From positions 502,589 through 542,966 of the forward strand of contig NZ_KE387027.1 of assembly GCF_000430045.1 (NCBI RefSeq): a stretch of DNA of 40,378 bases, read 5' to 3'. Shown piece after piece: positions 1 to 40,378 of the stretch; the stretch's first letter is position 1; every line of letters begins with the position of its first letter. The notes under the pieces were generated by a model. The model did no database searches. It was not told where the DNA came from and saw nothing but the letters and a program-made list of their open reading frames with translations. Source of the DNA: Calidithermus chliarophilus DSM 9957 (GTDB lineage: Bacteria; Deinococcota; Deinococci; Deinococcales; Thermaceae). Position numbers and translations under genes: made by a program.

Positions 1-53
1 AGATTTGGCTAGCCGTTGTTCTAGGACTCATATGGAGTTTCCCATTTTTCGTT
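1..53. repeat. Terminal direct repeat, left copy
   Basis: These 53 bases are identical to the last 53 bases of the window (40326-40378). At the right end the same bases are codons 10-27 of a membrane protein gene. A terminal repeat of this kind is typical of a contig closed on itself by an assembler, or of one ending in a repeated segment. The low GC of positions 1 to about 110 matches the right end of the window, not the DNA that follows. Confidence 0.95.
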
Positions 54-475
54 AACAAAAACGTTTCTAAGCCCTCGGTATCAACCCTCGAGGTTGCGAG
101 CGGGATAACCCAGTTCAAAAAGAAGGCCTCGAGGTCGCTGCGCACCCCGCCCGGGGCCTGGAGCGCGAGCACCTCGTCCTTGAGCGTCAGGAGCCCCTCG
201 GGGGAGACCGCGGGGCTCACGGAGGCCAGGGCTGCCCTGGCCTGGTGCACCGCCTTGTAAAGCTGGCTCAGCGCGGCCGGGGGCGAGAGCGCGGGCCACA
301 GCGCCTCCAGCGCCTCGTCGCGGCGCAGGCGGTAGCCCTCCCGCAGGGCCAGCAGCTTCAGCAGGCTCCGGGCCTTGCGGCGCTCGAAGGCCTCCTCGGC
401 CACCTCGAGGCCGCCCACCCGGACCGCGAAGCCCCCCAAGACGCGCAGCTCGACCGCCTCGAGAGGGGTGGACAT
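1..475 (-). CDS. SARP/BTAD-type transcriptional regulator, N-terminal part, tail abnormal
   Basis: The reading frame starts at ATG 475-473 after GGAGGT with 6 nt spacing and stays open to the window edge (158 codons). The N-terminus (ELRVLGGFAVRVGG, then ERRKARSLLKLLAL and LEALWP, then LSQLYKAVHQARAAL) is the winged-helix DNA-binding domain of the SARP/BTAD family of activators, which often carry long C-terminal sensor regions. Homology-like sequence stops near residue 120 (DLEAFF). Beyond that, at about positions 1-115, the DNA turns AT-richer and reads better on the plus strand as the continuation of the membrane gene at the right end. The gene is therefore cut by a junction, real or assembled. 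It is last in the minus-strand sulfur-gene series, 58 nt after the methyltransferase gene, and could regulate it. The family call is fairly sure; the last 40 codons are doubtful. Confidence 0.65.
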   Translation of the reverse strand, partial: MSTPLEAVELRVLGGFAVRVGGLEVAEEAFERRKARSLLKLLALREGYRLRRDEALEALWPALSPPAALSQLYKAVHQARAALASVSPAVSPEGLLTLKDEVLALQAPGGVRSDLEAFFLNWVIPLATSRVDTEGLETFLLTKNGKLHMSPRTTASQI

Positions 476-533
476 CGGCGTACCTCCGCCCTTTCAGGCT
501 ACACCTCGAGGCGCCGGGGGCGCAGGGGGAGGC

Positions 534-1301
534 CTAGCTTTTGACCGCCAGCAGCGATACCGACCTCACCCCGTAGGTGCGGCTGGCCCCCTGGGCGCTT
601 TTGGAGAGGAAGGCGTACTGCGGGTTCTCGCGCCAGGCCACGACCTTCAACCCCGCCTCCTCGACCGCGCGGCGGTACGCGTCCTGCTGCATGGCCCCGC
701 CGATGCAACTGGCCCACAGGCTGCTGTTGCAGGTGATGGAGGGGGGCATCTCGAGCTCGCTGACGATGTCGGAGATCGCCAGCCTCCCTCCCGGCCGGAG
801 CACGCGGGCGGCCTCGCTGAACACCCGCGCCTTGTCCGGCGCCAGGTTGATCACCCCGTTGCTGATCACCGCGTCGAAGGAGCCGTCGGCGAAGGGCAGC
901 TCCTCGATGTGGCCGGGGCAGAACTCCACCTGGGCGAAGCCGGCGCGCTCCTTGAGCGCGTGGGCCTTCTGCCGCTGGGCCTCGGTCATGTCGAGCCCCA
1001 CCGCCCGGCCGCGCGGCCCCACCCGCACGGCCGCGCCGAAGGTGTCGGTGCCCGAGCCGCTGCCCAGGTCCAGCACCGCCTCGCCGGGCTTTAGGGCGGC
1101 GAGGTCGAGGTGGTAGCCCACCCCGGCGAAGGACTCGAGCGCCTCCGGCGGGATCTGCTCGAGCAACTCCCCCGGGTAGCCCAGCTTCAGGGCCAGCCCC
1201 CGGCCCAGCTCGAAGTGGAACTCCCCTCGGGGCTCTTCGGCCACCTTCTGGTACACCGCCTGCACCTTGGCCCGCAATTCCTCACGGTCAACCTCGATCA
1301 T
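534..1301 (-). CDS. ArsM-like SAM-dependent methyltransferase
   Basis: A 255-residue class I methyltransferase. The SAM-binding loop is VLDLGSGSGTDT (residues 77-88), the acidic residue of strand 2 is D104, and SNGVINLAPDK (147-157) is the motif typical of arsenite methyltransferase relatives. The N-terminal YQKVAEEP and IPPEALESFAGVGYH stretches also fit the ArsM family. ArsM enzymes use several conserved cysteines to hold arsenite. Here the Cys expected just after the SAM loop is Thr87, C199 (ASCIGGA) matches one ArsM Cys, and no C-terminal partner is visible, so arsenite is an unlikely substrate. It follows the DsrE-like gene by 9 nt and probably shares its transcript, which points to a sulfur-linked role. 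The substrate is unknown. Confidence 0.8.
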   Translation of the reverse strand: MIEVDREELRAKVQAVYQKVAEEPRGEFHFELGRGLALKLGYPGELLEQIPPEALESFAGVGYHLDLAALKPGEAVLDLGSGSGTDTFGAAVRVGPRGRAVGLDMTEAQRQKAHALKERAGFAQVEFCPGHIEELPFADGSFDAVISNGVINLAPDKARVFSEAARVLRPGGRLAISDIVSELEMPPSITCNSSLWASCIGGAMQQDAYRRAVEEAGLKVVAWRENPQYAFLSKSAQGASRTYGVRSVSLLAVKS

Positions 1302-1310
1302 GGGCCCTCC

Positions 1311-1673
1311 TCAGAAATCCAGGGTCGAAACCCCGCCCTGGGCCAGGTACTCCACCACGTAGGCCGCGGTCACGATCTTGGCCCCCTCGATCAGGTCGGC
1401 CTCGGTGATGCCACGGGGCTTGGTGCAGGTCCCGCAGGCCCACACCTGCCCGCCGTTCTGCAGGAGGGAGTTCAAGGTGTCCCGCAGTGGCGGGAAGCCC
1501 GGCTTCTCGATGCCGTCGGCGTAGCCCTTAGTGGCCAGCCAGACCCCCTCGATGGTCAGCAGCACCACCGCCTCCTGCCCCGCCGAAGCGGCCACGTTAG
1601 CCACGATGAAAGGCAGCATGGCCCGCTCGGGGTCGTCCTTGCCGTGGGTACAGTGCGCCAGAATCTTCGCCAT
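1311..1673 (-). CDS. DsrE/DsrF-like sulfur-relay family protein
   Basis: A 120-residue protein of the DsrE/YchN-like fold, whose members carry persulfide on cysteine or bind small thiol compounds. The start is the ATG at 1673-1671, placed 7 nt after GGAGGT; a GTG three codons upstream overlaps that ribosome site and is less likely. Cysteines are in AHCTHGKDD near the N-terminus and in VWACGTCTKPRGI, where CGTC is a CxxC pair at the place of the usual active-site Cys. The ribosome site overlaps the stop codon of the upstream TusA-like gene, so the two are translationally linked. A persulfide relay with the TusA-like protein is the natural inference. Confidence 0.85.
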   Translation of the reverse strand: MAKILAHCTHGKDDPERAMLPFIVANVAASAGQEAVVLLTIEGVWLATKGYADGIEKPGFPPLRDTLNSLLQNGGQVWACGTCTKPRGITEADLIEGAKIVTAAYVVEYLAQGGVSTLDF

Positions 1674-1687
1674 AATCCACACCTCCT

Positions 1688-1945
1688 CTACTTCTTGCGG
1701 ATCAGGAACCTGATCAGGGGGCCTTCCTCGAGCGTGGCTACCAGGGGGTTACCGGAGAGCCGGCACCAGGAAGGCACGTCGAGCCTGGCGCTCTGGTCGT
1801 CGGTGCGGATCTCCAGGACCTGGCCGCTGGCGAGGTCATCCAGCCTCCGCTTGATCAGCGGGGTCAGCGTGGCGCAGATCGCGCCCTCGTAGCCGGCGGC
1901 TTCGGTGGCCTCGAGGACCGCGTCAGGCGTCGGAACGTTCGCCAT
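1688..1945 (-). CDS. TusA-like sulfur carrier with altered CPxP motif
   Basis: An 85-residue protein resembling TusA/SirA sulfur carriers. The C-terminal half (GQVLEIRTDD, DVPSWCRLSGN, IRFLIRKK) matches the family well. Classical TusA has a Cys-Pro-x-Pro active site; here the same place reads CATLTP, so C24 is kept but the first Pro is gone. A second Cys, C61, sits in the SWCR motif, as in many relatives. GGGGAGGT lies just before the ATG. It is first in the tusA-like/dsrE-like/arsM-like series. A role in accepting persulfide sulfur and passing it to the DsrE-like partner is inferred; biosynthetic tRNA thiolation is the less likely alternative. Confidence 0.75.
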   Translation of the reverse strand: MANVPTPDAVLEATEAAGYEGAICATLTPLIKRRLDDLASGQVLEIRTDDQSARLDVPSWCRLSGNPLVATLEEGPLIRFLIRKK

Positions 1946-1977
1946 GATTACCTCCCCGACAATTGACTGAGAGATGC

Positions 1978-2073
1978 AGTATACCCTTTCCGGCGCACAG
2001 CTCGCTAACCCTGACCGGAACCGGGCTGCACCCGTGTACCGCCGCGCAGCCCGGGCCCGTCAACCCGGTTCCT
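1978..2073 (-). promoter_or_regulatory. Upstream region of tusA-like gene with overlapping inverted repeats
   Basis: A TATACT -10-like box lies at 1983-1978, giving a leader of about 26 nt. No good -35 is seen. Just upstream is a perfect 9-bp inverted repeat, CCGGGCTGC (2021-2029) against GCAGCCCGG (2046-2054). An alternative pairing uses GGAACCGGG (2018-2026) with CCCGGTTCC (2065-2073). The two pairings exclude each other. It could be an operator or the end of the osmC transcript; there is no T-run. Confidence 0.35.
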
Positions 2074-2093
2074 GCCGTTCGCGCAAGTCCCAT

Positions 2094-2654
2094 TCAACCC
2101 TCGAGCACCACCTTCACCGGCACCGGGTTGCGGATGATGTCGAGCACCGGCGAGGTCTTCTGCACGTAGTCGCACAGCTCGACGACCTTCTCCCTGGGGG
2201 CGTCGGCCTTGACCCGGTAGCGCACCGTGAGGCCCTCGTAACCGGGGCGCACCTTGTCGGAGAGCCCCAGGAAGCCCTGCAGGTCGAGGTCGCCCTCGAG
2301 GTCGAACTCCAGCGCCTCCACCCTGATCCCCCGCGCGGCGGCGTTGTAGACGAAGCCCACCGCCAGGCAGGAGGCCAGGGCGTGCAGCACCGCCTCCACC
2401 GCGTTGGGGCCCTTGTTGGTCCCCAGCAGCACGGGGGGTTCGTCGCCCTCGAGGGTGAAGGGGGCGGCCCTCGAGGTGTCCTCCTGCCCCGCGCCGTAGA
2501 AGCCCTGGATGCGGGTCTTGGCGTTGCCCCCCGAGACCCAGTCGGTGTGCGCGCGGAAGCGGAAGCGGGCCAGGTTGGGGTCGGCCTGGATGGCCTGCAC
2601 GGTGGCGACGAGCCTGTCTACGTCCACGCCGTTGATCCGGTTCTGCGTGACCAT
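2094..2654 (-). CDS. OsmC family peroxiredoxin-like protein
   Basis: A 186-residue OsmC/Ohr-superfamily protein, thiol peroxidases that reduce organic hydroperoxides or act on reactive sulfur species. The two redox cysteines are present: C96 in HALASCLAVGF, on the central helix, and C161 in VELCDYVQKTSPV. The start ATG (2654-2652) follows AAGGAGG at good spacing. It lies 93 nt after the MFS gene on the same strand and probably belongs to the series driven from the ArsR-rhodanese promoter. The neighbours suggest protection from persulfide or hydroperoxide stress, but the sequence alone does not decide between OsmC-like substrates. Confidence 0.88.
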   Translation of the reverse strand: MVTQNRINGVDVDRLVATVQAIQADPNLARFRFRAHTDWVSGGNAKTRIQGFYGAGQEDTSRAAPFTLEGDEPPVLLGTNKGPNAVEAVLHALASCLAVGFVYNAAARGIRVEALEFDLEGDLDLQGFLGLSDKVRPGYEGLTVRYRVKADAPREKVVELCDYVQKTSPVLDIIRNPVPVKVVLEG

Positions 2655-2747
2655 GTGCTCCTCCTTCGGGGTGGGGTTCCACCCACCGGCCTCAGTCTGG
2701 AGCGGCCCCCCTTCCCAGGACCTTCCCGCGGTCATCCCGCAGGGGCC

Positions 2748-3980
2748 TCAGGGCGCGGCCCGCCGGCTCGCCACGATCAGCCCCGAGGCGAAGGTCAGCC
2801 CGGCGACCAGCCCGATGGCCCAGTCGAAGCCCAGCCAGTCGGCGACCCGGCCCGCCAGCAGGGCCCCCGCCGCGTAGCCGACGTCCCGCCAGAAGCGGTA
2901 CACGCCCAGCGCCCGCGCCCGCCACGCCGGCTCGCTCGCGTCGCCCACCACCGCGATCAGCGTCGGGTAGACCATCGCCGTGCCGGCCCCCAGCAGCACC
3001 ATCGCCGCCAGCCACCCCGCCAGGCCGTTCGTCAGGAGCGTGAGGGCGATGCCTGCTGCCTGCACGCCCATGCCCCATGCGATCAGGCCGTAGCGACTGA
3101 CCCGGTCGGAAAGCGGCCCCGTGAGCACCTGCAGCACGCTCCACACCAGCGGGTAGACGAGCTTGAGCAGCCCGATCTCCTCCAGCGGCAGCCCCTTGGC
3201 GGCGAAGAACAGCGGGAAGATGCCCCACGACAGGCCGTCGTTGAGGTTGTTGACCAGCCCGGCCTGGCACGCCGCGAAGAGGCGCGGGTCGCGCCAGGAG
3301 GTGCGCGCGAAGACCGCACGGAAGGGGAGGGCCGCCGGGCCCGGGGGGCGGCTTTCGTGCTCGAGCCGCACGTGGGCGCGGGTGTCCCGCACGAGGAAGG
3401 CCGACAGCCCCAGCCCGAGCACCGCGTAGGCCACGCCGGGGACGAAGGGGGCGGGGCGCAGGCCGTAGATGCCGGCGAGGTAGCCGGTGAGCCACGCCGT
3501 CACCCCCACCGCCAGGTATCCGGCGAACTCGTTGAGCCCCACCGCCAGCCCCCGCGCCTTCGGCCCCACCAGGTCGATCTTCATGACCACCGCCGCCGAC
3601 CAGGCGAGCCCCTGGTTGACCCCCAGCAGCACGTTGGCGAAGACGACCCAGCCCCAGTGCGGCGCGAACATCAGCACGAAGGGCACGGGCAGGCCGAAGA
3701 GCCAGCCCAGCACCAGCAGCGGCTTGCGGCCCAGCCGGTCGGCCAACACCCCGCTGGCGAGGTTGAGCAGCGCCTTGGTCAGGCCGAAGCTGACGATGAA
3801 GCTGGTGGCGGCGCTGCTCGAGGCCAGCCCGAACTCCTCGCTCGCCACCAGCGGCAGCACGGTGCGCTCGAGCCCGACCATGCCGCCGACCATCGCGTTG
3901 ACCAGCATCAGCAGCGCGAACTGCGCGGCGTTCTCGCGCAGCCCGAGCCGCGGGCCGGGGGGGACGGCGGGCCGCTCCAT
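2748..3980 (-). CDS. MFS transporter
   Basis: A 410-residue membrane protein of the major facilitator superfamily with about 12 hydrophobic segments. The loop between segments 2 and 3 reads GVLADRLGRKPLLVLG, the classical MFS signature, and a second copy-like loop GPLSDRVSRYGLIAWG starts the C-terminal half. The start codon overlaps the stop of the upstream metallo-beta-lactamase-fold gene by one base (TGATG), so the two are translationally coupled. The coupling suggests export of a product or substrate of the sulfur enzymes, for instance a sulfur oxyanion. That is inference only; the substrate cannot be read from the sequence. Confidence 0.85.
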   Translation of the reverse strand: MERPAVPPGPRLGLRENAAQFALLMLVNAMVGGMVGLERTVLPLVASEEFGLASSSAATSFIVSFGLTKALLNLASGVLADRLGRKPLLVLGWLFGLPVPFVLMFAPHWGWVVFANVLLGVNQGLAWSAAVVMKIDLVGPKARGLAVGLNEFAGYLAVGVTAWLTGYLAGIYGLRPAPFVPGVAYAVLGLGLSAFLVRDTRAHVRLEHESRPPGPAALPFRAVFARTSWRDPRLFAACQAGLVNNLNDGLSWGIFPLFFAAKGLPLEEIGLLKLVYPLVWSVLQVLTGPLSDRVSRYGLIAWGMGVQAAGIALTLLTNGLAGWLAAMVLLGAGTAMVYPTLIAVVGDASEPAWRARALGVYRFWRDVGYAAGALLAGRVADWLGFDWAIGLVAGLTFASGLIVASRRAAP

Positions 3981-4708
3981 CAGCCCTCGAGGTTATGGGC
4001 GCGAACCTGCTCGAAGCCTTCGGGGCGCGGGGGGATGTCCCGGAGCATCAACGCGACGAACTCGGCCTCGTCCTCCACGCGGAAGGCCCGGTTGAAGCGG
4101 CGCTCGAAGCCGATGGTGCTCCAGGCCTTGCCCGACAGGCCGCGCCCGCACACCGAGCCGAGGAAGGCGCCGGGCAACACCTCGAGGTGGTCCGGCAGGC
4201 CCTTCAGGCGCCGGGCGCTGCGGAAGAGGTCGCGGGCACCTTCCTCGGCGCTGCCGGCGAGCTCGGTGCGCCCGAGGTCGCCCACCATCAGGGTGTGCCC
4301 GGTGAGGACCATCCAGGGCTCGTCGCTGCGGGTGCGGTCCGTGACCAGCACGCACAGGTGTTCGGGGGTGTGGCCGGGGGTGTGCCAGAAGGTGAGCCCG
4401 ACGTTGCCCAGCTCGAGCCGGTCGCCGTCGCTGACCGGGTGGAAGTCGAACTTCGCGGCGACGCTCTCGTGCAGCACGTACCGCGCGCCGGCGGCTCGGG
4501 CGAGCTCGAGGGCGCTGGAGCGGTGGTCGGCGTGGACGTGGGTGTCGATGACGTAGCGGAGCTTCAGGCCCAGGCGCTCGGCGTCCTCGAGGTAGGGCGC
4601 GACGGGGCCCATCGGGTCGACCACCGCGCCGCTGGCCTTGCCGCCGCAGCCCAGCAGGTAGGACGCGCCGACGGCGGGCTCGGTGTGGAGGTACTGGCGC
4701 AGGATCAC
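3980..4708 (-). CDS. ETHE1-like metallo-beta-lactamase-fold protein with altered ligand residues
   Basis: A 242-residue protein of the MBL fold, closest in pattern to persulfide dioxygenases (ETHE1 group). The THVHADH motif is intact (H57, H59, D61, H62) and the next ligand is H113 in TPGHT. Two later positions differ: the Asp of the usual TGDTL motif is H138 (TGHTL), and the final PxH position is A181 (LPGAF) before GSVCGRGLSGK. In ETHE1 the iron is held by two His and the Asp that is His here, so the metal site must be different. The GTG start (4708) overlaps the upstream TGA as GTGA. Persulfide or thiol-linked chemistry is inferred from the neighbours. Confidence 0.8.
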   Translation of the reverse strand: MILRQYLHTEPAVGASYLLGCGGKASGAVVDPMGPVAPYLEDAERLGLKLRYVIDTHVHADHRSSALELARAAGARYVLHESVAAKFDFHPVSDGDRLELGNVGLTFWHTPGHTPEHLCVLVTDRTRSDEPWMVLTGHTLMVGDLGRTELAGSAEEGARDLFRSARRLKGLPDHLEVLPGAFLGSVCGRGLSGKAWSTIGFERRFNRAFRVEDEAEFVALMLRDIPPRPEGFEQVRAHNLEG

Positions 4709-5376
4709 GCGCCCACCCCCTGCCGCACCGGGTAACCGGCGGCCCGCCAATCGGGCAGGCCCAGCTCCAGGCGGCGGGCGTTGAAGCCCCGCGCACGCAG
4801 CAATTCGACGGCCTCATCGGCGAAGGTGCAGTACGGCCCCCGGCAGTACGCGATGACCTCCACCCCCCGGGGCAGGGACGGCAGCAGCGCCTCGAGCTCC
4901 GCGACGGGTGCGGGGATCGCGCCGGGGATGTGCCCGGCCTCGAACTCCCTCAGCGGGCGCACGTCGAGCAGCACGGCGTCGCCGTGCTCGAGCCTGCGGG
5001 CGAGCTCCTCGAGCCCGACGGGCTCGCCCTCGCGCTCGAGGGTGCTCTCCACGAGGCGCTCGACTTCGGCGAGGCGCTGCCGGGCGAGGTCGCGCAGGGC
5101 CTGCCAGAGCGGGAACGCCCCCGGCGTCAGGGAGTAGTAGGCGAACACGCCCTCGCGCCGCTGCTCCACCAGCCCCGCCGCGTGCAGCACCTGCAGGTGC
5201 TGGCTGGCGTTGGCGACGGAGAGGTCGGCCTCGCGGGCGAGGCTCTCGACGCTGCGCTCGCCCTGGGCGAGCAGCTCGATGAGCTCGAGGCGGTGGTTGT
5301 TGGCCAGGGCTTTGCCCAGGCGGGCGAACTGGTCGAAGAGCTGCTGCTTGAACCGGCGCTTCCGGGTCGGGTCCAT
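4705..5376 (-). CDS. ArsR-family regulator fused to a rhodanese domain
   Basis: A 223-residue fusion. Residues 1-110 form an ArsR-type winged helix (LANNHRLELIELLAQGERSV, then DLSVANASQHLQVLHAAGLV), and residues 118-220 a rhodanese domain with DVR, GHIPGAI and the active loop CRGPYC (C178, C183). The start ATG (5376-5374) is chosen because the ArsR fold begins there and an AT-rich palindrome lies immediately upstream. The helix-turn-helix part has no cysteine, unlike the sulfide sensors BigR and SqrR, so the rhodanese Cys is the likely sensor of persulfide. It heads the series with the MBL protein, transporter and OsmC. It probably represses its own operon. Confidence 0.9.
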   Translation of the reverse strand: MDPTRKRRFKQQLFDQFARLGKALANNHRLELIELLAQGERSVESLAREADLSVANASQHLQVLHAAGLVEQRREGVFAYYSLTPGAFPLWQALRDLARQRLAEVERLVESTLEREGEPVGLEELARRLEHGDAVLLDVRPLREFEAGHIPGAIPAPVAELEALLPSLPRGVEVIAYCRGPYCTFADEAVELLRARGFNARRLELGLPDWRAAGYPVRQGVGA

Positions 5377-5406
5377 ATTCAATAAATTTATTGAGTGCTT
5401 GAATAT
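5375..5406 (-). promoter_or_regulatory. Probable operator of the ArsR-rhodanese regulator
   Basis: A perfect 16-bp palindrome, TCAATAAATTTATTGA, lies at 5379-5394. It is framed by an outer 8-bp inverted repeat, ATATTCAA (5375-5382) against TTGAATAT (5399-5406). AT-rich palindromes of this form are typical ArsR-family operators, and the ATATTC/GAATAT halves resemble BigR-type sites. It touches the start codon of the regulator, so binding should block its transcription. Confidence 0.75.
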
Positions 5407-5568
5407 TGTCAAGCGCCGCCGGACCAGATCCCCCCGAGGGTCCCGGACCTGCCCAGCGCCCATGCCCCCGGTCGCGGGCTGCGGGCTCCGGCTCAGCCGG
5501 GGCTCAGACCCCAAGAAGCCTGAGGTCAGGCACGCTTCCCATGATGGCGAAGTGGGAGGGAAGCGACC
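5407..5568. promoter_or_regulatory. Divergent intergenic region between arsR-rhodanese and the 105-residue hypothetical
   Basis: GC-rich spacer between divergent genes. It carries an interrupted palindrome CCTGAGGTCAGG (5519-5530) and the ribosome site GGGAGGG before the plus-strand GTG start. No convincing -35/-10 pair was found for the plus-strand gene. Confidence 0.3.
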
Positions 5569-5886
5569 GTGGCACACGACTATAGAGCTCCCCAGGCCGT
5601 GCGCGACGCGGCCCGCAAGGGCCTCGAGCTGCGCAGGAGGTACGGGCGCGGCGGCAGCGAGGCGGGGCTCGAGGTGGCCCGCCGGCTGACGATGGGCCGC
5701 CCCATGAGCCTCAACGAGGTGCGGCTCCTCGCCCAGTTCTTCTCCCGCTATGCCAAGGACCCCCCCGAGCCGCCCGGGGCGGGGCAGGAGCCCAGCGACG
5801 CCTACATCGGCTGGCTGCTGTGGGGCGGCGACGCGGGGCGCGAGTGGGCCGAGGAGGTTTTGCGCGGGCTGGGCACCGCCCCATGA
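5569..5886 (+). CDS. Small conserved hypothetical protein
   Basis: A 105-residue soluble protein starting with GTG after GGGAGGG. The pattern is an N-terminal AVRDAARKGLELRRRYGRGG, a middle LTMGRPMSLNEVRLLAQFFSRYAKD, and a C-terminal YIGWLLWGGDAGREWAEEV. I recall this arrangement from small proteins and protein ends in phage and prophage head-morphogenesis regions, but no phage genes surround it here. The function is unknown. It stands alone on the plus strand between the sulfur cassette and the gluconate-dehydrogenase-type operon. The rich RxxR/RRR content of the first half could bind nucleic acid, but that is a guess. Confidence 0.7.
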   Translation: MAHDYRAPQAVRDAARKGLELRRRYGRGGSEAGLEVARRLTMGRPMSLNEVRLLAQFFSRYAKDPPEPPGAGQEPSDAYIGWLLWGGDAGREWAEEVLRGLGTAP

Positions 5887-6110
5887 AGGCCACGGAGCAC
5901 GGCTTTCCCTTTCCCGGGGCCTCCCGCACCGCCGTTTCAGCCTCGGCTTAGGCCCGGGTCAGTCGGGCATCAGCTTGGGCCGGTAGCTTTCCGGTGTCGA
6001 AAGGAGCGTGAGACGTCCTGGCCCAGCGGTTCGGCCCCATCGAGTCCAGGAGCTACCCCTATCCGGCGCCGCCATTCTGGACGAATTATCCCCCCGAATG
6101 AGGGAGCACT
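5887..6110 (+). other. Intergenic stretch before the GMC dehydrogenase operon
   Basis: Over 200 bases with no supported gene. It ends with the ribosome site GAGGGAG 4 nt before the ATG at 6111. A 22-codon frame overlaps the previous stop codon but has no coding support. No clear promoter boxes were found. Confidence 0.4.
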
Positions 6111-6908
6111 ATGGCAGTGAAATTCGACCGGCGCAGTTTCTTGAAGGTGGTCGGTGGGGCGTCGCTGGGCGCTCTGGTCGGCGGAGGGGGTAAGGCCCAG
6201 GGCTATCCCCCTCCGCCCATGACCCATCAACACCCCCAGGCCCAGCAGGTCCTGCAGCGGGCCCTGGCGGCGCACCCGCAGGGCTACACCTTCTTCAACT
6301 CGGCCGAGGCGGCCTTCATGGAGGCGGTGGTGGCGCGGCTCATCCCCTCCGACGCGCTGGGGCCGGGGGGCCTCGAGGCCGGCTGCGCCTACTTCATCGA
6401 CCAGCAGCTCAACTCGATGTACGGCCACGGCGGGCGCTGGTACATGCAGGGCCCTTGGGAGCCGGGCCAGCCCGAGCAGGGCTACCAGCTCCCGCTCAAG
6501 CCGCGCGAGATCTACCGGCTGGGCATCGCCGCGACCAACCGCTACTGCGCCCGCACCTACTCGCGCACCTTCGACCGGCTCAGCGCCCAGCAGAAGGACA
6601 CCGTGCTCAAGGGCCTCGAGGAGGGCAGTGTCGAGCTGGGCGACCTGCCCGCGCGCACCTTCTTCAACATGATGCTCTCCGACACCATGAAGGGCTACTT
6701 CGCCGACCCCGCCTACGGCGGCAACCGCGGCAAGGTGGGCTGGAGGCTGGTGGGCTTCCCCGGCGTGGCCGCGGCCTACGTGGGCTTCATCGAGCAGTGG
6801 GGCAAGCCCTATGAGGTCGACCCCGTGAGCATCCCCGACCTGCTGGGCGGGCAGGCCCAGGTGGACGAGCACGGGCACCCCATCCACCGGCCGGTGGCCC
6901 GGCGGTAG
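6111..6908 (+). CDS. Gluconate 2-dehydrogenase subunit 3 family protein (small subunit)
   Basis: A 265-residue small subunit of a GMC-type membrane dehydrogenase. The N-terminus has a twin-arginine signal (DRRSFLKVVGG, R7-R8) followed by a hydrophobic Gly/Ala stretch. This matches the known chaperone-like small subunits that carry the flavoprotein through the Tat system by hitch-hiking. The body contains AAFMEAVVARLIPSD and LEAGCAYFIDQQL, the opening motifs of the family. It is followed 9 nt later by the GMC flavoprotein and then by cytochrome c, the usual three-part layout. The oxidised substrate (sugar, sugar acid or alcohol) cannot be told. Confidence 0.88.
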   Translation: MAVKFDRRSFLKVVGGASLGALVGGGGKAQGYPPPPMTHQHPQAQQVLQRALAAHPQGYTFFNSAEAAFMEAVVARLIPSDALGPGGLEAGCAYFIDQQLNSMYGHGGRWYMQGPWEPGQPEQGYQLPLKPREIYRLGIAATNRYCARTYSRTFDRLSAQQKDTVLKGLEEGSVELGDLPARTFFNMMLSDTMKGYFADPAYGGNRGKVGWRLVGFPGVAAAYVGFIEQWGKPYEVDPVSIPDLLGGQAQVDEHGHPIHRPVARR

Positions 6909-6917
6909 GAGGCTGCG

Positions 6918-8684
6918 ATGGCGACCGAACTCAAGCCGGCGGACGTGGTGCTGGTGGGCGTGGGCTGGACCGGGGGCATCCTGGCGAAGGAGCTGGCCCA
7001 GGCCGGGCTGAAGGTGGTGGGCCTCGAGCGGGGCGAACCCCGCGACACCAACCCCGACTTCCAGCCCCCGCGCATCCACGACGAGCTGCGCTACGCGGTG
7101 TACCACGAGCTGATGCAGGACCTCTCGCGCGAGACCATCTCCTTCCGCAACAACCTCCAGCAGCGGGCGCTGCCCATGCGCCAGCAGGGCTCCTTCCTGC
7201 TCGGGGAGGGGGTCGGGGGCTCGGGGGTGCACTGGAACGGCGTGACCTGGCGCTTCCTGCCCTGGGACTTCCGCGCCCTCTCGGCCACCCTCGAGCGCTA
7301 CGGCCGCGGCATCCTCCCCGAGGACGCCACCGTGCAGGACTGGGGCGTGACCTACGAGGAGCTCGAGCCCTACTACGACCGCTTCGAGTACACCTGCGGC
7401 ATCGGGGGCAAGGCGGGCAACCTCAAGGGGCAGGTCCAGCCCGGGGGCAACCCCTTCGAGGGCCCGCGCAGCCGCGAGTACCCCAACCCGCCCATGAAGG
7501 TGACCCGCGCGATGGAGCTCTTCCGCCGCGCGACCGCGGGGCTGGGCTTCCACCCCTTCGTCCAGCCCTCCGCCAACATGACCCGGCCCTACACCAACCC
7601 CGACGGGGTGCAGCTCAACCCCTGCGTGTACTGCGGCTTCTGCGAGCGCTTCGGCTGCGAGGTCGCGGCCAAGTCGAGCCCGCAGGTCACGGTGCTGCCG
7701 GTGGCGGCCAAGACCGGCAACTTCGAGCTGCGCACCCACTGCAACGTGGTGCGCGTCAACCTCAGCCCCGACAAGAAGCGCGCGGTGAGCGTGACCTACG
7801 TGGACCTGCGCACGGGGCTGGAGTACGTCCAGCCCGCCGAGCTCATCTGCCTGACCTCCTACGTCTTCAACAACGTCAAGCTGATGCTGCTCTCGGGCAT
7901 CGGGCAGCCCTACGACCCGGTGAAGAACGAGGGCGTGGTGGGGCGCAACTACGCCTACCAGGGCTTCACCAACGCCGGGGTGTTCTTCGACGACAAGATC
8001 ATGAACTCCTTCATGGGGGCCGGGGCGCTGGGCATGTCCATCGACGACTTCAACGGCGACAACTTCGACCACTCGAGCCTGGGCTTCATCGGCGGGGCCA
8101 ACATCGCCGTCTACCAGACCGGCGCCCGGCCCATCCTCTCGCGCCCCGTGCCGCCCGGCACCCCGCGCTGGGGGCCCCAGTGGAAGCAGGCCACCGCCCG
8201 CTACTACAACCGTTTCTTCAACATCGGCGCCCAGGGCGGCGTCCTCAGCTACCGCGGCCACTACCTCGACCTCGACCCTACCTACAAGGACGCCTACGGC
8301 CTCCCCCTGCTGCGCCTGACCTTCGACTGGGGGCCCAACGAGATCAAGGCCTCGCAGTACCTGGCGGGGGTGCTCCGGCGCATCGTGGAGGCCCTCAAGC
8401 CCAGCAAGTCCAACGTCAGCCCGTTGCCCGAGCGCTACGGCATCGTCACCTACCAGTCCACCCACAACACCGGCGGGGCGGTCATGGGCGCCGACCCCAA
8501 GACCAGCGCCGTCAACCGCTACCTGCAGAGCTGGGACGTGCCCAACGTCTTCGTAGTCGGGGCCAGCGCTTTCCCGCAGAACGCGGGCTACAACCCCACC
8601 GGCACCGTCGGGGCCCTGGCCTACTGGGCCGCCGACGCCATCAAGAACCGCTACCTCAAGAACCCGGGACCGCTCGTGAGTTAG
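6918..8684 (+). CDS. GMC oxidoreductase, gluconate-2-dehydrogenase-like flavoprotein subunit
   Basis: A 588-residue FAD enzyme of the glucose-methanol-choline family. The dinucleotide fold begins at once: VVLVGVGWTGG (residues 11-21) and the FAD ribose acidic residue in VVGLERG. The C-terminal active-site region reads QSTHNTGGAVMG and later NAGYNPTGTVGALAYWAADA. Residues 236-247 hold four cysteines (C236, C239, C242, C247), matching the extra cysteine cluster found in FAD-dependent glucose, gluconate and fructose dehydrogenases, where it binds a 3Fe-4S centre. There is no export signal; the small subunit upstream supplies the Tat signal. Electrons would pass by the cluster to the cytochrome c encoded next and then to the respiratory chain. 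Confidence 0.88.
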   Translation: MATELKPADVVLVGVGWTGGILAKELAQAGLKVVGLERGEPRDTNPDFQPPRIHDELRYAVYHELMQDLSRETISFRNNLQQRALPMRQQGSFLLGEGVGGSGVHWNGVTWRFLPWDFRALSATLERYGRGILPEDATVQDWGVTYEELEPYYDRFEYTCGIGGKAGNLKGQVQPGGNPFEGPRSREYPNPPMKVTRAMELFRRATAGLGFHPFVQPSANMTRPYTNPDGVQLNPCVYCGFCERFGCEVAAKSSPQVTVLPVAAKTGNFELRTHCNVVRVNLSPDKKRAVSVTYVDLRTGLEYVQPAELICLTSYVFNNVKLMLLSGIGQPYDPVKNEGVVGRNYAYQGFTNAGVFFDDKIMNSFMGAGALGMSIDDFNGDNFDHSSLGFIGGANIAVYQTGARPILSRPVPPGTPRWGPQWKQATARYYNRFFNIGAQGGVLSYRGHYLDLDPTYKDAYGLPLLRLTFDWGPNEIKASQYLAGVLRRIVEALKPSKSNVSPLPERYGIVTYQSTHNTGGAVMGADPKTSAVNRYLQSWDVPNVFVVGASAFPQNAGYNPTGTVGALAYWAADAIKNRYLKNPGPLVS

Positions 8685-8694
8685 GAGGTGAAAC

Positions 8695-9147
8695 GTGCGA
8701 CTCTTACCGCTGCTTGTATTCATGGTGATCATCGGTGTAGTGGCTCAGAACAGCGCCCCCACCGGGGCTACGGTGTACCAGCAGTGCCAGGGCTGCCACC
8801 AGCCCACCGGGCAGGGCATCCCCGGCGCCTTCCCGCCCCTGGCCGGCAACGTCCAGACCATCCTCACCGCCAAGGGCGGCCGCGCCTACCTGATCCACGT
8901 CGTGCTGTACGGCGTTCAGGGCCCGATCAAGGTCAAGGGCCAGACCTACAACGGGGCCATGCCGGGCTTCGCCCAGCTCTCCGACAACCAGGCCGCGGCC
9001 GTGCTCAACCACGTCAGCACGAGCTGGGGCAACAAGCTGCCCAAGGGCCAGAAGGCCTTCACCGCCGCCGAGGTCAAGGCCCAGCGCGCCAAGAAGCTGA
9101 CGCCCGCCCAGGTCGCCGCCGAGCGCCAGAAGCTGGGCCTCAAGTAG
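8695..9147 (+). CDS. Exported monoheme cytochrome c
   Basis: A 150-residue class I cytochrome c. It starts with GTG after TAGGAGGTG, which itself overlaps the end of the flavoprotein gene. Residues 1-17 are a hydrophobic signal or anchor. The heme site is CQGCH (C31, C34, H35), with M89 in GAMPGF as probable sixth ligand. After residue 110 the chain is Lys/Ala/Gln-rich (KAQRAKKLTPAQVAAERQK) and probably helical, perhaps a docking tail. It is the electron acceptor of the dehydrogenase encoded by the two genes before it. The usual gluconate dehydrogenase partner is a triheme cytochrome; this one has a single heme site. Confidence 0.9.
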   Translation: MRLLPLLVFMVIIGVVAQNSAPTGATVYQQCQGCHQPTGQGIPGAFPPLAGNVQTILTAKGGRAYLIHVVLYGVQGPIKVKGQTYNGAMPGFAQLSDNQAAAVLNHVSTSWGNKLPKGQKAFTAAEVKAQRAKKLTPAQVAAERQKLGLK

Positions 9148-9161
9148 GCCGCCCCGAAGTG

Positions 9162-9188
9162 CGGAGGCGGGCGCAAAGCCCGCCTCCG
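9162..9188. terminator. Bidirectional terminator hairpin
   Basis: A perfect 11-bp stem (CGGAGGCGGGC at 9162-9172 against 9178-9188) with a 5-nt loop lies between the convergent cytochrome gene and the small membrane protein gene. The T-run is short on both sides. Confidence 0.75.
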
Positions 9189-9189
9189 G

Positions 9190-9468
9190 CTATTTCGACC
9201 GCGGCGTGGGGCGGCGGTACAGCGGCCCCATGATGAAGCGCTGGAACGCGAAGTAGACGCCCAGGTAAACCGCGATCTGCACGAAGAAGTTATTGAAGAA
9301 GGTGAGCCCCAGGCTCGCCAGCAGCACCATCGCCAGGGTGACAGGGGTCAGCACCAGGAAGGTGCGCAGGAACAGACCAGGGAAGAACTTGAAAGCCTCC
9401 TTGAGGGTCAGCGGGGGGCGCTGGTTGGTCTTGCGGCGGAGCTTCTCTTCGCGGCGCTTCTTGCCCAT
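9190..9468 (-). CDS. Small membrane protein of unknown function
   Basis: A 92-residue protein. The first 25 residues are strongly basic (MGKKRREEKLRRKTNQRPP), then come two hydrophobic segments, FLRTFLVLTPVTLAMVLLASLG and FVQIAVYLGVYFAFQRFIMG, separated by a short loop with FFNNF. The ends carry positive charge, so both probably face the cytoplasm. I do not recognise a family. It converges on the cytochrome c gene with a shared hairpin between them and diverges from the M28 peptidase with only 69 nt in the intergenic space. Confidence 0.7.
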   Translation of the reverse strand: MGKKRREEKLRRKTNQRPPLTLKEAFKFFPGLFLRTFLVLTPVTLAMVLLASLGLTFFNNFFVQIAVYLGVYFAFQRFIMGPLYRRPTPRSK

Positions 9469-9525
9469 GGCGGCAGTTTACCGCACCGCCTGGCCCCTCA
9501 CTGTCGGCCGCGGCGGATTGCCCGA

Positions 9526-9531
9526 TACACT
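9526..9531 (+). promoter_or_regulatory. -10 box of a leaderless promoter for the M28 peptidase
   Basis: TACACT lies 6 nt before the GTG at 9538, so the transcript should begin at or next to the start codon. No strong -35 is visible. Confidence 0.55.
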
Positions 9532-9537
9532 GGAGCG

Positions 9538-10596
9538 GTGCGCGAACTCTGGGAAGCGTTGTGCGCCCTGCCCCACCGCGGCAGCGCCACCGGGATGGAG
9601 GCCCGCGCGGCGGGGCTGCTGCGGGGGTGGCTCGAGGCCCGCGGTCACGCGGTGCGGACCCAGCCCTTCCGGGCGCCCCGCACCTACGGCTGGGAACTGC
9701 TGGCGGTGAGCCTGGCGCTGGCGGCGGGCGGCCTGCTCGAGCTGTTCTGGCTGGCCCTGCTGGGCGCCCTCGCCTTCTGGGCCCACTTCCGGGGCGTGTG
9801 GACCCCCTGGGCCGCGCTCTTCGACCGCCACCCCTCACAAAACCTCCTGGCCGAGGCCGGGGCCGGCGGCCGGACGCTGGTGCTGATGGCCCACTACGAC
9901 AGCGCCAAGACCTGGTTCATCTACGACCCCCGCCGGGTGCGCGGCTTCCGGGCCAACTTCCTGCTCAACGCGGTGCTGGCCTTCGCCCTGCCGCCCGCCG
10001 TGCTGGTGCCCTGGCTGGGGCAGGCGGTAGGGCTATACTTCCTGGCGCAGGCCGCCCTGCTGCTGTGGCGCGAGCTCACCGCCCCGTACGTCAACGGCGC
10101 CAACGACAACGCCTCGGGCGTGGCGGTGGCGGCCGCGCTCTTCGACGAGCTGGCCCGGCAGGCGCCCCCCGGGTGGCGGGTGGTCCTGGCCCTCACCGGC
10201 TGCGAGGAGGTCGGGACCAAGGGGGCGCTGGCCCTGGCCCGCAGCGGCGAAATCCCCGCCGACGCGCTCATCCTCAACCTCGACAACGTGGGCCGGGGCA
10301 CGCTGTTCTACGCGGTAGGGGAGGGGATGCTGGGCTACCGGCCCTACGCGGGGGAGTTGCTCGAGGCCGCCCGCGCCCTGCCCGGTGCCCAGCCCCTCGA
10401 GTACCGCCTGGCCTACTTCGACACCCGGGCTTTCCCCAAGAACCCCTGCCTCACCCTGATCCGGCTCGAGGAGGGCGTCATCCCCAACTGGCACTGGCCC
10501 AGCGACGTCGCGGCGCACGTACGCTGGGAGGACGTGGAGCAGACCTGGGAGTACGCTTTGAAGTTGGTCCATAGTTTGCTGGGGGGTCGAGGGTAG
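9538..10596 (+). CDS. M28-family zinc peptidase with membrane segments
   Basis: A 352-residue protein of the M28 aminopeptidase family. All five expected metal or catalytic positions can be seen: H119 (MAHYDSA), D190 (GANDNASG), E223-E224 (GCEEVG), D249 (NLDNVG) and H319 (NWHWPSD). Unlike soluble aminopeptidases, it has hydrophobic segments at about 52-82 and 140-175, the second lying between the first and second metal ligands. The enzyme is therefore probably membrane-bound. The GTG start is supported by a TACACT box 6 nt upstream. Its peptide substrate is unknown. Confidence 0.85.
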   Translation: MRELWEALCALPHRGSATGMEARAAGLLRGWLEARGHAVRTQPFRAPRTYGWELLAVSLALAAGGLLELFWLALLGALAFWAHFRGVWTPWAALFDRHPSQNLLAEAGAGGRTLVLMAHYDSAKTWFIYDPRRVRGFRANFLLNAVLAFALPPAVLVPWLGQAVGLYFLAQAALLLWRELTAPYVNGANDNASGVAVAAALFDELARQAPPGWRVVLALTGCEEVGTKGALALARSGEIPADALILNLDNVGRGTLFYAVGEGMLGYRPYAGELLEAARALPGAQPLEYRLAYFDTRAFPKNPCLTLIRLEEGVIPNWHWPSDVAAHVRWEDVEQTWEYALKLVHSLLGGRG

Positions 10597-10742
10597 ACGA
10601 ACGCCGGGCGCAGGTTGTGCGTCGTGCGTCCTACGGCGTACGTCGTACGTCTTACGCCGAACGCCGAACGCAAGACGCAAAACGCGAGACGCTTTGGCCC
10701 TGGACCCTCGACCCTCGACAGACCGCTAGCCACACGCCGCCC
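10597..10742 (+). repeat. Mosaic intergenic repeat, copy A (forward)
   Basis: Non-coding mosaic directly after the peptidase stop codon. In order it contains a GCCGGGCG word, a run of CGTACG/CCTACG/CGTACG palindromic words (about 10628-10655), an array of CGAACGC, AGACGC and AAAACGC words (10656-10692), GGCCCTGGACCCTCGACC words (10695-10718), and a CTAGCCACACGCC word. This is the module order seen in copies D and E. Confidence 0.75.
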
Positions 10743-10809
10743 CGGCTCGGCCTGCGGGCGGGGCCTGGCGAAAGGTCTACGTCGCGTGCAAAGATTCCGT
10801 GAAGCCGAC

Positions 10810-10815
10810 TAGAAT
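10810..10815 (+). promoter_or_regulatory. -10 box of a leaderless promoter for the diguanylate cyclase
   Basis: TAGAAT lies 7 nt before the ATG at 10823. There is no Shine-Dalgarno sequence, so this supports both a leaderless transcript and this start rather than an in-frame codon further upstream. Confidence 0.6.
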
Positions 10816-10822
10816 AGGCGAA

Positions 10823-11770
10823 ATGCGTTCCCTGATTTTCCAGGGCTGGCTCAACGGGGTGTGGGCACGGATGGTGCTCGCGGCGGGATTGGTATTCCTC
10901 GGTGCAATTGGGGGGGTTCCCGTCGGCCTGCCGGATTTGCTGCCTATTCTCATGCTCTCCTTCGCCCAGCAGGCGCTTAACTACTGGCATTACCGGCGCA
11001 AAGGGGTCTTCCTCGATGACCTGGTGTTCTTCGGCGACCTGCTGCTGCTGGCTTGGGCGCTGCGCTTAGTGGGCGGCAGCCAGAGCCCGATGGTGTTCAT
11101 GGTCTACATCTGGCTTTATAGCTCGGTCGTCGCGGGCACCGACCGGGGGGTGCGCCGCTGGGAGGCCGCGCCTTACCTGGGCGCGGCCGCGGTGCTGGCG
11201 GTGGTCGGCTACGGCTACCCGGGCTACGTGCCTTACCTGCTGGCCCACGCCATGGGGCTGCTCATCTTCGCGCTCAACTCCCACGGGCTGCACCTCGAGC
11301 GCTACATCGGCGAGCGCGACCCGCTCACCGGGGCGCTCAACCGGGGGGCCGGGCTGGGCCGGCTGAGCGACTGGCTGCGCGGCAGCAAGCCCTTCGTGCT
11401 GGCCTTCGTGGACCTCAAGAACTTCAAGGCCATCAACGACACCTACGGCCACACCGTCGGGGACGAGGTGCTGCGCAGCGTGGCCGAGCGCCTCAAGGGG
11501 GTGGTGCGCAGCACCGACCTGGTCGTGCGCTACGGCGGGGACGAGTTCGTTGTGGCGAGCGCCTCCCCGGACCTGCTCGAGCGGCTGATGGGCGTTTTCG
11601 GCCACCCCTTCCAGACCTCGGTGGGCGTGGTCGAGGTGCAGGGCGACGTGGGCTGCGTGCGGCCGCAGGAGGGGGATAGCCTCGAGGCGCTGTTGGTCAA
11701 ATCGGACGCCGCCATGTACCGAATGAAATACACTGGAAATTTGGATATGCGCGGTGAGAACGCCAACTGA
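10823..11770 (+). CDS. Membrane diguanylate cyclase (GGDEF domain)
   Basis: A 315-residue protein that would make cyclic di-GMP. Residues 10-155 hold about five to six hydrophobic segments with no recognised sensor domain. The catalytic domain starts at RDPLTGALNR (165-174), has FVDLKNFKAINDTYGH (195-210) and the active site RYGGDEF (GGDEF at 238-242). The inhibitory RxxD site is present (R229-D232) in its normal place before GGDEF, so product feedback is expected. It is followed by a PilT-family ATPase gene with its own promoter. Control of pili or surface matrix by c-di-GMP is a plausible link but is inferred. Confidence 0.9.
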   Translation: MRSLIFQGWLNGVWARMVLAAGLVFLGAIGGVPVGLPDLLPILMLSFAQQALNYWHYRRKGVFLDDLVFFGDLLLLAWALRLVGGSQSPMVFMVYIWLYSSVVAGTDRGVRRWEAAPYLGAAAVLAVVGYGYPGYVPYLLAHAMGLLIFALNSHGLHLERYIGERDPLTGALNRGAGLGRLSDWLRGSKPFVLAFVDLKNFKAINDTYGHTVGDEVLRSVAERLKGVVRSTDLVVRYGGDEFVVASASPDLLERLMGVFGHPFQTSVGVVEVQGDVGCVRPQEGDSLEALLVKSDAAMYRMKYTGNLDMRGENAN

Positions 11771-11779
11771 GGCCTGCTT

Positions 11780-11798
11780 CCTTAATCCAAAATTAAGG
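11780..11798 (+). terminator. Weak hairpin after the diguanylate cyclase gene
   Basis: CCTTAAT (11780-11786) pairs with ATTAAGG (11792-11798) around a 5-nt loop, 9 nt after the stop codon. No T-run follows, so termination is uncertain. Confidence 0.35.
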
Positions 11799-11846
11799 TC
11801 ACTCCCCCGCTTGTGAAGAACCGCAGGGGCCCACGGTAGCCTGAAC

Positions 11847-11852
11847 TAGCAT
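11847..11852 (+). promoter_or_regulatory. -10 box of a leaderless promoter for the PilT-family gene
   Basis: TAGCAT lies 6 nt before the ATG at 11859, with no ribosome site between them. This supports the upstream start over the internal ATG at 11877. Confidence 0.55.
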
Positions 11853-11858
11853 TGGCCT

Positions 11859-12971
11859 ATGGCCGAGGTAGCCCTGATGAGCTCTAAATCCACTTCCATC
11901 CTCGACATGCTCAAGGCCATGGTGCAAGCCCAGGCCTCGGACATTCACCTGCAAGCCGGAGCCCCGCCCACCATGCGGGTGTACGGCAAACTCAAACCGT
12001 TCAACAACAAGGTGCTCAACCCCGGCGACATCGAGACCGTGGCCAAGGCGCTCATGACCCCCGAACAGCAAGAGGAGCTCGAGTACCGCAAAGAGCTCGA
12101 CTTCGCCTTCACCCTCCCCGGCCTGGCCCGCTTCCGCTGCAACCTCATGCACCAGCGCGGCAGCATGGGCATGGTGATCCGCGTGGTCTCCGAGGCCATC
12201 CCCGGCTTCGAGGCGCTGGGCCTGCCCAAAGAGGTGATGGAGAACCTGGCCAACCAGGAGCGCGGGCTGGTGCTCGTCACCGGCCCCACCGGCTCGGGCA
12301 AGACCACCACCCTGGCCGCCATGGTCGACTACATCAACCTGCACTCGGCCAAGAACGTCATCACCATCGAAGACCCCATCGAGTACCTGCACAAGCACAA
12401 GAAGAGCCTGGTCGTTCAGCGCGAGGTCGGCGTCGACACCGACTCCTTCCTCACCGGCCTCAAGTACGCCATGCGCCAGGACCCCGACGTCATCCTCATC
12501 GGGGAGATGCGCGACCGCGAGACCGTGGAGGCCGCGATCATGGCTGCCCAGACCGGCCACCTGGTCTTCTCGACGCTCCACACCCTCGACGCCATCCGCA
12601 CCATCAACCGCATCATCGACTTCTTCCCCCCCCAGGACCACACCCAGATCCGCATCCTGCTGGCCGAGTCGCTGCTGGGCATCCTCTCCCAGCGCCTCGT
12701 GCCCCGCGTCGACGGCCAGGGCCGGGTGCTGGCGCTGGAGGTGCTGCTGGCAACCCCCCTCATCCGCGAACTCGTCAAAGACGAGCACAAAACCCCCCAG
12801 ATCCGCGAATTCATGGGCCAGGACAACCTGCGCGGCATGCAAACCTTCGAGCAGCACCTCGCCAAGCTCTACATGGAAGGCCTCATCACCCTCGAGGACG
12901 CCGAACTCACCGCCACCAGCCCCCACGAACTCAAGCTGCTGCTCACCAAGGCGACGGGAAGGGCGTACTGA
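11859..12971 (+). CDS. pilT: PilT-family type IV pilus retraction ATPase
   Basis: A 370-residue secretion-superfamily ATPase. The N-terminal domain has SDIHLQAGAPP (27-37), the typical PilT opening. The core shows Walker A GPTGSGKTTT (142-151), the Asp-box region ITIEDPIEYLH (169-178), Walker B VILIGEMRDRET (211-222) and the His box TGHLVFSTLHT (232-242). The length matches PilT and PilU, not the longer extension ATPase PilB. It would power pilus retraction at the inner membrane. It is not beside other pilus genes; two pilin genes are 27 kb away in the same window. PilT and PilU paralogues cannot be separated from this sequence alone. Confidence 0.9.
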   Translation: MAEVALMSSKSTSILDMLKAMVQAQASDIHLQAGAPPTMRVYGKLKPFNNKVLNPGDIETVAKALMTPEQQEELEYRKELDFAFTLPGLARFRCNLMHQRGSMGMVIRVVSEAIPGFEALGLPKEVMENLANQERGLVLVTGPTGSGKTTTLAAMVDYINLHSAKNVITIEDPIEYLHKHKKSLVVQREVGVDTDSFLTGLKYAMRQDPDVILIGEMRDRETVEAAIMAAQTGHLVFSTLHTLDAIRTINRIIDFFPPQDHTQIRILLAESLLGILSQRLVPRVDGQGRVLALEVLLATPLIRELVKDEHKTPQIREFMGQDNLRGMQTFEQHLAKLYMEGLITLEDAELTATSPHELKLLLTKATGRAY

Positions 12972-13230
12972 AGAGAGCTATTGGCCCTCAGCGGTCAGCT
13001 TTCAGCGGTCAGCCAAAGGCTGAGGGCTCGTGGCGTGTGGCCCGTGGGAACCCCTCCCCGCCGGCGTCGAGGGCGAGGGTCTAGGGCGTCTTGAGTTTTG
13101 CGTATTGCGTTTTGCGTACGGCGTAGGACGTACGACGTACGCCGTACGACCCGCGCCCGGCGTTGGGCATCCGGCTATCGGCTATCGGCTATCGGCTATC
13201 GACAGCACCCGGCGTTCACCGTTGAGCGTA
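12972..13230 (-). repeat. Mosaic intergenic repeat, copy B (reverse)
   Basis: The longest copy. Read on the minus strand it runs: four or five GATAGCC words (13164-13202), CAACGCCGGGCGCGGGTC, a CGTACG palindromic array (13115-13150), GCAAAACGC/GCAATACGC words, ACCCTCGCCCTCGAC words (13065-13085), a GGCGGGGAGGGG block, CCCACGGGCCACACGCCACG, then CTGACCGCTGA words (12990-13020). Order and modules equal those of copies D, E and F. It lies between the pilT stop and the fba promoter. Confidence 0.8.
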
Positions 13231-13233
13231 CGT

Positions 13234-13239
13234 TAGACT
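13234..13239 (+). promoter_or_regulatory. -10 box for fba
   Basis: TAGACT lies 18 nt before the fba ATG at 13258. A transcript starting near 13246 would have a short leader with GGAGG, so this gene is not leaderless. An ATG at 13240 would lie ahead of that transcript start and is rejected as the start. Confidence 0.45.
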
Positions 13240-13257
13240 ATGCCCCGGAGGACAAAG

Positions 13258-14175
13258 ATGCTCGTAACCGGAATGGAGATCCTGAGCAAGGCCCGCAAAG
13301 AGGGCTACGGGGTAGGGGCCTTCAACATCAACAACATGGAGTTCGTGCAGGCGGTGCTCGAGGCGGCCGAGGAGGCCCGCAGCCCGGTGCTGCTCGCCCT
13401 CTCCGAAGGCGCCATGAAGTACGGCGGCAAAGCCCTGGTGACCATGGCCCGCGAGCTCGGCCGCGACGCGCGGGTGCCGGTGTGCATCCACCTCGACCAC
13501 GGCTCCTCCTACGAGTCTTGCCTCAAGGCCATCCAGATGGGCTTCACCAGCGTGATGATCGACAAGTCCCACGAGGACACCGAGACCAACATCCGCGAGA
13601 CCAAGCGCGTGGTGGAAGCCGCCCACGCCCTGGGCGTGACCGTGGAGGCCGAGATCGGCCGGTTGGGCGGGGTCGAGGAGCACGTGGTGGTGAGCGCCGA
13701 GGACGCCTTCCTCACCAACCCCGACGAGGCCAAGATGTTCATGGAGGCCACCGGCGCCGACTACCTGGCCGTCGCCATCGGCACCTCGCACGGGGCCTAC
13801 AAGGGCAAGGGCCGCCCCTTCATCGACCACGAGCGCATCAAGGCCATCGCCGCCGCCACCCCCAACCCGCTGGTGATGCACGGGGCCAGCAGCGTGCCCC
13901 AGGAACTCGTCGAGCGCTTCCGCGCCGCCGGGGGCGAGATCGGCGACGCCGCAGGCATCCACCCCGAGGACATCCAGAAGGGCATCCAGGCCGGCATCGC
14001 CAAGATCAACACCGACACCGACCTGCGCCTGGGCTTCGTCGCGGTGATGCGGGCGGTGCTGGGCAGCAGCCCCAAGGAGTTCGACCCCCGCAAGATCTTA
14101 GGCCCGGCCCGCGAGGAGATGAAGAAGATCGTCAAGACCCGCATGGAGCTGTTCGGCTCGGCGGGGAAGGCGTAG
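13258..14175 (+). CDS. fba: Class II fructose-bisphosphate aldolase
   Basis: A 305-residue zinc-dependent aldolase interconverting fructose 1,6-bisphosphate with glyceraldehyde 3-phosphate and dihydroxyacetone phosphate in glycolysis and gluconeogenesis. Seen motifs: YGVGAFNINN (17-26), CIHLDHG (catalytic D80, zinc H81), TVEAEIG (E132), AIGTSHGAYKG (zinc H178), PLVMHGASS (zinc H208), and KINTDTDLR for phosphate binding. The start is the ATG 7 nt after GGAGG; the protein then begins MLVTGMEIL as is normal for the family. It is a single gene, bracketed by mosaic repeats B and C, with a clear terminator at 14246-14277. Confidence 0.95.
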   Translation: MLVTGMEILSKARKEGYGVGAFNINNMEFVQAVLEAAEEARSPVLLALSEGAMKYGGKALVTMARELGRDARVPVCIHLDHGSSYESCLKAIQMGFTSVMIDKSHEDTETNIRETKRVVEAAHALGVTVEAEIGRLGGVEEHVVVSAEDAFLTNPDEAKMFMEATGADYLAVAIGTSHGAYKGKGRPFIDHERIKAIAAATPNPLVMHGASSVPQELVERFRAAGGEIGDAAGIHPEDIQKGIQAGIAKINTDTDLRLGFVAVMRAVLGSSPKEFDPRKILGPAREEMKKIVKTRMELFGSAGKA

Positions 14176-14243
14176 AGGGTCGGTAGTCGAACGCCCAACG
14201 CCGATAGTCGATAGCCAAACGCAAAACGCTAAACGCATGACGT
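14176..14243 (+). repeat. Mosaic intergenic repeat, copy C (forward, partial)
   Basis: A short copy right after the fba stop: GTCGAACGCCCAACGCC, then CGATAGTCGATAGCC, then AAACGCAAAACGCTAAACGC. It has only the GATAGC and AAACGC modules. The fba terminator follows it. Confidence 0.65.
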
Positions 14244-14245
14244 AG

Positions 14246-14277
14246 GGGCGGGCCCCGTGCCCGCCCTTGCTCTTTCT
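14246..14277 (+). terminator. Intrinsic terminator of fba
   Basis: GGGCGGGC (14246-14253) pairs with GCCCGCCC (14259-14266) around a 5-nt loop, followed by TTGCTCTTTCT. It separates fba from the convergent thiP gene. Confidence 0.8.
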
Positions 14278-14295
14278 AGCCACGAGCCTCCGGCC

Positions 14296-15834
14296 CTAGC
14301 CCACCGTGCCCCGTCCTCGGTCGAGCAGGTAGAACACCCCGCCCGCCAAGAGCCCCAGCAGTACGGCGAGGGCCAAAGCTTCGGCGAAGGGGGTGGCTCC
14401 GGGGCGGCCCAGGCGCTCGTAGATGGCGAGGGAGAGGGTGGTCCACTCGGGGCGGCGCAGGACCAGCGTGGCCCCGAACTCCCCGACCACGGCGGCCAGG
14501 GTCAGGGCCGCTCCTGAGCGCAGCGCGGGCTGGAGCAGGGGCCATTCCACGCGCCACAGCCGGCGCCAGGGGCCCGCGCCCAGGGTGCGGGCGGCCTCGA
14601 GCACGCTGTGCGGCATGGCCCGCAGTGCCGGGAGCAGCGCCCGGCTCAGCAGGGGGTAGCTCAGCAGGGTATAGGCCGCGACCAGCAACACCAGCGAGCC
14701 GCTGAGCCGGGGGTAGGCCAGCAGGTAGCCCAGCCCCACCAGCACCGGCGAGACCAGCAGGGGCAGCATCCCGCTCAGGTCGAGCCAGCGGGTGCCCCGG
14801 CCCTGCCTCTCGCCCCGCCACACGGCGTAGGCGTAGAGGAAGCCGATGGGGAAGGCCAGCAGCAGGGTCAGCCCGGCGAAGCGCAGGGTGTTCCAAAGGG
14901 CCTCACCGGCCGGGGTGAAGCCGTCGCCGCGCCAGACGGAGGTGAAGGCGGCGGGGTGCTGCAGCGCCTGGAGCAGCAGGGCCAGCAAGGGGGCGTAGAG
15001 CAGGGCGAACCCCAGCCACAGGGCCAGCGCGAGCGCCCAGGCCTTCGGGCGCGGGAGGGTCCGGGGGCCTGCCCCACTCTGCAGCGACAGGGCCAGCCGG
15101 GCCTGCGCCCACAGGTAGAGCAGGGTGACCCCCGCGCTCACCGCGAGCTGGGCCAGCGCGAGCGCGGTGGCCTCGGGGAAGGCCAGGCGGTAGCTGAGCA
15201 GGGTGTAGATCTCGACCTCGAGCGTCGCGTAGCGGGTCCCGCCCAACACCAGCGGCAGCCCGAAGCTGCTGAAGGTGTAGAGGAAGGTCAGGCCGCCCCC
15301 GGCCAGCAGCCCCGGGGCCAGCAGCGGGACGCCCACCCGCAGGTAGGCCCGCCAGGGCGAAGCACCCAGGGTGCGGGCGGCGGCCAGGGGGGTCTCGAGG
15401 CTCGGCAGCAGCACCACCAGCAGGCGCAGCACCAGGCCCAGGTTGTAGAACACCGCCGCCCACAGCAGGATCCAGGGCGTCCCCTGCAGGTTGAGCCCCA
15501 GCAGGCCGCGCGGGCCCGCCAGCGCCAGAAAGCCCAGCGCCACCACCAGCGTGGGCAGCACGAAGGGCACGGTCGAGAGCGAGAGCAAGGCCTCCCGCCC
15601 CGGGAAGCGGTAGCGGAAGGCGTAGGCCAGCGGCAACGCCAGCAGCACGGTCAGCAGGCTCGAGGCCAGCCCGTACCCCAGGCTCCACCCCAGCCGCCCC
15701 CAGTAGTAAGGGTTGTGCAGGGTTTCCCCCAAGCCCTCCCCCAGGCCCAGCAGCAGCACCCGCGCCAGCGGGTAGCCCAGCGCCAGCGCCAGGAAAAGCA
15801 GCACCGGCAGGGCCAGCAGGGGGCTCAGCCGCAT
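14296..15834 (-). CDS. thiP: Thiamine ABC transporter permease
   Basis: A 512-residue permease with two binding-protein-dependent transport domains in one chain, as in ThiP and FbpB. Each half has the ATPase-contact (EAA-like) loop: AARTLGASPWRAYLRVGVPLL in the first, AARTLGAGPWRRLWRVEWPLL in the second. About 12 hydrophobic segments are present. Thiamine is assigned because the gene follows thiB by 19 nt and the pair is preceded by a TPP riboswitch. No ATPase gene follows; thiP ends against the convergent fba terminator, so the ThiQ subunit must be encoded elsewhere or shared with another transporter. Confidence 0.9.
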   Translation of the reverse strand: MRLSPLLALPVLLFLALALGYPLARVLLLGLGEGLGETLHNPYYWGRLGWSLGYGLASSLLTVLLALPLAYAFRYRFPGREALLSLSTVPFVLPTLVVALGFLALAGPRGLLGLNLQGTPWILLWAAVFYNLGLVLRLLVVLLPSLETPLAAARTLGASPWRAYLRVGVPLLAPGLLAGGGLTFLYTFSSFGLPLVLGGTRYATLEVEIYTLLSYRLAFPEATALALAQLAVSAGVTLLYLWAQARLALSLQSGAGPRTLPRPKAWALALALWLGFALLYAPLLALLLQALQHPAAFTSVWRGDGFTPAGEALWNTLRFAGLTLLLAFPIGFLYAYAVWRGERQGRGTRWLDLSGMLPLLVSPVLVGLGYLLAYPRLSGSLVLLVAAYTLLSYPLLSRALLPALRAMPHSVLEAARTLGAGPWRRLWRVEWPLLQPALRSGAALTLAAVVGEFGATLVLRRPEWTTLSLAIYERLGRPGATPFAEALALAVLLGLLAGGVFYLLDRGRGTVG

Positions 15835-15853
15835 GGGATGACCCCGTTCCGCG

Positions 15854-16897
15854 TTACTTCCGCGCCCGCTTGACCGCCTCCGGCGACTGCCCCTGCACCA
15901 CCACCTTGGTCCACTCGCTCACCCAGCGCTCGCGGTTCTTGGCGATGCTCTGGGGCTCGAGGGCGGAGGGGGCCTTGGGCACCTCGGCCCACCGGAACAC
16001 CTCGGGCAGCTTGGCGTCCTTGCGGGTGGGGTAGACCCACATCTCGGTGGGGATGCTCTCTTGCGCCGCCTTGGAGAGCAGCCAGTCCACGAACTTGCGC
16101 GCGGCGGCGGGCTGCTTGGTGCCCTTGAGGATGCCTACGAACTCCACCTGCAGGAAAGAGCTGCCCGGCAGCAGCAGGTTGCCCGTGGGGGGCTCGTCGA
16201 GCTTCTTCTCCGAGTAGAACAGCTCGGCGGCGGGGCTCGTCGCGTAGCTCACCACCAGCGGGCGGTCGCCGCCCGACTTGGAGAAGGCGGTGTAGTAGGC
16301 CTCGCTCCAGCCTTTCTCGACCCGCACCCCGCCCTCGCGCAGCTTGGCCCAGAACTCGAGGTAGCCCTCCTCCCCGAAGGTCTTGACCGTCGCCAGCAGG
16401 AAGGCCAGGCCGGGGGAGGAGGTGGCGGGGTTGGAGACGACGAGCAGCTTGGCGAACTCGGGCTTGGCGAGGTCGGCGAAGCTCTGGGGCAGGGGCTTGT
16501 CCTTGAAGTAGGCCTTGTCGTAGTTGAGCGCCACGTAGCCGAAGTCCACGGGCAGGGCGCGGTAGGTCTTGTCGAGCACGAACTCCGGGCGCAGCGCCGA
16601 GAGGGCGGGCGAGGCGTAGGGCTGGAGGATGTCGGCCTGCAGGGCCTGCGAGAGCTGGGAGTTGTCGAAGCCGTAGATCACGTCGGCCACGGGCGCCCCC
16701 TTGCTGAGGATGGCCTTGTTCAGCATCTCCCCGGCGTCGCCCGCCTTGAGGAAGCGCAGCTTGACGCCGCTTTTCTGCTCGAACTCGGCCACGAGCTTCT
16801 TGTCGAGGTTGAAGCTCTCGTGGCTCAGGACCGTGAGCGGTTGCGCCTGGGCCAGCCCCAGGAGGGCCAGCGCCACCAGAAGAACCTTTTTGAGCAT
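15854..16897 (-). CDS. thiB: Thiamine ABC transporter substrate-binding protein
   Basis: A 347-residue periplasmic solute-binding protein. Residues 1-18 (MLKKVLLVALALLGLAQA) are a signal peptide with an AQA cleavage site. The mature part begins with QPLTVLSHESF and contains LKAGDAGEMLNKAIL, ADVIYGFDNSQL and LPVDFGYVALNYD, motifs of the ThiB group. The ATG at 16897 directly follows a run of seven T on the coding strand, the end of a riboswitch terminator. Its ribosome site is therefore inside the terminator stem. It captures thiamine or its phosphates for the permease encoded next. Confidence 0.92.
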   Translation of the reverse strand: MLKKVLLVALALLGLAQAQPLTVLSHESFNLDKKLVAEFEQKSGVKLRFLKAGDAGEMLNKAILSKGAPVADVIYGFDNSQLSQALQADILQPYASPALSALRPEFVLDKTYRALPVDFGYVALNYDKAYFKDKPLPQSFADLAKPEFAKLLVVSNPATSSPGLAFLLATVKTFGEEGYLEFWAKLREGGVRVEKGWSEAYYTAFSKSGGDRPLVVSYATSPAAELFYSEKKLDEPPTGNLLLPGSSFLQVEFVGILKGTKQPAAARKFVDWLLSKAAQESIPTEMWVYPTRKDAKLPEVFRWAEVPKAPSALEPQSIAKNRERWVSEWTKVVVQGQSPEAVKRARK

Positions 16898-16927
16898 AAA
16901 AAAATCCCCCTTGTCACCGGAGGGGGG
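16898..16927 (-). terminator. Riboswitch terminator overlapping the thiB ribosome site
   Basis: On the minus strand CCCCCT (16926-16921) pairs with AGGGGG (16911-16906) around a 9-nt loop, followed by A and seven T that end at the ATG of thiB. The AGGGGG strand of the stem is also the only ribosome-binding candidate, so folding would both end transcription and hide the start. Confidence 0.8.
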
Positions 16928-16963
16928 TTCAAGGCGCGGTGGCCTTGCTTCGTTCCCGTCACG

Positions 16964-17035
16964 CTCCCTACGCCGGTCCTAACCGGGTCAGGTTCCAAGG
17001 GTATTTCTCAGCTTGGCTCATCGCCAAGCACCCCC
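16964..17035 (-). promoter_or_regulatory. TPP riboswitch (THI box)
   Basis: Read on the minus strand the aptamer has all the conserved parts in order: GGGGGTGCTTGG, a variable stem, GCTGAGAAATACCCTT, GGAACCTGACCCGG, and ACCGGCGTAGGGAGC. CTGAGA and ACCTGA are the thiamine pyrophosphate-binding segments. Binding of TPP should favour the downstream terminator and switch off thiB-thiP. Confidence 0.96.
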
Positions 17036-17047
17036 GATGACCCCATG

Positions 17048-17053
17048 AATATA
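17048..17053 (-). promoter_or_regulatory. -10 box for the thiB-thiP operon
   Basis: TATATT on the minus strand ends 12 nt before the riboswitch aptamer, so transcription should start just before it. The -35 is not clear. It lies about 30 nt after the ispE stop codon. Confidence 0.5.
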
Positions 17054-17085
17054 CACCCAGGGAGCGGGGCCAGCCGCAAACGCTC

Positions 17086-17922
17086 CTACAATTGCGCCGG
17101 GACCGTTCGGGCGGCCCGCACCCAGAACTGGGGGAAGCGGGCCTGAAGCTGCCGGGCGTAGAACTGCGCCTCCTGGGCGTCGTGGGCCAGGCCGAAGACG
17201 GTCGAGCCCGAGCCCGACATCAGCACCCCGCGCAGCCCCACGGCCTGCAGGTAGAACTTGAGCTCGGCCACCTGGGGCTCGAGCCGGAAGACCGGGGCCT
17301 CGAGGCTGTTCCAGTAGGGCGGGTTGTGCCCCGAGCGCAGGGCCTCGAGGATGCCCGCCAGGTCCAACTCCGGCCCCCACTCCTCGGGCCGCAGGGCCTT
17401 GTAGGCCGAGGCCGCCGAGACCGCGAGGCCCGGGTTGACCAGCACCAGGTGGGCCTCCGCGCCCTCCACGGGCCGCAGCCGTTCCCCCACCCCCCGCCCT
17501 TCGGCCATCCCGCCCAGCAGGAAGAAGGGCACGTCGGCCCCCAGCCTCCGGGCGATGGCGGGCAGGTCGAGCGGGGCAGGGTAGAGGCCAGAGAGCGCCC
17601 GCAGCACCGCCGCCGCGTCGGAGGAGCCCCCGCCCAACCCGGCGGCCAGCGGCAGCCTCTTCTCCAGCCCCACCCACACCCCGCCGGGCCAGCCGGCGGC
17701 CTCGAGGTAGGCCTGCGCCGCCTTATGGACGAGGTTGTCCGGGCCAGCGGAAAGGTCGGTGCCCATCACCTCGAGCGCGATCCCCGCCGGGCGCGGCTCC
17801 ACGACGAGCCGGTCGCCCAGGTCCAGCGCGGCGAAGAGGGTGTGGAGCTCGTGGTAGCCGCCCTCGAGCCTGCCCAGCACCGACAGGCCCAGGTTCACCT
17901 TGGCGGGGGCTAGCAGTTCCAC
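17086..17922 (-). CDS. ispE: 4-diphosphocytidyl-2-C-methyl-D-erythritol kinase
   Basis: A 278-residue GHMP kinase that phosphorylates CDP-methylerythritol in the non-mevalonate isoprenoid pathway. It shows [13 protein letters not shown] (K8), the ATP loop PLAAGLGGGSSDAAA (91-105), the catalytic Asp D130 in GADVPFFLLGG, and SGSGSTVFGL near the C-terminus. The start is a GTG at 17922 inside the end of ispD, giving a 13-nt overlap in another frame. This start is chosen because [10 protein letters not shown] is the normal beginning of the family. Translation is thus coupled to ispD, the preceding pathway step. Confidence 0.93.
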   Translation of the reverse strand: MELLAPAKVNLGLSVLGRLEGGYHELHTLFAALDLGDRLVVEPRPAGIALEVMGTDLSAGPDNLVHKAAQAYLEAAGWPGGVWVGLEKRLPLAAGLGGGSSDAAAVLRALSGLYPAPLDLPAIARRLGADVPFFLLGGMAEGRGVGERLRPVEGAEAHLVLVNPGLAVSAASAYKALRPEEWGPELDLAGILEALRSGHNPPYWNSLEAPVFRLEPQVAELKFYLQAVGLRGVLMSGSGSTVFGLAHDAQEAQFYARQLQARFPQFWVRAARTVPAQL

Positions 17923-18551
17923 GTGCGGGCCAGCCCTTCGGCGAGGTCGAGGTCTTCGGGGTAGGTCAGCTTGAACATCCGGCGGTCGCCCTCCACCAGC
18001 GCGACCGGGTGCCCCAGGGCCAGCACCATCTGGGCGTCGTCGCTGAAGTCTCGCTCCTCGCGCAGGGCCTCGAGGTGGGCCTCCATCAGCAGCTCGCGCC
18101 GGAAGCCCTGCGGGGTCTGCACCAGGCGGTGGCGCTCGCGCGGGATCACCGCGCCGTAGGCCCCGGCCCGGTCCTCCACCAGGGTGTCGGGCACGGGGAC
18201 GGCCAGGGTCGCCGCCCCCGTCTCGGCGACGGCTTTGAGCAGGCGCTCGAGCGCCGCCCGCACCACGAAGGGCCGGGCCACGTCGTGCACCAGCACCACC
18301 TCGCCGGTCGCCGCCTGGAGCAGCTTCCACACGCTCTGCTGCCGGGTTTTACCCCCCTCCAGGAAACGCACGCCGGGGCGCGGGGGCAGGGCATGGCCCG
18401 GGGGCAGGGCCACGAGCACCTCGTCGGCCCAGGCGAAGGCCTCGAGCGCGTACTCGAGCAAGGCCTTGCCGCCGACCTCGACGAAGGCCTTGGGGCCGCG
18501 CCCCAGGCGCTCGCCCGAACCGGCAGCGGGAAGCAGCACGCTCACCGACAT
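17910..18551 (-). CDS. ispD: 2-C-methyl-D-erythritol 4-phosphate cytidylyltransferase
   Basis: A 213-residue nucleotidyltransferase joining CTP and methylerythritol phosphate. The CTP loop is [18 protein letters not shown], later motifs are [19 protein letters not shown] and [17 protein letters not shown], and the C-terminal [15 protein letters not shown] is present. All are hallmark IspD segments. A TAGCCT box lies 8 nt before the ATG and no ribosome site is seen, suggesting a leaderless or near-leaderless mRNA. It forms a two-gene operon with ispE and diverges from uppP, which handles the lipid carrier later made from the same isoprenoid precursors. Confidence 0.94.
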
Positions 18552-18611
18552 CAGCCCAAAGGCTACCAGAAAAGCCGCAGCGTTGGCCCCCTCTCACAAG
18601 CCCTCGCGTGT

Positions 18612-18617
18612 TAGGCT
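18612..18617 (+). promoter_or_regulatory. -10 box of a leaderless promoter for uppP
   Basis: TAGGCT lies 7 nt before the GTG at 18625 and only 1 nt before an in-frame ATG at 18619. A normal transcript start would fall on the GTG. Confidence 0.55.
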
Positions 18618-18624
18618 CATGGGC

Positions 18625-19404
18625 GTGACTGTTTTGGAAGCCATCCTGCTGGGGGTGCTCGAGGGCCTCACCGAGTTCTTGCCGATCTCCTCCACGGGCC
18701 ACCTCACCCTGGCCTCGCACCTGCTGGGCATCCCCATCGAGACCGACAACTTCGCCAAAAGCTTCCTCATCGTGATCCAGCTCGGCGCCATCCTGGCGGT
18801 GCTGGCGCTCTACCTCCCGCGCTTTCTGCGCGACCTCGAGGTCTGGAAGCGCATCGTCGTGGCCTTCATCCCCACCGGCGTCATCGGCTTCGGGCTCTAC
18901 CGCCTGATCAAGGACCAGATCCTCGGCAACGACCTGATCGTGGTGAGCGCCCTGATCGGGGTGGGCGTGCTGCTGCTCTTCGTCGACCGCTGGCTCCAGG
19001 GCCACAAGAAGTACGACGACATCAACGAGATGCCCCTGGCCCAGGCCGCCCTCATCGGCGTGTTCCAGGGCCTCGCCGCCCTCTTCCCCGGCACCTCGCG
19101 CAGCGCCGCCACCATCGTCGGCGGCATGCTCAGCGGCCTCTCGCGCCGCGCCGCCGCCGAGTTCTCCTTCATCCTCGCCGTGCCCACCATGCTCGCCGCC
19201 TCCGGCTACGACCTGCTGCAAAGCGCCGACACCTTCCCCACCGAGGGCTTTGGCCTGATGCTCGTCGGCTTCATCGCCGCCTTCGTCACCGCCCTGCTCA
19301 CCGTGCGCTGGCTGCTGGCCTTCGTCAGCCGCAACACCTTCGTGCCCTTCGCCATCTACCGCATCGTGCTGGGGGGCGTTTACGCGGCGTTTTTCCTGCG
19401 GTGA
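18625..19404 (+). CDS. uppP: Undecaprenyl-diphosphatase
   Basis: A 259-residue membrane phosphatase (UppP/BacA) that recycles undecaprenyl pyrophosphate to the carrier used for peptidoglycan and surface glycans, and gives bacitracin resistance. The two catalytic signatures are clear: [15 protein letters not shown] (13-27) and PGTSRSAAT (155-163). About eight hydrophobic segments are seen. The GTG start is preferred over the ATG two codons upstream because of the promoter spacing and because [10 protein letters not shown] is the usual beginning. Mosaic repeat D follows the stop codon. The gene stands alone, divergent from ispD. Confidence 0.94.
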
Positions 19405-19632
19405 GGGGTCGATGGTTGATAGCTGATAGCCTGGCGCGGGTCGTACGTCCTACGGCGTACGTCGTACGCCGAACGCCAAACGCAAAACGCAAAACGCCAA
19501 ACGCAAAACGCCTTGTCCCCCCCTTAGCAAGGGGGGCTGGGGGGATACCCCTCCCCGCAGGCGGGGAGGGTCGGGGAGGGGTCGCCACGAGCCACGGGCC
19601 ACGAACCTCCCGCCCTTTGCTGGCGGCTTCCC
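19405..19632 (+). repeat. Mosaic intergenic repeat, copy D (forward)
   Basis: Between convergent uppP and ubiX. Modules in order: GTTGATAGCTGATAGCC (about 19414-19430), GGCGCGGGTC, a CGTACG/CCTACG palindromic array (19441-19467), an array of CGAACGC, CAAACGC and AAAACGC words (19468-19512), a C-run/G-run hairpin and GGCGGGGAGGG blocks (19516-19582), GCCACGAGCCACGGGCCACG (19583-19604), and CCCTTTGCTGGCGGCTT. It is one of the most complete copies. Confidence 0.8.
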
Positions 19633-19639
19633 GCTCCCC

Positions 19640-20212
19640 TCAGTCCTTCCACCGCGGTGCCCTGGGATATTCCAGCCCCAGCAAATCCAGGATTCGCTGG
19701 GTCATGAAGGCCAGAAGGTCTTCGATGGACTGGGGCTTGGTGTAGAAGCCGGGGGCGGCGGGGAGGATGGTGGCTCCGGCTTGGGCGGCTTTGAGGAGGG
19801 CCTCGAGGGTGGGGATGGGGAGGGGGGCCTCGCGGGGCACCAGGATGAGGGGGCGGCGCTCCTTGAGGTGGACGTAGGCGGCGCGGGTGAGCAGGTTGTC
19901 GGCCAGGCCGTAGGCGATCTTGGCGACCGAGGTCGCGCTGCAGGGCACGACCACCATGCCCAGGGTGCGGAAGGAGCCTGAGGCGATGGGGGCGCCGATG
20001 TCCTGGGAGCGGTGCACCGCGTGGGCCAGGGCCTCCACCTCCTCGGGGTTCTTGCCCATCTCCTCCACCAGCACCCGCTTGGCCCCCTGGCTCATCACCA
20101 GGTGAACCTCCACGCCCTCAAGGCGCCGCAGGGTCTGGAGCAGGTCGGTCGCATACGCCATGCCCGAGGCCCCCGAGAGCCCCACCACGACCCGTTTGGG
20201 TTTCTCACTCAC
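19640..20212 (-). CDS. ubiX: UbiX-type flavin prenyltransferase
   Basis: A 190-residue flavin prenyltransferase that joins dimethylallyl phosphate to FMN, making the prenylated cofactor of UbiD-type decarboxylases. Motifs: VVVGLSGASGM at the N-terminus for FMN, SFRTLGMVVVPCSATSVAKIAYGLADNLLTRA in the middle, and RRPLILVPREAPL for the substrate phosphate. The GTG start at 20212 is supported by a TAGAGT box 6 nt upstream (20224-20219), another leaderless layout. No ubiD gene lies next to it, so the decarboxylase it serves must be elsewhere. Confidence 0.92.
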   Translation of the reverse strand: MSEKPKRVVVGLSGASGMAYATDLLQTLRRLEGVEVHLVMSQGAKRVLVEEMGKNPEEVEALAHAVHRSQDIGAPIASGSFRTLGMVVVPCSATSVAKIAYGLADNLLTRAAYVHLKERRPLILVPREAPLPIPTLEALLKAAQAGATILPAAPGFYTKPQSIEDLLAFMTQRILDLLGLEYPRAPRWKD

Positions 20213-20218
20213 GGCCTG

Positions 20219-20224
20219 ACTCTA
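20219..20224 (-). promoter_or_regulatory. -10 box of a leaderless promoter for ubiX
   Basis: On the minus strand TAGAGT ends 6 nt before the GTG start of ubiX, in the 40-nt gap after the AGCS gene. Confidence 0.5.
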
Positions 20225-20252
20225 CCAGAAGCGCCCGGGAGGATAGGCAGCC

Positions 20253-21632
20253 TCAGCGGCCGTCGACGTCGCGGCCGCGCGGGGGGACCCAGGCCTCGCC
20301 CGAGAAGAAGCCCCGCACCAGCCGCCCCACCAGCCCCGCCAGCACCGCCAGCGCGAGCAGGTTGGGGATCGCCATCAGGCCGTTGAGGGTGTCGCTGAGG
20401 CTGAGGAAGGTGCCCAGGCCCCCCAGCGGCCCCATGAAGGCCAGCACCAAGTAGCACAGGCGGAAGGGCCAGCGGACCCCCTCGCCGAAGAGGTAGGCCG
20501 CGGCCTCCTCGCCGTAAAAGCCCCAGGTGATCAGGGTGCCCATGGCGAACACGATCAGCAGCACCGCCAGGACACTGCTGTGCAGGAAGTGGGCCTCGAA
20601 GAGCCGCACCGCGGCCTCGGTGGGCGAGCCCCCCAGGAAGCCCTCCCACACCCCCGAGGCCAGGAAGGCTAAGGCGGTGAGGGTGGTGACCAGGAAGCTC
20701 GTCAGCATCTCGGTGACGCCCCACAGGCCCTGCCGCACGGGGTGGTCCACCCGGGCCTGGGCGTGGGCGAAGGCCGAGGAGCCCAGCCCCGCCTCGTTGG
20801 CGAAGATGCCCCGGCCCATCCCGGCCTGGAAGATCTGCACCAGCGTGTAGCCCGCCGCGCCGCCCGCGGCGGCCTCGAGGCTCAGCGCCGAGGAGAAGAT
20901 CAGGCCGAAGGCCGCGGGGATCTTCTCCGCGTACACGACCAGCAGGGGCACGACGGCGAGCGCGAAGAGCAGGAGCTTGAGGGGGAAGACCACCGAGGCG
21001 AAGCGGGCCACCCCGACGATGCCGCCGCCCAGCACCACCCCGGCGAGCGTCGCCACCAACAGCCCGGTGATCGCCGGGGGCACCTGGAAGCTCGTCTGGA
21101 GCGTCTCGCTCAGGGCCTTGGCCTGCACCAGGTTGCCCCCGCCGAAGGCCGAGAACATCGCGAAGACGGCGAAGAGCCCCGCCACCCAGCCCCAGCGTGG
21201 CCCCAGCGCCTGCCGGATGTAGTACATCGCGCCGCCCGAGATCGAGCCGTCGGCGTAGTGGCGGCGGAAGTGCACCGCCAGGGTGGCCTCGGCGAACTTG
21301 GTGGCGGTGCCCACCGCGTAGCCCAGCCACATCCACAGCACCGCCCCGGGGCCGCCCGACAGGATGGCAGCCACCATCCCCACCACGTGCCCGGTGCCCA
21401 CCGTGCCCGAGAGGGCGATCATCACCGCCTGGAAGGGGGTGATGGTCCCGCCGAAGCTCTCCGAGCGCTCGCGAACGGCCCCCAGCGTCTCGCGCAGCGC
21501 CACCCCGAACCGGGTGAGCTGCAAGAAGCGGGTGTGCCCCGAGAGGTAGAGCCCGACGGCCAGAAACACCAGCATCATCACCGGGCCGTACACCAGGCCG
21601 TTGAGCCACTGATTGATCGCTTCAAAACTCAT
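20253..21632 (-). CDS. Alanine/glycine:cation symporter (AGCS family)
   Basis: A 459-residue inner-membrane transporter coupling uptake of alanine or glycine to Na+ or H+. Family motifs: TPFQAVMIALSGTVGTGHVVG (about 65-85), GPGAVLWMWLGYAVGTATKFAEATLAV, and FQAGMGRGIFANEAGLGSSAFAHA. The first motif normally reads GTGNIAG; here the Asn at the predicted substrate and ion site is His, which may alter specificity. GAGGAAA precedes the ATG, and a TATATC box is present about 80 nt upstream. It lies alone between ubiX and the DUF4388 gene, all on the minus strand. Confidence 0.9.
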   Translation of the reverse strand: MSFEAINQWLNGLVYGPVMMLVFLAVGLYLSGHTRFLQLTRFGVALRETLGAVRERSESFGGTITPFQAVMIALSGTVGTGHVVGMVAAILSGGPGAVLWMWLGYAVGTATKFAEATLAVHFRRHYADGSISGGAMYYIRQALGPRWGWVAGLFAVFAMFSAFGGGNLVQAKALSETLQTSFQVPPAITGLLVATLAGVVLGGGIVGVARFASVVFPLKLLLFALAVVPLLVVYAEKIPAAFGLIFSSALSLEAAAGGAAGYTLVQIFQAGMGRGIFANEAGLGSSAFAHAQARVDHPVRQGLWGVTEMLTSFLVTTLTALAFLASGVWEGFLGGSPTEAAVRLFEAHFLHSSVLAVLLIVFAMGTLITWGFYGEEAAAYLFGEGVRWPFRLCYLVLAFMGPLGGLGTFLSLSDTLNGLMAIPNLLALAVLAGLVGRLVRGFFSGEAWVPPRGRDVDGR

Positions 21633-21747
21633 AGGGTTTCCTCATCCCCCGCCTGTCGTGTTCTCCCCGGGCCGCGCTCTTCACCTGCATGCCCTCGTCC
21701 GGATATAGCCGTCCCGACCCCGACGCCCTTTCCGGCCCGTTGCCCGG

Positions 21748-22539
21748 CTAGACCGGCTCGAACCACGCCTCGGCCTCGAGCCCCCGCCCCAGCCGGTGCC
21801 GGCGCAGGTCGGCGTCGCTCAGGCCCACCCGCCCGGCCAGGCTGGGCCTGGGGCGTACCTGGAAGTGCAGGACGGGCCCCTGGCGCACCTGCAGCGAGAG
21901 CCGCACGCCGGTGCGCACCCTGGGGCCCCATTCCTGGTACAGCCCCTCGTCCACGTAGGCCACCCCCGGCGGCGTGCCGTACAGCGGCAGGATCATCAGC
22001 TTGTGGCGCACCAGCGGCACCTGGGGGCGGGCCTCGAGCACCCCCAGCCCCAGCAGGCGGTCGAGCTTCCGCGCGGCCTGCAGCGGCGGTATCCCGGCGC
22101 CGAGCAAGACGGCGGCGACGGGTTGCCCGTCGCTCAGGGTGACGAGCTTCGCCATGTCGAGGGAGAGCTCGACCTCGCCGCTGCGGGGCTTCAGCCTCAG
22201 CACCTCGTCCCACTCGCGCGGCAGGAGCTCGAGCGCCTGCCAGTCCTCGACCTGTTGCGCCAGCCGCTGCTGCACGGCCAGGTCGCCCGCGAGGTTGTGG
22301 GCGACGGGGGCCGGGCGTTCCTCGAAGCGAAAGGGCACGGCGCGCATCCCGGCGATCAGCTCCAGCGCGTGCTCGCCCGCCAGCCCCCCGGCCTCGGCCC
22401 CCACCAGGCGTCCTTGCCGCAGGGAGAGGCAGGCCGGCGCCTGAGGGTGCTCGAGGTAGAGGCTGCCGTCGCGCTTGCTCCCCTGCAGGGTCTGCAGCAG
22501 GTTGAGCAACGGAAACTCCTTCAAGTCGCCACGCAGCAC
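21748..22539 (-). CDS. DUF4388 (PATAN) domain protein
   Basis: A 263-residue soluble protein. Its first 80 residues (MLRGDLKEFPLLNLLQTLQGSKRDGSLYLEH, then LRQGRLVGAEAGGLAGEHAL) are a DUF4388/PATAN domain, found in Deinococcota and myxobacteria in signalling proteins linked to gliding, pili or chemotaxis-like control. Residues 130-190 (ELSLDMAKLVTLSDGQPVAAVL, then KLDRLLGLGVLE) look like a second helical winged-helix-like unit of the same kind. The C-terminus is basic. The GTG start follows GGGAGAGG; a TAGAAT box lies about 20 nt upstream. The function is not known. Confidence 0.75.
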   Translation of the reverse strand: MLRGDLKEFPLLNLLQTLQGSKRDGSLYLEHPQAPACLSLRQGRLVGAEAGGLAGEHALELIAGMRAVPFRFEERPAPVAHNLAGDLAVQQRLAQQVEDWQALELLPREWDEVLRLKPRSGEVELSLDMAKLVTLSDGQPVAAVLLGAGIPPLQAARKLDRLLGLGVLEARPQVPLVRHKLMILPLYGTPPGVAYVDEGLYQEWGPRVRTGVRLSLQVRQGPVLHFQVRPRPSLAGRVGLSDADLRRHRLGRGLEAEAWFEPV

Positions 22540-22626
22540 GGCCTCTCCCTTTCGCCTGCATTCTACGCACGCCCGCCGCTTCCGGGCTTTATGAATTCGC
22601 GTGAACCCCCCGTTACGCTCCGGTTT

Positions 22627-22655
22627 TTGAGGCGGGTCCGGGCCGGTATTACACT
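22627..22655 (+). promoter_or_regulatory. Leaderless promoter of the alpha/beta hydrolase gene
   Basis: -35 TTGAGG (22627-22632), 17-bp spacer, -10 TACACT (22650-22655), then 6 nt to the ATG at 22662. Transcription should begin at the start codon. Confidence 0.75.
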
Positions 22656-22661
22656 TGATCC

Positions 22662-23366
22662 ATGGGCAACGTCCTGGTGTTGCACGGCTTTACCTCGCAC
22701 CCCGTCCTCACTCTAGGCCCCCTCCCCGAAGCCCTGCGGCAGTCGGGATACACCGTGCTGCAGCCCGCGCTGCCCGGTCACGGCACCCGCCCGGAAGACC
22801 TGGAGGGGGTGCGCTGGGAGGACTGGTACCGGGTGGCGCTCGAGGCCTACCGCTCCCTGTCCCAGCCCCGCGCGGTGGTCGGCCTCTCCATGGGCGGCCT
22901 GCTGGCGGCCAAGCTCGCGGCCGAAGAACCCACCGAGGCGCTCGTTGCCCTGGTGCCCGCCCTGGGCTTCGTGGACCGCCTGGCCCCCTTCGCCCCCTAC
23001 CTGAGCTGGCTGATCCGCCGGGGCAAGGGCACCAACTCGGTGCTCGACCCCGAGCGGCGGCGCAACAACCCCAACTACCCCTACTTCCCCACCAAGGCCT
23101 TCGTGGAGGTGCTCGAGCTCACCCGGATGGTGCCGGGCTACCTGCCCCGGGTCAAGGCCCCGGCCCTGGTGCTCCAGGCCCGCCACGACAGCACCGTCGC
23201 CGAGGCCGCGGTGCGCCGCTACTACGAACTTTTGGGGAGCGCCAGCAAGGAGCACAAAGTCTACGACAGCGAGCACGACCTCCTCCTCGACTCCAAGGCC
23301 GACGAGGTGGCGGCCGACGTGACCGCCTGGCTGCTCCGGGTCCTCCCGCCCCAAGACCGGGCGTGA
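22662..23366 (+). CDS. Alpha/beta-hydrolase carboxylesterase
   Basis: A 234-residue esterase close in layout to the Est30-type carboxylesterases of Geobacillus. The triad can be read: nucleophile S76 in GLSMGG, acid D176 in LQARHDSTV, and base H205 in SEHDLLLD. The oxyanion region is LHGFTSHP at the N-terminus. There is no signal peptide, so it acts in the cytoplasm on short-chain esters or lipids. It stands alone, divergent from the DUF4388 gene, with its own leaderless promoter. The physiological substrate is unknown. Confidence 0.87.
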   Translation: MGNVLVLHGFTSHPVLTLGPLPEALRQSGYTVLQPALPGHGTRPEDLEGVRWEDWYRVALEAYRSLSQPRAVVGLSMGGLLAAKLAAEEPTEALVALVPALGFVDRLAPFAPYLSWLIRRGKGTNSVLDPERRRNNPNYPYFPTKAFVEVLELTRMVPGYLPRVKAPALVLQARHDSTVAEAAVRRYYELLGSASKEHKVYDSEHDLLLDSKADEVAADVTAWLLRVLPPQDRA

Positions 23367-23417
23367 AGCCTCGCCGGAGCGCCGCCTGGGGGAAGAGCCC
23401 GACAAAAGGGGCTTCTT

Positions 23418-23446
23418 TTATTGCAAGTGATAATCACTTGCAATAA
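23418..23446 (+). promoter_or_regulatory. 29-bp palindromic operator, Fur/Zur type
   Basis: Two perfect 14-bp arms (left arm TTATTGCAAGTGAT) meet at a single central A. The core TGATAATCA resembles the 7-1-7 inverted-repeat core of Fur-family boxes. It covers the -35 and the first base of promoter spacer through the first half of the -10 of the ZIP transporter gene, so binding would block transcription. Confidence 0.8.
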
Positions 23447-23449
23447 GCT
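23421..23449 (+). promoter_or_regulatory. Leaderless promoter of the ZIP transporter gene
   Basis: -35 TTGCAA (23421-23426), 17-bp spacer, -10 TAAGCT (23444-23449), then 7 nt to the ATG at 23457. It is almost completely inside the palindrome. Confidence 0.65.
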
Positions 23450-23456
23450 GACCGGG

Positions 23457-24197
23457 ATGGAGCCGACGACCCTAACCGTATTCCTCTACGCCCTGCTGAC
23501 CGCCGTCGCCACGGGGCTGGGGGCGCTGCCTTTCCTGCTGCGGCGCGGGTTCAGCCGCCGGACCCTGGGGGTCGCCAACGCGGTCGCGGCGGGGTTGATG
23601 CTGGCGGCGAGCTTCGGCCTGATCTACGAGGGGGTGGGCTACAGCCTGCCCCGCGTGCTGCTGGGGGTCCTCGTGGGCCTGGCCTTCATCGTCCTCACCC
23701 ACCGCCTGCTGGGCCGTTACGAGGACTTCCGGCTGGGCAACCTCGGCGTGCTGGACTCGCGCAAGGCCCTGCTGCTGGTGGGCATCATGACGGTGCACTC
23801 CTTCGCCGAAGGCGTGGGGGTGGGCGTGGCCTTCGGCGGGGGAGAGGCCTTCGGCGTGTTCATCACGCTAGCTATCGCCGTGCACAACATCCCCGAAGGT
23901 CTGGCGATCAGCCTGGTGCTCGTACCCAAGGGGGTTTCCGTGCTCCGGGCCGCGTGGTGGAGCGTGTTCTCCTCGCTCCCCCAGCCCCTGATGGCCGTCC
24001 CCGCCTTCCTGTTCGTCGAGGCCTTCCGGCCGGTGCTGCCCTTCGGCCTGGGCTTCGCCGCCGGGGCCATGATCTGGCTCGCGGTCGCGGAGATCCTGTC
24101 GGAAGCCCTCGAGGACGCCCCCGCGTCCAGCGTGGCTACGGCCCTCACCGTCTCGGTGGCCGCGATGGTGGCCTTCCAGTTCCTCATCGGCGGGTAG
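23457..24197 (+). CDS. ZIP-family metal transporter
   Basis: A 246-residue membrane protein of the ZIP family, importers of zinc, iron or manganese. Eight or so hydrophobic segments are present. The metal-path motifs are HSFAEGVGVGV (H114, E118) and HNIPEGLAI (H143, N144, E147) in the fourth and fifth segments. The ATG at 23457 is chosen because an upstream in-frame TTG lies inside the palindromic operator. Control by a Fur/Zur-type repressor is inferred from that operator, so scarcity of its metal should induce it. Which metal is carried is not certain; zinc or manganese is most likely. Confidence 0.9.
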   Translation: MEPTTLTVFLYALLTAVATGLGALPFLLRRGFSRRTLGVANAVAAGLMLAASFGLIYEGVGYSLPRVLLGVLVGLAFIVLTHRLLGRYEDFRLGNLGVLDSRKALLLVGIMTVHSFAEGVGVGVAFGGGEAFGVFITLAIAVHNIPEGLAISLVLVPKGVSVLRAAWWSVFSSLPQPLMAVPAFLFVEAFRPVLPFGLGFAAGAMIWLAVAEILSEALEDAPASSVATALTVSVAAMVAFQFLIGG

Positions 24198-24211
24198 CCG
24201 CGGCAAAGCGA

Positions 24212-24251
24212 AAGGACAGGGGAGGCATGGTGCCTCTGTCCCTGTCCTTTG
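24212..24251. terminator. Long hairpin between convergent ZIP transporter and rsfS
   Basis: An outer 11-bp stem (AAAGGACAGGG at 24212-24222 against 24241-24251) continues into an inner 6-bp stem GAGGCA/TGCCTC with a 3-nt loop; three bases bulge on one side. T/A-rich flanks on both sides suit bidirectional termination. Confidence 0.75.
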
Positions 24252-24263
24252 AAAAGGCTGGGC

Positions 24264-24611
24264 TCAGGCGCTCAGGCGGCGGGCGTCGGTCCAGAAGCCC
24301 TCGAGGTCGTAGTATTCACGGGCCTCGGGGGTCATGATGTGCACCAACACCTCGCCGTAGTCGAGCAGGATCCACCGCTGGCTGGGGCCTTCGACGTGGA
24401 GCGGGGACAGGCCTTCGTCCTCCAGCCGTTCGCGCACCGCCCGCTCGAGCGCCTCGAGGTGCGGGCGGCTGGTGCCGGTGGCGATGACGAAGAAATCAAG
24501 GCTCTCGGACGCTTGTCGCAGGTCCAGAGCCACCACGTTTTCAGCCTTTTTGTCTTCCAGGGATTGGCGGATCAGCTCGATCTTTCGGGTAGTATCCAGT
24601 GTTTTCACCAT
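24264..24611 (-). CDS. rsfS: Ribosomal silencing factor RsfS
   Basis: A 115-residue Iojap/RsfS protein that binds ribosomal protein L14 and stops subunit joining in starved cells. Motifs: LDLRQASESLDFFVIATGTSRPHLEALERAV, then GPSQRWILLDYGEVLVHIM and REYYDLEGFW, all highly conserved in the family. The start is the ATG at 24611; TACACT lies 8 nt before it. In related genomes the gene normally follows the lcp gene of the obg-nadD-yqeK cluster. Here a Kef antiporter gene on the other strand separates them and rsfS has its own promoter. Confidence 0.92.
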   Translation of the reverse strand: MVKTLDTTRKIELIRQSLEDKKAENVVALDLRQASESLDFFVIATGTSRPHLEALERAVRERLEDEGLSPLHVEGPSQRWILLDYGEVLVHIMTPEAREYYDLEGFWTDARRLSA

Positions 24612-24659
24612 CTGCCAATAGTGTAGCGCAAGTGGGTTGGAAGAATGTGTGCAATTGGC

Positions 24660-24845
24660 TAAGGGAGCGGGTCGCGTGCAGGACGCTGAACGCCGGGCGC
24701 CGATGGCCGATAGCTGATAGCCGCGCCCGGCGTCGTACGCGAGACGCAAGACGCGAGACACCTCGGCCCTCGACCCTCGACGGCGGCGGGGAGGGGTAGC
24801 CACGAGCCACGAGCCATCCGCCCTTCGCTGACGGCTAATACCTAC
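24660..24845 (+). repeat. Mosaic intergenic repeat, copy E (forward)
   Basis: Between divergent rsfS and the Kef antiporter gene. Modules: CTGAACGCCGGGCGCCGATGG, CCGATAGCTGATAGCC (24708-24722), GCGCCCGGCGTCGTACG, CGAGACGCAAGACGCGAGAC (24740-24759), CGGCCCTCGACCCTCGAC (24764-24781), GGCGGCGGGGAGGGG, TAGCCACGAGCCACGAGCC (24798-24816), and CCCTTCGCTGACGGCTAA. It has the same order as copy D without the long C-run block. Confidence 0.8.
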
Positions 24846-24884
24846 CTGCCGGGCCGCTCATTTTCCAACCGCCTGCCGACCCAA

Positions 24885-24890
24885 TAAACT
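24885..24890 (+). promoter_or_regulatory. -10 box of a leaderless promoter for the Kef-type antiporter
   Basis: TAAACT lies 6 nt before the ATG at 24897; there is no Shine-Dalgarno sequence. The promoter is outside the mosaic repeat. Confidence 0.6.
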
Positions 24891-24896
24891 CCTTTC

Positions 24897-26465
24897 ATGG
24901 AAGCCCTGTGGGTGCTGGGAGCTTATGTGCTGGGGCTGGGGGCGAGTGCGCTGGGCTTGCCGCCCCTGGTGGGCTATCTGGCGGCAGGGTTTGGGCTGGG
25001 GGCGCTGGGGTTGCGGGGGGGAGACCTGCTGCACGAGCTGGCCCACGCCGGGGTGCTGCTGCTGCTGTTCAGCGTGGGGCTCAAGCTGCGGCTGGCGAGC
25101 TTGTTCCGGCCCGAGGTGCTGGGGGTGGGGAGCTTGCACCTGCTGCTGGCGGGGGGCCTGACCACGCTGCTGCTGTGGCCCTGGCTGGACAGCTCAGCCT
25201 GGTACGTGGGGCTGGGGCTGGGCTTCTCGAGCACGGTGCTGGCGATCAAGCTCCTGGAGGAGAAGCGCGAGCTCTCCACCTACCACGGGCGGGTGGTGGT
25301 GGGGATCCTGGTCCTGCAGGACCTGGTGGCGGTGGCCTTACTGGCGGCGGCGGGGGTCAAGACCCCCACCCCCTGGGCCCTGCTGCTGCTGGCCCTGCCC
25401 CTGCTGCGCCCGCTGGCGGTGTGGGTGCTCGAGAAGAGCGGCCACGACGAGCTGTTGCTGCTGTTCGGGGTGGGGTTGGCCCTGGGCGGGGGGAGCCTGG
25501 CGGAGGCGGTGGGCCTGTCGGGCGAGCTGGGCGCGCTGCTGCTGGGCGCGGTCCTGGCCGGCCACGCCCAGACCACCGAGCTCTCGCGCACCCTGTGGGG
25601 CCTTAAAGAGGCCTTCCTGGTGGCTTTCTTCCTCGAGATCGGCCTGGGCGGCTTCCCCCCCCTGGACCTGCTGGGTGTGGGCCTGCTGATCCTGCTCTCG
25701 CTGCCGCTGCAACTGGCGATCTTCTTCGCGCTGTTCGTGCTGTTCGGCCTGCGCGCGCGCACGGCGTTCGTCTCGTCGGTGGCGCTGGGCACCTTCAGCG
25801 AGTTCACCCTCATCACCTCGAGCGCCGCCGTGCGCAGCGGCGTGCTCGAGGAGTCCTGGGGCGCGCTGCTGGCTTTGGTGGTGGCGGCCTCGTTGGTGCT
25901 GGTGGCCCCCCTCAACCGGCGGGTGCACCGGCTGTACCAGCGCCTGGAGCCCTACCTCCTGCGCTTCGAGCGCTCCGGCTACCACCCCGACCGCGAGCCC
26001 ACCCGGCTGGGGCAGGCCCGCTGGCTGGTCGTGGGCATGGGCCGCACGGGCGGGGCGGCCTACAAGCTGCTCGAGCGCGAGGGCGAGCGCGTCGTGGGCC
26101 TCGACGCCGACCCCTCCAAGCTGGAGGCCCACCGCGCCAAGGGCCGCCGCGTGCTCTACGGCGACGCCGAAGACCCCGAGCTGTGGGAACGCCTGGAACT
26201 CTCCGGGATCAAGGGCGTCCTGCTGACCATGCCCGACCTCGAGGCCAAGCTCCGCGCCGTCGAGGGCCTGCGCCGCCGCGGCTTCCCCGGCCTCATCGCC
26301 GTCACCAGCTACCACCGCGAGGAAGACCCCATCTTCGAACGCGCCGGGGTGAGCTTCATCTTCCACCCCTTCGCCGAAGCAGGCGAACGCCTCGCCGAGC
26401 GCGCGCTCGAGCTGCGCGAGGTGGGGGAGCCCGCCAGGCAGCCGGCCTCGAACGTGGAGGGGTGA
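24897..26465 (+). CDS. Kef-type monovalent cation:proton antiporter with RCK domain
   Basis: A 522-residue CPA2-family transporter. Residues 1-350 form about 12 hydrophobic segments; LSGELGALLLGAVLAG and GLGLGFSSTVLAIKLLEEKRELSTYHGRVVVGILVLQDLVAV are the usual family segments. From about residue 377 follows a cytoplasmic RCK/TrkA-N domain with WLVVGMGRTGGAAYKLL and the acidic end VVGLDADPSK. It would exchange K+ or Na+ for protons and be gated by a nucleotide or ion. It lies on the plus strand between rsfS and lcp, both minus, and is flanked by mosaic repeats E and F in opposite orientation. Confidence 0.9.
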   Translation: MEALWVLGAYVLGLGASALGLPPLVGYLAAGFGLGALGLRGGDLLHELAHAGVLLLLFSVGLKLRLASLFRPEVLGVGSLHLLLAGGLTTLLLWPWLDSSAWYVGLGLGFSSTVLAIKLLEEKRELSTYHGRVVVGILVLQDLVAVALLAAAGVKTPTPWALLLLALPLLRPLAVWVLEKSGHDELLLLFGVGLALGGGSLAEAVGLSGELGALLLGAVLAGHAQTTELSRTLWGLKEAFLVAFFLEIGLGGFPPLDLLGVGLLILLSLPLQLAIFFALFVLFGLRARTAFVSSVALGTFSEFTLITSSAAVRSGVLEESWGALLALVVAASLVLVAPLNRRVHRLYQRLEPYLLRFERSGYHPDREPTRLGQARWLVVGMGRTGGAAYKLLEREGERVVGLDADPSKLEAHRAKGRRVLYGDAEDPELWERLELSGIKGVLLTMPDLEAKLRAVEGLRRRGFPGLIAVTSYHREEDPIFERAGVSFIFHPFAEAGERLAERALELREVGEPARQPASNVEG

Positions 26466-26690
26466 GGGGAGAAGCCGTCAGCGATCAGTCGTCAGCCGTC
26501 AGATTGTGGCTAGTTGACCCCTCGCCGGCCCTCCCGGCCGGCGCCGAGGGCCGGGGGCCAAGGCGTTTTGCGTCTGGCGTACGGCGTACGGCGTACGACG
26601 TAGGACGTACGACCCGCTATCGGCTATCAGCTATGGGCTATCAGCGTTCGGCGCTGGACTACCGGCCCTCGACCACCGACGCCCTAGGCC
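26466..26690 (-). repeat. Mosaic intergenic repeat, copy F (reverse)
   Basis: Between convergent Kef-type gene and lcp. Read on the minus strand: GGTCGAGGGCCGG, GCGCCGAACGC, four GATAGC-type words (about 26622-26648), GGGTCGTACGTCCTACG and further CGTACG words (26577-26612), CCAGACGCAAAACGCC, GGCCCCCGGCCCTCGGC, a GGCCGGGAGGGCCGG block, and CTGACGGCTGACGACTGA words (26478-26500). The last 10 codons and stop of lcp lie inside it. Confidence 0.8.
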
Positions 26691-27858
26691 CCGGCCCGGC
26701 GTCCGGGAGCACGATCAGCGCGTCGTAGCCGGGGGGATCCACGGTGTAGCGCGTGAACAGCGGCAGGTGCAGCAACTCGGCGTAGTAGCGGGCCACCTCG
26801 ACGGAGGTGCCGGTTCGGATGTAGACGCCGGGGCCCAGGCCGGAGGTGTTTTCGGCCACGTCGGGCAGGGGTAGGCCCAGGCGGCGGAAGCCCTCGAGCA
26901 AGTCGGCGGCTGGGGCTTGGGTGTTCTCAACCGAGCGCTCGCCGGCGGCCGGCCGTAGCACCGCCACCTTGCCTTCGGGCGCGATGCCGGTGAGGAGGTT
27001 GAGGTCGAGGGAGAAGAACTCGCTGAGGAAGCGGTTGCGCTCCTCCTCGTCGTAGCGCAGGAAGACGCCGTCCTCGTAGGTGGGCAGCGTGGCCGAGCGC
27101 AGCGAGACCCCGCGCAGGTAGGGGAGCCAGGCCAGGGCGTCCTGGACGCTGAGGTCGGTCTCGAGCTTGCCCCAGAGCTGGTTGGCCAGCCCCGGCAGGC
27201 GGCTCCAGTACTTGGGCTGCTTGATCTTCTCGGCCACCTGGCTCAGCAGGTCCTTGATGCGGTCGAGGCGGCTGTAGTCGCTGCCGTAGCCGTGACGGAA
27301 GCGCATGTACTTCACCGCGTCGGCCCCGTCGAAGTGGTTGGGCCCGGCGGGGAAGTCGATGAAGAGCCCGGCGGCGCGGTCGGTGTACTGCATGGGCTCG
27401 GGCAGCACCACGTCCACCCCGTCCACCGCGTCGACGAGCACCTTGACGACGTCGATGGTCAGGATCACGTAGTGGTCGACCGGCAGCCCGAGCGCGTCCT
27501 CGACGGCGTCCACCAGGCCCTGGGCCTTGCCGCGGGCGTAGGCGCCGTTGATCTTGCCGCCGGTGAGGGGGGTGTAGAGGTCGCGCGGGAGGGCGACCAG
27601 GCTCACCTCGCTGCCCCGGGCGGCGGCGTAGAAGATGGTGTCGGTGCGGTCGCCCGGCCCGCAGGGGGTGTGGTAGCCGCAGTACTGGATGTCGCGGGCG
27701 GCGATCACCAGGCTCATCTCGGGCTGCTTGCCCACCCGGAAACCGCCGCCCCCGCCGCCGTGGCGCAGGTCGCCGGGCTCGGGGGCGAAATGGATGGCCG
27801 CCGCCAGGCCGAAGAAGGCCAGGCTGAGAAGGATCAAGGATGCTCGAGGTCGGCGCAT
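26659..27858 (-). CDS. LytR-CpsA-Psr (LCP) family protein with LytR_C domain
   Basis: A 399-residue envelope protein. Residues 8-25 are a membrane anchor. The LCP domain has RTDTIFYAAA, VALPRDLYTPLTGGKINGAYARG and MRFRHGYGSDYSRLDRIKDLL, whose Arg and Asp residues bind the pyrophosphate of a lipid-linked glycan. The last 100 residues (AVLRPAAGERSVENTQAPAADLLEGFRRLG, then RTGTSVEVARYYAELL) look like a LytR_C domain. The family transfers glycopolymers from undecaprenyl carriers to the cell wall. In this window it may act on polymers made by the locus at 31.8-39 kb, but that is inference. Its final codons are encoded in mosaic repeat F. Confidence 0.9.
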   Translation of the reverse strand: MRRPRASLILLSLAFFGLAAAIHFAPEPGDLRHGGGGGGFRVGKQPEMSLVIAARDIQYCGYHTPCGPGDRTDTIFYAAARGSEVSLVALPRDLYTPLTGGKINGAYARGKAQGLVDAVEDALGLPVDHYVILTIDVVKVLVDAVDGVDVVLPEPMQYTDRAAGLFIDFPAGPNHFDGADAVKYMRFRHGYGSDYSRLDRIKDLLSQVAEKIKQPKYWSRLPGLANQLWGKLETDLSVQDALAWLPYLRGVSLRSATLPTYEDGVFLRYDEEERNRFLSEFFSLDLNLLTGIAPEGKVAVLRPAAGERSVENTQAPAADLLEGFRRLGLPLPDVAENTSGLGPGVYIRTGTSVEVARYYAELLHLPLFTRYTVDPPGYDALIVLPDAGPGPRASVVEGR

Positions 27859-27918
27859 GAATGAACCCTGACAAAGATACCCGATCGGCGAGAGCAGCCG
27901 CGGGCCGACAGCCTGAAG

Positions 27919-28491
27919 CTACGGGTTGGAGCTTAGACCCGGCTGAGCCAGCAACTCGCGGTAGGCCTCGAGGGTGCGCGGGTGGATGGGCACGCCCTTG
28001 TGCTGGAGGTACTCGACCTTGCTCTTCACGGCTTTGCGGTAGGCCTCGAGCAGTTGCCCCTGCAGGGCCATCTCGCGGATGTCCTCGTTGACCCCCCGCC
28101 CCGGCTCCGACACGTCGGCGACGTAGACCGCCATGCCGATGCCCTGGCCGGGGTGCACCCCGTAGACGTGGCCCTCGATGGCCTCGAGCACCCCCTCGTC
28201 CTCGACACCCCACGACTCGGCCAGCCGCCGCCCGGCCCGCCCGTGCAGGGCCTTGGGGTGCTTGCACTCCACCTCGTGCTGCGGGGGGGCCAGCTCGGCC
28301 AGGCGCTCGGGGCTGAACTCGCGGGCGGCGTCGTGCAGGATGCCGGCGAGGTAGGCCCGCTCGGGCTCGAGGCCGTTGGCCTCGGCGATGCGGGCCGCCA
28401 GCTCCGCCACGCGCAGGATGTGGGCGAAGCGCTCGGGGCTGACCAGGCTCCGCACCCGCTCAGTCCACTCGGTAAAAGCCGTGTTTACCAA
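27919..28491 (-). CDS. yqeK: YqeK-type HD phosphohydrolase
   Basis: A 190-residue HD-domain protein of the YqeK family, which hydrolyse diadenosine tetraphosphate in several bacteria. Metal-binding motifs: H24 in FAHILRVAELA, the HD pair H53-D54 in AGILHDAAREF, a following His in KALHGRAG, and GHVYGVHPG. The chosen start is a TTG at 28491 inside the end of nadD, 6 nt after GGTGGAGG; a GTG at 28455, just after the nadD stop, is possible but lacks such a site. It is coupled to nadD, and lcp follows after 60 nt, the usual order of this conserved cluster. Confidence 0.88.
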   Translation of the reverse strand: MVNTAFTEWTERVRSLVSPERFAHILRVAELAARIAEANGLEPERAYLAGILHDAAREFSPERLAELAPPQHEVECKHPKALHGRAGRRLAESWGVEDEGVLEAIEGHVYGVHPGQGIGMAVYVADVSEPGRGVNEDIREMALQGQLLEAYRKAVKSKVEYLQHKGVPIHPRTLEAYRELLAQPGLSSNP

Positions 28492-29035
28492 GGAAAACCT
28501 CCACCTCCAAAGGCAGCAAGTAGCGCACCGAGCGGCCCTCGCGCAGCCGCCGGCGGATCTCGCTGCTGGAAACGTCGTAGCCGGGGATCTCCAGCAGGCG
28601 GGTGCGCCCCTGGAAGAAGGGATGGATCTGGGGCGTGTGGCCCGGGCGGGTCACCGCCACCAGGTGGGCGAGGTCGTCGAGGCGCTCGGCCTGGTGCCAG
28701 GAGTCGGCGTCGTTGTAGGCGTCGGCGCCGGTGATGAAGAAAAGCTCGGCGGTGGGGTAGCGCTGCTGGGCCTCCGCGAGGGTGTCGACGGTGTAGCTGG
28801 GGCCCGGGCGGTCGAGCTCGAGGCGGCTGGCCTCGAAGCGCGGGTCCTGCGCCGTCGCCAGCACCACCATCTCGTGGCGGGCCTCGGCCGGGGCCACCGG
28901 CGTCTTGTGGGGCGGGCGGGCCGCCGTCACGAACAGCACTCGCTCGAGCCCCAGCGCCGACGCGGCCTCCGAAGCCGCCAGGAGGTGCCCCAGGTGGATG
29001 GGGTCGAAGCTGCCGCCGAAGATGCCGATGCGCAT
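28460..29035 (-). CDS. nadD: Nicotinate-nucleotide adenylyltransferase
   Basis: A 191-residue enzyme converting nicotinate mononucleotide and ATP to deamido-NAD. The nucleotidyltransferase signature GIFGGSFDPIHLGHL (4-18) and the C-terminal YDVSSSEIRRRL motif are intact, as is FITGADAYNDADSWHQ. There is no recognisable ribosome site or TANNNT box before the ATG; transcription seems to come through mosaic repeat G from obg. The 3' end overlaps yqeK by 32 nt in another frame. Confidence 0.95.
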   Translation of the reverse strand: MRIGIFGGSFDPIHLGHLLAASEAASALGLERVLFVTAARPPHKTPVAPAEARHEMVVLATAQDPRFEASRLELDRPGPSYTVDTLAEAQQRYPTAELFFITGADAYNDADSWHQAERLDDLAHLVAVTRPGHTPQIHPFFQGRTRLLEIPGYDVSSSEIRRRLREGRSVRYLLPLEVEVFLGKHGFYRVD

Positions 29036-29165
29036 AAGACCGATGCCGAACGCCGAACGCTAAACGCCGAACGCCCAAAGACCGCCGGTGGCCCGCGGCT
29101 GATCGCCTGCGAGGGAGAGCCTCCGGCCGCGGGCCACGGGCCACGGGCCACTAGCTATATGCAAT
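29036..29165 (+). repeat. Mosaic intergenic repeat, copy G (forward)
   Basis: Between obg and nadD, inside the operon. It contains GCCGAACGCCGAACGC, CTAAACGCCGAACGCCC (about 29046-29077), a CCGGCCG block, then CGGGCCACGGGCCACGGGCC (29122-29141). The CGTACG and GATAGC modules are missing. The remaining order matches the forward copies. Confidence 0.65.
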
Positions 29166-29191
29166 GCGCCATGTGCCATACGCTTCGCGGT

Positions 29192-30442
<1,251 letters not shown>

Positions 30443-30512
30443 GGTCCCAGACTAAAAGCTCGAGGCCGAAGGCTAAAGGCTCGTGGCCTTCAGCTTTCGG
30501 CCCTCACTGAGC
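30443..30512 (-). repeat. Mosaic-type spacer, copy H, containing a possible obg promoter
   Basis: A 70-nt spacer between rpmA and obg made of AAAGGC/GAAGGC words and their complements (GGCCGAAGGCTAAAGGC, then GCCTTCAGCTTTCGGCC), so it can fold into a hairpin. The box TAGTCT (30454-30449, minus strand) lies 6 nt before the obg ATG. Confidence 0.5.
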
Positions 30513-30791
30513 TTACGCTTGGCTGACTTCCCCGGCCGCGGCGGGCTTCACGGAAATGAAGCGCCCCTTGCGGCCCTTGTCGGCGAACTCCACCACCCCG
30601 TCCACGAGGGCGAAGAGGGTGTAGTCACGGCCCATGCCCACGCCGGCGCCGGGCTGGAACTTGGTGCCGCGCTGGCGCACCAGGATGTTGCCAGCCCGCA
30701 CCACCTCGCCGCCGAATTTCTTCACGCCCAGGCGCTTCGCTTGGGAGTCGCGCCCGTTCTTCGTCGAACCCAGACCCTTCTTATGTGCCAT
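30513..30791 (-). CDS. rpmA: 50S ribosomal protein L27
   Basis: A 92-residue L27 with the invariant start [22 protein letters not shown], which reaches into the peptidyl-transferase centre. There is no cleavable N-terminal extension of the Firmicutes type. The core [39 protein letters not shown] is standard. A short Pro/Ala tail ends the chain. GAAGGAG precedes the ATG by a good distance. It is co-transcribed with rplU upstream and probably obg downstream. Confidence 0.97.
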
Positions 30792-30872
30792 AACAAGCTC
30801 CTTCGGAGTGCCTACAGCGGATAGCCGATAGCGGACAGCGGTTCCGGGCTACGGGCTACCGGCTACGGGCAC
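30792..30872 (-). repeat. Mosaic-type spacer, copy I
   Basis: Spacer between rplU and rpmA made of two word arrays: AGCGGATAGCCGATAGCGG (about 30813-30831) and GGGCTACGGGCTACCGGC (30847-30864). The rpmA ribosome site GAAGGAG is at its rpmA end. Confidence 0.55.
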
Positions 30873-31178
30873 TTAAGCGCGGATCTCCTTGACCACGATC
30901 TCGGTGTACTGCTGGCGGTGGCCCCGCTTGCGGCGGTACTGCACCTTGGCCTTGAACTTCATCACCAGCACCTTGCGGCCCTTGCCGTGACCCACCACCT
31001 CGGCCACCACCTTGGCGCCGGGCACGGTAGGGCTGCCCACCACCAGGTTGTCCCCGCCCAGCATCAGGGCGTCGAACTCGACGGTCTGACCCGCTTCGGC
31101 CTCGAGCTTCTCCACGCGCAGTTTCGCGCCGGGTTCGGCCCGGTATTGTTTTCCTCCGGTCTCGATGATTGCGAACAT
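30873..31178 (-). CDS. rplU: 50S ribosomal protein L21
   Basis: A 101-residue L21 beginning MFAIIETGGKQYRAEPGAKL, with the conserved VVAEVVGHGKGRKVLVMKFKAKVQYRRKRGHRQ near the C-terminus that contacts 23S rRNA. GGAGGAACCC precedes the ATG. It is the first gene of the ribosomal operon and has a strong promoter at 31243-31271 and a leader of about 60 nt with a hairpin. Confidence 0.97.
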   Translation of the reverse strand: MFAIIETGGKQYRAEPGAKLRVEKLEAEAGQTVEFDALMLGGDNLVVGSPTVPGAKVVAEVVGHGKGRKVLVMKFKAKVQYRRKRGHRQQYTEIVVKEIRA

Positions 31179-31195
31179 TTAGGGTTCCTCCGCGC

Positions 31196-31216
31196 AGGCT
31201 TGACAATGGCAAGCCT
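31196..31216 (-). promoter_or_regulatory. Hairpin in the rplU leader
   Basis: AGGCTTG (31216-31210 on the minus strand) pairs with CAAGCCT (31202-31196) around a 7-nt loop, ending just before the ribosome site of rplU. Ribosomal-protein leaders often carry autoregulatory structures, but no known leader motif was recognised. Confidence 0.4.
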
Positions 31217-31242
31217 TGGGCTCTCGGCCCAGCCAACGATCA

Positions 31243-31271
31243 ACTATAGCGGCTGGCGCCAGATATATCAA
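31243..31271 (-). promoter_or_regulatory. Promoter of the rplU-rpmA-obg operon
   Basis: On the minus strand: -35 TTGATA (31271-31266), 17-bp spacer, -10 TATAGT (31248-31243). This is one of the best consensus promoters in the window. Confidence 0.85.
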
Positions 31272-31369
31272 GCCCGAAAGGAAAACCCCGACTCGTACCA
31301 GCGAGACGTGACCTCATTCTGTTTCTGGCGTACAAAGCGCAGTTTGAGCCGTTCTAACGTTTCGCTCAT
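31268..31369 (-). CDS. Possible 33-residue small protein
   Basis: A short frame between the tRNA-Ala terminator and the rplU promoter. It starts with ATG 31369-31367, preceded by GGAAGGA with 5 nt spacing, a strong ribosome site, and ends in TGA that overlaps the rplU -35 box. The peptide is charged (MSETLERLKLRFVRQKQNEV, then TSRWYESGFSFRA) and looks like a soluble helix. No family was recognised and no clear promoter was seen. The stretch from here to 31492 has no other gene. Confidence 0.35.
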   Translation of the reverse strand: MSETLERLKLRFVRQKQNEVTSRWYESGFSFRA

Positions 31370-31492
31370 ACTTTTCCTTCCGATCGCCAGTAAAGCCGGG
31401 GTTTTTCCCGTCGGGCTGTGGCCCCGAAGGTCTGTTAAGACCGAGGGCGAAGCGCGCAGGCGCGAGGCAGCTGGGAGCTATCCTGACACGGT

Positions 31493-31531
31493 AAAAAAGA
31501 ATCCCCTCTTTGTACTGAGTCAAAGAGGGAA
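31493..31531 (-). terminator. Intrinsic terminator of tRNA-Ala
   Basis: On the minus strand a stem of about 9-10 bp (CCCTCTTTG against CAAAGAGGG) with an 8-nt loop is followed by ATTCTTTTTT. It lies 21 nt after the tRNA 3' end. Confidence 0.9.
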
Positions 31532-31550
31532 TTCCCTGTCCTACACGGTC

Positions 31551-31627
<77 letters not shown>

Positions 31628-31641
31628 GAACAGCAACCGCT

Positions 31642-31670
31642 ATGTTAGCGGGGTGCCTCGAGGTTGTCAA
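31642..31670 (-). promoter_or_regulatory. Promoter of tRNA-Ala
   Basis: On the minus strand: -35 TTGACA (31670-31665), a perfect match, 17-bp spacer, -10 TAACAT (31647-31642), ending 14 nt before the tRNA. Confidence 0.85.
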
Positions 31671-31853
31671 TACTGGGCCCGCCCGTCCCCCTGCATAGCG
31701 CGTCCAGATCGGTGAGGAGCTCGAGGCGCGCCGCCTCGAGTTTGCCCTCTAGGCTGCCGGGACTGGGGCTTGTCGGCACGCCCTCACGACCGCCGGCAGG
31801 CGTCTCATTCCGCAGGTCAACCGGGCCTCGAGGGGGATTCGTGGGAACCGCTC
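31671..31853 (-). other. Spacer between the sugar-transferase gene and tRNA-Ala
   Basis: About 180 bases with no supported gene. A 44-codon frame from GTG 31779 to 31645 (LEGKLEAARLELLTDLDAL) looks protein-like, but its end coincides with the tRNA promoter and it has no good ribosome site. It may be a decayed gene end. Confidence 0.3.
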
Positions 31854-33293
31854 TCAGTAGGCTCCGTTTTTGCTCAGCACGGCCATCGTGGTCCGGGCCA
31901 GGATGTACAGGTCGAGCCATACCGACCAGTTGCGCACGTAGTAGGCATCCAGCGCCACCCGCTGGGCGTAGGAGGTGTCGTTGCGCCCAGAGACCTGCCA
32001 CATGCCCGACAGCCCGGGCCGCACCTTCAGGTACAGGCTCAGCTCTTGGCTGTAGCGCCCGACCTCCTCTTGCACGATGGGGCGGGGCCCCACGAGGCTC
32101 ATCTCGCCCTTGAGCACGTTCCAAAGCTGGGGGAGCTCGTCGAGGCTGGTGCGCCGCAGGAAGCGGCCCACTCGAGTGACCCGGGGGTCGTTTTTGAGCT
32201 TCTGGTTCTGCTCCCACTCCTCCCGCAGCTCCGGGTGCTGCGCCAGGTACTGCTCGAGCACCCGGTCGGCGTCCGGGACCATCGAGCGGAATTTCCAGGC
32301 CCTGAACATCCGGCCGCCCTGGCCGATGCGGGGGTGTCCGTAGAAGACGGGACCTTTCGTCTCGAGGCGGATCAGCAGCGCGATCACCGCGGTGAGCAAG
32401 GCCAGCGGCAGGGCGGCCAGCGCGACCAGGCTGAGGTCCATCAGCCGCTTGAGGAGGCGGGGCCCGGGCAGCAGGAGTTGTTGGCGCAGCTCGAGGGCGA
32501 GCATCCCGCCGAGGTCGCGGGGTGAGATCCACAGGCTGCTGAACCCCAGCAGGTCGGGGATGAGCAGGAGGTGCGGGAAGACCCGCTCCTGCTGCTCCAG
32601 AAGCTTCAGCAACTCCCCTCGAGGCACCCCCGGCATGGCGACCACCGCGTAGCGCACCCCCAACTGCCGGGCGACCGCGGGGGCCAGGTCCATGCCCCCC
32701 GCGACCGGCACCCCCGCGCAGGCCGTGCCATGACGGCTCGCGTCGTCGTCGAGCATGGCGATGGGCTTAAAGCCCAGCCCGGGCTGAGCCTGGAGCGTTC
32801 GAACCACCTGGCACTGGGTGGCCCCTGCCCCGAATATCACCACGGCCTCGCCCCACCAGGGCTTGGCGGCGAACAACTGCCGCACCAATGCCCGCCCCAG
32901 CGGCACCAACAGCAAGCTCAACAGCCAGACCACCAGGAACACCGAGCGCGAGTAGAGCTCGCCCCCCTTGAACAAGAAGGTGGTGGCGCCGAACACCAGG
33001 AAAAGGCCGCTCGAGGTGTACGACAACAGCCGCAACTCCTCGACCGGGGTGAGCCCAACCCGGTAAAGCCCCACCAGGCCATAGATCGCCGCGAACACCA
33101 CCAAACCCGGCCACAGCCCCGCGTAGAGCTCCAAGGGGAGGCTGCCGGGCAGGAGCCAGCGTACCCAGATGGTCACGGCCGAGGCCAGCCCCAGCATCAG
33201 GACGTCGGAAAAGAGCAGGGTCGCCGAGGTGAGCCAGGGCAAGCAGGGGTTGTGCAGCAGGCGCACCGAGGTGCTCACTGGGCGGCGTAGCAT
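31854..33293 (-). CDS. Polyprenyl sugar-phosphate transferase initiating polysaccharide synthesis
   Basis: A 479-residue membrane enzyme of the WbaP/exopolysaccharide glycosylphosphotransferase type. Four or five hydrophobic segments fill residues 20-135, a Rossmann-like middle domain has AVVIFGAGATQCQVVRTL, and the catalytic C-terminus begins with KRLMDLSLVALAALPLAL. It has KGPVFYGHPRIGQGG, AWKFRSMVPDAD, RRTSLDELPQLWNVLKGEMSLVGPRP and RPGLSGMWQVSGR. It places the first sugar phosphate (galactose or glucose type) on undecaprenyl phosphate at the inner membrane. Its ATG is 2 nt after the stop of the upstream GT4 gene, so the pair is coupled. Confidence 0.92.
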   Translation of the reverse strand: MLRRPVSTSVRLLHNPCLPWLTSATLLFSDVLMLGLASAVTIWVRWLLPGSLPLELYAGLWPGLVVFAAIYGLVGLYRVGLTPVEELRLLSYTSSGLFLVFGATTFLFKGGELYSRSVFLVVWLLSLLLVPLGRALVRQLFAAKPWWGEAVVIFGAGATQCQVVRTLQAQPGLGFKPIAMLDDDASRHGTACAGVPVAGGMDLAPAVARQLGVRYAVVAMPGVPRGELLKLLEQQERVFPHLLLIPDLLGFSSLWISPRDLGGMLALELRQQLLLPGPRLLKRLMDLSLVALAALPLALLTAVIALLIRLETKGPVFYGHPRIGQGGRMFRAWKFRSMVPDADRVLEQYLAQHPELREEWEQNQKLKNDPRVTRVGRFLRRTSLDELPQLWNVLKGEMSLVGPRPIVQEEVGRYSQELSLYLKVRPGLSGMWQVSGRNDTSYAQRVALDAYYVRNWSVWLDLYILARTTMAVLSKNGAY

Positions 33294-33295
33294 CG

Positions 33296-34429
33296 TTACT
33301 CAGGGTAACGGCCGCCGGCTTTGGAAGTTACGAATTTTGACCATTCCCTCTCCACCAGGCTCCTGAACTGCTGCCGGAACCGTTCCGCCCCGAACCGTTC
33401 GACCGTTTGGCGTATGGCACTGGGGGTCCAGGTCTGCTGCTCGAAGCGCTCGACGGCCTCGATGATCGCTCGAGGCGTCTGTTCGGAGAAGAAAACGCCG
33501 CCGACCCCCTCCTGTACCGTCTCGAGCGCTCCGCCTTTGCCGTAGGCGATCACGGGCGTGCCGCAGGCCTGGGCCTCCACCGGGATGATCCCGAAGTCCT
33601 CCTCCGCCGCGAACACGAACGCTTTCGCCCGCTGCATGTGCTCCTTGAGGGAGGAGAAGGGCTGGTAGCCCATCATTTGGACGTTGGGGGCCGCCTTCGC
33701 CTTGACCTTCTCGAAGTCGGGGCCATCCCCGATGACTACCAGCTTGCGCCCGGGCATCTGGCTGAAGGCCTCGACGATGAGGTCCATCCGCTTGTAAGGC
33801 ACCATCCTCGAGGCCGCCAGGTAAAAGTCCTCCTTGTGCTCGTGCAGCGTGAAAGATTCCACGTCCACAGGGGGGTAGATCACTTCAGCCTCGCGGCGGT
33901 ACGCCTTGCGGATGCGCCGGGCGATGTAGTGGGAATTGGCGACGAACACGTCAACCCCGGCCGCCGTGCGTTGATCCCATAGCCGCATGTAGTGTAGGAG
34001 AGCGCGAGCCAGTGCGCCTTTTACCCCCCGCTCCAACCCGGCTTCGCGCAGGTACTGCGGCTGCAGGTCCCAGGCGTAGCGGATAGGGGTGTGAACGTAG
34101 CTCAGGTGCAACTGGTCCGGCCCGGTGAGCACCCCTTTAGCCACCGCGTGGGAGCTCGAGATCACCACGTCGTAGGCGGAGAGGTCGAACTGCTCAATAG
34201 CCAGCGGCATTAGCGGTAGGTACGTCCGGTACTTGCGTGTAGCCCAAGGTAGACGCTGTAGAAAGGACGTGTAAACCGGATGTTTTGCCACCTCACGAGC
34301 AAGAAAAGGCTCGGGGTCATGTACAAGCGTATAGAGGGGGGCCTCGGGGTAGAGCTGCATGATGGCTTCGAGGACTTTCTCAGACCCGCCTGGGGTCACG
34401 AGCCAATCATGCACGAGCGCTAGACGCAT
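33296..34429 (-). CDS. GT4-family glycosyltransferase
   Basis: A 377-residue GT-B glycosyltransferase. The N-terminal acceptor domain has LVHDWLVTPGGSEKVLEAI; the C-terminal donor domain has ASRMVPYKRMDLIVEAF, VVIGDGPDFEKVKAKA and the EX7E region EEDFGIIPVEAQACGTPVIAYGKGGALETV. These are typical of retaining GT4 enzymes using nucleotide sugars. It is probably cytoplasmic and adds a sugar to the lipid-linked acceptor begun by the next gene product. Donor and linkage cannot be told. Confidence 0.9.
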   Translation of the reverse strand: MRLALVHDWLVTPGGSEKVLEAIMQLYPEAPLYTLVHDPEPFLAREVAKHPVYTSFLQRLPWATRKYRTYLPLMPLAIEQFDLSAYDVVISSSHAVAKGVLTGPDQLHLSYVHTPIRYAWDLQPQYLREAGLERGVKGALARALLHYMRLWDQRTAAGVDVFVANSHYIARRIRKAYRREAEVIYPPVDVESFTLHEHKEDFYLAASRMVPYKRMDLIVEAFSQMPGRKLVVIGDGPDFEKVKAKAAPNVQMMGYQPFSSLKEHMQRAKAFVFAAEEDFGIIPVEAQACGTPVIAYGKGGALETVQEGVGGVFFSEQTPRAIIEAVERFEQQTWTPSAIRQTVERFGAERFRQQFRSLVEREWSKFVTSKAGGRYPE

Positions 34430-34438
34430 AGCGGCATA

Positions 34439-35458
34439 CTAGTGGTGCAACAACGCCTTGTACAAGCTAAGGTGGGCCTCAGCAATCGCATCCCAGGAGT
34501 AAATCTGAGCCCAGGCTCTTCCCCTGGCGCGGAGTTGCTCCATACGGTCGGGCGTAGCGAGCAACTCCTCTAGGTGCTTCAAGGCCTCGGCCGGCTTATC
34601 TGCATACACCACCGCCTCGCCGAGTGAAGCGGGAGTTTGGGGGCCACGGGTAGTTACCACTACGGCGCCATTCCCGAGTGCGGCCAACAGTGAGCCACGC
34701 CGCTCAGAGGCCCCGTCCGGAAAGGGGAGATAAGCAAACCCGCAACGGGCGAGCCGGGCAGCAACTTGATCTGAAGTCAGACTCGATTCCCAGGCTAGAT
34801 TGTCGAGTCCCTGAGATTTTTCTTTTAGCGACTGAAGATAAGCGTGGCGGTCGGCCTGGAGTGCGCCAATGATGACAAATCGGAAGGGGTGTGGGTTGGA
34901 AGCAGCCATTCGAGCCAGGTCAAGAAAGGCCTCGAGGCCCTTGTTTGGGCGAATAAGGCCGAAGTAAGCGACTTCAAACACGTTGCGGCCGGGCGTTGGC
35001 TCAGTAAATGGAATGTTGCTTCCTATAGGGACGACGCTAGATCGCGACCACACCTGCGGGAGCCACTTGGTCAGCGCGCCTCGTTCAAAGGGATTTGTGA
35101 ACACTACGTGGTGGGCACCGCTTGCCAGTCCCATCACCGCAATTCGCCGGAGTGGGTGAGCCTGGCTGAATTCGTGTACGGTCACGGCAACCGGAACAGT
35201 CCTCGCAGCTCTCCAGATCAGGGCAAGAGGGCCGAGGCCGCTCCCATACGCCACGGTCGGGTACTGAATATGTAGGATATCCGGCCTTACGTCGTTTATC
35301 CGACGCCATAGCTCGCCCAAACTCCATAAGCCCCAATGCTCGCCCTGAATAACAGAAGTCAGTATGCCCTTTCTAGCCAGTGCCTCTACTAGGTGGGCGG
35401 TATAGTCGGCCACACCGCAAGCAGCGGGCGGGACGGAACTAACAAAGGCTACGTGCAT
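34439..35458 (-). CDS. Second GT4-type glycosyltransferase
   Basis: A 339-residue GT-B protein starting MHVAFVSSVPPAACGVADYT. The donor domain shows VAYFGLIRPNKGLEAFLDLA, FVIIGALQADRHAYLQSL and FAYLPFPDGASERRGSLLAALGNGAVVVTTRG. The EX7E motif is weak: SERRGSLLAALGNG stands where it would be expected, as in some GT4 relatives. Start and stop abut neighbours closely: the ATG directly follows the GT2 stop (TAA then ATG). From here to the pilins GC is visibly lower than in the first 31 kb. Confidence 0.88.
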   Translation of the reverse strand: MHVAFVSSVPPAACGVADYTAHLVEALARKGILTSVIQGEHWGLWSLGELWRRINDVRPDILHIQYPTVAYGSGLGPLALIWRAARTVPVAVTVHEFSQAHPLRRIAVMGLASGAHHVVFTNPFERGALTKWLPQVWSRSSVVPIGSNIPFTEPTPGRNVFEVAYFGLIRPNKGLEAFLDLARMAASNPHPFRFVIIGALQADRHAYLQSLKEKSQGLDNLAWESSLTSDQVAARLARCGFAYLPFPDGASERRGSLLAALGNGAVVVTTRGPQTPASLGEAVVYADKPAEALKHLEELLATPDRMEQLRARGRAWAQIYSWDAIAEAHLSLYKALLHH

Positions 35459-36307
35459 TTATCCCCTTGATAAGCCACCCTGCAGAGTAGCCAACGCTCG
35501 CTCCCAATCCCTCTGCAGTACCCGCTTTATAAATCGTCCCCCTACCCCGAGAACGACTGGGAGGAGAGGCAAAGGCGCATGCCGCGTGAAAAAGCGTCGT
35601 GCCGACCTGTTAAAGTACCGGTCAAGCGTTGGGCTTTTTTTGCCCATGCTTGCGGACTCCTTGTGTAGAACCTTGGAGTTCGTCGCCACCGCTAATTTCC
35701 AGCCTGCCTTGCGCAAACGAAAGCTGAAGTCAGTGTCCTCCCAATACATAAAGTACCCATCATCAAGAAGGCCTACCTTCTCGAATGCTATCCGGCGCAC
35801 CAGTAAACTCGCGGCCACCAGGTAGTCCATTCGTGATGACTCCACATTGGTGTAGTGGCGGGAATACCCTATCCACAAGGATACCTTTCCCCCGCCGTAC
35901 GCCTGTATCCGCTCTGGCTGGTCCATGTAATACAGCACTGACCCCACCGCCCCAATCGCCCCGTTGCTCTCTGCCACCTCGACCAGCGCAGAGAGCGCTC
36001 CTTTATCCACCACCGTATCGTTATTGAGCAACCAGACGTAATCTGCTCCGTGCTCCACTGCGGAGCGAATCCCTACGTTGTTGCCCCCGGCGAAACCCAA
36101 GTTTGCGCCCGTTGACACAACAGTTACGTCCGGTGCGGCTCTGCGTATTTCATGCACTGATCCGTCCGTCGAGCCATTATCTACAACAAGAATGCGGTAG
36201 TTGGGGTAATCGAGCGCTTGGAGAGAAGAGATGCAGGCCACGGTGTCCTGCCAGCCGTTCCAATTCAAGATGACGATATGAACTGATGGGTTGAACACTG
36301 ATGTCAC
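35459..36307 (-). CDS. GT2-family glycosyltransferase
   Basis: A 282-residue GT-A enzyme of the rhamnosyltransferase-like GT2 group. The nucleotide fold begins VHIVILNWNGWQDTVACISSL, followed by VVDNGSTDGSVHEI, the metal-binding region YVWLLNNDTVVDKGAL (DxD replaced by NND, common in the group), and the acceptor motif GYFMYWEDTDFSFRLRKAGW with the catalytic ED. A basic, hydrophobic C-terminus may touch the membrane. Its stop codon is immediately before the next ATG, indicating an operon. Confidence 0.9.
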   Translation of the reverse strand: MTSVFNPSVHIVILNWNGWQDTVACISSLQALDYPNYRILVVDNGSTDGSVHEIRRAAPDVTVVSTGANLGFAGGNNVGIRSAVEHGADYVWLLNNDTVVDKGALSALVEVAESNGAIGAVGSVLYYMDQPERIQAYGGGKVSLWIGYSRHYTNVESSRMDYLVAASLLVRRIAFEKVGLLDDGYFMYWEDTDFSFRLRKAGWKLAVATNSKVLHKESASMGKKSPTLDRYFNRSARRFFTRHAPLPLLPVVLGVGGRFIKRVLQRDWERALATLQGGLSRG

Positions 36308-36447
36308 TATAAGCCCAGCAGCGCTCGACCGTGGTCACAGTCCCACCTCCACACTCGAGCCGCCGAGTGCATACAGATCTGCTCAGAGAGTAAGGGCAAG
36401 CGCTACTTCAAGATGGTGCTCCCAGAACACGGACTAACGGTGCCCAG
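36308..36447 (-). other. Short gap between methyltransferase and GT2 genes
   Basis: 140 bases with no supported gene. On the plus strand a fragment SKGKRYFKMVLPEHGL reads without stop and may be a gene remnant, but this is weak. Confidence 0.25.
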
Positions 36448-37518
36448 TCACTTTTGTTTTCCGGCGATCAACACCAACTCCTCGCCAAGATCGCCAGTTC
36501 GTAAAAGACTCTGCTCCAGCAACTGAAAGACCAGACCTTGCAGCCTGGAACCGGCGTTGGCTCCCTTCGCTCGAAGTAATTCGCCTATCGGTGACCCGCC
36601 AGGAAGCGCGCTATTCTGGCGTATCAGCTTGCTGGTTACGAAGCGCCACCATGCCGAGTGGGCAACTGTACGTATCTCGATGGGGCACAGCCCACTCCTG
36701 CGAACACACTCCCCCAAACTGTATTGAGTGAAGAGGTAAAGATGCCGTGGTGGATCCCAATCAAGCCAAGCCTGGCCGAAGTATCGACTTCCCAAGCTTC
36801 GGCTATTAGGCGTTGCGATGACTACCTTCCCCCCCTCGCGTAGGAGTCTGCGACAAGCCTGCAGAACGCTGATTGGGTCAGGCAGATGCTCAATTACGTG
36901 GTTCAGGGTTACCACATCGAAGCTCCCCTCCGCCCAGCCCGCCTCCTCCAAAGTTCCCTGATGTACCTCAAGGCCCCGTCGCTGAGCTAATTGTGCTGCC
37001 ACAGGGTCGGGCTCAATTCCCGCTACCTGCCACCCTAGGTCGCGCATGCGCGCCATGAAATCACCACTTCCGCATCCCACATCGAGCAAGCGTCCCCCTT
37101 TTTGTAAGGGGAGCCACATGACAGAGGATCCGGCAAAATCGTATAGAAGCCGTACTCGCGAAAGAATACGGCCTAAAAGTGCATCTTTGCCTTTCTTATT
37201 AACTAGAGAGCTATATCCAAAACTTTCCGCCAGGATACCGTTCTTAATTCGCTGGAGTAGGGATTGTTTGTTTGTAGCCCTCTCCGATCCTACGTGGGTA
37301 TAGTAGTTTGCATAGAGTTTCCCGATATCTTCCGGTACGGGGCGAGGATCGAGCCAGGCCAGTTGGCAATGGGAGCAGTAAGCGATATTCCAGAGCCCTG
37401 AAGCCGCGAATATCCGGTCACGTAAGCCTCGGTACAGGGAACTTCCCTGACGGCCACACTGATAGCAGTTTGGGGCTTCTACAACACGTATACCCTCGTT
37501 ATCGTAATGGTCCTTCAC
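36448..37518 (-). CDS. SAM methyltransferase with N-terminal zinc-ribbon-like motif
   Basis: A 356-residue class I methyltransferase of the type common in surface-polysaccharide loci. Residues 18-51 have two CxxC pairs (C18-C21, C48-C51) able to hold zinc. The SAM loop is LLDVGCGSGDF (about 142-152), followed by VAGIEPDP and FDVVTLNHVIEHLPDP. The C-terminal half (GQAWLDWDPPRHLYLFTQYSL) is typical of enzymes methylating sugars or lipid-linked glycans. The GTG start overlaps the Wzx stop codon as GTGA. The likely job is to methylate a sugar or cap the chain; the exact target is unknown. Confidence 0.88.
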   Translation of the reverse strand: MKDHYDNEGIRVVEAPNCYQCGRQGSSLYRGLRDRIFAASGLWNIAYCSHCQLAWLDPRPVPEDIGKLYANYYTHVGSERATNKQSLLQRIKNGILAESFGYSSLVNKKGKDALLGRILSRVRLLYDFAGSSVMWLPLQKGGRLLDVGCGSGDFMARMRDLGWQVAGIEPDPVAAQLAQRRGLEVHQGTLEEAGWAEGSFDVVTLNHVIEHLPDPISVLQACRRLLREGGKVVIATPNSRSLGSRYFGQAWLDWDPPRHLYLFTQYSLGECVRRSGLCPIEIRTVAHSAWWRFVTSKLIRQNSALPGGSPIGELLRAKGANAGSRLQGLVFQLLEQSLLRTGDLGEELVLIAGKQK

Positions 37519-39035
37519 GGCGTCTCCCTTTTCAACCAGCCTACAATCCGCCTGCGCTCCTTCTCAGTCAGGAACCCCTTCCAGACCATTCCTAGCGCTA
37601 TCAGAAGAAGAGTGAAAAAGAGGGCCACTTGCTCCCAAAGCAGGTTTCCTCGAGTAACCACTATGGAGGCTATAGCGCTAAAAGCGAGCACTCCCCCAGC
37701 CACCTGAGGTACGCTCTCTCTCCACAGAGCTAGGGGTGAAATCAGGGATAACCGATGGGCAAGCAGAAATAATATTAAAGCGTCAACGGTTACCCGCAGG
37801 GTCCAAGCCAGAGCTGCCCCCACTACTCCCCAAAGACGAACCAGTTCCCAAACGAGCAGCAGGTAGAGCGGCAACTCGAGCAAGTGAAGTTTAGCCGTCA
37901 GGTCGGGCCGACCGTGAGCCTGAATCAGGGTGTAGGCAATCTGGGCCAGTGAATTGACTAGAACCCCTAAACACAGGATCTGCAGGACCGAGGTACTTTC
38001 CCTGGCAATGGACTCCCCAACCCAGAGATTCAGGAGGTCTGAGGCATAGATGACGATGAACACCGTGATTACGCCTAGGGAAGCCAGGATATACCTGACC
38101 GAGCGGGCTGTGAGAAGTCCGAGGGCTGCCTTCCCTCCGGTCGTGGTCAAGTAGCTAAAGGCTGGAAATAACGTGGCGATAAAACTACCTGGGATAATCC
38201 ATAAACGAGTAACCATTTCATAGGGCATGGTGTAGTAAGCTACAGCACTTATAGGTAGCAGGGTGCCGATGATGAACCGGTCAAAATAGACCAGTACCGG
38301 CCCGACAATACCTGATACACTGATCCACCCGCCAAAGCTGAGCAATAAGCGCAGCTCTGAGCGTGACAATCGGGCAGGCGAGCGGATGAAGGGAAAGAGC
38401 TTAACGCAAACTCTGTAAAAAATAATCAGCATTAACAGGCGGGAAAGCAGCAGAAAGCCAGCGATGCCAGGAAGGCCGAACCCAGCTAAGCCGCCAACGA
38501 GTGGGATTAGGTAGTTGGCTGCTGTAAAGGGGGCACGTACTGCGTTGAGTAAGTCGAAGCGCTGGGAGGCCTCGAGAAGACCACTAAATGAACTACCCAC
38601 CAGTACCAATGGAAGTACAGCGGCCAAAATATAAAAAGCCGTACGGACCTCATTCTGGGACTCTACGGGGATGTTGAGGGTGTGGTCTACAAGGAATGGT
38701 GCTAGACTCAGTAACGCTAAACCACCCAGTAAGCCGAGTAAGGTTTGAGCGAACACCGCATTCCAGAGAATCAGGGGAATGCGGTGCTGCTTTTGGCTCC
38801 CCAAAGCTTCTGCCACGAACCGGGTAGTTGCTCGGCCGAGACCCAGGTCAAAGACACCGAAGTAGCCCAGGATTACCCAGATCAGCCCGAGGACGCCAAA
38901 GCGATCAATCCCTAATACGTGTACGGTAGGCGGGATCGCGATAAATGCCACGACAAGAGGCAACCCTTGTCCCAGCAGGTTGATCAAGGTATTGCGCGCC
39001 AGGAGTTGCCCCTCAGGCCTGGGACTATTGGGCAT
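37515..39035 (-). CDS. Wzx-type polysaccharide flippase
   Basis: A 506-residue membrane protein of the MOP superfamily with about 14 hydrophobic segments. The start LLARNTLINLLGQGLPLVVAFIAIPPTVHVLGIDRFGVLGL is typical of Wzx and RfbX proteins. It would turn lipid-linked oligosaccharide across the inner membrane for polymerisation or ligation. The ATG at 39035 is preferred to a TTG twelve codons upstream; AAAGGAG and a TATAAA box lie before it. It is the first gene of the six-gene minus-strand locus. Confidence 0.9.
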   Translation of the reverse strand: MPNSPRPEGQLLARNTLINLLGQGLPLVVAFIAIPPTVHVLGIDRFGVLGLIWVILGYFGVFDLGLGRATTRFVAEALGSQKQHRIPLILWNAVFAQTLLGLLGGLALLSLAPFLVDHTLNIPVESQNEVRTAFYILAAVLPLVLVGSSFSGLLEASQRFDLLNAVRAPFTAANYLIPLVGGLAGFGLPGIAGFLLLSRLLMLIIFYRVCVKLFPFIRSPARLSRSELRLLLSFGGWISVSGIVGPVLVYFDRFIIGTLLPISAVAYYTMPYEMVTRLWIIPGSFIATLFPAFSYLTTTGGKAALGLLTARSVRYILASLGVITVFIVIYASDLLNLWVGESIARESTSVLQILCLGVLVNSLAQIAYTLIQAHGRPDLTAKLHLLELPLYLLLVWELVRLWGVVGAALAWTLRVTVDALILFLLAHRLSLISPLALWRESVPQVAGGVLAFSAIASIVVTRGNLLWEQVALFFTLLLIALGMVWKGFLTEKERRRIVGWLKRETP

Positions 39036-39448
39036 CCGCTCCTTTATAGGCCATGCAACTTGGTAGCTCAAGCAGCTAAGCCGGGCTTATCCCCTACAGA
39101 GCCTCGGCCGAAGGCTTCACACCTCAGCCGGTAGATACCCCTTAAGGGCCTCTCGGCAAGCGTCCAACCCCGAAAGCTTAATGATATTTAGGTAACGCCC
39201 AATTGTGTCTATGCCGTATTAAACGAGTTAAATGAGGACTGTGAGACATAGCGCTAGCATGGTGTGATCTTATAACTTGTTCATTTGCCCTTGCTTGCCT
39301 CTACACCCCTTGCTAGCATCACGCTTGGATTGAGGCACGACCTCAAGACCAACCGTCGGCAAATCGGCAATAGGCCCTCTAGCTGCACTACTGGAAGCCC
39401 CGCGCCAATACCCATACATCAGCTTGGCCGGGAGAAGGAAGGAAGAAC
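39036..39448. promoter_or_regulatory. Divergent intergenic region between wzx and pilin genes
   Basis: A comparatively AT-rich 413-bp space with no supported gene. It holds the flippase promoter region at the left and the pilin promoter at 39291-39319. The word GCTAGCAT occurs twice (39253-39260 and 39312-39319), the second covering the pilin -10. The long leader of about 125 nt before the first pilin has no recognised structure. Confidence 0.5.
39291..39319 (+). promoter_or_regulatory. Promoter of the pilin genes
   Basis: -35 TTGCTT (39291-39296), 17-bp spacer, -10 TAGCAT (39314-39319). The first pilin ATG is 129 nt downstream and has its own GGAAGGA ribosome site. Confidence 0.55.
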
Positions 39449-39802
39449 ATGCGCAACGCTAAAGGCTTCACCCTGATCGAGCTCCTGATCGTCATCGCGA
39501 TCATCGCCATCCTGGCGGCCGTGCTCATCCCCAACGTGCTCAACGCCCGCAAGCGCGCCAACGACCAGGCCGCCGGCGCCTACGCCCGCCAGGTCGCCAC
39601 CTGGCTCGCCGCGGCCGACACCGCCGGCACGCCGATCAGCACCATTACTAGCTGTACTGACGGAGTCCTGCAGAGCGAGGGTGCCCCGGCCACCTTCCCC
39701 AAGGCCGTCAGCAACTGCGCCATCAGCTACAACGCGAGCACTGGTCGGAGCACCGTCACGGTCACCTCGGTCAACAACGTTACCGTAACCGCGGTGTACT
39801 GA
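39449..39802 (+). CDS. Type IV pilin, first copy
   Basis: A 117-residue prepilin. It has a 6-residue leader MRNAKG, cleavage before F7, then FTLIELLIVIAIIAILAAVL with the invariant Glu at mature position 5, followed by an amphipathic helix (ARKRANDQAAGAYARQVATW). Two cysteines, C69 and C90, can form the C-terminal disulfide loop. The mature protein of 111 residues is short for a major pilin but normal for Thermaceae pilins. GGAAGGA precedes the ATG. A hairpin at 39823-39844 follows, so most transcripts may end here. Confidence 0.93.
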   Translation: MRNAKGFTLIELLIVIAIIAILAAVLIPNVLNARKRANDQAAGAYARQVATWLAAADTAGTPISTITSCTDGVLQSEGAPATFPKAVSNCAISYNASTGRSTVTVTSVNNVTVTAVY

Positions 39803-39822
39803 GGCACCCTTAAGCTGACGCA

Positions 39823-39852
39823 GGGCCGGGGTCATTCCCGGCCCTTGCTCCC
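39823..39852 (+). terminator. Hairpin between the two pilin genes
   Basis: GGGCCGGG (39823-39830) pairs with CCCGGCCC (39837-39844) around a 6-nt loop, followed by TTGCTCC. It could end or weaken transcription into the second pilin gene. Confidence 0.65.
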
Positions 39853-39866
39853 AGAAGGGGGCCTGG

Positions 39867-40235
39867 ATGCACAGGGCAAGGGGTTTCACGCTCATCGAGC
39901 TCCTGATCGTCATCGCGATCATCGCCATCCTGGCCGCCGTGCTCACCCCAAGCGTGTTGACCGCCCGCAAGCGCGCATTAGACATGGCTAGCCAGATGTA
40001 CCTGAAGCAGGTGGTACAGTGGATTGCTTCGGCCGACACTCTAGGCAGCGATGTTAGTGCACTGGACGGGGACAACTGCAAAAGCACTATCCTCCAAGAT
40101 GAGGGTGCTCCGGCGGAATACCCCAGGGCTGTGAGAAGCTGTGTGATCACCCGTGACTCAGCAGATAATAAATACACCATCACGGTGAACTCACAAGCCA
40201 GCGGGGTGTTTAGTGCGGTTTACTGGCTGCGCTAA
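39867..40235 (+). CDS. Type IV pilin, second copy
   Basis: A 122-residue prepilin with leader MHRARG, then FTLIELLIVIAIIAILAAVL identical in protein to the first pilin. Its cysteines C71 and C92 have the same spacing as in the first copy (21 residues). After residue 30 the two pilins diverge strongly apart from ARKRA, ADT and EGAPA words. A 41-bp stretch of the helix region is identical in DNA (39476-39516 and 39894-39934), so the pair arose by duplication or exchanges sequence. It may be a minor or alternative pilin subunit. Confidence 0.92.
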   Translation: MHRARGFTLIELLIVIAIIAILAAVLTPSVLTARKRALDMASQMYLKQVVQWIASADTLGSDVSALDGDNCKSTILQDEGAPAEYPRAVRSCVITRDSADNKYTITVNSQASGVFSAVYWLR

Positions 40236-40297
40236 GGTATCGAACCTTTTCGGGCGACTCCAGCTAAAATGGGGTCGCCTAAGGTTTCTGGAGAAAG

Positions 40298-40378
40298 ATG
40301 CTTAAACGAGACTATCAATTTCCCCAGATTTGGCTAGCCGTTGTTCTAGGACTCATATGGAGTTTCCCATTTTTCGTT
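40298..40378 (+). CDS. Start of a membrane protein gene, cut by the window end
   Basis: Only 27 codons are inside the window: ATG after GGAGAAAG, then LKRDYQFPQIW and a hydrophobic segment LAVVLGLIWSFPFFV. The same bases, from codon 10 on, occur at 1-53, where the frame continues with NKNVSKPSVSTLEVASGIT before the DNA changes character. An O-antigen ligase or polymerase-type protein would fit the locus, but too little is visible to say. It is 62 nt after the second pilin with an imperfect hairpin (GGCGAC/GTCGCC) between them. Confidence 0.6.
   Translation, partial: MLKRDYQFPQIWLAVVLGLIWSFPFFV
40326..40378. repeat. Terminal direct repeat, right copy
   Basis: Identical to positions 1-53. See the left copy. 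It lies within the coding part of the partial membrane gene. Confidence 0.95.

Follow-up and report, generated by a model that had tools for sequence, protein, structure and literature searches.

We find that a compact set of seven minus-strand genes in Calidithermus chliarophilus DSM 9957, a bacterium of hot-spring type, probably serves to sense reactive sulfur and get rid of it, and that one of its products, an MBL protein of the persulfide-dioxygenase branch, carries an iron site altered at two paired positions. The seven genes, confirmed by reading frames, Pfam and NCBIfam, occupy positions 534-5376 of the window, by which we mean the whole stretch of contig NZ_KE387027.1 that was analysed (40,378 nt). 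Read along the minus strand, they encode an ArsR-rhodanese fusion that is a putative repressor (4705-5376; Pfam HTH_5 and Rhodanese), a single-domain ETHE1/persulfide-dioxygenase-like MBL protein (3980-4708; assigned by alignments, a tree and fold matches to persulfide dioxygenases), an MFS transporter whose gene adjoins the MBL gene in relatives (2748-3980; PF07690), an OsmC-family protein (2094-2654; PF02566), a TusA-like carrier (1688-1945; PF01206), a DsrE-like carrier (1311-1673; PF02635) and an ArsM-like SAM methyltransferase (534-1301; NCBIfam PRK11873, below its cut-off). The MBL gene starts with GTG and overlaps the stop of the ArsR-rhodanese gene, and translational coupling extends from ArsR through MBL to MFS. 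Gaps of 93 bp before OsmC and 148 bp before the TusA-DsrE-methyltransferase run, together with the gene order, suggest two transcription units.

We are reasonably confident that this set is an inducible cassette against sulfane-sulfur (persulfide/polysulfide) stress, working as follows. Sulfane sulfur would load two cysteines in the rhodanese loop of the ArsR-rhodanese protein, and the loaded repressor would come off its operator. The MBL protein would convert low-molecular-weight persulfide to sulfite via a three-His iron site, the MFS protein would export an anionic product, DsrE and TusA would take up sulfane sulfur and pass it on, the methyltransferase might methylate an acceptor that is sulfur or sulfur-bound, and OsmC would reduce by-product (per)oxides. 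The substrates given here for the MBL protein, the transporter and the methyltransferase are inferred.

Comparison of cysteine context across relatives shows that the only cysteines of the ArsR-rhodanese protein are the two of the motif CRGPYC, in the rhodanese loop. What defines the sensors SqrR and BigR is a conserved pair of ArsR-domain cysteines (PMC12423496), and neither residue is present in the ArsR domain here, whose nearest solved structure is 2kko/3gw2; against the NCBIfam BigR model the protein scores 42.8 bits (cut-off 155). BigR/SqrR-type regulation, which had been put forward for this locus, is rejected on the basis of these cysteines. The protein resembles the SqrR/BigR/SoxR/sHdrR repressors in its ArsR fold and as a likely sulfane-sulfur repressor of persulfide-handling genes, but has a C-terminal rhodanese with CRGPYC in place of their two ArsR-domain cysteines. 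Next to its start codon lies a putative operator palindrome, TCAATAAATTTATTGA (TCAA-N8-TTGA; 5379-5394, minus strand), which has no other exact match in the window. When 33 regions upstream of the gene in relatives are compared, 10 have it exactly (0.1 expected) and 22 have it with no more than one mismatch (2.2 expected). The palindrome overlaps a predicted promoter (TTGACA-16-TAAATT; 5385-5412, minus strand), the only promoter-like site in 1-6200, where shuffled sequences give 0.1, and the position of the ATG at 5376 downstream of it suggests a leaderless transcript. The cassette supplies an assayable ArsR-rhodanese regulator with a conserved putative operator.

Persulfide dioxygenases are iron enzymes with a 2-His-1-Asp site, and cysteine-type thiol dioxygenases use three histidines. 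The fold model of the MBL protein (pLDDT 84.8) matches persulfide dioxygenases with Z of 28-33 compared with 22 for glyoxalase II, its nearest solved folds being 3tp9, CstB (3r2u), PRF (5ve4) and hETHE1 (4chl), and this model-based comparison places it in the persulfide-dioxygenase branch. With ETHE1 and the bacterial persulfide dioxygenases (PDOs; types I-III, CstB and PRF) it shares the MBL fold, the THxHADH motif, the second His ligand and the GR motif. Where those enzymes have an Asp ligand and a His that hydrogen-bonds it, however, the protein here has His and Ala: of the established iron ligands (PMC4383860, PMC6060420), H57 and H113 are kept and the Asp is replaced by H138 (codon 4295-4297), and the second-shell His (H171 in AcPDO, the Acidithiobacillus caldus enzyme) is replaced by A181 (codon 4166-4168).

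The sequence-only reading had noted changed ligands in this protein, and alignments of relatives bear them out as real and conserved. A sequencing or assembly error is rejected, since the same residue pair occurs in 18 other sequences. The two changes are never seen apart across 19 swapped and 49 canonical sequences, counts that take in near relatives, and we found no other well-conserved position in the MBL alignment that shares this pattern. Swapped sequences fall in two separated clades, and a tree forcing them into one clade is disfavoured (AU p = 0.023), although the swapped group was named after the first tree had been seen and the test is therefore not a clean one; a sign test had two independent pairs only, too few to reach significance. 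A single origin is disfavoured on this post hoc grouping, one gain followed by later paired reversals would be the less parsimonious history, and the paired swap seems to have arisen twice.

In the A. caldus PDO, D130H alone, which engineers three histidines, left 0.5-2% of activity and little iron, and H171A, the equivalent of the second change here, was likewise inactive (PMC6060420). Because the single Asp-to-His replacement was so damaging, the altered site is perhaps poorly active or does other chemistry, and there is a substantial minority chance that the swap ends iron chemistry altogether, leaving a hydrolase that uses a different metal, or else a protein that serves in binding or regulation. 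Such an outcome sits less easily with the retention of T56, H57, H59, D61, H113 and R147 in both altered clades, with both clades having taken His as the new residue and with the changes always being paired, a pattern unlike random loss. A natural three-His persulfide dioxygenase is a testable prediction for this protein. Nature has apparently made the AcPDO-type three-His replacement twice, each time also losing the partner His, and the paired swap offers a direct and cheap test of the limits that the first and second coordination shells set on sulfur oxygenation. The fuller proposal, in which a three-His dioxygenase for persulfide or another sulfur compound evolved twice on the MBL fold by a coupled swap and serves a mobile, rhodanese-gated sulfur cassette whose DsrE feeds a sulfur methyltransferase, is a tentative one that we place somewhat below an even chance.

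A conserved reactive-sulfur neighbourhood had been proposed for these genes, with scattering without co-occurrence preset as its refutation; we looked for such scattering and did not find it. The ArsR-rhodanese/MBL/MFS module occurs in Alpha-, Beta- and Gammaproteobacteria, Acidithiobacillia, Bacillota and Deinococcota, on chromosomes and often on plasmids, and within Deinococcota the ArsR-rhodanese gene adjoins or lies near an MFS gene at five loci besides the window, with a remnant in Allomeiothermus; other loci have DsrE and an FCSD/SQR-like flavoprotein nearby. Among 80 loci of methyltransferase orthologues, DsrE lies within 1.5 kb on the same strand at 22, from at least five phyla (for comparison, a survey of 111 whole Deinococcota genomes shows a match of any kind to the cassette's type of DsrE in just 13), and ArsR-rhodanese lies within 1.5 kb at 8. 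This recurrent co-occurrence rejects chance juxtaposition of the cassette genes. The full set is nevertheless found in only one of the 111 Deinococcota genomes, and a second genome of the genus is without the ArsR-rhodanese, DsrE, TusA and methyltransferase genes, its MBL match being of the canonical rhodanese-fused type.

It is rather unlikely, in our view, that ArsR-MBL-MFS and SARP/OsmC/TusA/DsrE/methyltransferase are two separate operons that merely happen to be neighbours here. Each unit does occur without the other, and the gaps upstream of OsmC and TusA fit such a division, but both units or large parts of them are found together in Acidobacteria (L109, with MFS, MBL, methyltransferase, TusA and DsrE), in a Myxococcota-type locus and in Actinomycetes (L183 and L175, each with MFS, MBL, ArsR-rhodanese, DsrE and methyltransferase), in Betaproteobacteria (L135, L138) and in Billgrantia (L118). 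Moreover, a deletion in Allomeiothermus has fused the start of the MFS gene to the end of the SARP gene, and the same gene order was therefore once present in that sister genus. As for the idea that the combination forms a distinct pathway, our literature search, of incomplete coverage, found no published description of the combined sets, nor of the ArsR-rhodanese/MBL/MFS module, but the combined sets recur in other phyla, and we would rather describe the combination as a variant of the operons already known for persulfide handling.

The OsmC-family protein scores 66.3 bits against the Pfam domain (cut-off 27.5), and Trueperaceae, Spirochaetes and haloarchaea likewise have its gene beside that of the methyltransferase. 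The DsrE-like protein (58.4 bits, cut-off 22.7) has its Cys motif, a CxxC kept in 21 of 21 aligned relatives. The TusA-like protein matches its Pfam domain (44.9 bits, cut-off 28.6) and has C-x-x-L-x-P (CATLTP) instead of CPxP, a motif that reads CGSLEP in the Acidobacteria locus and CVNLTP in L151. DsrE- and TusA-family proteins encoded side by side recall the relay of the Dsr, sHdr and Tus systems, but the TusA here is without CPxP and the cassette has no DsrFH, DsrC or Hdr-like genes.

The methyltransferase is closest to ArsM but scores 213.9 bits against PRK11873 (cut-off 263). The suggestion that it lacks the ArsM cysteines holds for two of the three arsenic-binding residues, the C72-equivalent being Val and the third cysteine not conserved, but not for the C174-equivalent, C199, which ArsM shares. 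V61, G149 and C199 are invariant, C199 in 80 of 80 relatives; this is partly built in for V61 and C199, which the scan patterns contained, yet a single pattern was enough for a locus to be taken and both residues are present in all 80, and G149 and H29 are in no pattern. By score and by the three-cysteine comparison, an arsenite methyltransferase is rejected. Unlike ArsM, the gene is linked to DsrE, OsmC and TusA, not to ars genes, and its linkage to DsrE points to sulfur as the substrate field, so that the cassette ties a widespread ArsM-like family (472 relatives in one pattern scan) to sulfur carriers. If the enzyme acts on sulfide or a thiol, MddA, MddH and MddM, the H2S and methanethiol methyltransferases (PMC12904073), would be functional parallels, compared here by description only, but their gene neighbourhoods differ. 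Metal(loid) detoxification, with thiolated As, Sb, Se, Te or Hg sensed by CRGPYC, methylated and exported by the MFS protein and the sulfur carriers supplying thiol, is improbable: arsenite methyltransferases are the nearest to this enzyme, and plasmid copies of the module lie near merA with RND efflux and near an arsenic-resistance protein, but two of the three cysteines that bind arsenic are absent throughout the family, the enzyme does not reach the curated cut-off for ArsM, and the company of DsrE, TusA, rhodanese, persulfide-dioxygenase-like and SQR-like proteins speaks for sulfur. Some plasmid copies have mercury, arsenic or heavy-metal efflux genes beside them, so the sulfane-sulfur cassette may have further triggers besides sulfur.

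Finally, eight minus-strand genes had been counted within 534-5376, and the one that does not belong there is the SARP-type regulator, which is genuine only at 118-475 (minus strand), its first 119 codons. The gene is cut by a genomic repeat (1-117) that adjoins an assembly gap and is present five more times, in full or in part, elsewhere in the genome, and because SARP orthologues (such as those in L125, L119 and L193) run about 1,130-1,230 aa, the SARP gene here is a truncated piece.

Reading frames and domain families identified seven closely packed minus-strand genes at window positions 534-5376. These are an ArsR-rhodanese fusion as the first, upstream-most gene (4705-5376), an ETHE1-like metallo-beta-lactamase-fold (MBL) protein whose GTG start overlaps the ArsR-rhodanese stop (3980-4708), an MFS transporter overlapping the MBL gene (2748-3980), and then, in downstream order, OsmC (2094-2654), a TusA-like protein (1688-1945), a DsrE-like protein (1311-1673) and an ArsM-like methyltransferase (MT; METHYLTRANSFERASE; 534-1301). 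The sequence-only reading of a minus-strand gene set was thus sound for seven of its eight genes at these coordinates; the eighth, a SARP-type regulator, starts at 475, outside the range.

The most interesting point lies in the MBL protein, for which changed ligands had previously been mentioned only in passing. Judged by sequence and by the fold of its model, which matched 3tp9 (Z = 33.1), CstB (31.8), PRF (29.1) and human ETHE1 (28.8) more closely than glyoxalase II (22), this protein belongs to the persulfide dioxygenases (PDOs), whose iron ligands are two His and one Asp (PMC4383860, PMC6060420). In the window protein, however, the Asp ligand is replaced by H138, and the residue hydrogen-bonded to it, H171 in the Acidithiobacillus caldus enzyme (AcPDO), by A181. 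An alignment of 70 homologues contained 49 proteins with Asp/His at these positions, 19 with His/Ala, 2 with Gly/His and none with His/His or Asp/Ala. The change of ligands is real, and in these natural proteins the Asp-to-His change always accompanies a His-to-Ala loss of the partner. Fourteen of the 19 His/Ala proteins, the window's included, form one clade (support 100/99), and the other five, all gammaproteobacterial, form a second clade (99/95) that sits within the Asp/His proteins. Forcing all 19 together gave a best tree that was rejected (AU p = 0.023), a value that we count as supportive only, because the group was defined after the first tree had been seen. Columns 137 and 180 (H138 and A181 when the start residue is not counted) are the sole well-conserved columns at which both His/Ala clades share a residue unlike the Asp/His consensus, and the other metal-site residues are retained. 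As aligned, the paired swap is conserved across phyla, and it was probably reached twice in evolution. The D130H change alone leaves AcPDO with 0.5-2% of its activity (PMC6060420); on the simplest reading, the new His would take the place of Asp as the third iron ligand, which would require loss of the partner His. Both Gly/His proteins come from one Actinomycetes locus (L175, 3496-4176 and 9782-10459), with Gly for the Asp ligand and the second-shell His retained, representing a third site state.

We also considered how the cassette may be controlled. The ArsR domain of the ArsR-rhodanese protein is free of cysteine, and the protein's only two cysteines form C-R-G-P-Y-C in the rhodanese loop, a motif that almost all relatives share. 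SqrR, BigR, SoxR and sHdrR, in contrast, sense sulfane sulfur through two ArsR-domain cysteines (PMC12423496), which places the window protein outside this group and removes the defining feature of the BigR/SqrR-type regulation proposed earlier. It may nonetheless serve the same end as these sensors. Its closest solved relative is the uncharacterised ArsR 2kko/3gw2, presumably mycobacterial. Just ahead of its ATG (5376) lies TTGACA-16-TAAATT (5412-5385), the sole sigma-70-like site within positions 1-6200, with the -10 element so near the start codon that the transcript is likely leaderless. Overlapping this -10 element is a perfect palindrome and putative operator, TCAATAAATTTATTGA (5379-5394), the sole exact TCAA-N8-TTGA match within the window. 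Across 33 ArsR-rhodanese upstream regions (from Deinococcota, Proteobacteria, Actinomycetota, Bacillota and others; partly non-independent, yet with an effect that spans phyla), 10 carried an exact match and 22 a match with ≤1 mismatch, where dinucleotide shuffles would give 0.1 and 2.2, respectively. Further upstream (6111-9147), divergent plus-strand genes encode gluconate 2-dehydrogenase subunit 3-like, GMC oxidoreductase and cytochrome-c-like proteins.

Co-occurrence of the ArsR-rhodanese and MBL genes recurs across phyla: 13/13 MBL matches from a sample of 369 gammaproteobacterial genomes adjoin both an MFS and an ArsR match, and in 49 other genomes 10/10 adjoin MFS and 8/10 ArsR-rhodanese. 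The ArsR-rhodanese/MBL/MFS trio is plasmid-borne in Methylocystis, Acidiphilium, Acidithiobacillus, Paracoccus, Burkholderia, Bradyrhizobium, Azotobacter, Janthinobacterium, Hydrogenophaga, Cytobacillus and Deinococcus; on one Hydrogenophaga plasmid (L198) it is flanked by an arsenic-resistance gene and the selenoneine gene senB. ArsR-rhodanese is present in 9 of 111 Deinococcota genomes, five of which, besides the window's, have MFS adjoining or a few genes off; DsrE is also near in several of these, and some have an FCSD/SQR-like flavoprotein. In Allomeiothermus silvanus (plasmid pMESIL01), a relative at the Thermaceae level, the stretch downstream of ArsR-rhodanese (83% identical to the window's) joins an MFS start directly to the SARP C-terminal region. 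This is the scar of a deletion that took out all intervening genes, which means that this sister genus once had the order MFS...SARP.

From 472 MT relatives in one scan, we kept 80 for neighbourhood counts, finding a same-strand DsrE within 1.5 kb at 22 and ArsR-rhodanese within 1.5 kb at 8; for comparison, only 13/111 whole Deinococcota genomes contain any match to the window's DsrE type. An Acidobacteria contig (L109) offers the closest complete parallel, with MFS, MBL, MT, TusA and DsrE and a LysR gene in the ArsR place, and L175 and a Myxococcota-type locus (L183) each hold MFS, MBL, ArsR-rhodanese, DsrE and MT. Partial sets include OsmC-MT (haloarchaea, Trueperaceae), SARP-OsmC-MT (Spirochaetes contig L125), SARP-MT-DsrE (locus L119) and SARP-DUF4242-TusA-DsrE (Nocardioides). 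A further operon type, in Halomonas-type and rhizobial genomes (L110-L122, L130-L161 and others), joins an MT orthologue with a sigma-70-type sigma factor, a small zinc-finger anti-sigma-like protein, a cupin and a second, membrane-extended ArsM-like methyltransferase.

All 21 aligned relatives of the DsrE-like protein keep its CxxC, and the TusA-like protein has C-x-x-L-x-P where CPxP is expected, as in L109 and locus L151. Of the three As-binding ArsM cysteines, reported earlier as missing, the MT lacks two and keeps one, and it scores below the curated ArsM cut-off; V61, G149 and C199 are invariant in 80/80 relatives, with V61 and C199 covered by the scan patterns themselves. The steady company of DsrE, OsmC and TusA suggests that the MT acts on sulfur or a sulfur-bound acceptor. 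We hypothesize that it methylates sulfide or persulfide, with an outcome then comparable to that of Mdd enzymes (PMC12904073). Most likely, sulfane sulfur would load the rhodanese loop and the loaded repressor would leave the palindrome, upon which the MBL protein would oxidise persulfide, the MFS protein export an anionic product, DsrE and TusA take on sulfane sulfur, and MT and OsmC complete detoxification. The parts of this scheme that the analysis itself establishes are the gene content, the operator, the conservation and the ligand swap. The main rival, which concerns the trigger and the methyl acceptor, is metal(loid) detoxification, consistent with some plasmid copies adjoining merA or arsenic genes; the recurrence of DsrE, TusA, PDO-type MBL and SQR-like partners at relatives' loci supports the sulfur reading.

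Since complete SARP orthologues span 1,128-1,229 aa, only the N-terminus is present at the window end (118-475, minus strand). Positions 1-117 are a repeat adjoining a run of N, with five further full or partial copies in the genome. This element, probably mobile, occupies both window ends (1-117 and 40326-40378; copies also at C7:543041, 544353, 545263 and C3:525701 of the window genome, G000), so the assembly breaks at the repeat. The SARP C-terminal TPR part lies at L005 8164-8688 (G000:C7 ~498163-498687), with a run of N on either side, within the gene of an unrelated FAD-dependent dehydrogenase; it is apparently a small contig misplaced in the scaffold. Between pMESIL01 (L205/L066) and the window genome, the TPR region is 98% identical vs. 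83% for ArsR-rhodanese, a difference that may reflect a separate, recent transfer or recombination. Finally, G+C drops from ~70% to ~55% across 34000-40378, suggesting acquired DNA.
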